From Candidatus Bathyarchaeota archaeon (GTDB lineage Archaea > Thermoproteota > Bathyarchaeia > TCS64): a stretch of DNA of 64,000 bases. Positions within the stretch are counted from its first letter, which is position 1, and each line of letters starts with the position of its first letter. The stretch lies in contig JAOZHP010000151.1 of assembly GCA_026014815.1 (NCBI GenBank), positions 62,001-126,000 of the forward strand, written 5' to 3'. The position numbers and the translations under genes were made by a program. Below are positions 1 through 64,000 of this stretch, piece after piece. The notes under the pieces are model-generated. The model saw nothing but the letters and a program-made list of their open reading frames with translations. It had not been told where the DNA came from and did not search any database.

Positions 1-786
1 GAAAGCCTAGCCCTTGTGGAGAAGTACCGTGACATGGGTGTTGATGTTACCTTCGACCAGTACCCCTACATCGCGTCAAGCACAGGTCTCACCGCCCTGC
101 TGCCCCACTGGGCCCACGAGGGAGGCGCAGAGAAGATGCTGGAACACCTCAATGACCCCGAGACACGGAAGAAGATAAAGGGAGAGCTACGCCTCAACTA
201 TGGACCCGACAAGATTCTAGTCACAAAGGCCAAGAACAACCCCCAGTACACAGGCAAGAACCTTCAGGAGATAGGGGAGATGATGAACAAGAACCCCATC
301 GACGCCATGTTTGACCTCCTCGTTATGGAGAACACCCAAGTCCCGAGCGTCATGTTCGGCATGAACGAGGAAGACGTACGCAGAGTAATGCAGAGCCCCT
401 ATGGGATGGTGGGCAGCGACGGCTCCGCCATATGCCCCGAAGGCATCTGGAAAGAGATGAAACCACACCCCAGACTCTACGGCACATTCCCGCGGGTACT
501 AGGACACTACGTCAGGGAAGGAGTCATCAGCCTCCAGGAGGCACTACGAAAGATGACCAGCGCACCGGCGCAACGCATAAGACTCAACGACCGGGGATTC
601 CTCAGGGAAGGCTACAAGGCAGACATCACCGTCTTCGACCCAGCCACCATCAAAGACGAGGCAACCTTCACCGATTCCCAGCAATACGCGTCAGGAATAC
701 CCTACGTGCTAGTGAACGGTGTCCCCGTCATCGAGAAAGGAAAATACACCGGAGCGTTACCCGGAAAAACCCTGAGAAAAGCCTAA
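1..786 (+). CDS. N-acyl-D-amino-acid deacylase (D-aminoacylase), 3' part only
   Basis: The reading frame is open from the first base, so the 5' half of the gene lies outside the window. It matches the C-terminal half of the amidohydrolase D-aminoacylase family, which hydrolyses N-acyl-D-amino acids to D-amino acids in the cytoplasm. Visible marks are the DQYPYIASSTGL segment near the left edge, the GSDG segment about residue 140 (the family's metal-site aspartate), and the final TSAPAQRI plus GYKADITVFDP region that closes the small beta-sandwich domain. A hairpin follows the stop codon. Confident of the family; the exact acyl-D-amino-acid substrate cannot be read. Confidence 0.9.
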   Translation, partial: ESLALVEKYRDMGVDVTFDQYPYIASSTGLTALLPHWAHEGGAEKMLEHLNDPETRKKIKGELRLNYGPDKILVTKAKNNPQYTGKNLQEIGEMMNKNPIDAMFDLLVMENTQVPSVMFGMNEEDVRRVMQSPYGMVGSDGSAICPEGIWKEMKPHPRLYGTFPRVLGHYVREGVISLQEALRKMTSAPAQRIRLNDRGFLREGYKADITVFDPATIKDEATFTDSQQYASGIPYVLVNGVPVIEKGKYTGALPGKTLRKA

Positions 787-792
787 CCCCCC

Positions 793-818
793 AGGACTCC
801 CTGAGTTTCCCGAGTCCT
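793..818 (+). terminator. Hairpin after the D-aminoacylase gene
   Basis: Arms AGGACTC (793-799) and GAGTCCT (812-818) are perfect complements with a 12-nt loop, 7 nt after the stop codon, followed by a pyrimidine-rich stretch. It may end the D-aminoacylase transcript; archaeal termination usually needs only a T tract, so this is a suggestion. Confidence 0.4.
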
Positions 819-842
819 AGCCTCTTTCTCTGTCGTTATCTT

Positions 843-983
843 TTACTTCTTATCAACAAGAATAGCGGAACCTGCCAGCTTCTTCATCTGATCAGTCATC
901 CAGATGACTCTGTCCCAGTCTCCGTCTGTCTGGAAGAACTTGGGGCTCGACATGAACTTGTGAGCGTCAAAAATTGTTCTCAC
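843..983 (-). pseudogene. Fragment resembling the C-terminus of an acetyl-CoA synthase (CdhC/AcsB-like) subunit
   Basis: The minus strand reads 46 codons from GTG at 983 to TAA at 843. The peptide contains SSPKFFQTDGDWDRVIWM, a pattern I associate with the C-terminal domain of the acetyl-CoA decarbonylase/synthase beta subunit. Nothing upstream on this strand continues the frame (TAG and TGA precede the GTG), so it is far too short to be a working enzyme. It is either a decayed gene tail or a short protein that chance makes look similar. The family link is from memory of the motif, without a search. Confidence 0.4.
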
Positions 984-1045
984 TAAGGACTCGGATTTTC
1001 ACCTGAACGGCAGCTATTAACCGTAATAAGCACAATGAGTTTGCT

Positions 1046-1354
1046 CTAGTTATTGTTCGATGGTTTGTATTTTGATACGAGTCTCCGCTGGAGGCTTTCA
1101 GCGTTAGTCTCTGACGTGGTGAATAATGCTTTAACGTGCTCCGCCCCAGTATCTTTTCCAATTTCCATTGCTTGATTTATTTCCTGAAGCATCTTCCCGT
1201 GGCCGGCTTTCCCTATGTATTTCACATTGTATAGGCTATCAGTAAAAACATAGACTCCCGACCGAGGCTCAATAGTGCCGAGATTCTGAAGTGATTTCCA
1301 AGGACTAACCTTTAGGATTCTTCTATCTTTCTCGTCGTTGGGACCCCATCTCAC
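1046..1354 (-). CDS. Small stand-alone GIY-YIG domain protein
   Basis: About 102 residues. The segment SGVYVFTDSLYNVKYIGKAG has the GIY and YIG motifs with normal spacing, and the end (ESLQRRLVSKYKPSNN) matches the glutamate helix and KPxxN tail of the GIY-YIG nuclease superfamily. The domain normally cuts DNA or RNA as a single-metal endonuclease. The protein has nothing else, so its target is unknown. Starts TTG 1357 and GTG 1354 are both possible; GTG 1354 sits about 7 nt after a GGTGAT Shine-Dalgarno-like sequence. It stands alone, between the D-aminoacylase and the Lrp gene. Confidence 0.65.
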   Translation of the reverse strand: MRWGPNDEKDRRILKVSPWKSLQNLGTIEPRSGVYVFTDSLYNVKYIGKAGHGKMLQEINQAMEIGKDTGAEHVKALFTTSETNAESLQRRLVSKYKPSNNN

Positions 1355-1395
1355 CAAGGATCACCGATTATCCCTCCCCCAAGCGAAACATAACG

Positions 1396-1411
1396 TTTAT
1401 TGAACAATAAA
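1396..1411. promoter_or_regulatory. 16-bp palindrome upstream of the GIY-YIG gene
   Basis: TTTATTG-AA-CAATAAA is a perfect inverted repeat with a 2-nt centre, about 40 nt upstream of the minus-strand GIY-YIG gene. It may be a protein-binding site; no known binder. Confidence 0.3.
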
Positions 1412-1525
1412 TCATGAATTTTGACGGTTGTACGAATCCCTCAACCCAACACACCGAGAGACTAGTGATGACCAACTTCAAAAAAAGTCCTGAACTGCAC
1501 TACCTAACTCAAAAAAGAAGGAAAA

Positions 1526-1981
1526 CTATAGATTGTTGATCATCCTAAAGTCTTCTTTTATGGTGTTCAGGACAACATGGGTGTTCGTTCTCTCCACGAA
1601 GGGCATGGCAAGGAGGTCTTTGGGGAACTCGCTCAGCTCCCTCCTGTTTCTGAACTTGGCCACCACCACCGAGTCTATCTCACCCGTCACGTCGTATACC
1701 GCGCAGACGTAGGGCAGTTTGGCGATCTCCTCTTGGGTCTCAAGGAGCTTTCCTCTGCTCACCGTCATCTCTAGGACAACGGTTAACTCGAAGCCTAGAC
1801 GCTCAAAGTCAAGCATCACAGTGTAGTCAGTGATGACTCCAGCTGACTCCAGCCGCTGAATGTGGTTAATCACAGTCGCGGCTGAGACGCCGATAGCCCT
1901 CGCTAGCTCTCTAAAGCTTCTCTTGGAGTTTATGAGGAGTTCTGCGAGTATCTTCTTGTCTATCTCATCAAGTGTGAACAT
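1526..1981 (-). CDS. Lrp/AsnC family transcriptional regulator
   Basis: 151 residues when started at ATG 1981 (MFTLDEIDKKIL), the usual Lrp beginning; a GTG three codons upstream is an alternative. Residues 1-60 form the AsnC-type helix-turn-helix (ELARAIGVSAATVINHIQRLESAGVI) and residues 65-150 the RAM/AsnC ligand-binding domain. Family members bind DNA as octamers or dimers and respond to amino acids. The gene is divergent from glutamine synthetase, and the shared 290-bp region holds palindromes, so control of glnA and of its own gene is the likely role (inference). Confidence 0.9.
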   Translation of the reverse strand: MFTLDEIDKKILAELLINSKRSFRELARAIGVSAATVINHIQRLESAGVITDYTVMLDFERLGFELTVVLEMTVSRGKLLETQEEIAKLPYVCAVYDVTGEIDSVVVAKFRNRRELSEFPKDLLAMPFVERTNTHVVLNTIKEDFRMINNL

Positions 1982-2018
1982 TTCAATCACTCTCTGTATC
2001 TACAAGTCCAACTTTATC

Positions 2019-2032
2019 TATACACGTGTATA
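2019..2032. promoter_or_regulatory. Perfect palindrome near the Lrp gene start
   Basis: TATACACGTGTATA is a perfect 14-bp palindrome overlapping the TATA-like stretch of the minus-strand Lrp gene (about 2013-2021). This position suits an autoregulatory operator. Confidence 0.5.
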
Positions 2033-2174
2033 AGAATATTGTTATATTGCATAACATTTGTGAAGATATTTCTCATATAAACTCACACTCGCGGGAGCGG
2101 GCTCCTAATCAGCGAAATTCCTTGGTTGATCCATCATTTATTTTGTTAATTTTCAATGAATATGTTAAAACATC

Positions 2175-2188
2175 TAAACATATGTTTA
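2175..2188. promoter_or_regulatory. Perfect palindrome upstream of glnA
   Basis: TAAACATATGTTTA is a perfect 14-bp palindrome about 80 nt before the glnA start. A shorter related palindrome, AAACGTTT, lies at 2212-2219, next to the TATA-like sequence at 2235-2243. The spacing of about 35 bp (three to four helical turns) suits cooperative Lrp binding (inference). Confidence 0.5.
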
Positions 2189-2270
2189 AGATAAACCCGA
2201 TCTACATATCCAAACGTTTAGGATAAACGGAGTAAAGTATATATGCGTGAACTTAAAGGTGAGGGGTATT

Positions 2271-3653
2271 ATGGTAGCTAGTTCCCTTACCCATGAAGAC
2301 GCCGTCAAGCCCATAATGGACCTTGTTGCACGTCACGACATCAAGTACATCAGGCTAATAGTCATCGACCCCAACGGCAGCCCGAAAGCCATGCTAATAC
2401 CAGAGTACCAGCTAACAGACGCTCTAGTTAACGGCGTTGCGTTCGACGGGTCCAGCATCCTGGGTTTCGCGGAGGTCAACCAGAGCGACCTCAACCTTCA
2501 CCCTGATCCTACCACCTTCATGGTTCCCATGTGGGAGACGCCGGGAATCGCAGTCATGTTCTGCTACGTCAGCAACCCTGACGGCTCATACTTCCACGGA
2601 GACCCCAGAGGCCACCTTAAGCGAACAATGGATGAGCTAGAGAAGGAAGGCTACGGATTCAACACTGGCCCCGAGCTTGAGTACTTTTATGTCACCGGCG
2701 ATAACGGCAACATAGTTCCTTTCGGTGAAGGAGGCTACTTCGATTTACCGCCACTGGATCCCACTGAGGACGTCAAACTAGAGACCCTTATATGCCTTGA
2801 AGCTGCCGGATTTCAGCTAGACAGGGTGCACCACGAGGCAGCGCAGGGTCAACAAGAGATCAACTTCAGGTACAGCGACGCATTGAAGACCGCGGACAAC
2901 GTAATCCTCTACAAGCTCGCTGTAAAGACGATCGCTCAAAAACACGACACGAGGGCGACTTTCATGCCTAAACCATTCTGGGGGATTAACGGAAGCGGCT
3001 GTCACATGCATCAGAGCATAGTGGAGCTTGACACAGGCCATAACATCTTCGCCGACGAGGACAAGGAATTCGGGCTCAGTGACATTGCTCGTAACTATGT
3101 GGGAGGTATCCTGAAGCACGCACAGGCCATGTCCATGGTAGTGGCGCCCCTCGTGAACAGCTACAAGAGGCTTATACCCCACTACGAGGCCCCCGTCTAT
3201 GTGAGCTGGGGGTTCGCCAACCGAACAGCCTTAGTGAGGATCCCCCTAGCCCCTGGTGAAAAGAACAAGGTCACAAGAATCGAGTACCGCCACCCTGATC
3301 CATCAAGCAACCCTTACCTTGTGGCCACGGTTCTCATTAACTCCGGCATGGAAGGAATCAAAAAGAAGATGGAGCCACCCGAGCCACTCAGCGAAAACAT
3401 CTACGAACTAACCAAGAAACAAATGAAAGAGAAAGGAGTCGAGATCCTGCCCGAGCACCTAGGCGAGGCAGTGGAGCACTTCGAGTCCGACAAATCCATG
3501 AAGACTGCCCTCGGGGATTACCTGCACAAGAACATGACTGAACTCAAACGTGCAGAATACGAGGACTATATGTCCCACACAGGCGTAGAGTGGGCAGCAA
3601 GCAGGCCAAAGATAACTTCCTGGGAGTACGAACGGTACCTCACAAGGTGCTGA
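2271..3653 (+). CDS. glnA: Glutamine synthetase, type I
   Basis: 460 residues. Catalyses ATP-dependent amidation of glutamate, the main entry of ammonia. Signatures in order: FDGSSILGF, TGPELEYF (metal glutamates), HHEAAQGQQEINFRY, NGSGCHMHQS (ATP-binding loop) and the EYRHPDPSSNPY region. The C-terminus lacks the tyrosine adenylylation segment of the beta type, so this is the alpha type, controlled in other ways. ATG 2271 is chosen over GTG 2247 because a GGTGAGGGG sequence ends 6 nt before it and the homologous region begins after it. Divergent from the Lrp gene. Confidence 0.95.
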   Translation: MVASSLTHEDAVKPIMDLVARHDIKYIRLIVIDPNGSPKAMLIPEYQLTDALVNGVAFDGSSILGFAEVNQSDLNLHPDPTTFMVPMWETPGIAVMFCYVSNPDGSYFHGDPRGHLKRTMDELEKEGYGFNTGPELEYFYVTGDNGNIVPFGEGGYFDLPPLDPTEDVKLETLICLEAAGFQLDRVHHEAAQGQQEINFRYSDALKTADNVILYKLAVKTIAQKHDTRATFMPKPFWGINGSGCHMHQSIVELDTGHNIFADEDKEFGLSDIARNYVGGILKHAQAMSMVVAPLVNSYKRLIPHYEAPVYVSWGFANRTALVRIPLAPGEKNKVTRIEYRHPDPSSNPYLVATVLINSGMEGIKKKMEPPEPLSENIYELTKKQMKEKGVEILPEHLGEAVEHFESDKSMKTALGDYLHKNMTELKRAEYEDYMSHTGVEWAASRPKITSWEYERYLTRC

Positions 3654-3661
3654 TTCTTCTT

Positions 3662-4069
3662 TCACTCCACTGTGAGGTCAGAGCTGCAGCCCAGCTCAAC
3701 AATCTTTTCAGGAAGATCATCAAGCTCGCTCAGCATCCTGTGATACCATTTCTCTAATGTATCCTCGATGGCCGTCTTGAGCCGCTCCGGTGGCACAGGC
3801 CTGTAGATGAACTTGTAGCCTCCTAGGCCGATGAGCTCCTCTTCCCTTGTAGCCAGTCCCTTCTCTACGAGGTTCTGGAGGAGCCTCTGGGCGGTGGATC
3901 TGCTCTTTCCAAGGTGTTCTGTGGCTTCCTGTATGGTGACTGGTCCTCTGCTGACTAGGACGCAGTAGGCCTGGATCTCTGTGGTCTTTATGCCGAGGGC
4001 GCATTTGATGAGCTCCTCGGGCCCTATCTGGGCTGCGTTGACTATGTTCTGTATCTCTCTTAGACTCAT
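3662..4069 (-). CDS. Winged-helix regulator, TrmB-like
   Basis: About 135 residues. The centre reads ALGIKTTEIQAYCVLVSRGPVTIQEATEHLGKSRSTAQRLLQNLVEKGLATREEE, a winged helix-turn-helix of the TrmB/MarR kind (residues 20-80), followed by a short helical tail likely used for dimerisation. No sensor domain is present. The ATG at 4081 is also possible; 4069 fits better with the TATA-like box at 4096-4103, giving a nearly leaderless message. It is divergent from the thioredoxin gene with 74 bp between the starts, so it may control that gene and itself (inference). Confidence 0.75.
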   Translation of the reverse strand: MSLREIQNIVNAAQIGPEELIKCALGIKTTEIQAYCVLVSRGPVTIQEATEHLGKSRSTAQRLLQNLVEKGLATREEELIGLGGYKFIYRPVPPERLKTAIEDTLEKWYHRMLSELDDLPEKIVELGCSSDLTVE

Positions 4070-4095
4070 AACTATGTTCAATGATGGTAAGCATC

Positions 4096-4113
4096 TTTAA
4101 ATACCTTTATATT
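4096..4113. promoter_or_regulatory. Back-to-back TATA boxes between the regulator and trxA
   Basis: Minus-strand TATTTAAA (4096-4103) and plus-strand TTTATATT (4106-4113) are adjacent. Each lies about 25-35 nt before its start codon, so the two promoters overlap and one bound protein could block both. Confidence 0.5.
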
Positions 4114-4143
4114 TCGTTGCCATGAAGTGCTTTCTGACATAAT

Positions 4144-4461
4144 ATGAGTAAAACGGTTGAAGTAAACGACACAACCTTTGACGATTTCGTGAAGAACAAT
4201 CCAAAAGTAGTAGTAGACTGCTGGGCAGCATGGTGCGGTCCCTGCAGAATGCTCACACCCATCATCGAGGAGTTATCCGAGGAACGCGACGACGTGGCCT
4301 TCGGCAAGCTCAACGTTGACCAAAACAGGAACGTGCCGATGAAGTACGGCATTATGAGCATTCCAACGCTCCTCTACTTCAAGAACGGCGAGCTAGTGGA
4401 TAAGACTCTTGGGGCGCTACCCAAAACAGTTATCGAGTCTAGGCTAGCTGCCATGGACTAG
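4144..4461 (+). CDS. trxA: Thioredoxin
   Basis: 105 residues, the normal length. The active site is WCGPC with cysteines 31 and 34, and the cis-proline loop is SIPTLLYF. It reduces protein disulphides in the cytoplasm using electrons from a thioredoxin reductase that is not in this window. Its last 4 bases overlap the end of the convergent receiver-domain gene. Confidence 0.93.
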   Translation: MSKTVEVNDTTFDDFVKNNPKVVVDCWAAWCGPCRMLTPIIEELSEERDDVAFGKLNVDQNRNVPMKYGIMSIPTLLYFKNGELVDKTLGALPKTVIESRLAAMD

Positions 4462-5012
4462 CCGGATTTAGCTCCGGCCCTTAATTTTTCAGTCAGCTTC
4501 AGCAGCTCTGTCGGGCTAATGGGCTTCAAGAGGATCTCGTCTAGACTTAGATCCACGTCTTCCAGGTTTTCAAGTGCTTCTGCTTGACCTGTTAGCAGGA
4601 TGATATTCATCTCGCTGTTCCTGTCTTTTAGACTCTTGGCCAGCTCACTTCCCGTCGTATCTGGGAGCTTCAAGTCGAGGATGGCTAAATCGAAGTCCAG
4701 TTGACTTGCCTTCAGGAGTGCCTGGTTTCCCGTGTTCGCTGTCTCGACCTCGAAGCCTGCATCCTCTAGTAGTAACTTGAAGGTCTCTGTGAGGAACTCA
4801 TCATCATCGACTATGAGCACCGAGCCGCTTGGCTCCTCAAGGAGGCTTGCTCTAGCAGCAATTTCCTCGAATGTCTCAGAGAACTCGGGAAGTTCCACGA
4901 GAACGTCGACTATCAGTTCTAGTCTCTCGACTAACTTGTCCATTTTTTTCTCATGCTCGTTGAGCACGTTGATTATCAGATCAAGTACATCGATCTTCTC
5001 AGGGAAACTCAT
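4458..5012 (-). CDS. Stand-alone response-regulator receiver protein with N-terminal helical region
   Basis: 184 residues. Residues 1-55 are helical and charged (probably a coiled coil), and residues 63-180 are a CheY-like receiver. Key residues are the acidic pair D69/D70, phospho-acceptor D113 in AILDLKLPD, T141 and K163. There is no DNA-binding or enzymatic output domain, so it probably acts by protein contact in a phosphorelay. No histidine kinase gene is in the window. Tail-to-tail overlap of 4 bp with trxA. Confidence 0.88.
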   Translation of the reverse strand: MSFPEKIDVLDLIINVLNEHEKKMDKLVERLELIVDVLVELPEFSETFEEIAARASLLEEPSGSVLIVDDDEFLTETFKLLLEDAGFEVETANTGNQALLKASQLDFDLAILDLKLPDTTGSELAKSLKDRNSEMNIILLTGQAEALENLEDVDLSLDEILLKPISPTELLKLTEKLRAGAKSG

Positions 5013-5404
5013 ATCTCTACCTGCTAACCTATCGTCTGGTTATTAATGTGTATCATTTAAGTATTTTAATTTTAAGACGTTTTGTGTATTGATTTTTTGG
5101 ACATATGTATGTCGCAGGTTGTAAACCCCTTTTTTAGAGGTATTTTTCTATCTTTAAATATTGTTTTGACTATATATCTTGAGTATCGATTAAATTCTTT
5201 GAATTAAGTCTCCATTACAGGTTAAAATCACAGAAAATATTCATCATCTACTGTCTTCACCCTGTGTGACTAGAATAATTACCTCTAAGCCGGTTCATAG
5301 ATTGCAATATTCATGATAACCACGTCTTCTTTAAACGTTAATTGAAGGGATGTGACATACCGAAACCTATTTAGGGCATGTATCGCTAGTGATATTTGAG
5401 TGGA
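5013..5404. other. AT-rich non-coding stretch
   Basis: I see no convincing gene on either strand. The sequence is markedly richer in A and T than its flanks. A TATA-like CTATTTAGG near 5367-5375 probably serves the small membrane protein at 5405. Confidence 0.5.
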
Positions 5405-5569
5405 ATGCTGGGGCTATTATTAATCCCAATACTCATCATCGTCGGGGTGTTCTTCATTCTCGCCTCTGTTCTCATGGGTATCTCATTCGCGTTGAACCTA
5501 ACCTTCACGTTGCTATTATTACCAATCAGAATTTTCCTTTGGGTTATCCAACTGATTCTCAGAATATAA
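5405..5569 (+). CDS. Very small hydrophobic membrane protein (54 aa)
   Basis: ATG 5405 opens a 54-codon frame ending TAA 5567-5569. The peptide is almost wholly hydrophobic: residues 2-30 and 33-53 form two membrane-spanning stretches, with the only basic residues (IRIF, LRI) near the ends. A TATA-like box lies about 30 nt upstream. The hydrophobic pattern and normal codon use favour a real gene over chance. The opposite strand also has an open frame here (5386-5586), but its product looks random. No function can be named; it may be linked to the DUF401 permease gene 109 bp downstream. Confidence 0.5.
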   Translation: MLGLLLIPILIIVGVFFILASVLMGISFALNLTFTLLLLPIRIFLWVIQLILRI

Positions 5570-5677
5570 TGAATTTCAGATAACAACTTTCTTCAATGGA
5601 TCTTTGGTTAGGGCTCATAAAATTCTCATATTTTATATACGGTAAAGTCGTTTGCTCTGAGAACACGGGTATCCTCT

Positions 5678-6874
5678 ATGATTGACGTGATCGGGCTCAT
5701 CGTCGCCTTCCTGATGATATTCATCCTAAGAGCCAAAAAAGTCGAGTTCTATGTCTCAATCACGATAGCTGCGATAATCATAGGTGTAACCTCAGGTCAG
5801 CCCATAGGCGTCTTCTTTGAGGTACTCCTCAAGACGGTCTCGGACCCTACCACATGGACACTGTGCACCGCGGTGGCTCTCATCACGGTCCTCGGGTATG
5901 CTTTGAAGGAGACGGGCCTCATGGTACGGTTCATCGAGGGACTAAGCGTAGTTCTCCCAAGCAACCTGCTTCTAGCTACTATTCCCGCGATGTTCGGTTT
6001 TCTCAGCATGCCCGGTGGGGCTTTGATGTCCGCGCCTTTCATTGAGCCTGAGGCGAACAGGCTTGGGATGAAACCCGAGTACAAGACCTATTATAACGTC
6101 TGGTTCAGGCACTTGCTTTACTGGACTAATCCAATCACGTCATCGACAATCATGGCTGTGACGTTGTCAGGTTTCACTATCAATGAATGGCTCAGGGTGC
6201 AGTTTCCCCTGTTTTTCGTTATGACTCTCATTGGTTTTATCGCGGCTAGGGGATTCATCAAAAAGCAACCTGATGGAGGAACAAAGAGAAAATTTGACAT
6301 TGCCTCATTGAAGGGGGCTATTCCGATGCTTGTTTCCGTTGCTTTGACTATTTATGGTCTCGATATCTGGCTTTCGCTCGGTGTAGGCATCATAGTCACA
6401 TTCATTCTTGGTCGAGTAAAGCCATCAAAAGCATTGAGCTGGCTGCCTAAAAGTTTTAGATATGAGCTTGTTCTCTCCGTGGTATCAATGCTGTACCTCA
6501 GGGACATGATAGTGACCAGTGGCTCGATGACGACCCTCTTCGAGTCAGTCATAGCCTCTGGCGTACCGGTCTTAGCGATAGCCATTATCATTCCTTGGCT
6601 CATAGGAGCTATCTCGGGGTCCCCCGCGATGGGCGTAGGAATAGGGTTCCCCTTATTGCTTCCCCTCTTCGGTGGCCCAGATATACACCTTACGAGTATC
6701 GTGTTCCTCGGGATAACCTGCACCTACATTACGTCCCCTCTCCACTTGTGCTTGGTGTTGAGTAACAGCTACTTCAAGTCGGATCTGAACAAGGTAATCC
6801 GGTACCTGGCCCCCTCATGCCTTGCGCTGTACCTTGTGGGCCTCGCGTATCATCTATTCCTCAGCATCCTTTAA
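5678..6874 (+). CDS. DUF401-type integral membrane permease
   Basis: 398 residues, about ten hydrophobic segments from residue 3 to the end. Conserved-looking blocks are FLSMPGGALMSAPFIEPEAN and WFRHLLYWTNPITSS, which I recognise from the archaeal DUF401 family, distantly like GntP-type organic-anion carriers. It should sit in the cytoplasmic membrane and carry a small solute; the substrate is unknown. A TATA-like TTTTATATA at 5633-5641 lies 37-45 nt upstream of the ATG. Confidence 0.75.
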   Translation: MIDVIGLIVAFLMIFILRAKKVEFYVSITIAAIIIGVTSGQPIGVFFEVLLKTVSDPTTWTLCTAVALITVLGYALKETGLMVRFIEGLSVVLPSNLLLATIPAMFGFLSMPGGALMSAPFIEPEANRLGMKPEYKTYYNVWFRHLLYWTNPITSSTIMAVTLSGFTINEWLRVQFPLFFVMTLIGFIAARGFIKKQPDGGTKRKFDIASLKGAIPMLVSVALTIYGLDIWLSLGVGIIVTFILGRVKPSKALSWLPKSFRYELVLSVVSMLYLRDMIVTSGSMTTLFESVIASGVPVLAIAIIIPWLIGAISGSPAMGVGIGFPLLLPLFGGPDIHLTSIVFLGITCTYITSPLHLCLVLSNSYFKSDLNKVIRYLAPSCLALYLVGLAYHLFLSIL

Positions 6875-6910
6875 CGAGAAACCGATTTATCCCGCCCCAA
6901 CAAACAAAGA

Positions 6911-7945
6911 TTGGTTCAATTGGGAGTACTCCTCACACCTATAATCAACAAGAAGACGCTCACCCTAGATGACCTCAAAGGCAAGAGCTTCGCCGTAGAC
7001 GGGTATATCGTACTCCACCAGTTCTTGGCCCTTATCCGGGCAAGGGATGGTACCCCCTTGATGGACAAGGAGGGTAGAGTGACCAGCCACCTCGTGGGCT
7101 TAGCTTTCAGAACCACCCGGCTCATCTCTGATTATAGCATGAAGCTTGTCTTCGTCTTCGACGGTAAACCTCCTGCCTTGAAACAGAGAGAGATCATGAA
7201 ACGCAGGGAGGCAAAAGAAAAAGCTGAGCAGGAGTACGCCGAGGCCATTGCTCGAGGAGATGTGGCGGAGGCTTTCTCGAAGGCTGTGATGACCGGGAAA
7301 CTGACCCGGGAAAGGGTGAATGACACCAAGAGACTACTAACATATCTCGGTATACCATGGGTTCAGGCACCAAGCGAGGGAGAGGCCCAAGCAGCCCACA
7401 TGGCTAGACAGGGAGACGTATGGGCCTCCAACAGCAAGGACTACGACTCCCTCCTATTCGGGGCACCGAGGCTAGTAAGATACCTCACCATAAGCGGACA
7501 GGAGTGGCTTCCAAGCAAAGGCATAGCTAGGAAGCTCCAGCCAGAGCTCTTCATCCTCGACGAGTTCCTCAAGGAACACCAGATCACGAGAGAACAACTC
7601 ATTGATCTATCGATCCTGATGGGCACCGACTTCAACGATGGGATCAAGGGCGTCGGACCGAAGACCGCGTTGAAACTGATCAAGAAACATGGATCAATCG
7701 AGGACTTACCAGATGACGTGCTGGAGAAAGTTCCTGACCACTACCCTCAGGTGCGGGAGGTCTTCCTCAACCCAGATGTGACCTCAGATTATGATGTAAC
7801 GCAAGGCGAGTTCATGGAGGACGAGCTCAAAACTTTCCTCTGCGACGAGCGAAACTTCAGCCCAGACCGGGTCAACACAATAATACGACGAATGAGGAAC
7901 GTTTCGTCCCAGAAAAGCCTAACAGACTACTTCGGAGGAACCTAG
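6911..7945 (+). CDS. fen: Flap endonuclease 1
   Basis: 344 residues. Removes 5' flaps during Okazaki-fragment maturation and repair. Catalytic acids are visible: D30, D84, E156/E158 in PSEGEAQA, D177/D179 in SKDYDSLLFG, and D240 in MGTDFNDGIKGVGPKTA (helix-hairpin-helix). The C-terminal QKSLTDYF (334-341) is a PCNA-interacting peptide. The start is TTG (6911), giving MVQLGVLL; the family usually begins MGV, and no ATG is nearby. The ligase gene follows at once, its Shine-Dalgarno sequence lying inside the last fen codons. Confidence 0.95.
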   Translation: MVQLGVLLTPIINKKTLTLDDLKGKSFAVDGYIVLHQFLALIRARDGTPLMDKEGRVTSHLVGLAFRTTRLISDYSMKLVFVFDGKPPALKQREIMKRREAKEKAEQEYAEAIARGDVAEAFSKAVMTGKLTRERVNDTKRLLTYLGIPWVQAPSEGEAQAAHMARQGDVWASNSKDYDSLLFGAPRLVRYLTISGQEWLPSKGIARKLQPELFILDEFLKEHQITREQLIDLSILMGTDFNDGIKGVGPKTALKLIKKHGSIEDLPDDVLEKVPDHYPQVREVFLNPDVTSDYDVTQGEFMEDELKTFLCDERNFSPDRVNTIIRRMRNVSSQKSLTDYFGGT

Positions 7946-7946
7946 A

Positions 7947-9536
7947 TTGCCCGAGACCATGTTCAGGGACCTCGCTGCACTGTGCAGAAGCCTCGAGTCG
8001 ACCGCTAAACGTAAGGAAAAAACCGCGTTCATCTCAGAGTTTCTCAGGAAACTTGAGCCTGAAGAAGTTGCGCCGGCTATATTGTTGATTATCGGCGCTG
8101 TGTTCCCAGAGTTTGATCCTCGAAGCCTCGACGTTGGATGGAAGACCGTCAGAAAAGTATTAGCCGGTGGAGGACAAACCACGCTTTTCATGCAGGGGCT
8201 AACAATAAAACACGTTCATAAGACTCTCGCTGACATCGCCGAGAGGACTGGCTCAGGGTCGAGGAAGGTAAAGGAGCAGTTACTAGAAGGGTTGTTCACT
8301 TCAGCCGATCAGAAGGAGAAAGACATCCTTATCAGAATAATTTTCGGGGAGATGAGGATCGGTGTCAGTGAAGGAGTAATGCTTGATGCCATCGCTGAGG
8401 CCTCAGAGACACCACTCGATTCCGTGCGACGTGCCCTGATGATGACAGGTGACATAGGAAAAGTAGCTGAAGTCGCTTTAACCCAGGGTTTGGATGGACT
8501 GCAGGAACTCAAAGCAACACTGTTTGTGCCACTGAAACCCATGTTAGCCAACATGGCTGAGGACGCCGAGGAGGCGATCCTTGAGCACGGCGGAGAGACG
8601 GCGTTCGAGTACAAATACGACGGGGCAAGAATACAGATTCATAGACGGGACGGTGAGGTAAGGGTCTTTAGTCGCCGCCTCAGCGACGTAACGGCTAGCA
8701 TCCCGGATATAGTAAAGTTGGTGCAGGACCGAATACCGGGGGGTGACATGGTCCTTGAGGGTGAGGTGGTTGCGACAGGTATGAACGGAAAACCCCTGCC
8801 TTTCCAAGACCTAATGCGGAGGTTCACACGCGTCAAGGATGTAGAGGAAACGGCAAGAAAGATTCCTCTCAGGCTCTACCTCTTTGATATCCTTTATCTT
8901 GGTGAGAGGCTGCTCATTGATGGGCCTTACAGCAGGAGATGGGAGACCCTTACGGGCTTTGTCCCGGGAGAGCTCCTCGTTGATAGGATCGTTACATCTA
9001 ACCCAAAGGAGGCTGAGAGTTTCTTCGAGAAGGCGATCGAGGAAGGGCACGAGGGACTCATGGCGAAGCGTCTGGATAGCACGTATTCCCCTGGCTCCAG
9101 GGGCAAGGCTTGGTACAAGATCAAGCCCGCTGAGACTCTGGATGTTGTTGTGGCTGCAGCTGACTGGGGGTCAGGTAGGAGACGGGGCTGGTTGAGCAAC
9201 TACCATCTAGCCGTCAGGAACGGTGAGGAGTACCTGGTAATAGGGAAGACTTTCAAGGGGTTGACGGACGCCGAGTTCGACTGGATGACCGAGAAACTCA
9301 AGTCGCTGAATGAGTCTGAGACGCGCTACACAGTTCACGTTAGACCTGAACTTGTCGTCGAGGTGGCTTTCAACGAGGTGCAGAGAAGTCCCCAGTACAG
9401 GAGTGGGTTCGCGTTACGGTTCGCCAGAGTCACCCGGATAAGGGAGGATAAGGGTCCTGAGGAGGCTGATACCCTGGAAAGGGTGAGGGAGCTTTACGAG
9501 CGCCAGTTCAGATATAAGGCAAGGATGGAGCTTTAG
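7947..9536 (+). CDS. lig: ATP-dependent DNA ligase
   Basis: 529 residues: N-terminal DNA-binding domain (about 1-190), adenylation domain (about 195-415) and OB-fold (about 420-525). Catalytic lysine K223 in the motif KYDGAR; nick-sealing motifs include EGLMAKRL and AWYKIKP. Seals nicks after FEN-1 has trimmed the flap. TTG 7947 starts 1 nt after the fen stop and has GGAGG (7934-7938) ahead of it; ATG 7959 is a weaker choice because its spacing is too long. Its last 4 bases overlap a convergent gene. Confidence 0.95.
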   Translation: MPETMFRDLAALCRSLESTAKRKEKTAFISEFLRKLEPEEVAPAILLIIGAVFPEFDPRSLDVGWKTVRKVLAGGGQTTLFMQGLTIKHVHKTLADIAERTGSGSRKVKEQLLEGLFTSADQKEKDILIRIIFGEMRIGVSEGVMLDAIAEASETPLDSVRRALMMTGDIGKVAEVALTQGLDGLQELKATLFVPLKPMLANMAEDAEEAILEHGGETAFEYKYDGARIQIHRRDGEVRVFSRRLSDVTASIPDIVKLVQDRIPGGDMVLEGEVVATGMNGKPLPFQDLMRRFTRVKDVEETARKIPLRLYLFDILYLGERLLIDGPYSRRWETLTGFVPGELLVDRIVTSNPKEAESFFEKAIEEGHEGLMAKRLDSTYSPGSRGKAWYKIKPAETLDVVVAAADWGSGRRRGWLSNYHLAVRNGEEYLVIGKTFKGLTDAEFDWMTEKLKSLNESETRYTVHVRPELVVEVAFNEVQRSPQYRSGFALRFARVTRIREDKGPEEADTLERVRELYERQFRYKARMEL

Positions 9537-10126
9537 TCGTCCTTGTTTATCAGATCTAGGAGGCGACCGATGGTCTTGTCGAAAATGCTGGCACCTGAAT
9601 CTATCTTCTGAGCTAGTGGGTTTATATCTGGGCCGGGGGGCTTGCTGAGCTTCCTTTCAAATATCTGGTACTGGACCAGAAAATTGATGTTGAGAGCTAG
9701 ACCGATTATTAGCAGCCACCAGCCAATACTTGTCGGGTAAAACGTTACGCTGAAGGGCAGCGTGAGTCCCTGTGGCAGTGATAACCCCGCCGTTGAGAAT
9801 AACAAAGAGGCTATGAGGGGGTAATAAACAACGTGTATCTTGCCCTCCAATGATAATCGTTTCCTTTTCATTACTTCCATTGCGGCGAGGGTCTCACGCC
9901 ACTTGTCGCCGAACTCCACCATCTCGACTGCCGTGGGGTCTAGCTCGATAATGTCCTGCATAGTGTTAACGAATTCGGTGTTCTCGTTAACCATGCTGTT
10001 TTTCACCATGCCTTGGTACCACGTGAACCTCTGGTCGAAGTCATCGTCAAAGACCAGTCGGAATATGGCGAAGTGGCCTACAGCCATCACTACAGCCAAT
10101 AAAATCAGTATGTAGGACTCGATCAT
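9533..10126 (-). CDS. Membrane protein, paralogue of the adjacent gene
   Basis: 197 residues. Hydrophobic segments at about 1-25, 100-118 and 132-152, with a charged central region between. The central PTAVEMVEFGDKWRETL block resembles PTELIEFGEIWRKRV of the neighbouring gene at 10162, and both share the order TM, charged helix, two TM. They look like tandem duplicates that have diverged. Family not recognised; no enzymatic motif seen. Confidence 0.7.
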   Translation of the reverse strand: MIESYILILLAVVMAVGHFAIFRLVFDDDFDQRFTWYQGMVKNSMVNENTEFVNTMQDIIELDPTAVEMVEFGDKWRETLAAMEVMKRKRLSLEGKIHVVYYPLIASLLFSTAGLSLPQGLTLPFSVTFYPTSIGWWLLIIGLALNINFLVQYQIFERKLSKPPGPDINPLAQKIDSGASIFDKTIGRLLDLINKDD

Positions 10127-10161
10127 CCTGTTGGTGAATAGACGTGTTCCGGATAAAAAAA

Positions 10162-10680
10162 CTACGGAGCAGGTTTCTCTATATCTGCTTCTAGTTTCCG
10201 TAATGAAAGCTCAAGCTGCCAGAAGAATATCTGGTACAATATCAACAGAGATGAGGCTAGTAAGGTAAACCCCCAACCGGTGGTCAAAGCCGAGACCTCA
10301 TATCCCAGAATCACGCCGAAGGGTCTCTGAAACATGATGTAAAGTGCGGCGTGCATGAGGCTGAAGATCAGCATAAAGTAGAGGAACCTGATGTGTTCGT
10401 CCAGTCTCGCTCTCTCAGAGTTCAGCGTCTTGATGATGGAGACTCTTTTTCTCCATATCTCACCGAACTCTATTAGCTCTGTGGGTTCCTCGCCTTCCTC
10501 AAGTTTATCCTTGAGGCGTTGCTCCATCTCCTGGTTTGCTTGGATCATGCGTTCCCTGAACGCTTCCTGCGCTTTAGTGAAACGATTTACGAAAGGTTCC
10601 CCGTAGAATCTTAGAAATATGAAGTAGTTTGCCAAGGCAATCAAGCATATAGTAATGATTAAGGCAAACGCAGCTATCAA
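10162..10680 (-). CDS. Membrane protein, paralogue of the downstream gene
   Basis: 172 residues, TTG start. One N-terminal membrane segment (1-23), a long charged helical region (30-90) and two membrane segments (98-115, 133-155). It shares the EFGxxWR block with the next gene, 35 bp downstream, and the two are probably co-transcribed. Function unknown. Confidence 0.7.
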   Translation of the reverse strand: MIAAFALIITICLIALANYFIFLRFYGEPFVNRFTKAQEAFRERMIQANQEMEQRLKDKLEEGEEPTELIEFGEIWRKRVSIIKTLNSERARLDEHIRFLYFMLIFSLMHAALYIMFQRPFGVILGYEVSALTTGWGFTLLASSLLILYQIFFWQLELSLRKLEADIEKPAP

Positions 10681-10764
10681 TTCAACGCTTACTTGATCGT
10701 TTCATTAAAAAGAGTTTGTCGTCTAACTTACCCTAAAATAAGTTAAAAAAGAAGAAAAATGGGG

Positions 10765-12189
10765 TTAAGCGTCCTTCAGCTGGTCCAGTGGAGGCTTTAG
10801 GTCCATTGGGATCGGTGGCTTGTAGACACGTCCCCCTAGCCTCTCTACCCACTCATCCTTGACGCTCTGAAGGAGATCAGGCTTTGTAAGTAGCTCCAAA
10901 GCGGTAGCTGTGTGAACCTTTGTGCTGAAGATGAGTCCCTTGTGTCCTATGCTCATGCCGTTCTGGGCCACGTACTGCCAGCTATGACCTGGTGTGCCAA
11001 GCATGCAGCATGTGGTTCCGAACTCGATGGTCGGTGCTACCCAGCTCACGTCGCTGACATCTGTGCTTCCCGCTCCCACCATACCTTCACGGTAATCATC
11101 GAGGACTCGTTCATCGAAGTGGACGTCTCTTAGCTTCTGCCAGTCGGGGCGGTTTGATTTCTGGAGGCTGTTCATCTTCTTGTCAATGTCGATGCTCTCG
11201 GCCATGGTATTTGCGAACTCCAGTTCCTCCTCGGTGTGCTCTGGTGCGCCGATCTCCCTCATCTGGCTCACCACCAAATCTGCGAGCACCTTGTTCGGTA
11301 GCTTGTCATAGCACCCTGTTAGGAACTCGACCTTGCTTGTGGTCCTCGCCATGAGGTTTGCTCCCTTGACGATGTCCATTATCCAGCCATAGATCTCCTC
11401 CACCTGGGCTCTCTGGGGGGCTCTGTTGTAGTACCATGTCCTTGCGTAGGCCGGTACCACGTTAGGCTGTCCACCAGTCTCCTCGTGGATGTAGTGGACA
11501 CGCGCCTTCTCGATGACGTGCTCACGCATGAAGTTGACCCCGTTGCTCATGAGTTCCACTGCGTCCAGTGCGCTGATGCCGTTCTCAGGGTCACCCGCAG
11601 AGTGAGCCGTTCTGCCATAAAAGTGTACCTTGAAGCTGTTCATGGCGTTGCTGCTGCCTGTGCCTGCTGTGTTTGCGCTGCTTGGATGGTGCGCCAAGAC
11701 GGCGTCTACGCCGTCGAATAATCCATTCCGAACCATCCAGACTTTACCGACTAGGGTCTCTTCGGCTGGGCAACCGTAGACCTTGATGGTGCCCTTGATC
11801 TTGTGCTCTTCCATTGCTGTCTTGAGGGCTATTCCTGCTGCTACGGCTCCTGCCCCGTAAATGTTGTGACCGCAGCCGTGACCCGGTGCCCCTTCCTTGA
11901 CTGGTTCCTTGTATGGTACTGCCTTCTGGCTGATCCCAGCGAGGGCGTCTAGCTCACCAAGGATGCCCAGTGTTGGACCGGCGCCGTTGCTCCATGTGCC
12001 GACGAAAGCCGTTGGCATCTCGGCTACACCACGATCTAGCTTGAACCCGTGTTTCTCGGTGATCTCCGAGAGGTACTCGGCTGTCTTGAATTCAAGCAAG
12101 CCGAGTTCCGCGAACTCCCACACCTTATCGCTCCACTCGATGATCTTTTTCTCGTTTTCATCTACCCATTGATATGCCGTTTCTTTCAA
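10765..12189 (-). CDS. M20-family amidohydrolase, AbgB-like
   Basis: 474 residues, the size of AbgB (p-aminobenzoyl-glutamate hydrolase subunit B). Metal-site segments are GELDAL, PGHGCGHNIYGAG, PAEETLVGK and the final HTATALEL; the lid/dimerisation domain begins near FYGRTAHSAGDPENG. It should hydrolyse an amide bond of an N-acylated amino acid or small peptide in the cytoplasm. There is no AbgA partner, so substrate assignment stops at the family level. With the D-aminoacylase and the M19 dipeptidase in the same window it points to salvage of modified peptides. Confidence 0.88.
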   Translation of the reverse strand: MKETAYQWVDENEKKIIEWSDKVWEFAELGLLEFKTAEYLSEITEKHGFKLDRGVAEMPTAFVGTWSNGAGPTLGILGELDALAGISQKAVPYKEPVKEGAPGHGCGHNIYGAGAVAAGIALKTAMEEHKIKGTIKVYGCPAEETLVGKVWMVRNGLFDGVDAVLAHHPSSANTAGTGSSNAMNSFKVHFYGRTAHSAGDPENGISALDAVELMSNGVNFMREHVIEKARVHYIHEETGGQPNVVPAYARTWYYNRAPQRAQVEEIYGWIMDIVKGANLMARTTSKVEFLTGCYDKLPNKVLADLVVSQMREIGAPEHTEEELEFANTMAESIDIDKKMNSLQKSNRPDWQKLRDVHFDERVLDDYREGMVGAGSTDVSDVSWVAPTIEFGTTCCMLGTPGHSWQYVAQNGMSIGHKGLIFSTKVHTATALELLTKPDLLQSVKDEWVERLGGRVYKPPIPMDLKPPLDQLKDA

Positions 12190-12240
12190 GTCTAATCGAA
12201 TAGAATAGCGTGGTTTATAGTTTTAAAATAATCCACCCAG

Positions 12241-12840
12241 TTAATTTGGAAGCCTTTTCTTTACCGCGTCGTGGAGGAAATAGCCAAAACCCACCGACAA
12301 TAATCCCTGCACAGTGTTGAAGGCAGCTATCAATGGGAGCAGACTGTAAGTAACGTTCACCGGTACACCGTATACGTTAGGCAAGACCACGATGTTAACA
12401 CCAGTCATGACAACTATTCTCGCTACCAATGCAATTAGAGTAGAAACAACTAACCCTCCACTTCCCTCCACGTTGATCTTTTGGACGATCTTTTCTCCAA
12501 TCCATAACCCAAGTACTGTAGATAACTCGGCCACCGACTTCATGGAAGCTGAGATGAGGTTACCGCTTCTCGCGAATATCCCAAGACCAGCTATCAGAGA
12601 CGTTGAGAGGGCCGAGGGTAAACCATACATGAGCAAGCTGAGTATGATGGGTATCCCCGTGAAGTCAAACTTCAGATTAGGGTACCATGGGAACGGTATC
12701 TTAAGCCCTGAGTACTTTAGAGTATAATCGAACACAATCACGAGTGCAGCTAGGATAGCTGTGCCTGTTAACTGAGTTGTTTTGCCTTGTTTTGAGGACA
12801 TCCTTGATGGCGTAGATACTCTGATACTTTTATTAAACAT
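12241..12840 (-). CDS. ECF transporter substrate-binding (S) component
   Basis: 199 residues with about five to six membrane segments. The segment FPWYPNLKFDFTGIPIILSLLMYG matches the start of RibU/FmnP-like S components, which capture vitamins in the membrane. Riboflavin is the best guess but not shown. The energising A and T subunits are not in the window, which is normal for shared (group II) ECF modules. I saw no riboswitch upstream. Confidence 0.75.
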   Translation of the reverse strand: MFNKSIRVSTPSRMSSKQGKTTQLTGTAILAALVIVFDYTLKYSGLKIPFPWYPNLKFDFTGIPIILSLLMYGLPSALSTSLIAGLGIFARSGNLISASMKSVAELSTVLGLWIGEKIVQKINVEGSGGLVVSTLIALVARIVVMTGVNIVVLPNVYGVPVNVTYSLLPLIAAFNTVQGLLSVGFGYFLHDAVKKRLPN

Positions 12841-12919
12841 TCACTATGATGACTTTAACTCAATTATCTATATGTTTTTAATCATACGCGTTAACTTGAC
12901 TAAGCCACTCAATCTGAAA

Positions 12920-12942
12920 TAATGACGACGACGGACACCCCC
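12920..12942 (+). repeat. 23-nt inverted repeat, copy 1
   Basis: This 23-mer (it begins TAATGACGACGACGG) is found exactly on the opposite strand at 24262-24284. It is followed by a C-rich run to 12953. It ends 83 nt before the start of the helix-turn-helix gene at 13026. Confidence 0.85.
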
Positions 12943-13025
12943 CCCTCCCCCCCTAGGTCACACACAGACACAGAGTGGACAGGCGTAGCTGCCCAGCAAG
13001 CTTAAAAAGATTGGAGGTGTCAATT

Positions 13026-13367
13026 ATGGCTGGTAATGAGCGTGCATCACCTCCAATATCATCGAGCGGAGTCACCGATCTCCGCAGACTAATTCTCCGT
13101 ACCCTCAACGATAATCAGATACTAGTCCTCAACAAAGTAAGTGAGAGGAAACAATCCCTTACTAGCTTACTCAAACGGTTATCAGAGGAATACGGCATAC
13201 CCCTATCTACCCTGAAGCTAAACGCAAGGATACTTCGAGAGCTTAACCTAATATCCTATGGGTCAATCCACAATAAACAAGCGGCGCAGCTAGAGGACCT
13301 TGGCTACTTCATCATGAACGTCATGATGGACTACCAAGCCCCAACGATGACCCATTACGATGACTAG
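13026..13367 (+). CDS. Small winged-helix-like DNA-binding protein
   Basis: 113 residues from ATG 13026, which has GGAGGTG 7 nt upstream; an upstream GTG (12975) would add residues unlike a protein start. Residues 15-80 (RRLILRTLNDNQILVL... LSEEYGIPLSTLKLNARILRELNLISYG) form a helix-turn-helix followed by a wing. The N-terminal 12 residues are Ser/Pro-rich. Likely a transcription regulator; target unknown. It sits alone between the ECF component and the acyl-CoA synthetase. Confidence 0.7.
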   Translation: MAGNERASPPISSSGVTDLRRLILRTLNDNQILVLNKVSERKQSLTSLLKRLSEEYGIPLSTLKLNARILRELNLISYGSIHNKQAAQLEDLGYFIMNVMMDYQAPTMTHYDD

Positions 13368-13405
13368 CCACCCTTTGATCTATTACAGGTCAGGTCAGTT
13401 TTTAT

Positions 13406-15112
13406 TTACTTGTACTCGTCAGGGACCTCGCCGCCTTCCTGCATTAACTCCTTGATTTTGGCGTCGATCTCAGCGATAACCGCGTTCCTGTCCACCTTTC
13501 CCATCACAGTCAAAGGCACATCATCCCTGAACATGATACGAGTAGGCACCTGATACTCCTCAAGAACCTCCTTACAGAGCTCTATTAATTCACGTTCAAG
13601 CTCCTCAGACTCACTGAACCCTTCCATGAGCTTCACGCCAGCCCTAATATCCGTGGAACACCTCAGCGGATCAGGAACACCGAAAGCAACGGCGACCTCA
13701 ACCTTGGGGTGAGTCATTAGAGTATCCTCCACTATGGTTGGCCATATGGTGTGACCGCGGGCCAGAATCCTATCCCGTTTCCTACCAACAATGTAAAGGT
13801 ACCCGTTCTCGTCCATACGACCAATATCTCCGGTGAATAGCCAGCCATTCCTCAGTGCCTCGGCGGTTGCCTCTGGGTTTTCCCAGTACCCCTTCATGAC
13901 CTGTGGGCCCTTCACCACTATCTCACCTTCAACTCCCACAGGCATCTCGATCTCGCCGAGCTGCAGGTCCATGATCTTTGCCTCAGTATCCGGGTAGAGA
14001 AGACCTGTGCTCGCGTAATTGGGGTCGCCCTCAATGGGAGTAGCGCAGACACTCGGTCCTGCCTCGGTCAACCCGTATCCTTGATACATTCTTACACCCG
14101 AAACCTCCTCGAAGGCTTTCATGTGCTCTACCGGTATCGCTGCTCCCCCTGTCGCGCACGTGGTAAGGCTGGACAAATCGTGTTTCCCCAAATCGGGGTG
14201 ATGTAGAATCTCCCTGATTAAGCGAGGGATCAATGGGAAATGAGTGACCCTATGCTTATCGGTGGCCTTAATGATGTCCAAAGGCGTTGGGTTAGGCAAC
14301 AACACCATGGTACACCCAAAGCTCACCGCCTCATTCAATGTGACCAAGCCGAAGCTGTGAAAGAAAGGAAGTGCACAGAGAATGATGGGCCAACCAGCGT
14401 TCTGCGGTTTGGCGCTGTATCCCCAGCCCCTTAGCCAGTGATATGACTGCAACGCGTTAGTCACGAGGTTATAATGAGTCAACATCACTCCCTTCGGTTC
14501 ACCCGTGGTTCCGCTGGTGAACATAATCACTGCCACATCCTCCATGGGCTCAATCTCAGAGAACTCTCCAAGTTTAGGGCCAGTTATCAGGTCCTCGAAC
14601 CGCAGCGCAGTCTTCGGTGGCTTCAGGTCACGGTACTTGACTCTGCTAAGCAACCTCAGAGGTCCAGGTGCATAATAAGCAGCCTCCGCGACGATCAAGG
14701 TCTCAGGATGACGACCCGGTAGCTTATCCAAGAGTCTATCAAGTATTACAAGGACTTTGCACCCGGTTACACGGAGCTCTCGCTCGATCTCAGGCACAGG
14801 CATCAATGGGTTTATCGCCACCACAGTGGCCCCGAGAGCCTGGACAGCGTTATAGGCAACGATAAAATGTGGGCAGTTCGGCAATAACACGCCTACCCTG
14901 TCTCCTTTCTCTACGCCGAGACCCTGTAGGTTTGCGGCCAAGCTCATTGTTTGCTCCCAGAGCTGCCTGTATGCGTGTTTAGCGCCAAGGTAGATGACGG
15001 CGTCACGGTCAGGGAACTTGCGTGCACTGTTCCTCCAGAACTCGTACACGGGCATCACGGGATACTTGATGCTAATTGGCACCCCCCTCGGGTAGCTATC
15101 CTTGACCGTCAT
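13406..15112 (-). CDS. Acyl-CoA synthetase (AMP-forming), FadD-like
   Basis: 568 residues from ATG 15112, chosen because TTTTTATAG at about 15134-15142 lies 27 nt upstream, predicting a leaderless message; the frame is open to 15187. ANL superfamily motifs: FTSGTTGEPKGVMLTH (P-loop), YQGYGLTEAGP (A5), WLFTGDIG (A7), GRKRDRI (A8 hinge) and the C-terminal GKVDR lysine region. It activates a carboxylic acid, probably a medium- or long-chain fatty or aryl acid, to its CoA thioester. Divergent from the DapA-family gene. Confidence 0.9.
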   Translation of the reverse strand: MTVKDSYPRGVPISIKYPVMPVYEFWRNSARKFPDRDAVIYLGAKHAYRQLWEQTMSLAANLQGLGVEKGDRVGVLLPNCPHFIVAYNAVQALGATVVAINPLMPVPEIERELRVTGCKVLVILDRLLDKLPGRHPETLIVAEAAYYAPGPLRLLSRVKYRDLKPPKTALRFEDLITGPKLGEFSEIEPMEDVAVIMFTSGTTGEPKGVMLTHYNLVTNALQSYHWLRGWGYSAKPQNAGWPIILCALPFFHSFGLVTLNEAVSFGCTMVLLPNPTPLDIIKATDKHRVTHFPLIPRLIREILHHPDLGKHDLSSLTTCATGGAAIPVEHMKAFEEVSGVRMYQGYGLTEAGPSVCATPIEGDPNYASTGLLYPDTEAKIMDLQLGEIEMPVGVEGEIVVKGPQVMKGYWENPEATAEALRNGWLFTGDIGRMDENGYLYIVGRKRDRILARGHTIWPTIVEDTLMTHPKVEVAVAFGVPDPLRCSTDIRAGVKLMEGFSESEELERELIELCKEVLEEYQVPTRIMFRDDVPLTVMGKVDRNAVIAEIDAKIKELMQEGGEVPDEYK

Positions 15113-15198
15113 TAAGGGTGGGGATTCAAGTCCTACTATAAAAAACATGGGGCTACGAACCGTTTTAACCAAGGACAGCGTGTTCAAAGTGAATTGAT

Positions 15199-16074
15199 AT
15201 GAGGCCTGAAGGACTCTACGTACCCAACATCACACCCTTCGACAAGCACGGAGAAATCATGTATGACGCGCTCGGCGAACTCATCGAGCACTGGATAGCT
15301 GCAGGCGTAACCGGCTTAGTCGCTAACGCCAGCACCGGTGAAGCACCCTACCTTAGCCGAGAAGAGAAACGAGGCATCCTCGAGTACATGGTCGACAAGA
15401 TAGATGGAAGAATTCAGTTGTTCGCAGGAACAGGCGCCATGAGCACAAGGGAGACCATCAAGCTTACGAAAGATGCTAAAGAGGCAGGCGCAGAGGTAGC
15501 CCTCGTGGCAACGCCTTTCTTCTTCAAGCCCACGGGTGACGAGATCAAACAGCACTTCATCGACATCATGGACGCAGTTGATCTCCCAGTGATCCTGTAC
15601 AACGTGCCCAAGTTCACAGGGTACAGCGTCGATCCGAAGATGGTAGCGCAGGTAGCTGAGGAGTGTAGTGGCTTGGTCGCATTGAAGGACAGCAGTGGCA
15701 ACCCTGGTAACATGGCTGAGGTAATACGGTTATGCGGTGACAAGATAAGTGCACTTTCAGGGTCAGCCGACATGATCCTTCCGACGCTTATGCTTGGCGG
15801 TAAAGGCGCTATCGTGGCTGTTGCTAACGTGATTCCCCGAGAATGTGTCAATCTAATTAACTCGTATAAGACTGGGGATTTCCAAGAGGCTGGCAAGAAT
15901 CAGCACCTAGTCAGCTTCGTCAACAAGGTGCTTGTCCGTGAGAACCCTCAGATAGCGGCAATAAAGATGGCGGTGAACCAGAAAGGCTTAGACGCAGGTA
16001 TCCCTAGGAGACCATTGATGCCTCTAGTTGAGGAACAAGCATCAAAGATTGTGGAGGCGTTGAGCCTCCTATAA
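15199..16074 (+). CDS. Dihydrodipicolinate synthase family aldolase (DapA-like)
   Basis: 291 residues, a single TIM barrel. Marks: ANASTGEAPYLSREEK (variant of the GTTGE phosphate/carboxylate loop), YNVPKFTGY (catalytic tyrosine) and LVALKDSSG with the Schiff-base lysine. The family includes DHDPS of lysine synthesis, N-acetylneuraminate lyase and keto-deoxygluconate aldolases. No other lysine genes are nearby, so the specific reaction is open. ATG 15199 is the only reasonable start. Confidence 0.85.
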   Translation: MRPEGLYVPNITPFDKHGEIMYDALGELIEHWIAAGVTGLVANASTGEAPYLSREEKRGILEYMVDKIDGRIQLFAGTGAMSTRETIKLTKDAKEAGAEVALVATPFFFKPTGDEIKQHFIDIMDAVDLPVILYNVPKFTGYSVDPKMVAQVAEECSGLVALKDSSGNPGNMAEVIRLCGDKISALSGSADMILPTLMLGGKGAIVAVANVIPRECVNLINSYKTGDFQEAGKNQHLVSFVNKVLVRENPQIAAIKMAVNQKGLDAGIPRRPLMPLVEEQASKIVEALSLL

Positions 16075-16106
16075 TCACCAATACAAGAAGTGAAAGAAAC
16101 ACAAAA

Positions 16107-16421
16107 CTACGCGTCTACTGTCAGGAATCCCCTGTCCCTAAGCCACATGGACTGGTTACCGGTGTACCTGAAGATGATGTCTCCTTTCTTCTCGATCGCA
16201 AACTCCCAAGGAGAGACAAGCACCACATCGCCCTCACGAACCCACATCCGCTTCTTCATCTTACCACGGACGCGGCATTGTCGAACGAATCCATCTTGGC
16301 ACTTTACCGTCATCCTGGTGTAACCCAGGTTCTTGATGACGATGCCTAGGATATCGTTCTGGTTGGGCATCAACATACGTTTCCTGATGTCGCTTTCACT
16401 CTTTACCAGCTTCTTTCCCAT
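16107..16421 (-). CDS. eif1A: Translation initiation factor 1A
   Basis: 104 residues, an S1-like OB fold. The segment ILGIVIKNLGYTRMTVKCQDGFVRQCRVRGKMKKRMWVREGDVVLVSPWEF is typical of aIF1A, which binds the A site of the small subunit during initiation. A basic N-terminal tail precedes it. The downstream acetyltransferase gene on the same strand (start 16892) lies upstream in transcription, 63 bp away. Confidence 0.9.
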   Translation of the reverse strand: MGKKLVKSESDIRKRMLMPNQNDILGIVIKNLGYTRMTVKCQDGFVRQCRVRGKMKKRMWVREGDVVLVSPWEFAIEKKGDIIFRYTGNQSMWLRDRGFLTVDA

Positions 16422-16484
16422 ATTGAGCAGATTTGTCTAATAGCCGGTAGCTTAAAAATACCCATGTAAAATCCGTCTTTATTA

Positions 16485-16892
16485 CTACTCCGGGACTTTC
16501 TTGGTCATGGATGTCTTCCCGGCATAGAGTTCGACTCCGGTCTCCTTGAACTCCATCTTCTCCCAGAATCCCACCGCTGCGGTCTCGGAGTCTAACTGTA
16601 TCCACCTTGCTCCGATCATCTCCGCGAATCGTTGTGTCTTCAGGAATAAGCTTCTCCCATAGCCTTTTCCTCGGAGATGTGGTTTTACTTCGATGTCCTC
16701 GATGTATAATGTATCCTTGTTGAGGGCTTTCTCGTCCTTGTAGTACTCGATCCGGGCGTATCCCCACTCATCTGCTACGAGCCACCGTGAACCCTTCGCG
16801 TAGTCCTCTTTCGGCCCCTTCAGGACCTTGAGCCCTTCAGGTGAGTAAGACCTACGGTACCTGTCTTTATTCAGCAGCTTAACATGGCTCAT
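16485..16892 (-). CDS. GNAT-family N-acetyltransferase
   Basis: 135 residues. The acetyl-CoA loop is clear: YIEDIEVKPHLRGKGYGRSLFLKTQRFAE (motif A), then GFWEKMEFKETGVE (motif B). It transfers an acetyl group to an unknown amine. It probably shares a message with eif1A, which follows it. Divergent from srp54 with about 160 bp between starts. Confidence 0.85.
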   Translation of the reverse strand: MSHVKLLNKDRYRRSYSPEGLKVLKGPKEDYAKGSRWLVADEWGYARIEYYKDEKALNKDTLYIEDIEVKPHLRGKGYGRSLFLKTQRFAEMIGARWIQLDSETAAVGFWEKMEFKETGVELYAGKTSMTKKVPE

Positions 16893-17052
16893 TGTATATT
16901 CACCTGAAGATTTGGGTGACTCGTCTACTCTCAGTAATTATTCTTTGAACCGTATATATCGTTTTTAGACCTGAGATCTGTCTGTCTCCCCTGAAATAAC
17001 TTGACATTTATATTGTGATGTCCCTCACTAGTCTCACAACCGGGTGAACGCT

Positions 17053-18378
17053 GTGGTACTAGAGAACTTGGGCTCCAACCTGTACAACGCCATACAGAAG
17101 ATAATGAAGGCACCAGTGGTAGACGAGGCGCTGGTAAAGGAGCTCATCAAAGACTTCCAGAGAGCGCTGCTCCAGGCAGACGTCAACGTCAGCCTCGTCA
17201 TGGAGTTAAGCCAGAACATACAGAGCCTCGCACTGGACGAGAAACTGCCCCCCGGCATCAGCAGACGTGAGCACCTAATCAAAGTCATCTACGACGAGCT
17301 CACACGATTCGTAGGCAACAAACCGCAAGAACTCAAGATCCAGCCAGGAAAACAGAACGTACTCATGATGGTGGGCATTCAGGGCAGCGGAAAGACCACT
17401 CAAAGCGCCAAGCTAGCCCGCTACTTCCAGAAAAGAGGCTTAAAGGTAGGCCTCATCTGCGCTGATACTTTCAGGCCGGGAGCCTACAATCAACTCAAGC
17501 AGTTAGCTGAGAGTATAAACGTGGACTTTTACGGTGAGCCTGACGCCAAGAACGCCGTGGCTTTAACACGGAGAGCCGTGGAACACTTCAAGGACACTGA
17601 GGTGGTTATCCTAGACACCTCGGGGCGCCACAAAGAGGAGACCAGCCTCATCAAGGAGATGCAGGAGATACAGGTCGTGGCAAAGCCCTATGAGATCATT
17701 CTGGTCCTCGACGGCACGATTGGCCAGCAGGCTACGAGTCAGGCGAAAGCTTTCAACGAGGCTACTGACGTGGGTAGCATAATCGTCTCCAAGCTGGACG
17801 GTACCGCCCGGGGAGGAGGCGCATTAAGCAGTGTGGCTGCCACCGGTGCACCTATCAAGTTCATTGGGACAGGGGAGAAGGTAGACGATCTTGAAGCCTT
17901 CGTGCCCACCAGGTTCATCGGTCGTCTCCTTGGGATGGGTGACATCGAGGGACTCGTGCAGAAAGTCAAGGAAGCTGAGGCACCAGTCTCCGAGAAGGAC
18001 GTTATGTCCATGCTAAGCGGCAAGTTCACGCTCCAAGATATGTACAACCAGTTCGAAGCCATGAGCAACATGGGGCCATTACAGAAGGTAATGAGCATGA
18101 TCCCCGGTTTCAGCTACCAGTTGCCATCTGACGAGATGGAGGACGCTGAGGACCGCCTCGCTAAATACAAAGTGATAATCCAGTCCATGACTCAGAAAGA
18201 GAAGGAGAACCCCAAGACGCTGAACAGCAGCAGGATTAGGCGAGTCGCAAAGGGTAGCGGCACAGAGGAACGAGAAGTAAGAGAACTTATTAAACAGTAT
18301 AATACTATGAGGAAAATGCTCAAACAAATGAAGGGCAGCAGGAGAATGCGTAAGCAAATGCCCTTCCGGTTTGGATGA
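17053..18378 (+). CDS. srp54: Signal recognition particle GTPase SRP54
   Basis: 441 residues. N domain (1-85), G domain (P-loop GIQGSGKTT, DTSGRH, SKLDGTARGGG) and the methionine-rich M domain ending in a basic RRMRKQMPFRFG. Binds signal sequences and 7S RNA at the ribosome. GTG 17053 is preferred to GTG 17044: it gives MVLENLG, the normal beginning, and GGGTGA (17042-17047) lies 5 nt ahead. TATA-like ATTTATATT at 17006-17014. First gene of the block running to 19.9 kb. Confidence 0.95.
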   Translation: MVLENLGSNLYNAIQKIMKAPVVDEALVKELIKDFQRALLQADVNVSLVMELSQNIQSLALDEKLPPGISRREHLIKVIYDELTRFVGNKPQELKIQPGKQNVLMMVGIQGSGKTTQSAKLARYFQKRGLKVGLICADTFRPGAYNQLKQLAESINVDFYGEPDAKNAVALTRRAVEHFKDTEVVILDTSGRHKEETSLIKEMQEIQVVAKPYEIILVLDGTIGQQATSQAKAFNEATDVGSIIVSKLDGTARGGGALSSVAATGAPIKFIGTGEKVDDLEAFVPTRFIGRLLGMGDIEGLVQKVKEAEAPVSEKDVMSMLSGKFTLQDMYNQFEAMSNMGPLQKVMSMIPGFSYQLPSDEMEDAEDRLAKYKVIIQSMTQKEKENPKTLNSSRIRRVAKGSGTEEREVRELIKQYNTMRKMLKQMKGSRRMRKQMPFRFG

Positions 18379-18389
18379 GGAGAAAAACA

Positions 18390-18686
18390 ATGGGAAAAAG
18401 TAGCGGAATACGGAGAAAAAGCAGAGCCGCCATGACGAAACGCGTCAGGGAGAAGGGAAGGCTTCCCCTGAGCAGGCTGCTGACGAAGTACGAGGAAGGC
18501 GAGAAAGTTGTTATTAACATCGACTCAGGCATCCACAAGGCGATACCACATAAGAGGTATCAAGGAAAGGTAGCGACTATTGTGGGAAAGAGGGGACGCG
18601 CATACATCCTTGAGATTCCCCAGAGGAAAACCGTTAAGACTATCATCACCACTCCTGAACACATAAGGAAACACAAGGGATCATAG
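18390..18686 (+). CDS. rpl21e: Ribosomal protein L21e
   Basis: 98 residues from ATG 18390, with GAGGAG (18377-18382) about 7 nt upstream; the ATG-like frame opening at 18375 overlaps srp54 and is less likely. Basic N-terminus (GKSSGIRRKSRAAMTKRVREKG) and the HKRYQGKVATIVGKRGRAY motif are typical. A large-subunit protein. Two bases separate it from rpoF. Confidence 0.95.
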   Translation: MGKSSGIRRKSRAAMTKRVREKGRLPLSRLLTKYEEGEKVVINIDSGIHKAIPHKRYQGKVATIVGKRGRAYILEIPQRKTVKTIITTPEHIRKHKGS

Positions 18687-18688
18687 CC

Positions 18689-19015
18689 ATGTCTGTCACT
18701 GAGAAGAAGGAGATCACTGTATCTGAGGCTAGGAAGCTTTTGATGGATAAGGCCGAGGAGCTGGACCCCCTTCAACGCCGGGTGCTGGAGTACACCATCC
18801 GGTTCAGCAGACTGGATAGCGAGACCGCCAAGAAGCTCGTTGAGGAGCTCATCAAGGAGGCCAACATCGACAGGGGCCTAGCGGTGCAGATAGTGAACAG
18901 TATGCCAAGCAGTGTGCCTGAGATCAGGACCTTCCTAGGTCGGCAGCGGATTATCGCTGAGGACACGCTTAGCAAGATTTTAGGGATAATTGAAAAATAC
19001 CGGGTCGAAGAATAG
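18689..19015 (+). CDS. rpoF: RNA polymerase subunit F (Rpb4-like)
   Basis: 108 residues, all helical. With RpoE it forms the stalk of RNA polymerase. The gene order L21e-RpoF-DUF655 is a known archaeal arrangement and supports the call. Segments TVSEARKLLMD and the C-terminal SKILGIIEKYR fit the family. Begins ATG 18689 directly after rpl21e. Confidence 0.92.
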   Translation: MSVTEKKEITVSEARKLLMDKAEELDPLQRRVLEYTIRFSRLDSETAKKLVEELIKEANIDRGLAVQIVNSMPSSVPEIRTFLGRQRIIAEDTLSKILGIIEKYRVEE

Positions 19016-19048
19016 GTACCCGGGAACACTTCAACGGAGTGAAACGAA

Positions 19049-19615
19049 TTGTATAGAGAGCCTAAGAAATACGAAGAATACGCGTATGTCCTAGACTATC
19101 TGCCTCATGGACGCCCGAGGGCCCCACGTACAAGCCACTCCGCCACTGGGGTAATACAGTTGCTCGGTGAAGACCACTTTACCATCCTTGAGGCTACGCC
19201 TCACAAGGACGCCGATTACAACATCAGGGACAGGATATTCGTTGGGAAGGGAGACAGAGCCCTCGTCGGTCACATCCTGGGGCGTATTACCTTTGAGGAA
19301 CTCACCTCGGCCTCGAAGGCTGAGCTTCAGAGCGTCATCGAGGACATTGTGAGGAACAACGAGAAAAAGTTCGTCGAGTTCATCAACATGAGTCCCAGTC
19401 TCACACCGCGGATGCATTCCCTTGAGTTGATACCCGGTATAGGCAAGCGTCTCATGTTCCAGATGCTTGACCTCAGGGAGCGGTACCCTTTTGAGAGCTT
19501 CGAGGACTTGAAGGAACGGGTTAACCTGTCTGACCCTGTGAAGCTGATCTCTAGGCGTATCATGAAGGAGCTTAGCGAGGAAGAGAAATACTATCTTTTC
19601 GTCAGGCCTATGTAG
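19049..19615 (+). CDS. DUF655 protein (OB fold plus helix-hairpin-helix)
   Basis: 188 residues. The start YEEYAYVLDYLPHG and the helix-hairpin-helix LELIPGIGKRLMFQMLDLRERYPFESFEDLKERV are characteristic of DUF655, a predicted RNA/DNA-binding protein that regularly follows rpoF in archaea. TTG start with GGAGTGA about 8 nt upstream. The KsgA dimethyladenosine transferase often found next is absent here. Confidence 0.92.
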   Translation: MYREPKKYEEYAYVLDYLPHGRPRAPRTSHSATGVIQLLGEDHFTILEATPHKDADYNIRDRIFVGKGDRALVGHILGRITFEELTSASKAELQSVIEDIVRNNEKKFVEFINMSPSLTPRMHSLELIPGIGKRLMFQMLDLRERYPFESFEDLKERVNLSDPVKLISRRIMKELSEEEKYYLFVRPM

Positions 19616-19663
19616 GGTCATAAAGCTTTCAAGCACCCTTGATCACTATTTTTCTTGATAGCG

Positions 19664-19852
19664 ATGCTTGAGAATCTGGTTTTATTCGTTCTCATAGCTG
19701 TCTCTCTGGTAATGGTTGTTTTGATGGTGAGGATTATGAGTCAGAAACCTGCCTCAAGGCCACCGCCTCCCCCTCCTCCACCTAAGGAAACACCGGTTGT
19801 ACAGGAGGATGAGGAACGAGAAGAGGAGAAACCCGCTGTTGTGCCGGGTTAA
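19664..19852 (+). CDS. Small single-pass membrane protein with Pro-rich and acidic tail
   Basis: 62 residues from ATG 19664 (TTG 19655 is an alternative). Residues 2-24 are a membrane anchor (ENLVLFVLIAVSLVMVVLMV). Then come eight consecutive prolines and an acidic stretch (EDEEREEEKP). The order anchor, Pro spacer, acidic tail is orderly and the gene lies in the information-processing block on the same strand. Family not recognised; it might tether a partner to the membrane (inference). Confidence 0.55.
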   Translation: MLENLVLFVLIAVSLVMVVLMVRIMSQKPASRPPPPPPPPKETPVVQEDEEREEEKPAVVPG

Positions 19853-19904
19853 CGGCTTGTCGTGGCTGGGTTTTGCATTATCTTTTTAAGAATCTACTCG
19901 GGCT

Positions 19905-20417
19905 ATGTGGTGGGACAAAGCAATGAATGCTAGCAATTTCAGGTCAAAGAAGAACATGGCTTACACTAGACGCAAGTACATGGGCGGTATCCCTGGCAGC
20001 AAGATCGTGAAGTTCACGATGGGGAATCCTAGCCGGGAGTACACTCACAGGCTTGAGCTTATCAGCCTCAAGTACGCTCAGATTCGTCACAACGCATTGG
20101 AGTCAGCGAGGATCGCAGCTAACAGGGTCTTGGAGAAGAACGTGGGCAGGGAGGCTTTCCTGCTGAAGATTATTCCTTACCCTCATAACATCATCAGGGA
20201 GCACAAGCGTGTTAATGTGGCTCAAGCCGACCGTTTCCAAGAGGGAATGGCGAGGGCTTACGGTAAGCCCATGGCGGTGGCTGCGAGGATAAAGCAGCGC
20301 TCACCGATCATCATCGCTGAGGTGGACGCGGAGCACCTTGATTTCGCTAAGGAGGCTTTGAAGCGTGCCGGCGCCAAGTTCCCTGTGACGACGAAGGTCA
20401 TCACAACTCAGCAGTAA
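19905..20417 (+). CDS. rpl10e: Ribosomal protein L10e (uL16)
   Basis: 170 residues. YTRRKYMGGIPGSKIVKFTMGN and RIAANRVLEKNVGREAFLLKIIPYPHNIIREHK are family signatures; it lies near the peptidyl-transferase centre. The first 20 residues are unusual, and ATG 19923 is a possible alternative start. A TTTTTAAG box at 19882-19889 suggests a short leader. Downstream is dph2. Confidence 0.93.
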   Translation: MWWDKAMNASNFRSKKNMAYTRRKYMGGIPGSKIVKFTMGNPSREYTHRLELISLKYAQIRHNALESARIAANRVLEKNVGREAFLLKIIPYPHNIIREHKRVNVAQADRFQEGMARAYGKPMAVAARIKQRSPIIIAEVDAEHLDFAKEALKRAGAKFPVTTKVITTQQ

Positions 20418-20454
20418 GTTTTCTTAACTATCCTTCCTATTCATTCTGGGTCCA

Positions 20455-21465
20455 GTGAGTCAATTGTATCACCTTGAGTTAGAGAAAGTACGTGACGAGA
20501 TTACTCGTCGTGGAGCGAGACGTGTCTTGCTCCAGCTGCCTGATGGTATGAGACCTTTTGCGTATCAGATGGTGAAGGCGCTGAAGGAGAGCACAGGGGC
20601 ACACATCATGTTGTCCGGGGATTCTTGTTACGGTGCATGTGACCTAGCGTCTAGACAGGCATTGGAGGTAGACGCTGACTTGTTGGTTCATTATGGGCAC
20701 GCTGAGATGGTTCAGGAGAGGGATGTGCCTGTGCTTTATGTTCACGCTGAGGTCGATGTGGACGCCGTGAAGCTCGTTGAGGAAGCGACTCAATTCTTGA
20801 AAGAGTGGAACAGCGTCGGGCTCGTCACTACGATCCAGCATGTTCATCAGGTGGACGAGTTAAGGGATGAGCTGAGGAAACGGGGATTCGAGGTCCATGT
20901 GGGGGAGGGAGGCGGAAAGACACCGTATCCGGGTCAGATTCTTGGATGTTACTATCTGACTGCTCAAAAAGTGATGGATGATGTGGAGGTGTACTTGTAT
21001 GTCGGTGGAGGCCAGTTTCATCCTTCGGGCTTGATTCTGAGCACCGGTAAGCCTGTGGTTATCGCTAACCCTTACACTGCTTCGGTGACGTTGAAGACTG
21101 AGGATGATCTGATGCAGCTTGCCAAGAAACGTATGGCTGAGATCACCGCGACAAGGAACGCGAAGAGGATAGGAGTCATTGTTTCGTCGAAACCTGGTCA
21201 GGGCTCGCTGCCTATAGCTATGGAACTTGAGAAGAGGTTCACCAAGAAGGGCTACGAGGCTGTCATCATTTATCTTGATGAGGTTCGGCCAGAACATCTG
21301 AATAACGTCGTGGAGCCGGAGGCGTTTGTGAACACTGCGTGCCCACGGATAGCGATTGACGGCATTATGGGGATCGACAGGCCAATGCTGTCGGTGCAGG
21401 AAGCCGAGGTGGTTCTTGGTGACCGGCGGTGGGAGGACATGTGGGGCCAAGGCTACTTGGGGTAA
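20455..21465 (+). CDS. dph2: Diphthamide synthase subunit Dph2
   Basis: 336 residues. Transfers the aminocarboxypropyl group of SAM to the histidine of elongation factor 2, the first step to diphthamide. Archaeal Dph2 is a homodimer with a three-cysteine [4Fe-4S] site, and candidates are all present: C58 (or C62) in GDSCYGAC, C165 in GQILGCYY and C296 in NTACPRIAID. GTG start at 20455. Followed by about 120 non-coding bases and csl4. Confidence 0.93.
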   Translation: MSQLYHLELEKVRDEITRRGARRVLLQLPDGMRPFAYQMVKALKESTGAHIMLSGDSCYGACDLASRQALEVDADLLVHYGHAEMVQERDVPVLYVHAEVDVDAVKLVEEATQFLKEWNSVGLVTTIQHVHQVDELRDELRKRGFEVHVGEGGGKTPYPGQILGCYYLTAQKVMDDVEVYLYVGGGQFHPSGLILSTGKPVVIANPYTASVTLKTEDDLMQLAKKRMAEITATRNAKRIGVIVSSKPGQGSLPIAMELEKRFTKKGYEAVIIYLDEVRPEHLNNVVEPEAFVNTACPRIAIDGIMGIDRPMLSVQEAEVVLGDRRWEDMWGQGYLG

Positions 21466-21538
21466 CCGCTGGGTTTATTACGACGCGTTCGCTTAGATGC
21501 TCCGATCGCTTACGATCATTTCACACTCAACAAAGGAA

Positions 21539-21559
21539 TCCCGGGGAACCAAACCGGGA
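21539..21559 (+). terminator. GC-rich hairpin between dph2 and csl4
   Basis: TCCCGG (21539-21544) and CCGGGA (21554-21559) are exact complements with a 9-nt loop. It may be a transcript end or a leader structure for csl4; no T tract follows, so its role is open. Confidence 0.3.
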
Positions 21560-21586
21560 AGAATCATAGATTAGAAGGTAAATGAG

Positions 21587-22165
21587 ATGGCGAAGGAGCC
21601 GAAGATAGAGGAGAGAGAGGTTTTCCCCGGCGAGAAGCTGGCTGTTATTGAGGAGTATAATGACGGTAAGGGTACGTACCAGCTTGACGGTGATGTAAGA
21701 TCAAGTGAGATTGGCGCCACCAAGCACGTGGAGGTCTCAAGGTCAGTGCTTGTTAGGAAGAAGACGCCACAGATTCTCGTGCCCAAGGAGGGCATGGAGG
21801 TGGTGGCTCAGGTGGGCTCTGTGGTTCGTCGTGACGCCCGCGTGAACATCTTTATGCTTGACGGTCACCACGTACACCCCGCCTACACCGGTGTGGTTCA
21901 TATCAGTGATATCAGCAGGGACTATGTGAAGAACATCGATCTGGCTCTGCGTAACGGTGATATCATCAAGGGCAAGATCGTTAACACCAGGAACAGGCTT
22001 AACCAGATGACTCTGGGGGGCTCGGAGTACGGTGTTATATACGCGTATTGTAGCAGGTGTGGCGGTGTCCTTGAGTATCAGCAGGGTAGGCTGACGTGCC
22101 CGGATTGTGGAAGGATCGAGAGGCGTAAGACAGCGCGGAGTTATGGTAAGGAGGATTTGACGTGA
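21587..22165 (+). CDS. csl4: Exosome subunit Csl4
   Basis: 192 residues: N-terminal domain with VFPGEKLAVIEEYNDGKGTY, an S1 RNA-binding domain (about 70-145), and a C-terminal zinc ribbon CSRCGGVLEYQQ...CPDCGRIERR. It caps the archaeal RNA exosome. The gene overlaps rpoL by 4 bases (GTGA), so translation is coupled. Confidence 0.93.
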   Translation: MAKEPKIEEREVFPGEKLAVIEEYNDGKGTYQLDGDVRSSEIGATKHVEVSRSVLVRKKTPQILVPKEGMEVVAQVGSVVRRDARVNIFMLDGHHVHPAYTGVVHISDISRDYVKNIDLALRNGDIIKGKIVNTRNRLNQMTLGGSEYGVIYAYCSRCGGVLEYQQGRLTCPDCGRIERRKTARSYGKEDLT

Positions 22166-22452
22166 AGATTAACGTGACAATAGTGGAGGACAAATACATG
22201 GAGATGGAGTTCAGCGGTGAGAGTCATACGTTGCTGAACCTTGTGCAGAGTAACCTACTTGAGAATTCCAATGTTGAGATGGCTGGGTACAGTCAGGCTC
22301 ACCCTCTCATGGCTCGGAGCAAGCTGTACGTGAAGCTGAAGAGAGGTAAGAGGCATCTGGATGCCATCAAGAAGGCCGCTGCTCGGGCGGATGGTAAGCT
22401 TGACAAGTTCCTCAGCGAGTTCGAGAAGAGCTTGGCGAAGTTCAAAGCTTAA
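22162..22452 (+). CDS. rpoL: RNA polymerase subunit L (Rpb11-like)
   Basis: 96 residues. The segment FSGESHTLLNLVQSNLLEN is the family's dimerisation motif with RpoD, and the C-terminal half is a long helix. GTG start inside the end of csl4. Csl4-RpoL is a recurring archaeal gene pair. Confidence 0.92.
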   Translation: MKINVTIVEDKYMEMEFSGESHTLLNLVQSNLLENSNVEMAGYSQAHPLMARSKLYVKLKRGKRHLDAIKKAAARADGKLDKFLSEFEKSLAKFKA

Positions 22453-22483
22453 CTTTTATTTCACCCATTTATTATTGGGGCTG

Positions 22484-22963
22484 TTGGGGCTGACACGGAT
22501 CCGTCAGGTGAAGAAGGAGATCAGGGTTCTCGGCATAGCCGTGAAGAATGCGTGTTCTGGTTTTGTCGTGGTGGGTGTCGTTTACCGTGGAAGGCTTGCA
22601 GTTGACGGTGTCATAAGCTGCCTGACAGAGTCCCATGAGTTGACGGATGCCATCGTTGGGATGGTTGTCTCTTCTCGGCACCTTAACCAGATTCGGGTGA
22701 TAATCCTTGACGTTGATTGCCTGCCTGAGGTGGTTTCCGTTGATCCTTTCAGGCTCGCTGAGGGTGTTGGGAAGCCTGTGCTGTTGTTACAGGATGCGCC
22801 TGTTGCTGTTGATGAGCGTTTCATGTTTATGTGGGGTGGGCGGTGGGTGACGTGTGTTGGATTGGTGGAGGGTGACGCGTCACGTGTGCTGGATGTCTCC
22901 GGTTTTGATGGTGTGGTTGAGGCGCTGCGGGTGGCTTCACTTGTAGTTGACGGTATCTGTTGA
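22484..22963 (+). CDS. DUF99 family protein
   Basis: About 159 residues. VKKEIRVLGIA, VVGVVYRGRLAVDGV and HLNQIRVIILD match DUF99, a family related in fold to endonuclease V and often found beside csl4/rpoL. The catalytic state is not known. The start is uncertain: TTG 22484, TTG 22475 and GTG 22508 are all in frame. The longer frame opening at 22361 lies inside rpoL and is rejected. Confidence 0.75.
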   Translation: MGLTRIRQVKKEIRVLGIAVKNACSGFVVVGVVYRGRLAVDGVISCLTESHELTDAIVGMVVSSRHLNQIRVIILDVDCLPEVVSVDPFRLAEGVGKPVLLLQDAPVAVDERFMFMWGGRWVTCVGLVEGDASRVLDVSGFDGVVEALRVASLVVDGIC

Positions 22964-23027
22964 TCTGTGGTACGTAAGGTTTAAAAACTACTTTTTACGG
23001 TTATGGAGCGGACGGAGGCTAATAGGA

Positions 23028-23348
23028 CTGAAGTTTTGTTCAGAGTGCGGCGCGTTCTGTGAGACGGATACTGGTAAGAAGTGTTACGTTTGCCCCAAGT
23101 GTGGGTGGGAGGCGCCTCTGGAGCAGTCTATAACTATTAGCCGTAACAACGATGAGCCTGAGAAGATTATCGTGGTTGGTAAGAAGGAGCGTCAGCTTAG
23201 CACGTTGCCTAAGACGAAGGCCAAGTGCCCGAAATGTGATGGGAATGAGGCTTTCTGGTGGATGATCCAGACTAGGAGCATCGATGAGAGTATGACTCAG
23301 TTTTATCGGTGTACCAAGTGTGGTCATACTTGGCGTGACTATAGTTAA
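23028..23348 (+). CDS. tfs: Transcript-cleavage factor TFS, apparently starting at CTG
   Basis: 106 residues. N-terminal zinc ribbon (C4, C7, C22, C25) and C-terminal TFIIS-type ribbon (CPKCDGNEAFWW...YRCTKCGHTW) with the acidic DE pair in RSIDESMTQFYRC that stimulates RNA cleavage in backtracked polymerase. The family begins M-K-F-C. Here that lysine is preceded by CTG (23028-23030), with GGAGG at 23014-23018, and there is no ATG, GTG or TTG in frame after the TATA-like GTTTAAAAA (22979-22987). The long frame opening at 22947 would begin upstream of that promoter. Confidence 0.88.
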   Translation: MKFCSECGAFCETDTGKKCYVCPKCGWEAPLEQSITISRNNDEPEKIIVVGKKERQLSTLPKTKAKCPKCDGNEAFWWMIQTRSIDESMTQFYRCTKCGHTWRDYS

Positions 23349-23418
23349 TCAATCACTTTTTATTTGCTTGTGTCGTTTTAGGTTCAGCATCATTGATTAT
23401 TGATTGAGGAAAATAGCA

Positions 23419-24171
23419 GTGTTTGAGGTTGAAGTTTCGAGGATTGATCCGTTCAGGAACCTTGTGAAGGCTCTGAGCGTTATTGTCGAGGAGGGTACGT
23501 TCACTATGAATGAGGCGCAGCTGAAGCTGCTGGCGATGGATCCGAGTCACGTTGCCATGGTGGATTTTGAGTTGCCCAGCGAGTTCTTTGACAGCTACAA
23601 GTGTGAAGGGGAGCCCAAGCTTAGTATCAATATCAAGGAGTTCCTCCGTTTCTTGGACCGTGTGGAGAGGGATGAGCAGGTAAGGATCGTGTTGAACAAG
23701 GAGAAGGCTCGGCTGGTGATTCACTGTAAGAGGGGGGGTCATAGTAGGCGTTTCGAGATGCCTATCTTGGAGCCGCTGGATGAGGAGGTTCCTCAGCCTA
23801 AGATCTTCTTTAAGGCGAAGGCGAGGTTGACGACGGCTGCGCTGCGGATGGCTATCCGGGACGCTAATCTGGTGAGTGAGCATGTCAGGGTGGAGGTGGA
23901 CGCTGACTTGTTCAAGATTAACGCTGAGGGTGATATGGGAGCGTCGTTCAGTGAGTGGGAGGCTGATAGCGATGACTTGCTTGAGTTGAAGGTGGAAGAG
24001 GTGAGTAACGCTACTTTTACTTTGAGTTATCTGCAGGATATCGCGAACGCTGCGGGTGGCGTCAGTGAGGTTGCGACTCTTGAGTTGAGCACTGATATGC
24101 CTATTAAGATGGATTTTGAGATTCCTCAGGGTCGTCTTATCTATTATCTTGCCCCCTGTATAGGGGTTTAA
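23419..24171 (+). CDS. pcn: Sliding clamp PCNA
   Basis: 250 residues from GTG 23419 (MFEVEVSRIDPFRNLVKALS), with GAGGA at 23406-23410; TTG 23404 would add five residues. Two repeated clamp domains; LKLLAMDPSHVAMVDFELPS and the C-terminal DMPIKMDFEIPQGRLIYYLAPCIG are family signatures. The trimer encircles DNA and holds polymerase, FEN-1 and ligase; FEN-1 in this window carries a matching PCNA-binding peptide. Confidence 0.95.
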   Translation: MFEVEVSRIDPFRNLVKALSVIVEEGTFTMNEAQLKLLAMDPSHVAMVDFELPSEFFDSYKCEGEPKLSINIKEFLRFLDRVERDEQVRIVLNKEKARLVIHCKRGGHSRRFEMPILEPLDEEVPQPKIFFKAKARLTTAALRMAIRDANLVSEHVRVEVDADLFKINAEGDMGASFSEWEADSDDLLELKVEEVSNATFTLSYLQDIANAAGGVSEVATLELSTDMPIKMDFEIPQGRLIYYLAPCIGV

Positions 24172-24261
24172 CCCTCTTTTTCCGCTTCAAGTTACTTGGT
24201 ATATTGCGAAAAAAAAATTTATCCCGGTTTCCGGCCTAGTGTTTTTGGTGTATATAACACA

Positions 24262-24284
24262 GGGGGTGTCCGTCGTCGTCATTA
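24262..24284 (-). repeat. 23-nt inverted repeat, copy 2
   Basis: Exact reverse complement of 12920-12942. It lies just after a TATATA stretch (24251-24256) and ends 84 nt before the AbrB-like gene start, nearly the same spacing as copy 1 has to its gene. Confidence 0.85.
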
Positions 24285-24368
24285 GGAAATGTGATCCAGC
24301 TTTGTTTTACTTTTGGTTTTTCGTAGGGATAATATGATTCTTGTTTTACTTTATTGGTGGTGTTTTAC

Positions 24369-24611
24369 GTGGCTTCCGAGGTTAGGCTGAGTAGCAAGTA
24401 CCGGGTGGTGATCCCTCAGGCGGTCCGGGAGAAACTTGGTCTCTGTAAGGGGGATACATTGATCGTGGATGTAGATGGTGATACTATAAGGCTGCGTAAG
24501 AGACCTGAGAGCTTCACAGATTATGGTCGTGGTCTTCATAGAGATGTCTGGGACGGCGTGGACTCTAAGCGATATCTAAGTGAGCTGAGGACCGAGTGGG
24601 AGTTACTATAG
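24369..24611 (+). CDS. AbrB/SpoVT-type DNA-binding protein, VapB-like
   Basis: 80 residues from GTG 24369 (MASEVRLSSKYRVVIP), with GGTGG 8 nt upstream. The first 45 residues are a swapped-hairpin AbrB domain (SSKYRVVIPQAVREKLGLCKGDTLIVDVDGDTIRLRK). The tail SKRYLSELRTEWELL would normally bind a PIN-domain toxin. No toxin gene follows, so it is either an orphan antitoxin or a stand-alone regulator. Confidence 0.8.
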   Translation: MASEVRLSSKYRVVIPQAVREKLGLCKGDTLIVDVDGDTIRLRKRPESFTDYGRGLHRDVWDGVDSKRYLSELRTEWELL

Positions 24612-24678
24612 TAGAGATTCTAATGGAAACTTGACGGATTTCAGATACGTATTCCCTTAATGTAGTGTTCTCGGCTTG

Positions 24679-24716
24679 TGACACGCGTTTTTGCTATGAA
24701 TGACATGCGTTTTTGC
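24679..24716. repeat. Short tandem direct repeat
   Basis: TGACACGCGTTTTTGC (24679-24694) recurs with one change as TGACATGCGTTTTTGC (24701-24716), 22 bp apart, i.e. two helical turns. Possible regulator half-sites upstream of the cupin gene. Confidence 0.45.
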
Positions 24717-24848
24717 GTAGATTGAGATCCATTCTGAGGGTTTCTGAGGCTCTTTTCGATTGGAGAGGCTTGTTTTTCGGTTTGTTTGGTTAACCCCCCC
24801 CCTTCCCCCTATATGTATGCTTTTTTGTTGGGTGGGTGTTGTTTACTT

Positions 24849-25253
24849 ATGGTTGATGGCTTCGTATCTATGCGTCTGGGTGCCGGGGTTGATGAGGTTG
24901 CCCCTGATGGCTCCGAGATAAGGCTGCTCCCATGTGTGAATGGAGGGAGCATGGTTCACTGCACGCTGCCCGTGGGGAGGGTCTCGTTGGCGGTGAGGCA
25001 CCGGACAGTGGAGGAGATCTGGTATGTCCTCAGGGGAAGAGGTGAGGTGTGGAGAAGGATGGGAGAAGTAGAGGAGGTGGTGCCGGTGGAGCCAGGGATG
25101 TCGCTGGTCGTCCCTGTTGGGACGTGTTTCCAGTTCAGAACCACCGGTGTGGAGCCCCTGCGCCTCATAATCGTCACCATGCCACCGTGGCCAGGAGAGG
25201 ATGAGGCAGAAAGAGTGCCGGGTTATTGGCTGGGGGTGAATTCTGGTCAATAG
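24849..25253 (+). CDS. Cupin-domain protein
   Basis: 134 residues from ATG 24849; the frame opens earlier through a C-rich tract and is unlikely to be translated. RHRTVEEIWYVLRGRGEVWRR is cupin motif 1 (metal ligands H and E) and GMSLVVPVGTCFQFRTTG motif 2, with cysteine in place of the usual histidine. A small metal-binding beta-barrel, perhaps an isomerase or sensor; no substrate can be named. Confidence 0.75.
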   Translation: MVDGFVSMRLGAGVDEVAPDGSEIRLLPCVNGGSMVHCTLPVGRVSLAVRHRTVEEIWYVLRGRGEVWRRMGEVEEVVPVEPGMSLVVPVGTCFQFRTTGVEPLRLIIVTMPPWPGEDEAERVPGYWLGVNSGQ

Positions 25254-25387
25254 CTGCTATTTTTCCATCTGCTAATTTATTTTTTTTGGCTTGATGATGT
25301 TGTGGTAGTCATAGTTGTTTCTCTGGAACCTGTTGTACTCTGTTCCTGTGTGCGTTTAATCCATTATCGTAGTGTGTTACGTAAATG

Positions 25388-25404
25388 GGTTTGTAATACA
25401 AACC
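25388..25404. promoter_or_regulatory. 17-bp inverted repeat touching a TATA box
   Basis: GGTTTGTA-A-TACAAACC is a perfect inverted repeat. It runs straight into the TATA-like CTATTTATA (25404-25412), about 37 nt before the membrane-protein start. The regulator encoded at 26080 is the natural candidate to bind it. Confidence 0.6.
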
Positions 25405-25441
25405 TATTTATACTGCACACGTATTGTATCGTTTGACTAAT

Positions 25442-26080
25442 ATGAATCAATCGTTCGACGAGAAAGAACTGGAGCGGGAGATGTTTCTTGACTCCACCCA
25501 GGATGGCTTGATGGAGCTCTTGCTTGGAGTCAGCATGATGGGCGTCGCGGCGGCCTCAAAATCACTCATTTTCATACCCCTCTTCATTGTACCCTTGGTC
25601 TTTGGGAGGCAGATCTCGGAGTTTGTTAGGAGGCGCCTTACTTACCCTAGGATCGGTTATGTGAAATTAAGGGAAGAGCCGGCGGGCAAGGCTATCGGAG
25701 GTGTCTTTCTCTATGAGTTCGTCATTCTCATGGTTTCAGCGGTTTTTATTTGGATACGGTATGGTGACGTGATGGAGTTCCGTCTCTGGGCTAGTTGGTC
25801 GTCTCTGATAATCGGGGTGTTACTGCTTGGTTTATTCCTGTATTTGCATGATAAATCCGGTAAAAAACGGTACCTGGCAATCGGAGGGTTATCCGTGTTG
25901 ACTGGACTCGTTTTTTCAGTCATCAGCTTCGACATAACTTTCCCATACATATTCGGATATTTCGGTCCCGGCGTAGTTCTTTACTTCCTCCTTATGGGAA
26001 CCGTGATGCTCCTCAGTGGAATAATTCAACTCATCAGTTTCGTATCCAGGAACCCAGTCTCAGCGGAGGATAGAGATTAG
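25442..26080 (+). CDS. Multi-pass membrane protein paired with a winged-helix regulator
   Basis: 212 residues from ATG 25442. Hydrophobic segments near 25-55, 85-105, 115-135, 145-165 and 175-200; charged cytoplasmic N-terminus. No family recognised. It overlaps the winged-helix gene by one base. Pairs of a membrane protein and a short HTH_27-type regulator recur in archaea, and the operator upstream suggests joint autoregulation. Confidence 0.75.
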   Translation: MNQSFDEKELEREMFLDSTQDGLMELLLGVSMMGVAAASKSLIFIPLFIVPLVFGRQISEFVRRRLTYPRIGYVKLREEPAGKAIGGVFLYEFVILMVSAVFIWIRYGDVMEFRLWASWSSLIIGVLLLGLFLYLHDKSGKKRYLAIGGLSVLTGLVFSVISFDITFPYIFGYFGPGVVLYFLLMGTVMLLSGIIQLISFVSRNPVSAEDRD

Positions 26081-26400
26081 TGTCGGAACCAGAAACGGGC
26101 CCAGATAAAAGCCCCATGATGAAGATTAACCGCCTCATACATGAGCCAGCCAGGTTCAGCATCATGGCTCAGCTCAGTGTTGTGGAGGAAGCTGACTTCC
26201 TGTTCCTGTCTCGTCGCATAGGTCTAACGCGGGGCAACCTGTCGGCTCATATGAGAAAACTGGAGGATGAAGGCTATATCGAGGTTAGGAAGGGGTTCAT
26301 GGGTCGTAGGCCCCACACGGTGCTTGCCATCACCGAAGAGGGGCATAAAGCTTTCAAGACTTATTTAATGGACCTGAAAAACGCCCTTCAGGCGTTTTAA
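26080..26400 (+). CDS. Winged-helix transcriptional regulator (HTH_27/MarR-like)
   Basis: 106 residues. HEPARFSIMAQLSVVEEADFLFLSRRIGLTRGNLSAHMRKLEDEGYIEVRKGFMGRRPHTVLAITEEG is a complete winged helix-turn-helix with its wing. GTG start overlaps the last base of the membrane-protein gene. Probably represses its own operon through the repeat at 25388-25404. Confidence 0.88.
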   Translation: MSEPETGPDKSPMMKINRLIHEPARFSIMAQLSVVEEADFLFLSRRIGLTRGNLSAHMRKLEDEGYIEVRKGFMGRRPHTVLAITEEGHKAFKTYLMDLKNALQAF

Positions 26401-26492
26401 TACGATTCATACTAAGTGAATCTATTTTATATTGATCAATTTTTTGTTCAAGCGGATGGTGCTGAAGCCGGAAGGGGTGGAGGCCGGGGCAC

Positions 26493-26693
26493 GAGGAGGA
26501 GGTCACCGAGAAGTACCGGTTGTTCAGGGAGATGTATGGGAGCTTGTATTATTTGATTCTGATATTGCAGCCCAATGAGTACACACGGATACGGGACAGA
26601 TACCCCGACGCATACGACGATATATTTGAGAGTAACAGAATGCCGGATCTACTCTACATGCTGAAAAATGATAGTTACAAGCCTATTTTCTGA
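26493..26693 (+). pseudogene. Possible gene remnant at the left edge of the defence island
   Basis: An open frame of 66 codons ends TGA 26691-26693 and has protein-like content (EEVTEKYRLFREMYGSLYY, then YTRIRDRYPDAYDDIF). It has no good start before ATG 26532, which leaves 53 residues, and an upstream stretch in another frame also looks coding. Best read as a truncated or frameshifted tail. No family recognised. Confidence 0.35.
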
Positions 26694-26710
26694 ATTTTTT
26701 CAGGGTTACT

Positions 26711-27421
26711 TTATGGATTGAATGGTTCTGCTTTATTTTCGAAGTTGGGGGGTATTGCTATGTATTTTTGGAGTTGTTTCTCGTGTTTTGTGTGGTCTGG
26801 TAGTATTTTTTCAAGTTTGTGGTGGAATCCTTTCTGGTGGTGGAAGTGGGTGAGGTGTACTGCTTCGTGGATTATGATGTATTCTGCGAGTTTTTGTGGT
26901 AGTGTGGTTAGCTGCCAGTTGTAGATGATCCGTCCTTTCTTGTTGCAGTAGCCCCATCTGCTTGTGTCGGCGACTCGGGTTATCTCGGGGAGGGATTCGA
27001 GGGTTTCCTTGTGTTTCTCTAGGGTTTTCTGTATTAGTTGCTCGGTTTCTTTGATGACCCATCTTTTCAGTATCCTTGCTGGGCCCTCGTAGGGCTTCAC
27101 GTGCAGGGTTAAGGTGTCTGGGGTAAGTGTTACTCTGGGGTCTTGTGGGTTTTCTGTTGTCTTGATCTGGATTTTTCTTGGCGTTCCGTTGATATGTATA
27201 GCTCCGTCGGCGAGTATTCTGATCTTGGCTTTTGCTTCCCTGTATTTTCGTGTGAATAAGTCTTCTTTTTCCTTGATCAGGGTGTTTAGGTCGATTTCTT
27301 GTCCGCGGGGGATTCGGATGATGATTCTGCCTGATTTGAACTCGATGTCCAGAGATTTTCGTGCGTCGCCTGGTCTTGTTTCTATTTTGACTTGTTCGTC
27401 GTCGATGGTTATGGTTTTCAT
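26711..27421 (-). CDS. YgjP-type metallopeptidase (DUF45) linked to type I RM
   Basis: 236 residues from ATG 27421, which overlaps the hsdR stop by the 4-base ATGA. Zinc motif YIIIHEAVHLTHFHHQKGFHHKLEKILPDH (HExxH plus a third histidine) and the GYCNKKGRIIYNWQL segment are the YgjP signature. The family is often found beside hsdR genes; its role there is not established. Last gene of the six-gene operon. Confidence 0.85.
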   Translation of the reverse strand: MKTITIDDEQVKIETRPGDARKSLDIEFKSGRIIIRIPRGQEIDLNTLIKEKEDLFTRKYREAKAKIRILADGAIHINGTPRKIQIKTTENPQDPRVTLTPDTLTLHVKPYEGPARILKRWVIKETEQLIQKTLEKHKETLESLPEITRVADTSRWGYCNKKGRIIYNWQLTTLPQKLAEYIIIHEAVHLTHFHHQKGFHHKLEKILPDHTKHEKQLQKYIAIPPNFENKAEPFNP

Positions 27422-30294
27422 CTTGTTGGCCAGTTTCTCTCGATCCACTTGACGAAATCGTCTTTGAGTCTCATGAGTTGATTAATGTCTTCTACCTTGT
27501 CTTTGTATCGTTCGTGTAGACTCTCGAAAATTGTTACTTGGACAGCCCTATGCGTGTCTGTTTTAAGGTTCCAACCCGGGAATAATTTGGGTTCTAGTGT
27601 TTGCATGAGGTCTTTAATGAAAGATATGAGCTGCTTCTCGGGCACTTGGAGGATGTCCTGGGCTGAGATGAGCAGGGCGTACTCTGTTATACTGAGGTTT
27701 TTCGCCTTCATCTCCGCTTCCTTGTGGTTGATGTCCTTGACGAGCTGGCGGAAGTCGAGGTTCATTTGCTCGGGGTCTTTGAGTCTGAGGATACGTTCGA
27801 GTCTCTGGCTGAGTGTCTCGTAGAACTTAAGGGAGCCCAGGTTGATGCGTATGTGGACCGAGAGGGCCTGCCTGAGCTCCATGACCTCTTCTTCTGTGGT
27901 GAATTCTTCCTTTTCGAGTTCTCTGAGGTATTCGGGGCCTATGGTCAGTGTTGGAAGGGTTGTGTTGATCTCTTTGAGGACGAGCTTATCGCGGATGAGC
28001 TGCTGGGTCTTCTGCTGGTAGGGTTTGAGGCTGTCCTTTCCTCTGCGGAGGTGTTTGTTGTATGCTGCGTTTATCTTGTGGAACCATGTGTAGTCGTCGA
28101 GGTGGGGATAAAGGTCCTTGTCGGGGCTAATGGTCTCGAATAGTTTGGTGGCGGTGTCTAGATTTTGCTTGAAGACTGCCGTGTTGTCTTTTGTTTCGAG
28201 GAACTGGAATATCTTGTAGAGGGCTTCTCGGGTGTTTTCTCGGGGCTGGTTTTTGAATTGGGTGCGGAGCAGGTCCATGACCTCGTAGAAGTCTTCCTTG
28301 AGTTTCTCAAGCTGTTCTGCGACTCCTTCGATGTCTTCTAACTCGAAGTTGAGGGCGTCTTGGAGTCTGTAGAAGATGCCGACGTAGTCCACGATGAGGC
28401 CTTGGTTTTTGCCGGGATAGGGTCGATTGACTCTTGCTATGGCTTGGAGGAGGTTGTGGTCTCGGAGGGGTTTGTCGAGGTACATGGCTTTGAGGATGGG
28501 GGCGTCGAATCCGGTTAGGAGCATGTTGCAGACGATGAGGATGTTGGGTTTCTGGTCTTTTTTCTGGAATTCTTTTCGGGTGATGTCCAGCTGCTTGCTA
28601 CGGGTGAGGTAGTGGGATTTCAGGAGTTCCTCGACTTTGGGGTCCTTGTGTCTGCTTCCGCTGAATATTATCTGGCTGTTTTCGGGGGGTAGGTGTTTGT
28701 CCAGTTCCTGTTTGATTAGGCCGCAGGCTTCTCGGTCTACGCAGACGATCATGGCTTTGAAGCCGTTGGGCTCTATCTTGGTCTTGTAGTGTTCAGCGAT
28801 ATCCTCGGCTAGGCCTCGGATTCTAGCGTCTGCTTTTAGGATGGCGCGTATATTGGCTGATTTTTCTAGTACTTTTTCCTGTTCGTCCTTGTCGAGTCCT
28901 GAGGCGATCTTTAGGAATTCTCTGTCTAGGATTTCTCTGGGTAGTTGTTCTTTGGTGAGTCTGGGTTCGTAGACGAGGGGGATGGTTGATCCGTCTTCTT
29001 GGCTCTGGAGGATGCTGTATTTGTGGAGGTAGAGCTCCTCTTCGTCGGGGTAGCTGAATTCGGTGAATGTGTCTTTCTTGTTTTCTTTGTCGATGGGTGT
29101 TCCGGTGAAGGCGTAGAGGCTTGCGTTGGGGAAGGTGTTGTCTCGTTTGGTGGCTAGTTTGCCGTATTGGCTGCGGTGGGCCTCGTCTATGAGGATGATG
29201 ATGTTGTCGCGGGTGTCCACGTGGGGTATGTCCTGGAATTTCTGGATGGTGGTGATGATGACTTCCCTGCTCTCGTGCTGGATGAGTTGTCGGAGGGTGT
29301 CGATCCTGTCTGCCCATCGGGTGTGTGGGAACTCTGCGTTGGTGAAGGTTTCGCGGAACTGTTTCTCTAATTGTTTCCGGTCGACGAGTATGAAGACCGT
29401 GGGGTTTCTGAGCTCTGGCTGGCGTTTTAACTTCCATGCTGTGAAGAGCATGGTGAGGGTTTTCCCTGAGCCCTGGGTGTGCCAGATGAGGCCGTTCTTC
29501 TTTTCTCCGTGGAGGACTCTTTGGATGATCTTGTTGGTGGCTTCTGCTTGCTGCTGCATGGCGACTTTTTTGGTGATCTCGCCGTGGGCGGTCTCGAAGA
29601 CTATGAAGTTCTGGATGTAGTCGAGGACTCGTTCTCTGGTTAGGAGGTTCTTGACGGATGCTTCGAGGGGGTCGTAGTATCCGTTTCTCCATCTGTTGTA
29701 TCTGTTGGGGTCTGTCCAGCCGAATCTGAAGTTGGCTCCGTCTGTGGCTATGGTGTAGGCTAGGTGTTTGAATAGTTGGGGTGCTTCGTTGTTGTATCTG
29801 ATAATCTGGTTGACGGCATCTGTGTAGTCTGTTTCTTCGTGGCTCTGGGTTTTGCATTCGATAAGGATGAGAGGTATTCCGTTGATAAGTAAAATGATGT
29901 CAGGTCTAATATTCTGGCGACCGTGAAACACATACTGGTTGGTAATAGTATAGATATTATTGTCAGGATTGTCGTAGTCGATTAGTTTGATATCTTTACT
30001 GTGTTCGTTTTGTCTTAAACTGATTGAGCCTTCATTTCTGAGCCATGTGAAAAATTCCTTGTTACCTTTAATTTCGTTAGGAAGGTTGGCCAGTCTACCT
30101 ATGATGGTCTGGGCGTCACTATCTGTTTTGACCACAGAAGGATTGAACTTTCTAAGGGAGTTGTGTAGGATAGGTTTATCAAATGATTCATGAAACGCTC
30201 TATCGGTCTCTTGAGGAGGTTTATATGTCCAGCCCTGTTCCTGAAGCCAATTAATTATTGGCTTTTCCACCGTCTCCGATTCTGTGTAACCCAT
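27418..30294 (-). CDS. hsdR: Type I restriction enzyme, R subunit
   Basis: 958 residues. N-terminal PD-(D/E)XK nuclease (RPDIILLINGIPLILIECKTQ, about 130-150), helicase domain with Walker A WHTQGSGKTL and DEAH box ILIDEAHRSQYG, then C-terminal helical domain. Cuts unmethylated foreign DNA after translocation. All key motifs appear intact. Overlaps hsdS by 44 bases and the metallopeptidase gene by 4. Confidence 0.93.
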   Translation of the reverse strand: MGYTESETVEKPIINWLQEQGWTYKPPQETDRAFHESFDKPILHNSLRKFNPSVVKTDSDAQTIIGRLANLPNEIKGNKEFFTWLRNEGSISLRQNEHSKDIKLIDYDNPDNNIYTITNQYVFHGRQNIRPDIILLINGIPLILIECKTQSHEETDYTDAVNQIIRYNNEAPQLFKHLAYTIATDGANFRFGWTDPNRYNRWRNGYYDPLEASVKNLLTRERVLDYIQNFIVFETAHGEITKKVAMQQQAEATNKIIQRVLHGEKKNGLIWHTQGSGKTLTMLFTAWKLKRQPELRNPTVFILVDRKQLEKQFRETFTNAEFPHTRWADRIDTLRQLIQHESREVIITTIQKFQDIPHVDTRDNIIILIDEAHRSQYGKLATKRDNTFPNASLYAFTGTPIDKENKKDTFTEFSYPDEEELYLHKYSILQSQEDGSTIPLVYEPRLTKEQLPREILDREFLKIASGLDKDEQEKVLEKSANIRAILKADARIRGLAEDIAEHYKTKIEPNGFKAMIVCVDREACGLIKQELDKHLPPENSQIIFSGSRHKDPKVEELLKSHYLTRSKQLDITRKEFQKKDQKPNILIVCNMLLTGFDAPILKAMYLDKPLRDHNLLQAIARVNRPYPGKNQGLIVDYVGIFYRLQDALNFELEDIEGVAEQLEKLKEDFYEVMDLLRTQFKNQPRENTREALYKIFQFLETKDNTAVFKQNLDTATKLFETISPDKDLYPHLDDYTWFHKINAAYNKHLRRGKDSLKPYQQKTQQLIRDKLVLKEINTTLPTLTIGPEYLRELEKEEFTTEEEVMELRQALSVHIRINLGSLKFYETLSQRLERILRLKDPEQMNLDFRQLVKDINHKEAEMKAKNLSITEYALLISAQDILQVPEKQLISFIKDLMQTLEPKLFPGWNLKTDTHRAVQVTIFESLHERYKDKVEDINQLMRLKDDFVKWIERNWPTR

Positions 30295-31459
30295 CCCCTT
30301 TCAACTCAACACGAATTTTACCTGAAAGTAATAGTTGCATTAGTCCTTGTTTGACTAAATTTAGATGTTTCTTTTTTTCTTTTTCATATAGTAGTTTTTT
30401 ATCATGATTTTCTAAAATTGATATAATTTTGTCTTGTTCCTTTTTCGGTGGAATAAATATTGGAACTTTTTTAAAATTTTTAGAGGCTATTCCTTTGAGA
30501 GTAGTACCAGTTGCTCTCATAAAACATTCTTTTTTTACATTATAATCTTGTAAAGCATACATTATGAATTTATTCAATAAAAGGCCTTTTTTTGATCGTA
30601 AACACACCAATCTTTGTGCAAGAGAAATTATTATATTGAAATTAATTTCAGCAACTTCTCCTAAAGGACCTTCGGTTGTAAAAAGAATGTCTCCTTTTTC
30701 TGGAAGCCCTCTAGTCATATATTTTTTATATGTGTCTTCTGAAACATATTTTAAATCTTCAAATATTACATTTCCGTCTCGAATATTATTTGATCTTATA
30801 TGAGGAATCCCTGAATCTGAATATGGTGGTGTTCTACCTCTATAATCAATAATTTTGCATATATTTCCAATTGGTAGAATTACCCAGTTTTTAGGTCTAT
30901 CACCTAAAGGTGTTTCCTTGTATTCCGTGTGTCCTATGCCTCTGGTGAAGAGTCGCTGCATGAGGCCCCGTTTCAGCTCCTCAGCCCTCTCGATGACCGC
31001 GTCCGTCAGACGGATACACTCATCCACCGTCCCCAGGACCTCGACGATACCACGCTGCTCAACAAGAGGAGGAATAGGAATTCTCAGGTAGCGTAAATCA
31101 CCAATAGACAAACTAGGTAGTGTAGTTTGTGTTTTTTCGCTAGATAATTTTCGATATGTCAAATATTCCGATAGAAAATTATAGTCGAGTTTCTTCGATT
31201 TCAGTTTTAAATAAAAGGTTGTATCTGAAGGCCAACAAGGTTCTTTTATTAATTGTATTGAACCAGCGTTACCTTTTCTACCAATAAGAATAGACGGGGC
31301 ATCAACTAAAGATTCATCAGTGCTATCATAAACACCGGATGACCCAATTACAGGTATATTTCCCTCTTTTTTTGGGTTAGCTTTTCCATAATTTATTTCT
31401 GTTAGTGCTTCGTCACCTAGCCTTCCTTGTCGCCATGGTCCTAATGGATTATTGTTCAT
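30251..31459 (-). CDS. hsdS: Type I restriction enzyme, specificity (S) subunit
   Basis: 402 residues. Two target-recognition domains (about 1-125 and 180-345) are separated by conserved helical spacers (EVLGTVDECIRLTDAVIERAEELKRGLMQRLFTRG and ILENHDKKLLYEKEKKKHLNLVKQGLMQLLLSGKIRV). The recognition domains are encoded by very AT-rich DNA while the first spacer (30905-31085) is GC-rich, which fits exchange of recognition cassettes. Overlaps hsdM by 11 bases. Recognition sequence cannot be predicted. Confidence 0.92.
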   Translation of the reverse strand: MNNNPLGPWRQGRLGDEALTEINYGKANPKKEGNIPVIGSSGVYDSTDESLVDAPSILIGRKGNAGSIQLIKEPCWPSDTTFYLKLKSKKLDYNFLSEYLTYRKLSSEKTQTTLPSLSIGDLRYLRIPIPPLVEQRGIVEVLGTVDECIRLTDAVIERAEELKRGLMQRLFTRGIGHTEYKETPLGDRPKNWVILPIGNICKIIDYRGRTPPYSDSGIPHIRSNNIRDGNVIFEDLKYVSEDTYKKYMTRGLPEKGDILFTTEGPLGEVAEINFNIIISLAQRLVCLRSKKGLLLNKFIMYALQDYNVKKECFMRATGTTLKGIASKNFKKVPIFIPPKKEQDKIISILENHDKKLLYEKEKKKHLNLVKQGLMQLLLSGKIRVELKGDGLHRIGDGGKANN

Positions 31460-33059
31460 AGCCTAACTCCTTTAGATATACTACGAGTTTTTCTTCGGTT
31501 TCATGTCTTCGGTTTTCAAGCTCTTTGAGTTGGTCCCATACTTGCTGAATATCCACTGGCTCAGGGGGGTCAAAGATATCTACGTACCTTGTAACGCTGA
31601 GGTTCCAGTCATTCTCTTCAATCTCGTCTACTCCAACAACCCGTGAATACTTGTCTACATTACTGAAACCGTCAAACACCTCAACAATACGATGTATATC
31701 CTCATCCCTGAGTTGGTTCATATTACTTAGTTTCTCGAAACCTTCAGCAGCATAGGCAAACAGCACCTTACCTTTTCGAGCTTCAGTTTTATTTCTACTC
31801 AGATAGATCAGACAGCCTGGAGCACCAGTGTTATAGAACAACTTCTCGGGAAGAGCCACAACGCACTCAACGAGATCATCCCTTAGCACAGACTCCCTGA
31901 CCTTTCCCTCTGCTCCACCCCGGAATAGAGCACCCTGATCAAGCACGATGCCCATCCTGCCCGTCTCATTCATACTGGCAAGCATATGCTGAATCCAACC
32001 CCAGTCCGCGCTGCTGTTATTCACAACGCCATACCCGAACCGATCATACTGGTCGTCCTCCATGTACTGCTTGAACCCCTTCTGGTTCCACATCGGATTC
32101 GCGATAACCAGATCAAACTTCTTGAGCTCCCCTCCATCGAGAAACTGGGGGTTCACGAAGGTGTCCCCCTGCTGGATTTGCGCACTCATCCCGTGCAGGA
32201 ACACGTTCATCTTCGCCATGGCCCACGTCTCATCGTTGATCTCCTGACCGAACAGGAACAGATTACTCGCATCCAGCCCCCTCTCCTTCAGGTAGAAATA
32301 CGACTCAATCAGCATACCCCCCGACCCACAGCAGGGATCATACATCTCCATCCCCTCCCCCGGCTTCAGGCACTCCACCAGCACCCGCACAATCTCACGG
32401 GGAGTATAGAACTCCCCAGCCCTCTTCGGAGCCGCCTCGTTAAATTTCTTCAACAAATACTCGTAAGCATCCCCCAGCATATCCTGGGAGACGTTCCCGT
32501 TGGCCAGATTCCGCTGACTGAAATGCTCAATAAGCCTAACCAACCGCTCCTCCGGAATCGCATTCGGATTATTGAAATCCGTCCTGTTGATCACACGGTC
32601 AATATCAGGATTCGCCCGGGCAATCGCCTCCAGAACATCGTTCAGCTTGGAACCCACGTTCACCCCAGTGGCCCGCACATCCTCCCAGAAACACCCCTCG
32701 GGAACCTCATGATCGTAAAACATCTTATCCCGGGCCACCTCCTCATTCCCGAACTCCGCCAGCTTCGCATCATACGTCACACGATACTCATCGCTCAACC
32801 GCTTGAAGAACAACAACGGCAACATGAAATCCTGATAATCCTCAGCCCTCACCGCCCCCCGCAGAATATCCGCACCACCCCACAGCCAACTCCCTAGATC
32901 AGCCCTACTGTTAATCCCGTTAGTCGCCTTCACGTCATTCGCCAACTTAGCCTGCCTTTTACCTCTTCCACGCTTCCGCTTCACAGGCTCCAAGTTAAAA
33001 TCCACACTCACAACGGGCACCCGGATACATGGAATAAACGCAACCCCTGATAAAACCAT
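31449..33059 (-). CDS. hsdM: Type I modification methylase (M subunit)
   Basis: 536 residues as opened at 33059; the true start is probably some 20 codons later, before KRKRGRGKRQAK. Helical N-domain with GSWLWGGADILRGAVRAEDYQDFMLPLLFFKRLSDEY, SAM site YDPCCGSGGML, catalytic NPMW (a variant of NPPF/Y, N6-adenine methylase). Needs HsdS for target choice. Same operon as hsdS and hsdR. Confidence 0.93.
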   Translation of the reverse strand: MVLSGVAFIPCIRVPVVSVDFNLEPVKRKRGRGKRQAKLANDVKATNGINSRADLGSWLWGGADILRGAVRAEDYQDFMLPLLFFKRLSDEYRVTYDAKLAEFGNEEVARDKMFYDHEVPEGCFWEDVRATGVNVGSKLNDVLEAIARANPDIDRVINRTDFNNPNAIPEERLVRLIEHFSQRNLANGNVSQDMLGDAYEYLLKKFNEAAPKRAGEFYTPREIVRVLVECLKPGEGMEMYDPCCGSGGMLIESYFYLKERGLDASNLFLFGQEINDETWAMAKMNVFLHGMSAQIQQGDTFVNPQFLDGGELKKFDLVIANPMWNQKGFKQYMEDDQYDRFGYGVVNNSSADWGWIQHMLASMNETGRMGIVLDQGALFRGGAEGKVRESVLRDDLVECVVALPEKLFYNTGAPGCLIYLSRNKTEARKGKVLFAYAAEGFEKLSNMNQLRDEDIHRIVEVFDGFSNVDKYSRVVGVDEIEENDWNLSVTRYVDIFDPPEPVDIQQVWDQLKELENRRHETEEKLVVYLKELGYEQ

Positions 33060-33096
33060 CCAATGAAGAAAACCACATATACAATGACAACCAACC

Positions 33097-34041
33097 TCAC
33101 TTCCCCATCATAAACAAAGCCATCTCAACATCACTAACACTGAAAGGATACCCCTTCTCACCCAGATACCAACCCATGATCCCCAGCACCCAAATCAACC
33201 GCTCATAATTCTCAGCCCAAACTCTATCCAAACAAACATCACCGGGACGACCCCTACCAACAGGACACTTAATCAACCTGACACCATCCTCATCCACCAG
33301 ACTCCTCAAAGCAGTACCAACCCGGCTATCATAAACAGCGTAAAGGTTCTGATCATACAAACCAATAACCTTCGAAGCACTAGCTATACCAACCCCACGA
33401 ACAGACAACAACCTAAGAGTAGCGGACACTAAATCCCCGGCATCGAGCAACGAAAACGCCTCACCTGTAACCCTCAACGCCTCATCCTCATCCAAAGCGA
33501 TATGCCTCAAACCACCCCAATCCATCACACGATCCAGAGTCCCAAGATCAACACTACCCTTATTGAGAATCCGAGACCTAACAATAGAGGTCTGAATCGA
33601 GTTTCTTTCCCGAACACAACCCAACATAGGTTTATCGCCCCACGAATAATTCCTACGAGCCTCAACAACCTCCTCGAAATGCTCTTCAGCCCAATTTTCT
33701 ACGATGTCTCCATACTCCTCAATAAACGCACCTTTAGGATCACTAGACCCCTCGACAGGACAGAGCTTGGTCTCAACTGGAGTCAACGTGAAATCCAGAC
33801 TAAATCTCCCAGAGCCATGATACTTGAAATAAGGGTGATTCCTCCGAGTCGAGGGATAATGGGGGCTAGAAGGATGTTCGGGAGCCATAGCAATAACATA
33901 AGTCCGTATGGAAGTGTCAGGTATCTCTGGATACTTCTCATGAACACGGCGAATCACATCCATAGGCTTGAAAACAGCCAAGTCAAGACTCTTAGCAGCC
34001 TCAAGAACAATCTTCCAGATAGGCTCACCATACTTAGACAA
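33097..34041 (-). CDS. DUF7669-like / helix-hairpin-helix protein of the RM operon
   Basis: 314 residues, TTG start directly after the stop of the upstream nuclease gene. Residues 1-82 (GEPIWKIVLEAAKSL...IRTYVIAMAPEHPSSPHYPSTRRNHPYF) resemble DUF7669, a winged-helix-like domain seen with restriction genes. Residues 204-245 (SATLRLLSVRGVGIASASKVIGLY) look like the helix-hairpin-helix of DNA glycosylases, though no glycosylase lysine is obvious. Likely a DNA-binding partner of the GIY-YIG protein. Domain names are from memory. Confidence 0.6.
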   Translation of the reverse strand: MSKYGEPIWKIVLEAAKSLDLAVFKPMDVIRRVHEKYPEIPDTSIRTYVIAMAPEHPSSPHYPSTRRNHPYFKYHGSGRFSLDFTLTPVETKLCPVEGSSDPKGAFIEEYGDIVENWAEEHFEEVVEARRNYSWGDKPMLGCVRERNSIQTSIVRSRILNKGSVDLGTLDRVMDWGGLRHIALDEDEALRVTGEAFSLLDAGDLVSATLRLLSVRGVGIASASKVIGLYDQNLYAVYDSRVGTALRSLVDEDGVRLIKCPVGRGRPGDVCLDRVWAENYERLIWVLGIMGWYLGEKGYPFSVSDVEMALFMMGK

Positions 34042-35304
34042 CTAAACACCATCCTTCCTAAAACGAACCCATTCCCCAAGAGAAACACCATTAATTAACC
34101 AACCAAAATCAGTCCAAGCTCTACTATGAGGCTGCCCACTATTAGCCCACCAAGGACGATGCTCAAAAGCAGAATCCGGCAACCCAAACCCGAGTATCTC
34201 CTCAACTTCATCATACGACAGAGTAACTACATCATCAGAACACTCATCAAGATACTCTCCAATCTTCCTGTACTTACCGGAATAACCTGTTTTTTTACCC
34301 GATGATCTTGGAATTGATTTGTTCCATGGAGGCTTCACTTTCCCAATAAGTTTCGGTTCAATAGCATCAATGTCAGTTGTTTCATGGAAATATAGCTCAA
34401 CCAAAAAACCGTCCTTGACTTTTTCAAGAATCAGGTTATTTATTCTACAGTTCGTTTGCTGACCGCCGTCAAAACAGTTCCTCGGTGAAATGTTCCCATA
34501 TCCCTGATTGAAACGCTTGCCAAGGTCATCCGCTTTTCCAATATACATCCAGTCCCCATTAATCCTAATTGCGTACACTCCCTTTGAACCATTATAATTA
34601 GATGGAATCCGGAAAGAACAGAACGGACCTAGCCCATAAGAATGAAGGCTCAAACCCTTTGTGTTGTTATAACGTTTGTCAGGGTTATGCTCATAAACAG
34701 AACCAGACTCATCTCTAGCTGGCTCTATATTACAAATCTTCATAAATCGATACCCCAAAATCCTAGAAGTACTTGAGTTGTCAAACAATCTAAGCAATCT
34801 AAACTGCTCCTCACTTAACACAAGCTCAGAATTTCTGTGCTCAGTGAAAACCATCGCCTCCTCCCAGTCCCCCTTCCTAACACTCGTAGCTAAGCCCACC
34901 CTAACCCCCCTTTCTCTAAGCTTAGTCATCAGCTTCGCCATATTGAAAAGATAAACCTGAGAAATAATCAATGGGCGAGTCTTCCCACGGGAACTGGAAA
35001 GATCGCCCTCCGCACCAGTCATAACAAGATAATAATCAGCAAGATGATCAGGGTTGATATCCAGAATATTCTCCTTTTTCCCGTAGAGCTTAACATTAAC
35101 AGATTTACCCTTCAAAGAACCCTCGATAAAACAACCGTCAATACCCTTAGCCGTTGCAGATAGCTCCAACTCTATAATGAAAATCTTGGAAGAGATATAA
35201 TCCCCTATATGCCCAATCAAAGCAGGTCTACCAATAATCCCAGCGATCTCCTCAGAAACCCGATTCCTCTCAGAAACCAGATTAGCCAACCTTTCTAAAC
35301 TCAT
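34042..35304 (-). CDS. Predicted three-domain nuclease: DUF6998-like, GIY-YIG, DUF7662-like
   Basis: 420 residues. Residues 1-170 resemble DUF6998, a PD-(D/E)XK-like domain (GHIGDYISSKIF...GIDG...SVNVKLY). Residues 241-330 are GIY-YIG (GVYAI 242-246, MYIGKA 253-258, R264, E316 in IEPKLI). Residues 365-417 resemble DUF7662 (LPDSAFEHRPWWANSG...WLINGVSLGEWVRF). ATG 35304 has GGTGG 8-9 nt upstream. First gene of the operon. It may be a second restriction nuclease, or a helper of the type I enzyme. Confidence 0.7.
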   Translation of the reverse strand: MSLERLANLVSERNRVSEEIAGIIGRPALIGHIGDYISSKIFIIELELSATAKGIDGCFIEGSLKGKSVNVKLYGKKENILDINPDHLADYYLVMTGAEGDLSSSRGKTRPLIISQVYLFNMAKLMTKLRERGVRVGLATSVRKGDWEEAMVFTEHRNSELVLSEEQFRLLRLFDNSSTSRILGYRFMKICNIEPARDESGSVYEHNPDKRYNNTKGLSLHSYGLGPFCSFRIPSNYNGSKGVYAIRINGDWMYIGKADDLGKRFNQGYGNISPRNCFDGGQQTNCRINNLILEKVKDGFLVELYFHETTDIDAIEPKLIGKVKPPWNKSIPRSSGKKTGYSGKYRKIGEYLDECSDDVVTLSYDEVEEILGFGLPDSAFEHRPWWANSGQPHSRAWTDFGWLINGVSLGEWVRFRKDGV

Positions 35305-35328
35305 AAACCAGCCACCTACATATTAGAT

Positions 35329-35627
35329 TCAGATAAACTTGAAAAAATTAACTATGCAAACAAAGAACTTAATCAATACAAGAAAACCAACCTAGACAAC
35401 ATATAGAACAAAGACGAATCTCTAGAACTGGAGAACCTACCGGAACCGGAGGTACTTGCATCTGAAATCATCGAGAACCTGGAGGACACCATTGAACAGG
35501 TTCACAGTCGAATACATGAACCACCAAGATTCTCCTTTTGTCTCAGAACGAAAAAAGGTACTATCTTTAAAGTCAGAAAAATCCTAGAATGGCGTTCGCA
35601 GTACTATAAATACGTTCGCACATAGCG
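35329..35627 (+). pseudogene. Degenerate tail of an hsdM-like gene (remnant 1)
   Basis: The plus-strand frame holds KDESLELENLPEPEVLASEIIENLED, typical of the C-terminus of type I M subunits of a different subfamily from the intact hsdM here. The usual DI-x-W before KDE reads DNI then TAG at the tryptophan position, a TGG to TAG nonsense change, and the tail after 35510 diverges. It faces the start of the operon on the other strand. Confidence 0.6.
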
Positions 35628-35681
35628 AACAGTGCCGGGATGGGACCGTCCACAATCAAAGGCAGAATCAAAAATCATACA

Positions 35682-35827
35682 TGACACCACAGGCGCCCTC
35701 AACCTAGGCAAACAACAGGCATCCTAATCGTAGACGGAGGCACCTCAGAGACCTCCTCGACTTCGAAAACAAGGAAAACATCAAAATAGTGATGAACGGA
35801 GGCATCATCGAAGCAGATAGACACTAG
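35682..35827 (+). pseudogene. Decayed C-terminus of an amidohydrolase
   Basis: The last 26 codons read DLLDFENKENIKIVMNGG and a few more residues to TAG 35827, the usual end of imidazolonepropionase/prolidase-like amidohydrolases. The preceding GILIVDGGTS is in another frame, so at least one frameshift has occurred. Only a scrap of the gene remains. Confidence 0.45.
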
Positions 35828-35884
35828 AGCACCAAGGGGATCATCTTCAGATACAATTTTCTTTATGTACATCTACATATACTT

Positions 35885-36127
35885 GTGCCATCCAAGAGCA
35901 TACACATCACAGAAGAGGTATACCTGCTCCTCACAAAGATGAAGCTAACCGGAGAAAGCTTCAGCGACACAATCAAAAGACTCGCCAAACGAGAAAGCGT
36001 CCTAGACGCCGCAGGTCTCTGGAAAGATGTACCCAAGAAAGAGATAGACGAGTTCTGGGCAGCAATCCATGATACACGGAGAAAATTAAGCAAGTCAACG
36101 CGGACAAGACCCAATATAAATCACTGA
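35885..36127 (+). CDS. VapB-family antitoxin without a toxin partner
   Basis: 80 residues, GTG start at 35885 after a TATA-like ACATATACT (35874-35882). SKSIHITEEVYLLLTKMKLTGESFSDTIKRLAKRE is the ribbon-helix-helix-type VAPB_antitox domain, and the tail (LDAAGLWKDVPKKEIDEFW) is the part that would wrap a PIN toxin. The next 75 bases hold no PIN gene; the dipeptidase fragment follows at once, so the toxin may have been lost by the insertion. Confidence 0.7.
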   Translation: MPSKSIHITEEVYLLLTKMKLTGESFSDTIKRLAKRESVLDAAGLWKDVPKKEIDEFWAAIHDTRRKLSKSTRTRPNINH

Positions 36128-36202
36128 AACCGTTTTACTCACAGAGAAAACGCGTGACAATGATAAGTCTCTGTTCATTAAAACAGTCACCTATACAATA
36201 AA

Positions 36203-36362
36203 CTAAGAAAACCAAGAGAATGGATAGACGCTAGCCGCAGACCTCTTTTATCAGCCGCAGATGGTTCCTGCCCAGGATATCTAGAATATCTTCGAGGCTG
36301 TACTCTCGCCTCACCAGCTCCTCCGTTATGTTGGGCATCTTGGTTACATCCTCCAGTCCAAC
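36203..36362 (-). repeat. Left direct repeat: displaced 3' end of the dipeptidase gene
   Basis: Matches 38519-38676 with about 16 differences in 158 positions, in the same orientation. The part 36231-36362 encodes, on the minus strand, the last 43 residues of the M19 dipeptidase and its stop codon, and every coding difference is synonymous. The similarity also includes about 27 nt past the stop. It ends abruptly at 36362, where an hsdM tail begins. Read as an attachment-site-like copy left by an insertion. Confidence 0.8.
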
Positions 36363-36509
36363 TTCGACATCACATGGATCAAAGACGAATCACTCGAAGA
36401 ACTCGAAAACCTACCAGACCCAGAAATACTAGCAGCAGAAATCATAGAAAACCTAGAAGACGCTTTGGAGCAGTTCAGGGCAATACAGGAAACCTTGGAA
36501 GAAGAATAA
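36360..36509 (+). pseudogene. Tail of an hsdM-like gene (remnant 2)
   Basis: Open frame from the repeat junction to TAA 36507-36509: NFDITWIKDESLEELENLP, then PEILAAEIIENLEDALEQF and a short acidic end. It is the C-terminal 49 residues of a type I M subunit, homologous to remnant 1 but intact in frame. The rest of the gene is missing; the break coincides with the end of the dipeptidase copy. Confidence 0.65.
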
Positions 36510-36547
36510 ACCTTCTTTTCGTCTTTTGATTATAATATACCATAAAA

Positions 36548-36619
36548 CGGTATACTGCAATCAAAAATAGAAATAATTATTTATTGTTTTCATTACAGTA
36601 TACCGTAAAAGGGTATACT
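36548..36619. promoter_or_regulatory. Inverted-repeat operators of the abiE operon
   Basis: CGGTATACTG (36548-36557) and CAGTATACCG (36596-36605) are exact inverted copies 38 bp apart. A third half, GGGTATACT (36611-36619), abuts the abiEi ATG. AbiEi antitoxins are known to repress their operon by binding inverted repeats, so these are probable sites. Confidence 0.6.
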
Positions 36620-37432
36620 ATGATCAAAAACAGCAAAGAACACTCGCAAGAAACCCTCTACAACTGGATACTAAAACGGAATTCAGCAACAAATGAGGAG
36701 ATCATTTCCCAGTTCAAAAACAGCCCAGACCCCAAATACATCTACATCAAGTACCTCAATCCTCTCCTCAAAAGAGGAAAAATTGACAGAGTACGACGAG
36801 GCCTCTACACTGCCATCGACCCAATAACCGAGAGACCGGCAGCAGACCCCATCATCGTTGCCTCCAAGATCAGAGAAAACTACTATCTCGGATACTACAC
36901 CGCCCTAACACTCCACGGCACAGCGTACAGCGCCAGAACACAGACCCACATATGTGTTAACCCGAGCCACAAATTCAAAGAGTTCCACTATAACGGCGTC
37001 ACATACACACCAATCTACACAGAGGACACAGAAACCAACATCCAGACCATAAACCACCGGGGACACCAAGTCCGAGTATGCGGAAAAGAAAGATTACTCA
37101 TAGAACTCGTAGACAAACCTGAACGCGTCGGAGGATGGGAGCAGGCACTAAAAAGCCTCGAAAGCCTAGGCGGCATAGACTACGACCAGATACCCACACT
37201 GCTCAGGAAAAAAGACACCCAAATCGTAACACGAAAAACAGGATACATACTGGAACTCCTCCAGCAACACAGCATCTACCACAAACACCTACCACAGGAA
37301 ACACAACAAGAAATACAGAACATGATAAAAGGCCAACCAGAATACCTAGAAAAAACCAAGTCCGGGCCACTAAACAAAAAATGGATGCTATACATTCAAC
37401 CCCGATTCACCGAGTACCTCCGAGGAATCTAA
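36620..37432 (+). CDS. abiEi: AbiEi antitoxin / transcriptional repressor
   Basis: 270 residues from ATG 36620. Residues 10-65 are a winged helix (TLYNWILKRNSATNEEIISQF...LNPLLKRGKIDRVRRGLYTA), followed by the AbiEi C-terminal domain (YYLGYYTALTLHGTAYS...GKERLLIELVDKPERVGGWEQALKSLESL). It neutralises AbiEii and represses the operon. The toxin gene starts one base after its stop. Bracketed by the dipeptidase repeats. Confidence 0.85.
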   Translation: MIKNSKEHSQETLYNWILKRNSATNEEIISQFKNSPDPKYIYIKYLNPLLKRGKIDRVRRGLYTAIDPITERPAADPIIVASKIRENYYLGYYTALTLHGTAYSARTQTHICVNPSHKFKEFHYNGVTYTPIYTEDTETNIQTINHRGHQVRVCGKERLLIELVDKPERVGGWEQALKSLESLGGIDYDQIPTLLRKKDTQIVTRKTGYILELLQQHSIYHKHLPQETQQEIQNMIKGQPEYLEKTKSGPLNKKWMLYIQPRFTEYLRGI

Positions 37433-37433
37433 A

Positions 37434-38363
37434 ATGAGCAGCTACGACTACAGACAACTGGAATCCAAGTACCAATACAATCCCCCACAAATCGAAAAAG
37501 TATGCAGAATAAGCGACATCCTAGAAACCATCTCACAGATACCATTCCTAAGTGAAAGACTATCCCTGTACGGGGGAACCGCCCTGAACATCATCCACTT
37601 CCCACAGATCCAACGCCTCAGCGTGGACATCGACTTCAACTACCGCCACCAAGGCGAAACCAAAGACTGGGGAAAAATACGCAAAGAGATCGATGAAGCC
37701 ACTAAACAGATCCTAGAAGCACAGACATACAAACCAGACGACATCAAGATCGACGCATCATATCCCCTGAGCAGGTTCACAGTCAAGTACAAGAACCACC
37801 AAGGAGTCAACGACACATTCAAAATCGAGACAGGTTACATGCGCCGCACACCTATCCTTGAAACAGACGCACACATGGACTTCCACCACATAGGCACCGG
37901 CAGAACCCTAAAAGTAAAGACTCCGAAAACAGAGGAACTCTACGCCAATAAACTGGTGACCCTGCTGTCAAGAGCCACTCCCAGAGACCTCTACGACGTC
38001 AATATCATCGCAAGTACTCCAGTGGACAGGGACACCCTGAGAAAATGCGTCATCCTTGAAAGCCTAATGAGTCTTCAGGAACCAATCACGAAGGTTGATA
38101 CCAGAAAAATCGTCAAAAGCACCCCCCTCGACGAAAGCCTCAAGTCAGTACTGAGAATAAAACAGAGACCAGATATCGAAAAGATACGGGAAAACGTGGT
38201 CCAGTTCAGCGAAACCCTGATCAGCAACCTAACAAAAAACGAGAGAGAATGCATAGACCACTTCTATACCCTGAGACAGTTCCAACCCGAACTCCTAGAG
38301 CTAACTGAAATAAATTCTCAGATAAACAGTCATCCCGCTATTCTCTGGGCACTAAAAAACTAG
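37434..38363 (+). CDS. abiEii: AbiEii toxin, nucleotidyltransferase
   Basis: 309 residues. GGTALNIIHFPQIQRLSVDIDFN is the DNA-polymerase-beta-type nucleotidyltransferase motif (G-G/S followed by DxD) of AbiEii/MenT toxins, and KTEELYANKLVTLLSRATPRDLYDV is the downstream catalytic-support segment. Family members arrest growth on phage infection by modifying tRNA or related targets; the target here is unknown. Motifs look intact. Confidence 0.85.
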   Translation: MSSYDYRQLESKYQYNPPQIEKVCRISDILETISQIPFLSERLSLYGGTALNIIHFPQIQRLSVDIDFNYRHQGETKDWGKIRKEIDEATKQILEAQTYKPDDIKIDASYPLSRFTVKYKNHQGVNDTFKIETGYMRRTPILETDAHMDFHHIGTGRTLKVKTPKTEELYANKLVTLLSRATPRDLYDVNIIASTPVDRDTLRKCVILESLMSLQEPITKVDTRKIVKSTPLDESLKSVLRIKQRPDIEKIRENVVQFSETLISNLTKNERECIDHFYTLRQFQPELLELTEINSQINSHPAILWALKN

Positions 38364-38518
38364 AAACTATTTCCCAGCTCCTTGAAAACCCAGCAAACCT
38401 AGGTATAATCCGAGGTTCTCTGTCAAGAACCGGTATCTCCGAGTATCTAAGATAGGTATGACTACGAATCAAAACATCGTAACAACGTTCACCGAGGCAA
38501 TTAACCGTACAAGGCGGG

Positions 38519-38676
38519 CTAAGAAGACCAAGAGAATTGATGGAGCTAGCCACACACCTCTTTTATCAGCCTCAGATGGTTCCTGCCGAGGATATCAAGG
38601 ATGTCCTCAAGGCTGTACTCCCGTCTCACCAGCTCCTCCGTTATGTTGGGCATCTTGGTTACATCCTCCAGTCCGA
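38519..38676 (-). repeat. Right direct repeat: functional 3' end of the dipeptidase gene
   Basis: Partner of 36203-36362. This copy is joined to the complete dipeptidase gene and includes about 27 nt beyond its stop codon. Confidence 0.8.
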
Positions 38677-39544
38677 CAGGCGTGTACGGAATTCCATCAA
38701 AGTCTGAGCCGAGGCCTACGTGCTTTGGTCCTACAAGGTCTACGATGTGGTCAATATGGTCTACAACACCTTGCACTGTGGCCAGCTCAGGGTGAACGAA
38801 GCTTGGGGCAAAGTTCATCCCCATCACGCCGCCGTCATCAGCAAGCGCCCTGATCATGTCATCCGTCATGTTTCTGGGGTGGTGACAGACGGCTCTGCTG
38901 TTGCTGTGACTCGCGATGACAGGCATACTCGTCTGGTCCATCACGTCCCAGAACCCCTCGTCGTTCAGGTGACTCACGTCGATGATGACGCCGAGGCGAT
39001 CAAGCATCTCCACCGCCTCCACCCCCAGCTTACTTAAACCTCCACCCGTCCGGTTATCCGCTACCCCATCAGCCAGCGGGTTCCTGAGGCTGTGAACGAG
39101 GCCCACCATCCTTACGCCGAGGCGGTGGAAGACCCTGAGCATCTCCACCTTTCCCTCGATGACGTCAGCGCCCTCGATGCTCAGCAGCCCAGCCACCTTG
39201 CCGTCCTTCTTTGCCTGAAGTATCTCGTCATGCGTCGTCACGGGTACGATGCTCTTCTTGTTCGCCTCACATTCAGTGTAGAATCTGTCGATCATCTCAA
39301 GCGCTGTGCGGAGGGGGTGCCTCGGCATCCTGCTCCTCTCGCTGCTGACGGCGAAGACTTGACATGTGACGCCTCCCTCCTTGAGCCGGGGGATATCCAG
39401 GTGTCCAACGCTGGACTTGATTCCCATCCCGATGTTGCTCCTGTCCTCCCACATGCTGTCCTTGGGCCGCGTGAACTCAGGCAACAGGCATTTGAGGGTG
39501 TCGCAGTGGGTGTCCACCACCACTGCCTCGCTGTGAAGTGTCAT
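38546..39544 (-). CDS. Membrane-dipeptidase family (M19) dipeptidase
   Basis: 332 residues from ATG 39544 (MTLHSEAVVVDTHCDT); an earlier start at 39583 is less likely. Zinc ligands: the DTHCDT histidine and aspartate, bridging glutamate in SIEGAD, histidines in IIDVSHLN and VIASHSNSRAV, aspartate in GLGSDFDG. Hydrolyses dipeptides, often with a D-residue at the C-side. Its last 43 codons are duplicated at 36231-36362, so the 3' end may have been supplied by an inserted element. Confidence 0.92.
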   Translation of the reverse strand: MTLHSEAVVVDTHCDTLKCLLPEFTRPKDSMWEDRSNIGMGIKSSVGHLDIPRLKEGGVTCQVFAVSSERSRMPRHPLRTALEMIDRFYTECEANKKSIVPVTTHDEILQAKKDGKVAGLLSIEGADVIEGKVEMLRVFHRLGVRMVGLVHSLRNPLADGVADNRTGGGLSKLGVEAVEMLDRLGVIIDVSHLNDEGFWDVMDQTSMPVIASHSNSRAVCHHPRNMTDDMIRALADDGGVMGMNFAPSFVHPELATVQGVVDHIDHIVDLVGPKHVGLGSDFDGIPYTPVGLEDVTKMPNITEELVRREYSLEDILDILGRNHLRLIKEVCG

Positions 39545-39650
39545 GTGATCCAAAACAATCCCTAATCCATCTTGGTGAACCATGTAAATAGGGTTAACCC
39601 TCAGGTCGAAGCCGTTAAATCCGCTTCAGGTGGCATCTAGTGGGATTCAC

Positions 39651-40049
39651 ATGGTAAACGTACCAGAAAACATCATGGAAGCATTCACCTCTCAACAAGT
39701 CATCCCAATGGCCACCGTCAACAGTGACGGAGTCCCCAACGTCATCTACGTGGGCATGTGGTGGTGGGAGAACCCCGAGACCCTATGCGTCATCAACAAC
39801 TACCTCAACAAGACCCTCACCAACATCAACCATAACGGCTGGGTCAGCTTCGTCTGCTACGGCAAAAACGGCAGCTACCAACTCAAATGCAAAGCCGAAG
39901 ACGTAACAGAGGGCCCCATCTACATGAAAGGCCACAAGATAGCCACCGACCGCGACAAACCCTACCTAGGAAGATCAGTGATAACTTGCAAGGTAACGGA
40001 GATCTATCAGGGATCAGGTGGAAAAGGCGCAGGCGACAAACTCGCCTAA
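39651..40049 (+). CDS. Pyridoxamine 5'-phosphate oxidase-like flavin protein
   Basis: 132 residues from ATG 39651; an in-frame GTG at 39630 is possible. ENIMEAFTSQQVIPMATVNSDGVPNVIYVGMWWW...NNYLNKTLTNINHNGWVSFVCYG is the split-barrel fold of the PPOX family, which binds FMN or F420. The reaction is unknown. Convergent with the DUF2153 gene one base after its stop. Confidence 0.8.
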   Translation: MVNVPENIMEAFTSQQVIPMATVNSDGVPNVIYVGMWWWENPETLCVINNYLNKTLTNINHNGWVSFVCYGKNGSYQLKCKAEDVTEGPIYMKGHKIATDRDKPYLGRSVITCKVTEIYQGSGGKGAGDKLA

Positions 40050-40050
40050 C

Positions 40051-40380
40051 TTAGATAACGAACCGGTGAGGATCCTCTTCACGCTGCTTGCCAAGACCCT
40101 TCTTCATGCCGATGTCCGTGATGTCCCTGTCGTGCTCCACGAATTTTATCACCATGTCTATGATGGTGTCGCTCATCTCTTGGAGCTCTTGCTGGTTGAA
40201 CTGGCTCATAATCTCTGGGCTGTTCACCCACTGCATCCAGCCGCTGAGGCTCTGCCCAAGACTGCCGAAGCTGAAACGCATGCCTTTCACAAGGTCCAGG
40301 CGGTCTAGGTCACGTTTCTCCCGTAGTTCTTTAAGTTGTTCCAGTGTTTTCTGGCTTCTATCGATCCAGCTTACGTTCAT
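40051..40380 (-). CDS. DUF2153-like archaeal protein
   Basis: 109 residues, mostly helical. The pattern SQKTLEQLKE...DRLDLVKGMRFSFGSLGQSLSGWMQWVNSPEIMSQF resembles DUF2153, an archaeal family of unknown role. No catalytic motif. Confidence 0.65.
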   Translation of the reverse strand: MNVSWIDRSQKTLEQLKELREKRDLDRLDLVKGMRFSFGSLGQSLSGWMQWVNSPEIMSQFNQQELQEMSDTIIDMVIKFVEHDRDITDIGMKKGLGKQREEDPHRFVI

Positions 40381-40472
40381 CTTGGCTTCGGGCTTAGATA
40401 GAATTGGTTTGTATTAAACAGTGTGGCACAGGTGAGGATTTAAATCTCTGCTTCAAGGTTAATTGACGTTGG

Positions 40473-40559
40473 GCCGGGGTCGCTTAGCCTGGAAGAGCGC
40501 CAGCCTGGAAAGCTGGTGTCCTCACGGACACAAGGGTTCAAATCCCTTTCCCGGCGCCA
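40473..40559 (+). tRNA. tRNA-Ser(GGA)
   Basis: 87 nt including an encoded CCA. Acceptor GCCGGGG pairs with TCCCGGC (last pair G-T), discriminator G. Anticodon stem CCAGC/GCTGG around loop CTGGAAA, anticodon GGA (reads UCC/UCU serine codons). Long variable arm GTCC-TCAC-GGAC and T arm AAGGG/CCCTT with TTCAAAT, as expected of a class II serine tRNA. No intron. A TATA-like ATTTAAAT at 40437-40444 sits about 30 nt upstream. An AT-rich pair of genes begins directly after it. Confidence 0.96.
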
Positions 40560-40618
40560 ATTTACATGTAAAAGTAAAAGTTGATAATTGGTTATATTCC
40601 GAAATATTCATGAAAAAA

Positions 40619-40978
40619 TTAGTCGGGAGTTTGTGCGACTGTTTGCTCCTGTTTAGGTAAGCTAACTATCTTTGAGCCACCAAGACCTTCCCGAGTAAAC
40701 TTTACTTTACCTTCTGCTTCTAACTCATTTACATAGTTGTTTATCGCGACTCTACTTATTGGGAATTTATACTGTTCTGAAAAAATCCTTCTCAGATCCT
40801 GTATGGTGTATCTAATTCCCGGATCGAGGCATTTGTATAATGCATTTTTACGGTCATTTTTTGTGGCATAGGTAGTGGCAAGGAAGATTTCTGAAAATTG
40901 TTCCTTTACAATCTTTAACATTTTTTCTTTTTCTGAGCCGACACTCGCAGGAACTTCTTTTTGTTTCTTTTTTGCCAT
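40619..40978 (-). CDS. Winged-helix regulator next to tRNA-Ser
   Basis: 119 residues from ATG 40978 (MAKKKQKEVPAS). The C-terminal half, YTIQDLRRIFSEQYKFPISRVAINNYVNELEAEGKVKFTREGLGGSKIVSL, is a winged helix-turn-helix; the N-terminus is basic and helical. Upstream lie a TATA-like CTTATTAAG (41007-41015, minus strand) and the palindrome at 40989-41006 covering the likely transcript start, so self-repression is expected. AT-rich compared with the flanks. Confidence 0.65.
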   Translation of the reverse strand: MAKKKQKEVPASVGSEKEKMLKIVKEQFSEIFLATTYATKNDRKNALYKCLDPGIRYTIQDLRRIFSEQYKFPISRVAINNYVNELEAEGKVKFTREGLGGSKIVSLPKQEQTVAQTPD

Positions 40979-40988
40979 ACTCATAGAA

Positions 40989-41006
40989 GTTGAAACGTGT
41001 TTCAAC
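40989..41006. promoter_or_regulatory. 18-bp inverted-repeat operator
   Basis: GTTGAAAC-GT-GTTTCAAC has perfect 8-bp arms. A further half site, GTTTCAAC, is at 41023-41030. Together they flank the TATA-like element of the winged-helix gene and lie between it and the metallopeptidase gene. Confidence 0.65.
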
Positions 41007-41035
41007 TTAATAAGAATTGTGTGTTTCAACCGTTA

Positions 41036-42178
41036 CTAACACGTAAATACCTTTAATATTTTTTGCATAATTTCCTCTTCCTGGCTAACTGATAATTCAT
41101 GCGTTCTTGAGAAAATTAATCCGTTGAGAACTTGTACTGGGGAATATTCATCAAGAGAAAGATCTTCTTCTTTGGTGATTCGATCTGCAATTTCTTTGCT
41201 TAAATCCCATTCATCGGAGGAAAAAAATCGAATATTCTCTTTCAAGTGGGGGTAAAGTCGATCAAATTTTTCGTTTATCGTGTCCAGTGAATTTTGGATA
41301 TTCCTTACACGATTTGAAAAAAGTTCTTCATATTCAGGGCTCTCAGAAAGATCAATATCTTTGTATAAATCCACAAGATCTGGAATAGGAAAATCATTAG
41401 CAATCCCCAAGTCAGTCAAAATGCGATTATGAATATGGAAACGTAACTCACATGGTGGATGTGTATGAAACGTTCTTAGATACTCGGCCTCACTTCCAGG
41501 ATGAAAAGCCCAAAACGTTGGTGCCATTGCATGAGTATGTAATAAGCTTGGTCCAACAGATAATGTCCCAATAATATCAGAGATAATTTCGATTTCCCAA
41601 TTTTCTACAATGTCTTCTATTATGGGTTTTCCTTCATCATCAAATGGTGAAGAATGAAAAACTGGATCTGGTTCAATATAGCTCTCTAAGATATCATGTC
41701 CTAATTCATGCGCGACGAAACCTAAGTTCCAATATCGATAATAATCCGTGAACCTACACCAAATAAAATTCATAGGGTGGACTTTTCTGTATCTATCTCC
41801 TCCAAAAATACCAAGAAATGGAAAAGGCTCTCTATCCATATTTTGACGTTCAATTATTTCATGGCAGATTGCATCTAAAATATTATGTGCGTCTCGAAAA
41901 ATGAATCTAGGTAAGCCAAATCTTATTGATAAATCGGATAAATAACTTTCAAATTCTTTGATTTTAAAATGAGCATAACTAACTCCCTGCCAACTTTCAA
42001 AAAATGGGGAGTCTAATTCATCAATGTCATCGAGGTTATTTTCAACAATCCTCCGAAACAATCGAATAGATTCGTGCAACGAAGGGTCTTTCGTACGAGT
42101 ACGATAAACATCGATGTCATTTATAATATTGTGATAGCATAACACTTGTTCGTTTTTTAATTTATCAAAATAATCCAA
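41036..42178 (-). CDS. HELGH-motif metallopeptidase-like protein, family unknown
   Basis: 380 residues. GFVAHELGHDIL gives a zinc motif H157-E158-x-x-H161, and 36 residues on NWEIEIISDIIG offers E197-x-x-x-D201, the gluzincin (thermolysin-like) third-ligand pattern. Otherwise unlike families I know; no signal peptide, so probably cytoplasmic. It is strongly AT-rich and ends 6 bp before the operator region of the winged-helix gene downstream. With that gene and the tRNA it looks like a small acquired unit, perhaps a protease/regulator switch (inference). Confidence 0.6.
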   Translation of the reverse strand: MDYFDKLKNEQVLCYHNIINDIDVYRTRTKDPSLHESIRLFRRIVENNLDDIDELDSPFFESWQGVSYAHFKIKEFESYLSDLSIRFGLPRFIFRDAHNILDAICHEIIERQNMDREPFPFLGIFGGDRYRKVHPMNFIWCRFTDYYRYWNLGFVAHELGHDILESYIEPDPVFHSSPFDDEGKPIIEDIVENWEIEIISDIIGTLSVGPSLLHTHAMAPTFWAFHPGSEAEYLRTFHTHPPCELRFHIHNRILTDLGIANDFPIPDLVDLYKDIDLSESPEYEELFSNRVRNIQNSLDTINEKFDRLYPHLKENIRFFSSDEWDLSKEIADRITKEEDLSLDEYSPVQVLNGLIFSRTHELSVSQEEEIMQKILKVFTC

Positions 42179-42277
42179 AGACGGTCACTATTAACTATAT
42201 TTAATACTTAAAAATCTTTTACAGTAAATGTAAACCATCTGTTATATGGTCTTAAATTATTTTGCAACCAGAGTTTC

Positions 42278-42291
42278 AGGGCCCCAGCCCT
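42278..42291. other. Hairpin in the non-coding stretch 42179-42432
   Basis: AGGGC-CCCA-GCCCT is a perfect short hairpin in otherwise AT-rich DNA without a visible gene. It may end a transcript. Confidence 0.3.
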
Positions 42292-42432
42292 TTAGTAATT
42301 GCTTTTATTAATTCTTGTCTCTCATCTAAGCCTGATTTGTTGGAATCTGTAAATTATTTTACGTGCAATTATTTTCTGTAGAATCATGAGTATTTTTTAT
42401 GGTTATTCTTGAAACGTCTTGTGGCGCGGGTC

Positions 42433-42636
42433 TCATACGTTAATTTCAAGTTCCTTGAGAAGCTGTTTCAAGGGCTTGGTATCTCCTCGTTCTGCGTCGC
42501 TTAACGCCTCTTTGATCTCTTTTTGCAGTTCCATGTCTTCGGATACTTCTATGGTTTCGATCAACTGTTCCATGAGGTTAGCCGCGTTTTTGATCAATTG
42601 TTTCTCTTCTTCAGTGAGAAGATTCATCAAGCCCAT
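42433..42636 (-). CDS. Small helical protein, antitoxin-like
   Basis: 67 residues (64 if started at the second ATG, 42627). Nearly all helix: TEEEKQLIKNAANLMEQLIETIEVSEDMELQKEIKEALSDAERGDTKPLKQLLKELEI. The ALSDAERGDTKPLKQLLKEL ending is like tails of small antitoxins, but no toxin is adjacent. A gene on codon pattern; function unknown. Confidence 0.5.
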   Translation of the reverse strand: MGLMNLLTEEEKQLIKNAANLMEQLIETIEVSEDMELQKEIKEALSDAERGDTKPLKQLLKELEINV

Positions 42637-42675
42637 GTGGGTTTTGATGTTAATTAAGAGTTGTTTATACTTGTG

Positions 42676-43212
42676 TCACCGATCTATCGATGCATCGTCT
42701 AGTTTTTTACGCACCTGAATCACCTCAAGCTGGGCGATCAGTGAAGTTAAGCTTGTTCTCTCCAAGTCATCTATATATGGGTCCCAACCGAACAGGAACC
42801 CTGCTGCCCTGGGGAAGCTGCTGATGTACCATCGGATGGCTTCCTCCTTCTCATCGGCATCGAGAACCTTGATCTCTGGCCTGAAGCTCCTGAACCCGAT
42901 CCTTACCCTGGCTTCAGATGGGTTGGCCTTCAGATTCCTCAGCCAATCAGTTTTCTTGCCTCTACTTGCGAACAGGTGTATCACCTCATCCTTTTTCCTG
43001 TACTCCAGTGGCGTCGTGCGTCTCTTCCCAGTTCTTCGGCCAACAGTTATGAGAAGTAGGAAGTATCCGCTGCCCACCAAGGTAAGCAGCCCGGTCTTGT
43101 AGAGGAAGACGACAACATGGTTTATGCGTTTCCAGTTCTGGAGGGTTCGCCTTCGTTTTTCGGGGTCCTCCTGTGTCAAAGAGTAGAGGGCTGAGCCTTT
43201 ACGGGGGAACAA
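42676..43212 (-). CDS. Deazaflavin (F420)-dependent nitroreductase-family protein
   Basis: 178 residues. LLLITVGRRTGKRRTTPLEYRKKDEVIHLFASRGKKTDWLRNLKANPSEARVRIG is the Ddn/DUF385 signature, a split barrel binding F420. It suggests the cell makes F420. Substrate unknown. Confidence 0.8.
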   Translation of the reverse strand: MFPRKGSALYSLTQEDPEKRRRTLQNWKRINHVVVFLYKTGLLTLVGSGYFLLLITVGRRTGKRRTTPLEYRKKDEVIHLFASRGKKTDWLRNLKANPSEARVRIGFRSFRPEIKVLDADEKEEAIRWYISSFPRAAGFLFGWDPYIDDLERTSLTSLIAQLEVIQVRKKLDDASIDR

Positions 43213-43308
43213 TGAACCACCAGTTAATCTGAGATGCCTCAGGCTTTGACGGTTTCCGTGCCTTCAATGTTTAAGTAGTCTTCTGATGCCCTTATTCTCG
43301 GTGTTTAT

Positions 43309-43944
43309 TTGGTAGAGGTACTGAAAGGGCTCCACAGCATGGATCACAGCGAAGCTGGGAACCATCAGATGGAGTCATGGATACTTGACTGCGACGACTG
43401 CCTTATTCTGATAGACGGAGGCATGAGGCAGAAAGCCCTCGACAACATAGAAGCAGAGCTCAGAGAGATGAGCAAAGAATGGGCCGACGTATCCCTAATA
43501 CTCATCACCCACAAGCACGGCGACCACATACAGAACCTTGCCCGGCTCGTCGAACTCACAGGAGCCCCAGTTAAGGCACATGAACTGGAGGCCCCGCTGA
43601 TCAAGGAAGCCGTAGGAGTCTATGTGGAAGGACTAGAAGACAAAGCGGTGCTGGGGTACTGCGGAGGCATCGAGGTCATCCACGTGCCCGGGCACAGCGA
43701 GGGCAACGCATGCTATTACCTGCCTGCCCTCAAAGCGGTCATCGCTGGAGACACCATTTTCGGCGACGATGAGGGCAACATCAACCCGCCTCCAGAGAGG
43801 TACTGCCTGGACGTGGACCAAGCAACAAAGGAGATCAAGCGGCTGCTGGACTACGAGTTCGATCACATCCTATTCACCCACGGCAAGGACATCATGGGCG
43901 ACGCCAAGGCCAAGGTACAGGAACTCGTGGACAGGTTCTGCTAG
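43309..43944 (+). CDS. Metallo-beta-lactamase-fold hydrolase
   Basis: 211 residues, TTG start. Metal motif THKHGDH, then PGHSEGN, AGDTIF and the final THG histidine are all present. Resembles glyoxalase II-like hydrolases. Convergent with nothing; the MFS gene follows 49 bp later and could share the transcript. Confidence 0.88.
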   Translation: MVEVLKGLHSMDHSEAGNHQMESWILDCDDCLILIDGGMRQKALDNIEAELREMSKEWADVSLILITHKHGDHIQNLARLVELTGAPVKAHELEAPLIKEAVGVYVEGLEDKAVLGYCGGIEVIHVPGHSEGNACYYLPALKAVIAGDTIFGDDEGNINPPPERYCLDVDQATKEIKRLLDYEFDHILFTHGKDIMGDAKAKVQELVDRFC

Positions 43945-43993
43945 CCCTCCCTGATCGAAGACCATAACTAGGCAGGAACCGTAATCAGGCTCT

Positions 43994-45178
43994 ATGAGCC
44001 GGCTCCTAGGGCGGTGGGAGTACAACTACACCGTGCTCCTCATCACGTGGATGGGATGGATAAGCATCTACCTCGCCCGGAGCGTGTTGCCGCCTGTCCT
44101 CCCTGTCTTATCCACTGAGCTTGGCCTCACCCACGCCCAAGCGGGGCTCTTGGAAACAGCGTACCTCATCGGGTACATCATCAGCAAGCTCCCAGCGGGA
44201 GACCTCAGCAACAGGTACGGGGCAAGAAGGGTGCTTGCCGCCAGCATGGTGGGGTACGGCGCCTCAACCCTATTGATCACCGGAGCCCGAGGGTTCCTAG
44301 ACATCTTTGTGCTCCGTTTCCTCGTGGGCCTATTCCAGGGAGTACATCTCCCCGTGTCCAACGCGCTTCTCAGCGACAGGTTCAGAGGCAAGCAGGCACG
44401 GGCCATCGGGTTCAACGAGTCAGGGCCCAACATTGGGAACACGTTGGCCTTCCCGATCACCGTCACCATCATGGAGGCACTGGGATGGAGGTACGCGTTC
44501 CTCTTCCTCTCCATACCAGCATTCCTCCTATCCCTAGGCACAATGATATTGATGAAGGAGGAGCCCGAACGAGAGACAGAGCCAAGGCAAGGCCCGAAAC
44601 CCAGCCTAGGCTATTACAAGAGGATACTGATACCCTTCGCGTTGAGCCACGCCGCCTACAACCTGATTCTAAGAACTACTTTCACGTTCACGCCCAGCTT
44701 CTTGGTGGAGTTCAGGGGCATGAACATAGCTTTGGCGGGGCTCATATCCACAGTGTTACCCTTTGCGGGCATCTTCACGAAGATGGGCAGCGGCTTCATA
44801 ATGGAACGCGTAGGCTCAAAGCAAGCCATATTGGTGGCCAGTTCACTGAGTGCAGTCCTACTAAGCGCCTTGGTGATCTTCCCTGGTGGCTGGTTGACCT
44901 TGAATCTGCTGGCTCTGGGGTTGACCCTCTACAGCTTCAGCCCCATAATCTACGCAGGGACGACTTCCTCTCTTCCGAGGGAGTTAAAGGCTCTGGGGCT
45001 GGGCGTAGTCACTATATTCGGCAACATCGTGGGCGCTGTCTCCACCACTGCGGTTGGACTCGCCATCGACTCACGGGGATACGTGTTCACATTCATAGCA
45101 ATAGCGGGTGTCACCCTCGTCTCAGCGTTCATAATTCAGATTTCCATGAAAGAAGATGGCAGAGATATTGTCTTATAG
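43994..45178 (+). CDS. Major facilitator superfamily transporter
   Basis: 394 residues with twelve predicted membrane segments. GDLSNRYGARRVLAAS is the MFS loop 2-3 motif, and the N-half DSALLSDRF-like region (SNALLSDRFRGKQARAIGFNESG) is the loop 4-5 equivalent. Probably exports or imports an organic anion; substrate unknown. Confidence 0.88.
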   Translation: MSRLLGRWEYNYTVLLITWMGWISIYLARSVLPPVLPVLSTELGLTHAQAGLLETAYLIGYIISKLPAGDLSNRYGARRVLAASMVGYGASTLLITGARGFLDIFVLRFLVGLFQGVHLPVSNALLSDRFRGKQARAIGFNESGPNIGNTLAFPITVTIMEALGWRYAFLFLSIPAFLLSLGTMILMKEEPERETEPRQGPKPSLGYYKRILIPFALSHAAYNLILRTTFTFTPSFLVEFRGMNIALAGLISTVLPFAGIFTKMGSGFIMERVGSKQAILVASSLSAVLLSALVIFPGGWLTLNLLALGLTLYSFSPIIYAGTTSSLPRELKALGLGVVTIFGNIVGAVSTTAVGLAIDSRGYVFTFIAIAGVTLVSAFIIQISMKEDGRDIVL

Positions 45179-45223
45179 AAGAGTAGCCGTCAACCTTTTC
45201 CTTTCATCCTCCCAGTTTTCTTC

Positions 45224-45586
45224 ATGATCACCGCAGTACTATGGATGCGCTTCGAGTCAACAGAGAAAGCGTTGAAAAGCGGAAGACGCTTCAGCACCTG
45301 CCCCAAGGTACAGTTCTGGGCAAATAACGGACCTGAAGCATACGTTATACTTCACGTGGAGGATGATCAACGCTTCTGGACCGATTACGTGGGAGCCAAC
45401 CCTGAGACAGGGTTCGGGGGAGTCGAGGCCCAGCTAACATACATGGAAACACCGTTAAAACCATCAAAAATGTTCAGCCCAGTAGAGAAACGGGAAGGGG
45501 AAGTGGCTCCATGCGGAAGCAGGTGCCTCACCTGCCCCACCTACAAGAACCCCTGCACTGGCTGCCCCGCACTCATTTTACCCTAG
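45224..45586 (+). CDS. Small protein with Cys-rich C-terminus
   Basis: 120 residues. The last 30 contain CGSRCLTCPTYKNPCTGC, five cysteines spaced like the DUF3795 pattern and likely to bind zinc or an Fe-S cluster. The first 90 residues are not recognised. Its end overlaps the convergent oxidase gene by 9 bases. Confidence 0.6.
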   Translation: MITAVLWMRFESTEKALKSGRRFSTCPKVQFWANNGPEAYVILHVEDDQRFWTDYVGANPETGFGGVEAQLTYMETPLKPSKMFSPVEKREGEVAPCGSRCLTCPTYKNPCTGCPALILP

Positions 45587-46702
45587 ATACTCGTCTACCA
45601 TGCCTTTGACCATCTCAGCGATGGTTGGGCTGCTTGTAAGCCCCGGCGACTCGATGCCCACCAAGTTGATGAAACCCGGTAAGCCCCTGTCCTCCTCATG
45701 CTTTATGACGAAGTCTATAACTGGGTCTCCAGGACCCTGAAGCTTTGACCTTACTCCGCTCATGTCGGGGTGAAGGTCTTCCAGTTTCACGGTGGGGAAG
45801 TACTTGACGATATCCCTCCAGAACGGCTCCTTCTCTGACTCGACAGCGTAATTGATCTCGTCAACGTAGAACGCGTTTGGCCCGAACTTCAGTCGCCCTG
45901 TCAGATCTGGGACGCTGTGGATGCCAAGGCTCGCCGCATCCTCCGGTGGAGGAGGATACACCAGCATGAGTGCAGGCGGCTTGCCCGTGAGACTGAAGTA
46001 CTCTCCCTTACTCCAGTGCATCCTGTATCCTGCCTCGTCTATGTCGATGCCCGCCATCTCTGCTACCTTATCGCTGTAAAGCCCGGCACTGTTGATGACC
46101 ACGTCTGCCTCCACCTCAAAGGGCTCGCCGCCACTCATCATTTTGACGACGTACCCGTCCTTCACCTGCTCGATGCCTATTACCTCGGTTTCAAGGACAA
46201 GAGGATCGGTTCCAGCGTTTCTCCGGGCTTCCCTGTGGAAGTGGTCCATGAGTCCGTGAGCGTCAACGATTCCTGTGCTTGGGCTCAGGATAGCCATATC
46301 CGCCTTGACGTTGGGCTCCAATTCATGTATCTTTTCAGCGTCGATGAGTTCAAGGTCTCTGGCGCCGATGTCGGTGGCGTGCCTTATTATTTCCTCTAGT
46401 TGCTTGACTTCTTCCTCGCCGTTGGCTACTATGAGTTTGCCGCATTTCTTGTAAGGCACATTATTTTGTTCACAGATCTCGTAGATCATGGGGTTTGCCT
46501 TTACGCATAGATCCGCTTTGAGGCTGCCCTTGGGGTAGTAGATACCGGCATGAATGACTTCGCTGTTCCTGCTGCTTGTGCCCTGCCCGTGGACACTTTC
46601 CTTCTCAAGGATATACATCTCCTTGTCCTTGGCTGCGACAGCGGCGCCAACCGCTAAACCTACGACTCCTGCTCCGATAACTACGATGTCGACGCGGTCC
46701 AA
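45578..46702 (-). CDS. FAD-dependent oxidoreductase, LhgO-like
   Basis: 374 residues. VVIGAGVVGLAVG is the dinucleotide fold; GTSSRNSEVIHAGIYYPKGSLKA is the mark of L-2-hydroxyglutarate oxidases. Oxidises a 2-hydroxy acid, probably L-2-hydroxyglutarate, to the keto acid. TTG start at 46702. Confidence 0.85.
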   Translation of the reverse strand: MDRVDIVVIGAGVVGLAVGAAVAAKDKEMYILEKESVHGQGTSSRNSEVIHAGIYYPKGSLKADLCVKANPMIYEICEQNNVPYKKCGKLIVANGEEEVKQLEEIIRHATDIGARDLELIDAEKIHELEPNVKADMAILSPSTGIVDAHGLMDHFHREARRNAGTDPLVLETEVIGIEQVKDGYVVKMMSGGEPFEVEADVVINSAGLYSDKVAEMAGIDIDEAGYRMHWSKGEYFSLTGKPPALMLVYPPPPEDAASLGIHSVPDLTGRLKFGPNAFYVDEINYAVESEKEPFWRDIVKYFPTVKLEDLHPDMSGVRSKLQGPGDPVIDFVIKHEEDRGLPGFINLVGIESPGLTSSPTIAEMVKGMVDEYLG

Positions 46703-46770
46703 ACTGAATCACAAAAAACCTGTAAACGTTGCTTATAGCTGGTTCGACTAAAATAGGGATGAAATGGAAG

Positions 46771-47304
46771 CTACTTGACTTCCTTGTACCATTCCTCTGG
46801 GGCGCCGTCGGTCTCCGGGTCGTAGTCAGTTGGCAGAAGCTCCTCGATCCCAAGAATCTCCGTGATGAAGCACTCTATTACTCCCTTAACGATGGTTCCC
46901 TCCGTCAGGTGCCCGCCCACGGTGGGCACGTCCCACGCACCCCCAATCACGTAGTGGATAGCAGGGAAAGGCGTCGGCTTACCGTCTTCTAGCCGTGTAT
47001 GAATCATGCCGCTCATGGCTACAAGCATGCTCAGGTTCTCGAAGCTAGCCGCTGACTCGTTGTGCCAATTGCTCGGGTCATGCGGATCGGGGCACCACAT
47101 GTACATCTTGGCTGGGCTGAAGCCACCCATGAACGCTGCGTGGATCTTACCGAACTTGATGCCCTTGTCAATGGCGAACTTCTGGATCGCCTTAAAGACA
47201 TCTGCTCCCGTGGTCAATCGGATAATGAACTCTCTTCCTCTCTGACATTCAACGCTATGATAGTCTGCGGGGTGAGTCGCGTCGCTTTCCCATGGATCTT
47301 TCAT
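46771..47304 (-). CDS. PPC/DUF296-domain protein
   Basis: 177 residues. GREFIIRLTTGADVFKAIQKFAIDKGIKFGKIHAAFMGGFSPAKMYMW...GHLTEGTIVKGVIECFITEI is the whole PPC domain. No AT-hook, so the DNA role known from plants does not carry over. Function unknown in archaea. Confidence 0.82.
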   Translation of the reverse strand: MKDPWESDATHPADYHSVECQRGREFIIRLTTGADVFKAIQKFAIDKGIKFGKIHAAFMGGFSPAKMYMWCPDPHDPSNWHNESAASFENLSMLVAMSGMIHTRLEDGKPTPFPAIHYVIGGAWDVPTVGGHLTEGTIVKGVIECFITEILGIEELLPTDYDPETDGAPEEWYKEVK

Positions 47305-47369
47305 GTTGATCCCTGAACCATGAAGCGGATGTATGAATAAAACCTTGAATGAAAACCAAAAGGAGGTTT

Positions 47370-47801
47370 CTAAGATACCCTGAGGAGTTCCTCGAGGATT
47401 GCGAGCTGAGTGGGGCTTGCCTTCACGATATCAGTGCTACTAAGGAGTCCTACAAGCTTATTTCCCTGAACGACTGGGAGCCTGCTGATCTTCTTGTCAG
47501 CCATGATTTTGGCTGCCTCGTCGAGTGCAGCATTCTGCTCGATGGTGATCAGTGGGCCTGTCATGATGTCCTTGGCCCACACGGTTCCTGCGTCCATCCG
47601 GGGCTCCACGATACGCCTCAATATATTGGTCTCAGTGATTATCCCAACGGGTCTACCGCTGGCTGTGACTATGACGCTGCCTATACCGAACTTATTCATC
47701 TTCTGGACCGCCGACAGGACAGTGTCATCGGTTTTAACGGTCTTGATGTTTTTGGACATAACGTCTCGCACGATCATTAATCCGCTCATAGAATCACTCA
47801 T
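47370..47801 (-). CDS. Protein with two CBS domains
   Basis: 143 residues from ATG 47801; other ATGs lie at 47810 and 47786. Two CBS modules (about 10-62 and 77-130), e.g. VRDVMSKNIKTVKTDDTVLSAVQKM and AKDIMTGPLITIEQNAALDEA. Such proteins sense adenine nucleotides or SAM. No partner domain. Confidence 0.9.
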   Translation of the reverse strand: MSDSMSGLMIVRDVMSKNIKTVKTDDTVLSAVQKMNKFGIGSVIVTASGRPVGIITETNILRRIVEPRMDAGTVWAKDIMTGPLITIEQNAALDEAAKIMADKKISRLPVVQGNKLVGLLSSTDIVKASPTQLAILEELLRVS

Positions 47802-47880
47802 ATGAACCACAGGGTGGAGCCATTAAAACGTTTATCTAAACCTGACGGCACCCAACAAAACATGAAAAATAGGTTATGGG

Positions 47881-48741
47881 TTATAGGAGGATGCTCTCCC
47901 ACCTAAGCTCGCTGCAGCCACAGCTCTCGTCATCAGGATCCATCTCCTTGATAGCGTGCAGAAGTGCCTCAGCCGAGGGTCTGCTCCACTGTTTCTGAAA
48001 GTCCCTGAAAGCAGTGTTCCCCTCCCACCGTGGATCAATGAGTCCCTCACCGTAGTTGCTCACAAGCTCCAACGCAGCATAGCAAGCGCCGAGTTCACGG
48101 GCGAAAAACACCTCGGGCACCAGGTTCATGGTGACGATATCGATACCTAGGTTCTGCCACCTGAGTCTTATCTCCGCTGGGCTCTCCAGCCTCGGACCCT
48201 CCGCGACGCCTACGATGCCTCTTTTGAAGACCCGGGGGAAACCAGCGACTGTAGCTCCCTCTACGAGGTGGTCGCTGATAGTTGGGCACAGAGGCTGGTG
48301 CAGCCTGTAACTGTACCTTGGAACATCCATGCCTTTGTCCTGAAGGTTCACCATGAGCATCTGGGGGCGCTTGGTGGTGAAGTCAACGAAGTCATCCGGT
48401 ATGACAGCGTCACCTGGGTCCAACAGCCTGTTGGTTGACCCACAGAGCGCTGTACCTATGATCTTCTTGACGCCCGCCTTCCACAGGACATAGAACACCC
48501 GTTCACCGCTGCTATCTGGCTCCGTATTCCTGACCTCCTTGTTGATGCCATGGAAATCAACGTATAGGAACTCTTTTCCATACACCTCAGCGTGGTAAAA
48601 TGGCGCAGTTGGGCCAAAAGGAGTGTCAAAAACCAGGTTCTCGGCTATAAGTTTGACGCCTTCATACGCGCGGGGGAAACCCGCGCCTATGGTGGTACTG
48701 CCGCCGAGGACCGCGATCTTGACTTTTGGTATCTCTGCCAT
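47881..48741 (-). CDS. Purine nucleoside / methylthioadenosine phosphorylase family
   Basis: 286 residues from ATG 48741. Family-2 marks: AVLGGSTTIGAG, GIVGVAEGPRLESPAEIRLR (EGPRFET loop) and DIVTMNLVPEVFFARELGACYAALELVSNYG. Splits purine nucleosides or 5'-methylthioadenosine with phosphate. The C-terminus ends DDESCGCSELRW. Confidence 0.85.
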   Translation of the reverse strand: MAEIPKVKIAVLGGSTTIGAGFPRAYEGVKLIAENLVFDTPFGPTAPFYHAEVYGKEFLYVDFHGINKEVRNTEPDSSGERVFYVLWKAGVKKIIGTALCGSTNRLLDPGDAVIPDDFVDFTTKRPQMLMVNLQDKGMDVPRYSYRLHQPLCPTISDHLVEGATVAGFPRVFKRGIVGVAEGPRLESPAEIRLRWQNLGIDIVTMNLVPEVFFARELGACYAALELVSNYGEGLIDPRWEGNTAFRDFQKQWSRPSAEALLHAIKEMDPDDESCGCSELRWESILL

Positions 48742-48871
48742 GGAGTGCATAGGTGCTTTAGGGGCATAAATTGTTACCTGAACCTCGTTTTTTGTTGATA
48801 ATGGCTATATTGGGCCATGTAAGTGTCTTTGTTGATACTTGATGGAGAATTATATACTAGAATATACCTCC

Positions 48872-49009
48872 ATGACTATAGTGCCTATGGTAAGTATAAT
48901 CGAAAGATATAAATATGTGAAAAGTGCTGTATCGCTACTCTGCGCGCGGGCAATTATTCCGATCGGGTTTGGAGTATTCCCCACGCCGATTACACTCAAA
49001 GGTGCATGA
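48872..49009 (+). CDS. Possible 45-codon leader ORF before the first tfb gene
   Basis: ATG 48872 to TGA 49007-49009; mostly hydrophobic peptide ending GVFPTPITLKGA. A TATATAC-like box lies about 20 nt upstream, and its stop is 6 nt before the tfb start. It could be a small protein or simply the long 5' region of tfb. Confidence 0.25.
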   Translation: MTIVPMVSIIERYKYVKSAVSLLCARAIIPIGFGVFPTPITLKGA

Positions 49010-49015
49010 AATATA

Positions 49016-49942
49016 ATGTTAAAACCGGGAAAAAAGTTGGCAAATGAAGATGTTTGCCCGGAATGTGGTAGCACACATATTATAATTGATGGAAGATCTG
49101 GGGAAAGAATTTGTGGTGCATGCGGCCTCGTTATAGCCGATACCATGATCAATGAGGGCCCCGAGTGGAGGGCCTTCAGTCAGGACGAGAGGGACAGCCG
49201 CAGCCGTGTAGGCATGCCTCTTAGCTTCAGTGTCCACGACAAGGGCCTAAGCACAATGATAGGTCAGGTGGGCAAGGACGCTTTCGGAAGGTCAATTCCA
49301 ACCAAGACTATGTTCCAGATGCTAAGGCTCAAGAAATGGCACATCAGGAGCAGCTACCAGAGCAGCGTCGACAGGAACCTGAGTCACGCCATGACAGAAC
49401 TCAGCAGACTCACAGACAAGCTACACATACCCAAGTCAGTCAAGGAGAGAGCGGCAGTAATCTATAGGAAAGCCCTCGAGAAAGGACTAGTCAGAGGACG
49501 AAGCATCAGCGCTATCGCCGCTGCAAGCCTCTACGCCGCGTGCCGTGTAACTGGCACACCAAGGACACTACGTGAACTCGGCGAAGTCAGCACCATCGAC
49601 AAGAAGGACCTAGCGAGGTGCTACAGGCTTCTCCTACGTGAGTTGAAACTAAGTATGCCTATCCCTAAGGCCCAGTACAGGGTCCCCAAGATCGCTGCAA
49701 TGGTGAATATCAGCGAGAGCACACAACAGACAGCCGTGGAGATCCTAAGGAAGGCCGAGGAGATGAAGACCACCGCAGGTAAGGACCCGATGGGTCTGGC
49801 CGCAGCTGCTCTTTACATCGCCTGTGTAATGAACGACGAGAAGAGGACCCAGAAGATGATCGCGGACGCCGCGGGAGTCACCGAGGTCACTATCAGGAAC
49901 CGTTACAAGGGCCTCAAAGAGTCCCTCAAGCTAGAGCTTTAA
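49016..49942 (+). CDS. tfb: Transcription initiation factor B (TFB), first copy
   Basis: 308 residues. Zinc ribbon CPECGSTHIIIDGRSGERICGACG, B-finger GPEWRAFSQDERDSRSRVG, and two cyclin-like repeats (about 115-200 and 210-305) with KSVKERAAVIYRKALEKGLVRGRSI and a helix-turn-helix near the end. Recruits RNA polymerase to TBP-bound promoters. Whole and typical. Confidence 0.95.
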   Translation: MLKPGKKLANEDVCPECGSTHIIIDGRSGERICGACGLVIADTMINEGPEWRAFSQDERDSRSRVGMPLSFSVHDKGLSTMIGQVGKDAFGRSIPTKTMFQMLRLKKWHIRSSYQSSVDRNLSHAMTELSRLTDKLHIPKSVKERAAVIYRKALEKGLVRGRSISAIAAASLYAACRVTGTPRTLRELGEVSTIDKKDLARCYRLLLRELKLSMPIPKAQYRVPKIAAMVNISESTQQTAVEILRKAEEMKTTAGKDPMGLAAAALYIACVMNDEKRTQKMIADAAGVTEVTIRNRYKGLKESLKLEL

Positions 49943-50009
49943 GCTCCCTTCTTTTTCTTGAAACGTTTTTAACATTCAGGGCACTCCTTTTCCGCAATTG
50001 GTGTCACAT

Positions 50010-51029
50010 ATGAGTGAGCCCGTAGATTATTTAACGGAGGAAACATACCGTCCCGCCTGGCTCGTGGACGGGTTAACACAGTCCACCCTCGACAAGGTAG
50101 TCCAGCAGAAACCTGAGCTTATGAGGCTGGGCAAAGATATCTCGTCAGCGAAAAGATTCTACCTCGTGGGGAGCGGTGGCAGCTACAGCGTACAGCTACC
50201 CATCACGTATATCGCGGAAAAGTACACAAAGACCCCAGTCTACGCCTTCAGTGGATGGGAGTTCCTTGAACGCCGCCCTGCAGCTGTAGACAAGGACGCT
50301 GTCTGCATCTTCATCAGCCAAAGCGGAAAGACAAAGGAGATCGTGGAGGCCCTCAAGTGGTGCAAGGAGAGGGGCGCGGTCACTATGGGGCTCACACAAG
50401 AAACAGATTCAGTCATCAACGACCTAGCCGACCATCCCTATGGGTGGAACGCCCGAGGCGTAACACTCGGGAAACTAACCAGCCTCTACCTCCTCTTTGG
50501 AGCAATCTTTCAGGAAAAGGGCTACGAGATTGGAGGAAAGATGATGGAGGCAGCCGAGAAGCTACCCAGCCTGCTACCCTTCATGATCCCGAAGGCCAAG
50601 GAGACGGCGAAGAAGCAGGGACTTGAGCTCAAAGACTATGAACACATCTTCATGGTGGGCGGCGGCATCAACTGGGGGCTCACCTACCAGTACAGTGCAT
50701 GCATATTGATGGAGATGTGCTGGGTCCACGGCATAGCGGTGGACTACAGCGAGTTCAGGCACGGCGCCCTTGAGTTGTTCACCGAGGGCGCCGCAGCTAT
50801 CTTCCTCAGGAGCCGCAGCGAGATGCGTGAGCTGGAGGACAAGATCATAGAGTTCAGCGAGGGCAACGGGGTGAGGTGCATTCAGTATGACAGTCAGGGA
50901 TTAGATGTGGATAACCTGCTAACTCCGTTCACCCTCTTTATCGAGTTAGAGTGGCTTAGCTGCTACCTGAGCCTCGCGAAGAACAGGCGCATGGGTGCAT
51001 GGCGGTTCTACGACAAGGTCAAGTTCTAG
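50010..51029 (+). CDS. frlB: SIS-domain deglycase, FrlB-like (fructoselysine-6-phosphate deglycase)
   Basis: 339 residues from ATG 50010 (GGTG 7 nt upstream). Two SIS folds: YLVGSGGSYSVQLP, FISQSGKTKEIVEALKWCKERGA, and the second with ACILMEMCWVHGIAVDYSEFRHGALEL and the ending NRRMGAWRFYDKVKF, which recall FrlB. It would split a fructosamine 6-phosphate to glucose 6-phosphate and an amino acid. The FrlD-like kinase gene is convergent, overlapping by 4 bases. A glucosamine-6-P isomerase role is the alternative. Confidence 0.7.
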   Translation: MSEPVDYLTEETYRPAWLVDGLTQSTLDKVVQQKPELMRLGKDISSAKRFYLVGSGGSYSVQLPITYIAEKYTKTPVYAFSGWEFLERRPAAVDKDAVCIFISQSGKTKEIVEALKWCKERGAVTMGLTQETDSVINDLADHPYGWNARGVTLGKLTSLYLLFGAIFQEKGYEIGGKMMEAAEKLPSLLPFMIPKAKETAKKQGLELKDYEHIFMVGGGINWGLTYQYSACILMEMCWVHGIAVDYSEFRHGALELFTEGAAAIFLRSRSEMRELEDKIIEFSEGNGVRCIQYDSQGLDVDNLLTPFTLFIELEWLSCYLSLAKNRRMGAWRFYDKVKF

Positions 51030-51835
51030 GCTGAGTCTCCACCCCAGGCGCCCAGTCTTTTACATATCTCAGTGGCTGCCTTGTGGCCTTCTTTCATCGA
51101 GTCTTCTATGTTGCGTCCTTTTATTCTGCTGCAGAGGAACGATGCTATGTACGCGTCTCCAGCTCCGAGGGTGTCCACAACTTTCACTGGGGGCGCGGAG
51201 CACTTGTAGAGTGTCTCGCTGTCATACGCGATGGAGCCGTATTCGCCGAGGGTCATCACCACGGTTCCCGGTGTTCTTTCCTTGAGTTCCTTGATTTTCT
51301 CCTCTAGGTGGGCTCCCTCCTTATTGATGTGGCTTCCCGAGAAGAAGCAGTAGTCCAGATGTTTCATTATACCCGTTCTAGGATCATCTAGCTGGCTGCT
51401 GAAGTCACATGAGAGCAATACTTCACCACGGTTGCGGAGCTCAGCTACAATATCCCTGCCGAAGCCCCATATCGTGAAGTGTACGAGGTCGAAACCTAGA
51501 GTCTGCTCCACTAGCTTAGAAGGAAACCGTGCGTCCTCCTGAACTCCTTCTAGGTAGTCGTCGAAGACCCTGTCGCCGTCACGGATGAGAATGGTTGTTA
51601 CCGAGGTCTCACCCTCCCACCTCAGCAGGTTATCAGTGGAGAGCCCCTGCTTCTTCATCTGGTCATGGATGAAGTCACCATTTTCGTCACGCCCCACCAC
51701 TCCGATGTAATCCGCTTGTATGCCGTCGATCCTTGAGGCGTAGACCGCGACGTTCAACGCGTTCCCTCCCGGGTACTTCTTTCCGAGTTCCCGGTAGAGA
51801 TCTATGCAGTTGTCACCGATGGCTAGGACCTTCAA
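51026..51835 (-). CDS. frlD: PfkB-family kinase, FrlD-like (fructoselysine 6-kinase)
   Basis: 269 residues from TTG 51835, with GAGGT 7 nt upstream; this gives MKVLAIGDNCIDLY, the FrlD beginning. YPGGNALNVAVYASRI and the closing VVDTLGAGDAYIASFLC (anion hole and catalytic Asp) are intact. Would phosphorylate a fructosamine at C6 to feed the FrlB-like enzyme. Other PfkB sugars are possible, but the pairing favours FrlD. Confidence 0.75.
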   Translation of the reverse strand: MKVLAIGDNCIDLYRELGKKYPGGNALNVAVYASRIDGIQADYIGVVGRDENGDFIHDQMKKQGLSTDNLLRWEGETSVTTILIRDGDRVFDDYLEGVQEDARFPSKLVEQTLGFDLVHFTIWGFGRDIVAELRNRGEVLLSCDFSSQLDDPRTGIMKHLDYCFFSGSHINKEGAHLEEKIKELKERTPGTVVMTLGEYGSIAYDSETLYKCSAPPVKVVDTLGAGDAYIASFLCSRIKGRNIEDSMKEGHKAATEICKRLGAWGGDSA

Positions 51836-51891
51836 ACCCGATACCTCTAGGCTTAACAATACCTGACCGGTACCCTATAACGGTGTAGATT

Positions 51892-52436
51892 TTGGAGCTT
51901 ATTGAAGCTATCAAAGGACGCAGGAGTATAAGGAAGTTCAAACCTGATCCAGTTCCGAAGGAAACCATCAGGGACATTCTTGAGGCAGGTAACTGGGCGC
52001 CGAGCGCAAAGAACGGCCACCAGTGGCGATTCACAGTCCTCACCGGGGACGCCAAGGACAAGTACAACCTCATGTTCAGGGACCACCTCAACGCATTCAT
52101 TCAGAGCCACGGAAGGAAGGGGGCTCCACGCCACGGACCCTTGAAATCATGGAGGAGGCACCAGTGGTGGTCATCGTTTGGAACACCAATGAGAATGGCT
52201 GGATCACGGAGGAGCACAGCGTCGCGGCAGCCATCCAGAACATCTGTTTACGTGCCCACGATCTCGGCTTGGGCAGCCTGTGGATCGGTGATGTCTTCTA
52301 CGCCTACGAGGAGACCCGACAATATTTTGGTAAAGAGTGGAAGCTCTCTGGGGCTGTGGCGTTAGGATATCCCGCGGCTGAGGGAAGGGTTCCCAAGAAG
52401 CTGCGCCTTGAAGAGGTCGCCGAGTTCCTCAGTTAA
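51892..52436 (+). pseudogene. Nitroreductase-family gene with a frameshift
   Basis: Two frames together make one nitroreductase: the first (from TTG 51892) gives IKGRRSIRKFKPDPVPKETIRDILEAGNWAPSAKNGHQW, the second continues TLEIMEEAPVVVIVWNTNENG to EFLS at 52436, including HDLGLGSLWIGD. The switch falls in 52085-52127, most likely in the AAGGAAGGGGG tract. Either a true recent pseudogene or a base-count error in the G run. Restored, it would be about 180 residues and bind FMN. Confidence 0.75.
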
Positions 52437-52526
52437 CTCTTTTACGGTTAACAAGTTTTTTATTTATAATCAACTTTAGTTGGGCACCTAGCTTGCTAGG
52501 AGGTATAGAAGCGTGTATCACTTGGA

Positions 52527-53897
52527 CTGGACAGAACCATCCTCCTGACGGAGGATCAGATACCCAAAAAATGGATTTCTATAGCACCCGATCTTCCATC
52601 ACGCCCGGACCCTCTACTAGACCCAGCTACACGAGAGCCGGTCAACCCAGAGGCGTTGCTCCCTATTTTCGCTAAGGAGCTCCTGAGGCAGGAAGTAACG
52701 GAGAAAAGGAGTATAGATATCCCAGAGGAAGTAAGAGAAGCCTACCGGCTATGGAGACCGACGCCCCTCATCAGGGCAACGCGGCTGGAGCGACTGCTCA
52801 AGACGCCTGCCCGGATCTATTACAAGTACGAGGGAGTCAGCCCGACCGGTAGCCATAAACCCAACACAGCGGTGCCACAAGCCTACTACAACATGAAGGA
52901 AGGCGTCGAAAAGCTCACCACCGAGACCGGTGCGGGCCAGTGGGGAAGCAGCCTCGCTTACGCTGGAACCCTGTTTGACCTAGAAATCGAGGTCTACATG
53001 GTCCGGATCAGCTACGAGCAGAAACCCTACCGTAAGGTCATGATGAGGATGTACGGGGCAGAGGTAATACCGAGCCCCAGCACACGCACAGAGGTGGGAC
53101 GCAGGATACTGGAAGAGTTCCCAGACACCCCAGGCAGCCTCGGTATCGCCATCAGCGAAGCCGTGGAGCAGTGCCTCAAGGACGAGAACACAAAGTACAG
53201 TCTCGGCAGCGTCCTCAACCACGTCCTCATGCACCAGACAGTGACAGGTCAGGAGGCACAAGCACAGCTTGGAACGGTGGACGAGTACCCCGACAAGGTA
53301 ATAGGCTGCGTTGGGGGTGGAAGCAACTTCGCAGGAGTAGCTTACCCGTACATCGGCGAGAAGCTGAGAGGAAAGGCTCCCAAGGACACCGAATTCATAG
53401 CGGTGGAGTCAACGGCCTGCCCCAGCCTCTCCAAAGGCGAGTACCTGTACGACCATGGAGACACAGGCAGGATGACTCCATTGATGAGGATGTTCACCCT
53501 CGGCCACGAGTTCATCCCCGACCCCATCCACGCAGGTGGACTCAGGTACCACGGAATGGCTCCACAGATCAGCTCTCTTGCCAATCATGGCATAATAAAG
53601 CCCCGAGCGTACAACCAGATAGAGGCACTCGAAGCAGCCGCCACGTTCACCAAGGCGGAGGGACTGATACCGGCGCCTGAGACGGCTCACGCCGTGAAGG
53701 CGACAATCGATGAAGCTCTACAATGCAAGGAGACAGGTGAGGCGAAGACCATTCTCACGCTGATGAGTGGCCACGGATACTTCGACATGTCCGCGTACGA
53801 AGACTATCTCGACGGTAAACTTCAGCCATACGAGCTTCCTCAGCCAAGGATCGACGAGACCCTTAGCCGCCTGAAGCGGATGTATCCGTTCCAGTGA
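52527..53897 (+). CDS. trpB2: Tryptophan synthase beta-like protein TrpB2
   Basis: 456 residues if begun at CTG 52527. [18 protein letters not shown] holds the PLP lysine; [11 protein letters not shown] binds the PLP phosphate. The length and N-terminus ([35 protein letters not shown]) match the TrpB2 type. The homology reaches up to about 52533, yet the first ATG/GTG/TTG in frame is TTG 52656, which would remove 43 residues. AGGAGGT (52498-52504) instead serves GTG 52513, out of frame. No trpA or other trp genes nearby. Confidence 0.88.
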
Positions 53898-53940
53898 TGG
53901 GACTCCCCTCTTTTTTTACACAGGTGGCTAACGTAAAATG

Positions 53941-54573
53941 CTAAAACTTTATCTCCATGAGCTTTTCTAGGTCAGATCCCTCGATTCCTTGGGGCTCAAG
54001 CATCATGGTTCCTCCCTCAGCGGTGAAAAGAGCCTTACCGTGCGCTCTCACCAACGGCATGATCATTTCTGTGTACCCCTTATCCACGATGGTCTTCAGG
54101 TTGTAGGCGCAGATCACGTCCATTGGGATGTTCAGAACTTTGTGTAGCGCGTACTCATACTTCAACAGCTCACGCACCTTGTCATGCTCGAAGAAGCATG
54201 AAAGCTCCCCTGTCGCCCTCACACCCAGCCCTTTGGCCGTGAATTGGTCCTTGACCTTATGCCAGTGATCGATTATACGCATGGGCTCCACGTGATCATT
54301 CTCGATGTACCACTCATCATAATTCCTAATAACTATGTTACCGGTGGACAAGTTGGGCTCAAAATCTATTCCTTGTGAGACCAGCCCACGCCTTATCTGG
54401 TCCTCTGTCTCCTCTGAACGGATATAGACTATCCCCATTCCCTTCTTTAGGCCATCAGCTAGGTAGCTGTACAAGACTTTGCGTTTGCTCTCCTGTGAGT
54501 CATAGAACAGGATAATGTGGTTGTTTACCCCGATTTCCCGTATAAATGAATCAAGCTCGACGTAGGAGTACAT
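53941..54573 (-). CDS. MEDS-domain sensory protein
   Basis: 210 residues from ATG 54573 (MYSYVELDSFIREIG). HIILFYDSQESKRKVLYSYLADGLKKGMGIVYIRSEE... is the MEDS (DcmR-like sensory) domain, related to RecA-fold KaiC-like modules without a visible P-loop. Probably a signal receiver. It is followed, in transcription, by nothing; the TrmB-type regulator lies just upstream on the same strand (78 bp). Confidence 0.8.
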   Translation of the reverse strand: MYSYVELDSFIREIGVNNHIILFYDSQESKRKVLYSYLADGLKKGMGIVYIRSEETEDQIRRGLVSQGIDFEPNLSTGNIVIRNYDEWYIENDHVEPMRIIDHWHKVKDQFTAKGLGVRATGELSCFFEHDKVRELLKYEYALHKVLNIPMDVICAYNLKTIVDKGYTEMIMPLVRAHGKALFTAEGGTMMLEPQGIEGSDLEKLMEIKF

Positions 54574-54651
54574 CCTTCTAAATTTGTTTTTTATACTAAT
54601 ATATGTAACCGTTAATGTTTCCATTCATCTATCTATTTTTAGTGGGTTTCA

Positions 54652-56262
54652 CTATTCTTCTAGTATCTTCTCAGTCAAGCTAACGGCATCATCAGCTTGG
54701 ATCAACGATATCCCATACAGGGAAGCCAATCTAATTATCTCTTCCTCTAGGGGTTTGATCGATCCCAGAATAAGGTTCACATCTTCGAGGTCCATTTTTC
54801 TGGCGCTAAGCTCGAATATCTTATTGAAAGCGTCCTCCTCCAGGTTAAGGTTCAACCCAATAGCCTTTCTCTCGTTTTCAGCATAAAGATCAAACACATA
54901 CTCTAACCCTGTGTTTCCCTTGACCTTCCCAGGTACAGTAACCTTCCAGTGTCTTTCCTCAAGGAATGTCTGGATTATCCCCGTGATCTCCGACTTGTTC
55001 TCTTGTATGATAAGCTCCCTGTATCTGGTGTCCGCGGGGCTACTGTTGACCCAATAGTCCTCGAATATCATGGTGGTGGTCTCAACGTATGCCTCAAGGT
55101 TAGACCAGACTGCGTGAATAGACGACTCAAACCCTGTTGTTGTAAGGAGACTCTCGTCACCGTCCACTACAAGCAACGTGAGCTTAGACTCGGTAACGTT
55201 ATGTCTGACCTCCGCAAGTCTCATAACCCTGCTCAACTCAGCGCTCATGCTCTCCTCGACGATTGTGAGTACCCTTATCCTTCGTTCCCCTGCGTCCTGA
55301 ATTATCTCGCTCAATGGAACCGGTAGATCTTGGATCTTGTTGACCATTAAATCGACGGACGTCTCCGCGGTGCTGATAAGTGAACTGAAGAAACGCGAGT
55401 ACTCGTCCATCGACCTTATAGTCACGAACTCCTGCGGTCTCTCTCCTGTTCTGATTGTGTTGATGACGACATGAGACTCGGGTGCAACGCTCCAGAGGGC
55501 ATCGTAGAAGACATTCATCGCCGTCGTGAAGCTTGCGGCGTTTGTCCATAGCCCTGTATCATCCTGAGTGGTCATGCTCATGGAGTCATCCATAGCTACA
55601 GAGGTCAAAGTCTCGCCGTCGTCGATGGTGACAAACCTGAGGGGTGAAGGCATGGCTAGGTGCCTTATCTCAAAGTGGTCTTGAATGTTCTCTATCTCAT
55701 TGATGACTGTGTCATCTATCTGTGTGAGGAGCCGCACTATCCTCCCCGAGGAGGCTAACCTAATTAACCTGTTGTCGATACCCCAGAGGCTGAGCCTCAG
55801 GAAGTCTGAGGGAGTGGTGACTATGTTTATTTCTGCTTTTACCCTGTCACACATTGTGGCGAGGAGCTCGTACACCTGTTGCCTGCCTTGATAGATCCTG
55901 AACCTTGGCTCCTCCTCGATGGTGGCGTCTACAGTACTGAGTCTCTCAAGGTCCTCGATGATCCTCAAATGATTATTTTCCAGCGTTGACAGCCTGTCTC
56001 GTGTCTGCTCGATTTGAGCGTTTAATATACCCTCAATGGGTTGAGTGACAAATCTTACTGGTCTACCCATGATCCGATGTACAAACCCTTTTTCTTCTAG
56101 GTCCTTCAGGGTCCTGTACGCCTTCATTCTGTTGATATCGAATCTTCTGGCGACTACCCTGGCTGGTGTGGGCCCCATGGCTGTGATGAATATGTATATT
56201 TCTGCCTCTTCTTTGTTGAATCCGAACTGTGTTAGTCGTTCATGGAGCCCTGCGATTGACAT
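54652..56262 (-). CDS. TrmB-family regulator with PLD-like sensor domains
   Basis: 536 residues. N-terminal TrmB winged helix (LTQFGFNKEEAEIYIFITAMGPTPARVVARRFDINRMKAYRTLKDLEEKGFV), a coiled coil (about 80-110), two phospholipase-D-fold regulatory regions (115-260 and 275-420) without HKD catalytic motifs, and a C-terminal domain (about 435-536) that looks restriction-endonuclease-like. Likely a transcription regulator of the genes around it; ligand unknown. Confidence 0.78.
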   Translation of the reverse strand: MSIAGLHERLTQFGFNKEEAEIYIFITAMGPTPARVVARRFDINRMKAYRTLKDLEEKGFVHRIMGRPVRFVTQPIEGILNAQIEQTRDRLSTLENNHLRIIEDLERLSTVDATIEEEPRFRIYQGRQQVYELLATMCDRVKAEINIVTTPSDFLRLSLWGIDNRLIRLASSGRIVRLLTQIDDTVINEIENIQDHFEIRHLAMPSPLRFVTIDDGETLTSVAMDDSMSMTTQDDTGLWTNAASFTTAMNVFYDALWSVAPESHVVINTIRTGERPQEFVTIRSMDEYSRFFSSLISTAETSVDLMVNKIQDLPVPLSEIIQDAGERRIRVLTIVEESMSAELSRVMRLAEVRHNVTESKLTLLVVDGDESLLTTTGFESSIHAVWSNLEAYVETTTMIFEDYWVNSSPADTRYRELIIQENKSEITGIIQTFLEERHWKVTVPGKVKGNTGLEYVFDLYAENERKAIGLNLNLEEDAFNKIFELSARKMDLEDVNLILGSIKPLEEEIIRLASLYGISLIQADDAVSLTEKILEE

Positions 56263-56336
56263 ATTTCTATAAAAATGTTAACTCTTTCAACTTTTATAAG
56301 TTGTTCGAACAGATGTTACAAACAATATGCACGAAC

Positions 56337-56349
56337 ACTTGTTACAAGT
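56337..56349. promoter_or_regulatory. Palindrome between trmB-type gene and the tfb2 operon
   Basis: ACTTGT-T-ACAAGT is a perfect inverted repeat. TGTTACAA within it recurs at 56314-56321, and GTTCGAAC lies at about 56303-56310. The cluster sits in the 128-bp divergent promoter region. Confidence 0.45.
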
Positions 56350-56390
56350 TCAATGTTATGTATCGGACAAAATAAGATAAACTCAGAACA

Positions 56391-56648
56391 TTGTCGAAAA
56401 TATTCATCAAGGCAGAAGACAAGCTCTGGCCCACGGTAATATGGCAAGGAACCAAACTAGTCGTATACTACCTTGGAGACGACCCGGACGACGTACAGGT
56501 GAGGGAGACCCGAGGAATTGACTTCGATTCGCTCCTGCTCCATATAGATAGGGGAGGCTCAGTGTTCATCACCACGAAGCCTGTAGAGAATGACCACGAA
56601 ACAGGTGAGAAACCCGTTCTACGCCTCGATGAGTTCGCGACGAGATAA
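56391..56648 (+). CDS. 85-residue protein co-transcribed with tfb2
   Basis: TTG start; 85 residues, mixed alpha/beta, no recognised family (KLWPTVIWQGTKLVVYYLGDD, FITTKPVENDHE). It ends 14 bases before the ATG of the second tfb and so probably shares its transcript and control. Confidence 0.55.
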   Translation: MSKIFIKAEDKLWPTVIWQGTKLVVYYLGDDPDDVQVRETRGIDFDSLLLHIDRGGSVFITTKPVENDHETGEKPVLRLDEFATR

Positions 56649-56662
56649 TTTTGGTGAGAAAA

Positions 56663-57589
56663 ATGGTGGACAACACATATGAGAAAAAGTGCTCCCGGTG
56701 TCAAAGCACGAACCTAGTCAACGATTACGAGGCTGGAGAGGAGATCTGCGCCAACTGTGGCCTAGTCCTTAGCGACGACCACATAGACACCGGTCCTGAG
56801 TGGAGAGCATTCACCATCTCAGAGAAAGACTCCCGAAGCCGGACAGGCCTAGGAACCTCATACACTCTCTACGACAAGGGACTTTCCACTGTTTTCACGG
56901 GATTCAGGGACGCCAGCGGAAAGAAACTGGACAACAAAACCATCATGAAGATGGACAGGCTCCGCAGATACGACAACAGGAGCAAGTTCGATGAAACATG
57001 GCGAAGGAACCTCAGCATCGCCATGGCGGAGCTGGACCGGATGAGCGCAAGCCTACACCTGCCCAAGAATATCAAAGAGCAGTCAGCGTTGATCTACAGG
57101 AAGGCTCTCAAGCAGGATCTGATTCGAGGAAGAAGCATCGACGCTTTCGTCGCTGCTAGCATCTACGCTGCCTGCAGAAAGGCTGGTATTCCCAGACCGT
57201 TGAAGGAGATCACAGCTGCCTCTACACGTGAACACTCCGAGGTAGCGAGAACCTACAGGCTGCTAATCAGGGAGATGAAGATCAAGATGCCCATCGATGA
57301 CCCCCTCAAATTCATCCCTAGGATAGCGTCCAAGCTACGGCTCAAGGGCGAGACCGAGATCCGGGCCATCGAGATACTGAGGAGAGCCAAGAGACTCCAG
57401 GGCCTCTCAGGGAAGGACCCTAGAGGAATCGCGGCTGCAGCCCTCTACAAGGCTTGCATCGAGAAGAACGAAAAACGAATACAGAAAGCCGTGGCCGAGG
57501 CGGCGGGCACAACAGAGGTGACCCTCCGGAACCGGCTAAGGGGACTAGAGACCCTATTCAGTCAGGCTCCCATTATTGCTGACGACTAA
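56663..57589 (+). CDS. tfb2: Transcription initiation factor B (TFB), second copy
   Basis: 308 residues from ATG 56663 (GGTGA 6 nt upstream). Zinc ribbon CSRCQSTNLVNDYEAGEEICANCG, GPEWRAFTISEKDSRSRTG finger, two cyclin repeats. Similar throughout to the copy at 49016 but clearly diverged, notably in the B-finger linker. Multiple TFBs in archaea serve different promoter sets. Divergent from the TrmB-type regulator. Confidence 0.95.
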   Translation: MVDNTYEKKCSRCQSTNLVNDYEAGEEICANCGLVLSDDHIDTGPEWRAFTISEKDSRSRTGLGTSYTLYDKGLSTVFTGFRDASGKKLDNKTIMKMDRLRRYDNRSKFDETWRRNLSIAMAELDRMSASLHLPKNIKEQSALIYRKALKQDLIRGRSIDAFVAASIYAACRKAGIPRPLKEITAASTREHSEVARTYRLLIREMKIKMPIDDPLKFIPRIASKLRLKGETEIRAIEILRRAKRLQGLSGKDPRGIAAAALYKACIEKNEKRIQKAVAEAAGTTEVTLRNRLRGLETLFSQAPIIADD

Positions 57590-57659
57590 CATAGTTATAG
57601 AGACCGCGGTGGATGCCGCGTCTCACCCTAATTGCTTATCTCAGGATAATGATTGGAGT

Positions 57660-58814
57660 TTAGTCAGATATGTTGCAAACTTGGTAGATTGCCGCCCTCA
57701 TCTTATCGTTGTTGGGTGGGCACCCCTCCACGTAGCAGCCCTGATCAGCGTTCATGCTCTGGCAGATCCCCATGATGACAGGTGTATTAGAAAGTCCCTC
57801 GGGAACCTCAGCCTTGCTGCCAACCACGATGAATAGATCCCTGATCTCCCCCATCTTCTGCATCTGTTCTAGGTCATAGACGACGCTGTGGATGGTGCCT
57901 CTGCAAGCGCTGCAGGCGCCGTCGCTGATGACTGTAACTCCCTCAGCGAACTCAAGGTCAGTTGGCGGTCGCTCGAACCGGTACGAGTAACTTGACACTG
58001 GCTCACCAACCACTTCCACCTCCTCGCTGAAGTCTGTTAGCCCTAAAGCAGCTCCCTCTACAAGGTAATCCAGTTCCTCGGGGGCGAAGCCCATTATTCT
58101 TGACGCGACTCTGTCAAGGGCGAACATATCCTTGCTTGCGATTATCGTGTTGAGCTCCACCTTGGGACCGAAGCTGGGACCCAACCCCTCCATGGCGACG
58201 ATGGCATCCAACACTGTCAGGTCTACTGGCACTGTCCTGTAGAGGTCCAGGATTCCCTTGACGACCCCTATCTTGTGGAAATTACGCTTCATGGTCTTAG
58301 GGATGACCCCCTTCAGGTTCTTGACGCCAAGGGTGACCAGTAGCTGGTCATGAGTCTTCATGACTGGTAGATTGATCCTGACATCAGCGTCCATGAACGC
58401 CTTGCTCACCTTGATCTTCTCGATGATCAATGGCTCAGGGACAGGGAGTTCAACTGTTTCATCCTTGTCTACGTCAACAAGCTCGGCTCCTTTGTCTTCT
58501 GCGAGTTTTTTGATTCCGCTGAGTTCAAGTGCCTTACTGGTCTCTGTGAAGTACCCCGCTCCCTCAACTATGGACACCTTCCTAGCTCCGGCTTCCTTGC
58601 AGAGCTTGATCATTGCCTCTACGACTCGTTTATCGGTGGTGACTCCGGGGCCTGAGAGTTCCCCTGTGACCACATTGGGCTTGAGGGCCACTGATTGCCT
58701 AGGCTTGACGATGCTCTCGATGCCACCGAGTTTGTCGATGGCTTCCTTAACCATCCCGTAAACTTGGTTGTCCTCTGGGCTTTCCCTTGATTTGACTATG
58801 GAGACCCTACTCAT
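57660..58814 (-). CDS. DUF362 protein
   Basis: 384 residues from ATG 58814 (MSRVSIVKS); the longer frame to 58892 adds an unlikely leader. VALKPNVVTGELSGPGVTTDKRVVEAMIKLCKEAGARKVSIVEG and KTHDQLLVTLGVKNLKGVIPKTMKRNFHK are the DUF362 signatures. The C-terminus has five cysteines (DGACSACRG, MGICQSMNADQGCYVEGCPP) that could hold an Fe-S cluster. Function unknown. Confidence 0.82.
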   Translation of the reverse strand: MSRVSIVKSRESPEDNQVYGMVKEAIDKLGGIESIVKPRQSVALKPNVVTGELSGPGVTTDKRVVEAMIKLCKEAGARKVSIVEGAGYFTETSKALELSGIKKLAEDKGAELVDVDKDETVELPVPEPLIIEKIKVSKAFMDADVRINLPVMKTHDQLLVTLGVKNLKGVIPKTMKRNFHKIGVVKGILDLYRTVPVDLTVLDAIVAMEGLGPSFGPKVELNTIIASKDMFALDRVASRIMGFAPEELDYLVEGAALGLTDFSEEVEVVGEPVSSYSYRFERPPTDLEFAEGVTVISDGACSACRGTIHSVVYDLEQMQKMGEIRDLFIVVGSKAEVPEGLSNTPVIMGICQSMNADQGCYVEGCPPNNDKMRAAIYQVCNISD

Positions 58815-58909
58815 GTTCCTCAAATAAGAATCCTTCAAGATGTAATTAACACATGCCAAAGAAACATTAACGAGAAATACAGTAACCCGCATTCAGTACT
58901 GGGCTAGGT

Positions 58910-59281
58910 ATGGAGACTGGTGAGGTCAAGTTCATAGGGAAAGTCATAGAGGTTAACGGCGACATATCTGTGATCGAGTTGACTGAGGAGGTCTGCCCTG
59001 GTCTTCTCAGGATCGAGGAGTACAGTCATCTCAATATTCTTTACTGGTTCCATCAGCGAGACGACGACAAGCACCGGGGTACTCTTCACGTTATCCCTAG
59101 ACGTCACGGCGAGACCACTTATCGTGGGGTATTCGCGTCACATAGCCCATCGAGGCCGAACCCAATTGGGTTAACCATCGTGGAGCTTGTCTCAGTGGAT
59201 GGGTGCACTCTTACAGTAAAGGGGCTTGACGCGTTAGAGGGCTCACCCGTGGTGGATATCAAGCCCCATCAATCCATATAA
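58910..59281 (+). CDS. trmO: tRNA (m6t6A37) methyltransferase TrmO
   Basis: 123 residues. ASHSPSRPNPIGLTIVELVSV and DALEGSPVVDIKPHQSI are the hallmarks. Methylates t6A37 of threonine tRNAs using SAM. Slightly shorter than bacterial TrmO because the C-terminal extension is missing. Confidence 0.85.
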   Translation: METGEVKFIGKVIEVNGDISVIELTEEVCPGLLRIEEYSHLNILYWFHQRDDDKHRGTLHVIPRRHGETTYRGVFASHSPSRPNPIGLTIVELVSVDGCTLTVKGLDALEGSPVVDIKPHQSI

Positions 59282-59378
59282 CCGGTGACACCCAGACAAG
59301 CTTGTTCTACGTACATACGTCACTAGAAAAGAAATAGACAAATGTAGAATCATGATCATATACTCATGAGTGGGCAAG

Positions 59379-60263
59379 ATGAGATTGAAAGAGCATCTAA
59401 AAAACGGTGACATGGAAATTGCACAGGTTGTCTTAAGGATCGCTAAAGTTACCAAGACCATAAGCAGAGGCTTCGCTACCCGACAGGGCATATCTGACTC
59501 ATCCAACATCTACGGTGAACAACAGCTAGCCATGGACAAGTGGGCAGACGAACTCATACTTTCTGATCTCAAAGCCTCGGGGCTAGTACGATTCTTCGCG
59601 TCAGAGGAACAGCCAGATATCCTGAAGTTTGATTCATCTTCAGATATCGGTGTCACCATCGACCCGCTTGATGGCTCATCACTCATAGGAGTTAACCTTG
59701 CAGTGGGTACAATCGTCGGCATCTACAGGGGCGACGTATTGAGCCCGGGAAGCGAGATGGTGGGCGCCATGTACGTGCTTTACGGGCCGCTCACCACGTT
59801 GAACTACTGTCTAGGTGAAGGTGTCCACGAGTTCCTTCTGAATGAACATGACGAGTTCGTGCTACAAGCCGAGAACCTCACCATACCTGACAGCAAGATA
59901 TATGCCCCTGGGGCGCTCCGGCGGGATTATCTGCCATTCCACAAGCGATACATTGAGACACTGGAAGATGACGGGTACAAGCTCAGGTACAGCGGCAGCT
60001 TCGTAGCAGATGTACACCAGATACTCCACAAGGGAGGCATCTTCACGTACCCCGGTTTCAAAGGCAGAGAGGAGGGCAAGCTTCGGCTTCTCTTTGAAGC
60101 CAATCCCATGGGGTACATCATCACGGAGGCTGGTGGAGCCACCAGTGACAGCCAGCAGAGCATTTTATCAATCAAGCCAGAGAGTATTTCCCAGCGTGTT
60201 CCCGTCTACATCGGTGGCAGACGGGAGATAGAACTCATCGAAAAGATAAGGAAGGGTGAATGA
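59379..60263 (+). CDS. fbp: Class I fructose-1,6-bisphosphatase
   Basis: 294 residues from ATG 59379 (GTG 59370 is an alternative). Metal ligands E76/E77 in ASEEQPD and D95/D98 in IDPLDGSS; GVNLAVGTIVGIYRG and LRLLFEANPMGYIITEAGGATSDS are class I segments. Hydrolyses fructose 1,6-bisphosphate to fructose 6-phosphate, in gluconeogenesis. Most archaea use the bifunctional aldolase/phosphatase instead. The aldolase-like gene begins one base after its stop. Confidence 0.88.
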   Translation: MRLKEHLKNGDMEIAQVVLRIAKVTKTISRGFATRQGISDSSNIYGEQQLAMDKWADELILSDLKASGLVRFFASEEQPDILKFDSSSDIGVTIDPLDGSSLIGVNLAVGTIVGIYRGDVLSPGSEMVGAMYVLYGPLTTLNYCLGEGVHEFLLNEHDEFVLQAENLTIPDSKIYAPGALRRDYLPFHKRYIETLEDDGYKLRYSGSFVADVHQILHKGGIFTYPGFKGREEGKLRLLFEANPMGYIITEAGGATSDSQQSILSIKPESISQRVPVYIGGRREIELIEKIRKGE

Positions 60264-60264
60264 G

Positions 60265-61398
60265 ATGAACGAGCCGATCCCAGGAAAAGAAATGTTTGAT
60301 GCCCTCATGGACAAGGGCGTAATAATCCTAGCAGCTAACGTCAGGGTGACCCCAGGGGTAGCAAGGGGAATATTCAGGGCAGCCAAGGACCTTGACTCAG
60401 CTGTCATGTTCGAGATAGCCATGTCAGAGTGCAACCTTGACTATGGCTACACCGGTATGAGACCGTGTGACTACTCTGACCAGATCAAGGAAGCCGCGGA
60501 GCAGGTGGAGTACGATATCTGGGCACTCCACGCCGACCACATCACACTGAAGAAAGGCACACCAGACGACGTGGAGAACGCTAAACGCCTCATCGACGCA
60601 CAGATAGAGGCTGGATTCACGTCATATGCCATAGACGCCAGCTATCTCTACGACGTCACACAGAGCGACCTCAAAGCCGCGTTAGCACGAAACATAGAGA
60701 TCACCACGGAGCTAGCCAAGTACATTGAAACTAAGATGGGCGATGAGCCCTTTGGGCTGGAAGTCGAGGTCGGCGAGATAGGAAAGAAAAACGAGAGCGG
60801 CCACGTGTTGACGACGCCGGAGGAAGCTGTCATCTTCGTGAAAGGACTGAACAAGAACGGCGTCTACCCGCAGGTGCTCGCCATCGCCAACGGTGCGAGT
60901 CACGGAAACATCTACGACGAGCACGGCAACTTGGTGGAGCAGGTGTCCATCGACATCCCGCAGACCAAGGCAGTCGCCAAAGCGTTGAGGGATAACGGAT
61001 TAAACGTGAGGATCGCGCAACATGGCATCACTGGAACACCCCGAGAACTCATCAACACCGTGTTCCCCAAGGGAGACCTAATCAAGGGCAATGTGGGGAC
61101 CTTCTGGCAGAACATCGTGCTGGACACCTACAAGGTGTACCAACCTGAACTCTACAAGGATATGTACGCCTGGACGCTGCAGAAGTACAAGCCTAAGAAC
61201 CCAGGCAAGGCGGATAACGAGGTGTTCGGAAAGAACGTCAAGTACGCCTTGAAGGAGTACTATGACAGGATACATGGCGTTGACGAGGAGACCACCGCCT
61301 CCCTTGAGGCGCTGGCGTACGCAGAGGCAAGAGTCTTCATCAAGGCTTTCGGCTCCAAGGGCTCAGCGTCCATAGTAAGAGACGCAATGAAAAAATAG
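60265..61398 (+). CDS. fba: Class II fructose-bisphosphate aldolase family
   Basis: 377 residues from ATG 60265, which follows AGGAAGGGTGA; GTG 60256 inside fbp is possible. Zinc ligands: WALHADHITLK, EVEVGEIG, ANGASHGN and RIAQHGITGTP. Condenses triose phosphates to fructose 1,6-bisphosphate, the substrate of the phosphatase before it. The gene order supports the role. Confidence 0.87.
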   Translation: MNEPIPGKEMFDALMDKGVIILAANVRVTPGVARGIFRAAKDLDSAVMFEIAMSECNLDYGYTGMRPCDYSDQIKEAAEQVEYDIWALHADHITLKKGTPDDVENAKRLIDAQIEAGFTSYAIDASYLYDVTQSDLKAALARNIEITTELAKYIETKMGDEPFGLEVEVGEIGKKNESGHVLTTPEEAVIFVKGLNKNGVYPQVLAIANGASHGNIYDEHGNLVEQVSIDIPQTKAVAKALRDNGLNVRIAQHGITGTPRELINTVFPKGDLIKGNVGTFWQNIVLDTYKVYQPELYKDMYAWTLQKYKPKNPGKADNEVFGKNVKYALKEYYDRIHGVDEETTASLEALAYAEARVFIKAFGSKGSASIVRDAMKK

Positions 61399-61672
61399 GC
61401 CAGTTTCTAGAAAAAGTGCCCAATAAGGGTCAGCTTTTGTTACTTTATCTTGGGAATGACTTCCTAGGCGAAGAGCTTGATATCATCGTTGTCGGAGCTC
61501 AACGCGGCGCCCTCATCTCCTCAAAGTCTCTGCCCTCGTACTGAAGATGAACGCCGAACATGGGTGTATCAAACTTCAAACAATCACATGGATTAGCGTG
61601 AACACGGTTTTTAACGTATGTCTATGCACATGGTGTGTAATCTAGATTATATAATGGAAGTACTCTTACTCC

Positions 61673-62995
61673 GTGGATAATCCCGGCGGTGAATCCTTGA
61701 ACTACGATGAGGCCTTGGAGTGGGTGTTCAACGTCCGTCGGTTCGGCCCTAAACGGACCTTGATACCCACAAGGAAGATACTCGATCTCCTCGGGAGGCC
61801 GCAGGATAGCTTCAAGATAATTCATATTGGAGGCACCAACGGCAAAGGCAGCACAAGCGCCATGACCGCGTCCATACTTCAAGCCGAGGGTTACAAAGTT
61901 GGCCTCTTCACCTCGCCTCATCTTGAGGTCTTCAAGGAGCGAGTCAAAGTAAACGGCGAGATGATACCCGGTGACGATGTAGCGCGGCTACTGTCTGCTA
62001 TTCGCCCTCTTTTCGAGGAGATGCTGGGTTACTCTGAGTCTATGCCCCTCCGGTTCTTCGACATCGTCACCGCCATGGCGCTCATGTACTTCAAGGAGCA
62101 GCGTGTGGACTACGCGGTGCTTGAGGTGGGCCTCGGTGGGAGACTGGACGCGACGACTGTAGTAGACCCCCTCGTATCGGTTATCACGAACATCGGATTC
62201 GAGCATACAAACATCCTCGGCGACACGTTGGAGGAGATCGCCCACGAGAAGGCTGGCATCATCAAGGAGGATAGGATTCTGGTGACCGCTACACAGGACG
62301 AACTGGTCTTCAATGTGTTCAAGGAGACGGCTGACAGTCTCAACAGTGAGGTGGTAAGGATCGGATACGATACCATGTATCAGAGGTTTGGCTCCACGTT
62401 GACGGGGCAGACCTTCAGTCTCTGCAGCCTCTCAGGGGAGTACAGCGAGTTGTATATACCGCTTCTGGGGGACCACCAAGTCATGAACGCCGCAACGGCG
62501 GTAGCGGCGGTGGAGTCACTGAGTAAATACGGCGTAACCATCACCGAGAAAGGAGTCAAGGAGGGGCTCCGAAGAGTCTACTGGCCCGGAAGACTTGAGA
62601 TAATCAAGACAGAGCCACTGGTTGTGTTGGACTGCGCCAAGGACGCTGAGGCAACCGAAGCGGTCAGGGAGACCATAACCAGAGACTTCACGTATCAGCG
62701 TCTAATCGCCGTCGTGAGCATCTCATCGGACAAGAACATCCCCGGCATGATGATGAACATCAGCATGATCGCGGATCACGTCATACTCACCACTCACCGC
62801 GTCATGGGTAGAGCTGCGGACCCAGAGATACTAGCAGCCGAGGTAAAGAAACACGGCAAACCCTACGAGATCATACCTGAACAGGAGAAGGCGTTCACCC
62901 GGGCCTTGGAGTTAGCGAAGAAACAGGACATGGTTCTTGTCATTGGCTCTGTGTTCCTTGCGGGGGAGGCAAGGGAGTTCTTGATGGGTCACTGA
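61673..62995 (+). CDS. folC: Folylpolyglutamate / dihydrofolate synthase
   Basis: 440 residues, GTG start with TTATATAAT about 25 nt upstream, so probably leaderless. P-loop IHIGGTNGKGSTSAMTASIL, Mur-ligase ELAGRLDATT-like segment VLEVGLGGRLDATTVV and the C-terminal domain with PGRLEIIK. Adds glutamate to folates or a pterin cofactor. Its stop overlaps the next, convergent gene by 7 bases. Confidence 0.88.
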   Translation: MDNPGGESLNYDEALEWVFNVRRFGPKRTLIPTRKILDLLGRPQDSFKIIHIGGTNGKGSTSAMTASILQAEGYKVGLFTSPHLEVFKERVKVNGEMIPGDDVARLLSAIRPLFEEMLGYSESMPLRFFDIVTAMALMYFKEQRVDYAVLEVGLGGRLDATTVVDPLVSVITNIGFEHTNILGDTLEEIAHEKAGIIKEDRILVTATQDELVFNVFKETADSLNSEVVRIGYDTMYQRFGSTLTGQTFSLCSLSGEYSELYIPLLGDHQVMNAATAVAAVESLSKYGVTITEKGVKEGLRRVYWPGRLEIIKTEPLVVLDCAKDAEATEAVRETITRDFTYQRLIAVVSISSDKNIPGMMMNISMIADHVILTTHRVMGRAADPEILAAEVKKHGKPYEIIPEQEKAFTRALELAKKQDMVLVIGSVFLAGEAREFLMGH

Positions 62996-64000
62996 GCTTC
63001 AAGAAGCATGTTTACTCTAACGGCCTCACCCATTATCCTTCGACGCATCATGTCTATCGACTGGTTCATCGTTCTCCTGATGTCTGATGCCTCGTTGAGG
63101 GCGTCATCTACCAGCGACGACAACACGTTCAACCCATCGTCTGGGTGGCACAGGTATTTCCCGAGGCCCGCTAGCTCCATGAATCCATCTATCTTGCTGT
63201 CGTAGCCAACTGTCACCACCGGTACCCTCATCATGGAGGCGAGAATCAGCGAGTGGAGCCGCAGACCCAGAACAAGGTCAGCGCCCCCGAGGAGGCTGAG
63301 TGCTCTCTCGGGTGACTCAGGTCGCGTCATCACGTTCACATCCTTCCGCTTCATCAGGTTCATGATCCGTTTAATTTCCTGCCTGTCATCATCGCCGACA
63401 GCTGTATGAAATGGGATGAACGCAACCTTGTGGGTCTCAGCGACTCTGTCGGCTGCCTTGGCGATCATGTGCCTTACCTTGTTTATCTTGGCTGGCGTCA
63501 AATGTTCATGATAGTGGCTCATATAGTCCGGTGATAGCACTCTGGGGCATATCAGCACCGTGGGGTCATCAAACTCGATGACCTTCTCCTCGTCAGCGTC
63601 TAGGTAAAGCGCGCTGTCCCCCGTCACCGCGATGGGGCTCCTCGTTAACTGCATCAGTATCCTCCTGGAGGGGTGGTCCCTCGTCGAGATGAGGCTCGCC
63701 CTCATGAGGAGCAGTCGGGTGATCTCTCTTCCTCCCAGGGATGGGAGCGGCTTAACCCCTACCCCAAATAATATCACTGGTTTCCTCTGTAAGCCTGGGA
63801 GCCCCAGATGGATCGCCCTTGAGAGGTGGCCATAATCGTAGATGGGGGTGCCCCCTGTGACTATGCAGGCGTCGGCCTCACTGAAGACTCGCCTGTAGTC
63901 GCGGCTGTCACTTATCAACGTCTTTGGGCTTTGGAGTTGGACAGCGTTCACCCCGCATACCCTTTCGGTACGTTTAGGGTCCAAGGAGAGGGCGGTTATC
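62989..64000 (-). CDS. Polysaccharide pyruvyl transferase family protein, 5' end outside window
   Basis: The frame is open to the right edge (reading ITALSLDPKRT at the boundary), so the start lies beyond. TGGTPIYDYGHLSR, GLRLHSLILASMMRVPVVTVGYDSKIDGFMELAGL and the 3' region fit the CsaB-like family that pyruvylates surface sugars. Probably shapes a cell-envelope polysaccharide. Confidence 0.82.
   Translation of the reverse strand, partial: ITALSLDPKRTERVCGVNAVQLQSPKTLISDSRDYRRVFSEADACIVTGGTPIYDYGHLSRAIHLGLPGLQRKPVILFGVGVKPLPSLGGREITRLLLMRASLISTRDHPSRRILMQLTRSPIAVTGDSALYLDADEEKVIEFDDPTVLICPRVLSPDYMSHYHEHLTPAKINKVRHMIAKAADRVAETHKVAFIPFHTAVGDDDRQEIKRIMNLMKRKDVNVMTRPESPERALSLLGGADLVLGLRLHSLILASMMRVPVVTVGYDSKIDGFMELAGLGKYLCHPDDGLNVLSSLVDDALNEASDIRRTMNQSIDMMRRRIMGEAVRVNMLLEAQ

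Follow-up and report, generated by a model that had tools for sequence, protein, structure and literature searches.

Six closely packed genes, all on the minus strand, raise the question of whether a type I restriction-modification operon and two unfamiliar genes upstream of it operate as one machine, or whether unrelated modules have simply come to lie side by side. The genes span positions 26711-35304 of a 64,000-nucleotide stretch (the window) from a Candidatus Bathyarchaeota archaeon, contig JAOZHP010000151.1, and encode, from the downstream to the upstream end, a YgjP-like peptidase, HsdR, HsdS, HsdM, and two proteins here called P2 and P1 (Table 1). The initial annotation regarded this run as an expanded type I operon and possibly as a composite defence system. 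The explanation that we consider moderately likely is a different one, in which the locus would be a Bathyarchaeia defence island of adjacent, separable modules: an ordinary HsdMSR system with its YgjP protein, a P1-P2 nuclease module, and an AbiE pair.

Table 1. Coordinates and main characteristics of the features discussed (positions in the window)
Feature	Coordinates	Strand	Characteristics
Small ORF	1046-1357	-	103 aa; second small candidate GIY-YIG protein; GIY-YIG-like motifs SGVYVF...YIGKAG...ESLQRRLVSKYKP
YgjP-like	26711-27448	-	PF01863 zinc metallopeptidase; HExxH kept; usual hsdR neighbour in the class
hsdR	27418-30294	-	type I restriction subunit; nuclease motif PD...ECK, Walker A GSGKT, DEAH
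hsdS	30251-31459	-	two specificity domains; much lower GC (35%) than neighbours
hsdM	31449-33059	-	type I methyltransferase; motif NPMWNQ; likely true start GTG 33011
P2	33097-34041	-	314 aa, TTG start; DUF7669 winged-helix-like 1-82; helical HhH domain about 105-314
P1	34042-35304	-	420 aa; DUF6998-like 1-175, GIY-YIG 205-330, DUF7662 346-418
VapB-like ORF	35885-36127	+	VapB-type antitoxin-like; between P1 and AbiE
AbiEi	36584-37432	+	divergent type IV toxin-antitoxin / abortive infection pair, with AbiEii
AbiEii	37434-38363	+	see AbiEi

The type I restriction-modification operon

HsdM, HsdS and HsdR give strong type I profile matches in Pfam, PADLOC and NCBIfam, and display the features by which such systems are recognized: N6-methyltransferase motifs in HsdM (the NPMWNQ motif is also present in a relative from the same class), two specificity domains in HsdS, and a nuclease and SF2 motor in HsdR. 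With the YgjP protein, which matches PF01863 at E = 3.4e-33, they make up a type I restriction-modification operon that is complete and ordinary, and belongs to a family that methylates and restricts DNA in the usual way. The low GC content of hsdS is accompanied by a GC3 of 24%, against values of about 50% (GC) and 61-64% (GC3) in hsdM and hsdR, suggesting an exchange of the specificity gene.

The six genes abut or overlap as initially described, with spacings that range from a 44-bp overlap (hsdR/hsdS), through overlaps of 31 bp (ygjP/hsdR) and 11 bp (hsdS/hsdM), to 37 bp between P2 and hsdM. The latter figure, however, depends on the annotated hsdM ATG. The first 16 residues read from this codon are without counterparts in a relative, while residue 17 onward (VSVDFNLEPV...) aligns with the start of the relative's HsdM (MSDIDFSLTPV..., locus L103). 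The true start is probably the GTG at 33011, 48 bp inside the annotated ORF, which would leave a gap of 85 bp after P2. A promoter scan, whose coverage does not extend to archaeal promoters, detected no excess over shuffled sequences.

The YgjP gene had been counted as part of an unusual composite, and this did not hold. Among the nine loci of the class that were read, it follows hsdR in all five that are readable past hsdR, with the same gene order as in the window (the contigs of the remaining four break off before hsdR or shortly beyond it), and it must therefore be seen as an ordinary part of the operon. A published parallel exists in the RptR-RMS-DarTG-M48 island of E. coli (EPEC), where a type I system is accompanied by a predicted M48 metallopeptidase (PMC12255303). 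The window shares with type I systems of this kind the hsdM-hsdS-hsdR order, all motifs, and a YgjP-like gene after hsdR, but differs from them by its two extra upstream genes, which are absent from every related type I locus examined.

P1, a protein with a GIY-YIG nuclease domain

The domain reading originally proposed for P1, namely a PD-(D/E)XK-like, a GIY-YIG and a DUF7662-like domain, proved to be right for the last two, which are firm, with a putative PD-(D/E)XK-like domain at the N-terminus. DUF7662 is matched above the Pfam cut-off (E = 4.6e-15), and the Pfam GIY-YIG match is sub-threshold (E = 0.012). The PHROG endonuclease profile phrog_1111 matches the GIY-YIG domain at E = 3.9e-11, and a five-sequence profile of the subfamily to which P1 belongs, searched against all PDB chains, retrieves T4 endonuclease II first (2wsh, E = 6.9e-7, with only part of the domain aligned) and UvrC next (E = 8e-4). 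The assignment is secure by virtue of the PHROG match and the match of the subfamily profile to endonuclease II.

The motifs of the superfamily are all in place in P1 (G242-V-Y, Y254-I-G, the central R264, E316 and N328), and G242, V243, Y244, Y254, G256, R264, E316 and N328 are invariant in P1 and its four relatives; a loss of catalytic residues across homologues, which the initial annotation had named as an observation that would contradict it, was looked for, and the Tyr, Arg, Glu and Asn were found to be invariant instead. Residues H221, C229, C277 and C286, equally invariant in the subfamily, surround a NISPRNCFxGGQxTNCR block and could possibly form a zinc site. T4 endonuclease II, with which the phage breaks down the DNA of its host, provides the nearest solved GIY-YIG domain and has the GIY/YIG motif region in common with P1, whereas P1 possesses in addition this block, with its invariant His and Cys residues, and two flanking domains.

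The N-terminal 175 residues match DUF6998 below threshold (E = 0.006), and a free-standing relative of this domain matches the same family above the cut-off (E = 7.3e-7). D/E34, D56 and N70-x-K72 are conserved in three sequences, a pattern that resembles PD-(D/E)XK with Asn replacing the usual acid. No solved structure matched this domain in a PDB search, and the single-sequence AlphaFold model of P1 is unusable (mean pLDDT 36). Neither P1 nor P2 matched any PADLOC family up to E = 1 (5027 models) or any NCBIfam model. MADS was considered and rejected, MAD2 scoring 61.8 bits against a cut-off of 720, and MAD5 18.7 against 400.

P2, a DUF7669 protein with a helix-hairpin-helix

The DUF7669 domain initially proposed for P2 is matched in Pfam at E = 7.1e-11, and the fold matches of its model are winged-helix proteins: Fur, PhoB, FOXN1, and the HTH of the Dam-replacing protein. 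The proposed helix-hairpin-helix (HhH) stands by its sequence pattern (GVGxxxASKxIGLxDQ), by a match of 39 columns to a DUF6308 protein, and by the helical AlphaFold model of P2 (mean pLDDT 81), but is detected by no Pfam model. The match to DUF6308 reaches an hhalign score of 42, while 66 unrelated proteins of the window score at most 21. The remainder of the C-terminal domain corresponds to no Pfam family, and the C-terminal 210 residues belong to a family found here in Bathyarchaeia only.

An HhH protein beside a GIY-YIG nuclease evokes DNA repair: P2 could act in the manner of base excision by recognizing or removing a damaged base, and P1 could cut next to it, the pair being merely parked near defence genes. 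A precedent exists in MJ0613 of Methanocaldococcus jannaschii (COG1833), a GIY-YIG domain fused to endonuclease III, for which cooperation in excision repair has been proposed (PMC1564403); it is comparable to P1-P2 in associating a GIY-YIG domain with an HhH protein of DNA-repair type, although P1 and P2 are separate genes and the HhH of P2 is not detectably HhH-GPD by sequence. In addition, the best PDB fold matches of the whole-chain P2 model (Foldseek) are DUF2419 proteins, queuosine hydrolases for which a relationship to DNA glycosylases has been published (PMC9406330), followed by endonuclease III-3, both with non-significant E-values (0.13 and 3.9). However, the profile score of the P2 HhH against the genome's own HhH-GPD protein is 19, at the level of noise (unrelated proteins reach 21), and the Asp that follows the HhH is not strictly conserved, one relative having Asn in its place. 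These observations, together with the non-significant fold matches, led to the rejection of P2 as an HhH-GPD glycosylase. P1 and P2 are also rare and patchy, unlike core repair genes, and the closest GIY-YIG relatives sit on plasmids or mobile regions. A repair pair consequently appears improbable.

Occurrence and neighbours of P1 and P2 relatives

The stop of P1 and the TTG start of P2 do touch (34042 and 34041), as had been noted, and an AGGAAGG sequence lies upstream of the TTG. The three-domain fusion is absent from every other genome searched, and a second copy of the P1-P2 pair was not found in the searched genomes; both the fusion and the pairing are new, while the parts themselves are known. 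Elsewhere the pieces are split: DUF6308-type genes adjoin either the P1 N-terminal domain or GIY-YIG-DUF7662, and P2 is found next to Mrr. In genome G085 (locus L059), a GIY-YIG-DUF7662 gene comes next after a DUF6308-HhH gene. In G228 (L126), a free-standing relative of the P1 N-terminal domain (55% identical) is divergent from a DUF6308-C-terminal-like gene, which shares 48% identity with the C-terminal module of the G085 DUF6308-HhH protein. The only full-length relative of P2 is also encoded by G228 (JALHSQ010000079, Bathyarchaeota, the host's class), on another contig than L126, 139 bp from a Mrr-type nuclease. Since the families involved in these adjacencies are rare (5 of 257, 3 of 257 and 3 of 398 genomes), their repeated adjacency is unlikely to be due to chance. 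A two-gene nuclease module, as originally proposed, remains the best description of P1-P2.

Relatives of the nuclease part of P1 are found on Halorubrum, Haloplanus and Paenisporosarcina plasmids, and no P2 relatives were found on plasmids. The GIY-YIG plus DUF7662 proteins of L059 and of the Halorubrum and Haloplanus plasmids share the nuclease subfamily and the C-terminal domain with P1, but differ from it in lacking both the N-terminal DUF6998-like domain and type I neighbours. A viral origin of P1 and P2 was discarded, as phage records and IMG/VR scans yielded no relatives. A class-wide search with P1 mostly retrieved zinc-ribbon proteins that match through DUF7662 and have no relation to defence; basic-tailed, zinc-ribbon Bathyarchaeia proteins with this domain are common and occur in housekeeping settings (L009, L010, L013, L028), and DUF7662 is therefore no marker of defence.

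Several other features were observed at these loci. A UvrD-like helicase lies downstream of the L126 gene pair (L126:2899-6964), and in Paenisporosarcina (L037) a UvrD helicase likewise comes after the GIY-YIG gene. The C-terminal module associated with DUF6308 occurs a third time at L131:7667-8464 (minus strand), where a 99-aa gene without family assignment comes next. Fragments similar to the end of the P1 N-terminal domain (residues about 101-176) occur at L063:9290-9478 and L062:8452-8685, one of them with an in-frame stop; these are possibly decayed copies.

Relation of P1-P2 to the type I system

The initial proposal of a composite system implies that P1-P2 and HsdMSR act jointly, HsdM-S marking self, and P1-P2 and HsdR serving as two cutting arms, one of which would act on escaped or modified DNA. 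The six genes are co-directional and closely packed, P1-P2 lacks a methyltransferase of its own, and winged-helix and HhH domains could be suited to recognizing bases that are modified or flipped. Nevertheless, tight packing against hsd genes is by itself no evidence of a joint system. A related hsdM is present in 21 of 257 genomes of the class, and neither P1 nor P2 lies beside it at any of the nine loci read, so that the two genes fall outside the standard type I system, as had been suspected. No type I neighbours were found for the relatives of P1 and P2, be it on the Halorubrum, Haloplanus and Paenisporosarcina plasmids, in genomes G085, G359, G118 and G228, or at the P2-like loci; the initial annotation had itself held such scattering to speak against its proposal. 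The probable 85-bp gap before hsdM and the GC3 of P1 and P2 (40-45%, against 61-64% in hsdM and hsdR) point in the same direction, although the GC3 difference is weak on its own because hsdS differs too. A composite was hence abandoned as the best reading, and is considered unlikely. Given that their relatives occur without a type I operon, P1 and P2 look like a separate add-on module, and not part of one new machine.

The proposed defence island

The abutting P1 and P2 genes lie beside AbiE and a VapB-like ORF, a setting in which P1 could be imagined as a nuclease toxin and P2 as the partner that restrains it, in a toxin-antitoxin-like or abortive infection arrangement; the winged-helix form of DUF7669 is, moreover, typical of repressors. 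Antitoxins, however, are usually of smaller size, and their genes often lie ahead of the toxin gene, and the P1 nuclease-part relatives on Halorubrum and Haloplanus plasmids have no P2-like partner, which makes such an arrangement very unlikely.

The VapB-like ORF has no obvious VapC partner directly adjoining. AbiE-like genes also flank an hsd operon in another genome of the class (L098), where a GIY-YIG-looking gene and a DUF6884-like gene (weak Pfam match) are divergent from another Bathyarchaeia hsdM (L098:4734-5883, minus strand); the nuclease gene that stands beside type I restriction-modification genes there is a different one. With respect to the borders of the island, a genome of the same family (L105) carries orthologues of the two genes to its left (25424-26400), and then a different, unrelated gene, suggesting that the left border is a variable site; the flanks are on different contigs in same-family genomes, and in this empty-site comparison the left side alone is informative.

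Proposed mechanism and implications

The separable-module reading is thus favoured, with moderate confidence, by the invariant GIY-YIG set, the abutting genes, the nine hsdM loci without P1 and P2, the linked relatives, the GC3 values, the adjoining AbiE genes and the different gene found after the left flanking pair in L105. Against it stand the facts that the two-gene module is represented by one example and indirect links, no other genome carrying P1-P2, and that the lack of a methyltransferase of its own leaves self-protection unexplained.

On this separable-module reading, P1 and P2 would be translated together, and the GIY-YIG domain of P1 would cut foreign or unprotected DNA, as T4 endonuclease II or GIY-YIG restriction enzymes do. 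The PD-(D/E)XK-like N-terminal domain may provide a second nuclease or a grip on DNA, while DUF7662 may assist binding. P2 would bind DNA by its winged helix and HhH, and could direct, license or restrain P1. HsdMSR would work independently of both, although HsdM methylation could double as a self mark; if such marks did protect the host from P1, the composite reading would be revived, but nothing here favours such a use.

It is tentatively suggested that P1-P2 may be the first sighting of an archaeal restriction or defence module of two components that has so far gone undescribed. In it, a double-nuclease P1, combining PD-(D/E)XK-like and endonuclease II-type GIY-YIG domains with DUF7662, would be guided by a winged-helix/HhH reader; the pieces of the module recur, split, in other Bathyarchaeia. 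Should the module reading hold, it would enlarge the defence repertoire of Bathyarchaeia by a predicted nuclease/HhH pair, and would provide a first context for DUF7662, DUF7669 and DUF6308.

Follow-up and report, generated by a model that had tools for sequence, protein, structure and literature searches.

The locus analysed here raises the question of how the 3' end of a membrane dipeptidase gene came to stand twice, in the same orientation, on either side of an abiE operon, and whether a dedicated mobile element or recombination between versions of the surrounding defence island accounts for it. The window, i.e., the whole stretch of 64,000 nucleotides that was analysed, is part of a 187-kb contig in a Bathyarchaeia MAG that consists of 159 contigs and has 4.5% contamination. 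This genome was compared with 31 relatives, which are denoted by G and a number and of which G003, G004, G010, G015, G018, G019, and G024 are cited below. G003 and G004 belong to the same genus as the window genome and G010 represents another genus, and the dipeptidase is only 77-79% identical to those of the closest relatives.

A duplicated dipeptidase end around an abiE operon

The two direct copies comprise a left copy (L; 36203-36362, minus strand), which is a severed 3' end of 43 codons, stop codon, and 27 nt, and a right copy (R; 38519-38677, minus strand), which forms the 3' end and flank of an intact M19 membrane dipeptidase gene (38546-39583, minus strand; 345 aa; Pfam PF01244, E=1e-106). 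Among 160 aligned positions 144 are identical (90%), the copies being set apart by 15 substitutions and one indel at a spacing of 2315-2316, while both encode the same 43-residue C-terminus and run 27 nt beyond the stop. The repeat had been described in the initial annotation as carrying about 16 differences, an identical encoded C-terminus, and exclusively synonymous coding changes, and this description was confirmed throughout: none of the 11 differences counted over 42 codons alters an amino acid (NG86 pS=0.37). The probability of such an outcome is 1.2e-7 under neutrality, and ~4e-4 if just half of the changes fell on the now-silent copy. Both ends therefore diverged within working genes, L having lost its gene recently. 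The extent of the divergence is that of sister species, since G003 and G004 differ at 9 of 37 same-residue codons in the same stretch of the dipeptidase gene, and L and R at 11 of 41. Decay of L as a pseudogene in situ was considered and is ruled out by the complete lack of non-synonymous changes. Likewise, L is not part of a full second dipeptidase gene, since no such gene is located nearby. A second full dipeptidase allele was not found in the bin, nor was a third copy of the repeat in the genome, where L and R are the sole pair of this kind.

The differences between the copies are unevenly distributed. Over the 50 bp adjoining the junction at the end of L (36310-36359, minus strand) L is identical to R (38625-38674, minus strand), and every difference lies distal to this block. 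None of the 15 silently variable codons within the block is changed, as compared to 11 of the 26 beyond it (Fisher p=0.003, a post hoc value for a boundary chosen after the data were seen). Because these two parts of the dipeptidase end diverge equally at silent sites among 15 relatives (56% and 52%), the block is under no special constraint. It looks like a tract that was exchanged, that is, the crossover or conversion zone of a homologous recombination, or else like an att core.

The only genes between L and R are abiEi (36620-37432, plus strand; Pfam PF09407; PADLOC AbiEi, E=1e-35), encoding the antitoxin and autoregulator, and abiEii (37434-38363, plus strand; Pfam PF08843, E=1e-25; PADLOC, E=2e-64), encoding the nucleotidyltransferase toxin, so that the 2.3-kb unit lacks a recombinase, as had been noted previously. 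The toxin motif hG[G/S]..DhD, as defined for this family of nucleotidyltransferases (PMC3985639), is retained in AbiEii as YGGTAL...DIDF. Besides these adjacent members of the abiEi and abiEii families, the promoter region contains inverted repeats (TATACC...GGTATA; 36513-36640, plus strand, and 36587-36629), and characterised AbiE systems carry the inverted repeats IR1 and IR2 upstream of abiEi (PMC3985639). The repeat at 36513-36640 consists of two adjacent 64-nt arms that are 77% complementary and span the abiE promoter and start codon; these arms are predicted, and probably serve, as AbiEi operators. Judged from its sequence, the pair is probably an ordinary type IV toxin-antitoxin or abortive-infection system in function.

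Gene remnants and gene order around the repeat

L and the abiE operon belong to an accessory defence island of ~12 kb, in which type I restriction-modification, toxin-antitoxin remnants, and abiE are found between PCNA and a rearranged dipeptidase block. On its left the accessory stretch is bordered by a conserved block from SRP54 to PCNA, the PCNA gene (23404-24171, plus strand) being the last clearly conserved core gene on this side, and an orphan vapB adds to the defence and toxin-antitoxin genes that lie between core genes here. The restriction-modification operon is intact (27418-33059, minus strand; hsdR 27418-30294, hsdS 30251-31459, and hsdM 31449-33059). Beside it, DUF7669 and DUF7662 domains were recognized in two genes (33097-35304), of which the second contains a GIY-YIG-like motif (GVYAIRINGDWMYIGKADDLGKRF) in addition; these genes, for which there is no PADLOC model, are possible unrecognised restriction partners. 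On the same contig to the right of the window, two pairs of tandem paralogous stretches with ~70% DNA identity were seen (L147:3214-7998 and L147:16816-18978).

At the junction 36359/36360 the dipeptidase tail runs directly into the final 49 codons of hsdM (36360-36509, plus strand), a gene truncated exactly at this point. The initial annotation had L ending abruptly in an hsdM tail, and the identity of this tail could be verified, because it is matched by the full-length HsdM encoded in the intact hsdRSM operon of a distant relative. The microhomology at the joint (36358-36362) amounts to CC, or to CC[A/G]AC with one mismatch, where 3-10 bp would be expected of an illegitimate border. Further to the left, a series of remnants was recognized that had been overlooked before. 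It starts with another hsdM C-terminal tail (35320-35493, plus strand), a degenerate and diverged paralogue of the tail at the junction, with an in-frame stop and a lost codon. This tail is fused, at a shared GA[A/G]CAGGTTCACAG, to a remnant of abiEii (PLNRFTVEYMNHQ; 35493-35528, plus strand) that is 89% identical over 36 bp to positions 37768-37803 of the intact toxin gene. A second, weaker abiEii match (35737-35771) and the orphan gene for a VapB-type antitoxin (35885-36127, plus strand; PF02697, E=1.6e-12) follow, no vapC being present beside the latter and no AbiEi remnant in the left arm.

The two hsdM tails are 77% identical (35387-35487 versus 36358-36461), with a pS of 0.73 and a dN of 0.10. 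Since this divergence far exceeds that of the dipeptidase tails (0.37), the hsdM tails are related modules that were gained or exchanged separately, and not one unit duplicated once. A one-time tandem duplication of a segment consisting of hsdM tail, abiE, and dipeptidase tail, appealing because of the equal gene order, is ruled out by the same comparison, the hsdM tails being synonymously saturated.

The relatives revealed that the dipeptidase gene did not always border this island. In G003, G004, and G010 the insert is missing and the dipeptidase 3' flank has a different, older arrangement, in which the 3' end of the gene directly faces a PNP-family phosphorylase gene, with a 4-bp overlap in G003 and G004; in G018, G024, G015, and G019 the PNP gene is encountered one to six genes downstream of the dipeptidase. 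As the 3' end abuts the phosphorylase gene in the sister species, the dipeptidase of the window must have moved to its present site. Here the PNP/UDP phosphorylase gene (47881-48750, minus strand) shares the strand of the dipeptidase gene and is 9 kb away from it, and the genes upstream of the dipeptidase are still with it, which indicates that the dipeptidase block was flipped; the simplest event to bring its 3' end to the island border would be a ~9.3-kb inversion. The stretch 38546-48750 accordingly has the dipeptidase block inverted relative to the phosphorylase and TFIIB genes when compared to those relatives that have both on one contig. A simple empty site, in which the sequence left of 36203 would be joined to a single dipeptidase end, was not encountered, the dipeptidase end of the relatives facing another gene.

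The PCNA side of the island is informative in G004. There, PCNA is followed by a gene for a PIN-domain toxin, a stretch of 60 bp, and, where the contig ends, a diverged abiEi gene. The 60-bp stretch is 85% identical, in the same orientation, to the abiE operator and first codons of the window, it is unique among the 31 relatives (32 genomes), and it shows that the abiE operator is conserved; neither a dipeptidase tail nor an hsdM tail is present at this G004 locus. The residence of window-type abiE in the PCNA-side island would thus predate the duplication of the dipeptidase tail and be independent of it, as suggested by this short scar near a contig end. These data speak against the earlier expectation that abiE and the left copy move together, since the G004 island carries the abiE scar without the dipeptidase tail. 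Short and close to a contig end as it is, the scar weighs more heavily than any other observation against delivery of abiE to this gene by a dedicated element.

In G018, 270 bp upstream of an abiEi-abiEii pair and on the same strand, there is another M19 dipeptidase gene without a flanking repeat (L144:7529-10638). The dipeptidase and abiE genes on contig 50 of G018 were considered as a parallel case and rejected, since the dipeptidase is another paralogue and there is no flanking repeat; their vicinity is probably a coincidence.

Origin of the duplicated end

The initial annotation had attributed the repeat to an element that integrated at the gene end, with help in trans or by homologous recombination. 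The search for recombinases was confined to the tyrosine integrase family PF00589. No member was detected on the 187-kb contig, the three tyrosine integrases of the genome being on other contigs, or within ~50 kb of the orthologous dipeptidase gene in the 31 relatives, as far as their contigs extend. IMG/VR contained no match for the 50-bp block, the dipeptidase tail (queried as a 60-aa alignment), or AbiEii, and PLSDB no match for the abiE unit. In a phage collection AbiEii gave a single distant homologue with 31% identity.

The reading that is favoured, and that is given about an even chance of being correct, is recombination between diverged versions of the PCNA-side defence island, for which the dipeptidase end served as anchor, rather than the arrival of a dedicated mobile element. 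Several observations lead to it: the divergence between L and R is synonymous only, the dipeptidase is flipped, G004 has the abiE scar without the tail, and tyrosine integrases are lacking on the contig and near the orthologues. Moreover, the neighbourhood is full of broken products, including the degenerate hsdM tail, the abiEii remnant fused to it, and the orphan vapB, and the 50 bp at the junction are identical, as opposed to 11 of 26 codons changed beyond them, in a block without special constraint. In homology-facilitated illegitimate recombination one homologous anchor is combined with an illegitimate joint (PMC3240628), and the dipeptidase tail, as the end of a diverged allele without any amino-acid change (pS 0.37), provides the homologous side. 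This process has also been proposed for the stacked effector modules of Vibrio, which leave gene ends displaced behind them (PMC5361080), and hotspots without integrases are exchanged via flanking core genes (PMC5635113), as haloarchaeal islands are at their conserved flanks (PMC11078007).

We infer the following order of events, as well as the donor and the joining mechanism. A rearrangement, most simply the ~9.3-kb inversion, would have set the dipeptidase 3' end at the right edge of the island. Later, DNA from a sister species with a diverged version of the same locus may have recombined with the resident version, the dipeptidase end acting as homologous anchor on one side, where the identical 50 bp would represent the exchanged or converted tract. 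On the other side an illegitimate joint would have connected dipeptidase codon 302/303 to the middle of an hsdM tail. This one-sided homology-facilitated recombination, or an equivalent single crossover of a circularised fragment, would have kept the dipeptidase gene on the right whole and left the last 43 codons of the other version stranded in the island beside an intact abiE operon. The earlier proposal of a homologous-recombination origin comes close to this reading. The proposed restoration of a gene end is retained in so far as the gene on the right is intact, L is displaced, and both ends were once functional, and finds no support with respect to the integration of an element. Arguments against recombination between island versions are that a sister genome with the donor arrangement was not found, the dipeptidases of the closest relatives reaching only 77-79% identity, that the junction microhomology is short, and that the pS of hsdM (0.73) is far higher than that of the dipeptidase (0.37), so that the two sides are not simply one locus duplicated once.

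A further argument, the identical 50 bp that end exactly at the junction and are within the att length range, also suits site-specific integration, which is the main rival and is considered rather unlikely. Integration of the kind known for e14 in icd would involve an element with the hsdM tail, abiE, and a recoded dipeptidase end, the integrase having acted in trans or been lost later; the 50-bp block would be the att core, L the displaced original end of the host gene, and R the replacement supplied by the element. The e14 prophage duplicates 163 bp of icd in a similar manner (PMC6379469), among 68 integrated elements of thaumarchaea 14 have the 3'-distal region of a protein gene as their target, and the block falls within the 29-69 bp of crenarchaeal att sites (PMC6563490). 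An identical core precisely at the junction, followed by synonymous differences only, and a gene 3'-end direct repeat that restores the frame agree with this as well. However, the unit measures just 2.3 kb, ends within hsdM, and contains no recombinase, and no cognate one of the family PF00589 was detected in the element or at the same site in the relatives. Moreover, the genome holds no third copy of the site, the single phage AbiEii match does not amount to a viral or plasmid carrier, and this abiE type was present in the PCNA-side island of a sister without the tail, the G004 scar being left unexplained by an integration. A discrete 2.3-kb element integrated at the gene end is thus not well supported. 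That the locus would represent a family of minimal archaeal elements of ~2.3 kb with abiE cargo and without integrase, which insert into M19 dipeptidase 3' ends by means of a recombinase acting in trans and bring along a gene end recoded by synonymous changes, is held to be improbable.

An old tandem duplication that included a complete dipeptidase gene, followed by silent divergence of the two genes, both still functional, and by deletion of most of one dipeptidase and of the 5' part of the second hsdM copy, would agree with the synonymous-only divergence of L and R. It would also agree with the arrangement to the left and right of the junction, where an hsdM tail, an abiEii piece, and a dipeptidase tail follow each other in equal order and on equal strands. 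Nevertheless, it has little probability, as the divergence of the hsdM tails is much larger than that of the dipeptidase tails, the stretches between the abiEii remnant and the tail are not alignable, none of the relatives has two adjacent orthologous dipeptidases, and the identical 50 bp would demand an additional gene-conversion step. Finally, two strain versions of the locus could have been misjoined through the 50-bp block, an exact repeat of this length being a typical switch point for short-k assemblies and the genome being a MAG with the fragmentation and contamination given above. Such an assembly chimera is improbable, since the contig traverses the block at two places that differ in their neighbours, a shared k-mer does not explain the joint between L and hsdM itself, and the bin lacks a second full dipeptidase allele.

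Relation to known systems

The locus can be regarded as a readable snapshot of the turnover of defence genes beside a core gene in the Bathyarchaeia, which have no genetics. Set apart by silent changes only, the two versions of a gene end would record recombination between sister lineages together with an approximate breakpoint, and they caution that a duplicated gene end is not necessarily the att site of an integrase.

The operon itself resembles other AbiE type IV toxin-antitoxin operons in its abiEi-abiEii bicistron, the operator-like inverted repeats upstream, and the intact toxin motif; it is ordinary, and only its surroundings differ. The e14 element in icd of E. coli shares the direct repetition of the last ~160 bp of a gene around inserted DNA, with the coding capacity kept by near-silent changes, but e14 is a 15-kb element, whereas the unit described here spans 2.3 kb, lacks a recombinase, and has a cargo that is also known in a sister lacking the tail. 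Homology-facilitated illegitimate recombination and the stacked Vibrio T6SS effector-immunity modules have in common with this locus one homologous anchor, displaced gene ends in an array of modules, and, as proposed here, one illegitimate joint; those bacterial cases were demonstrated experimentally or in a large number of strains, whereas the present one is deduced from a single archaeal assembly. Defence-island hotspots, including the haloarchaeal homeocassettes, likewise place accessory defence genes among core genes, lack an integrase, and recombine in the flanks, but they usually display clean swaps, whereas the exchange proposed here would have left a duplicated gene end and truncated genes behind.
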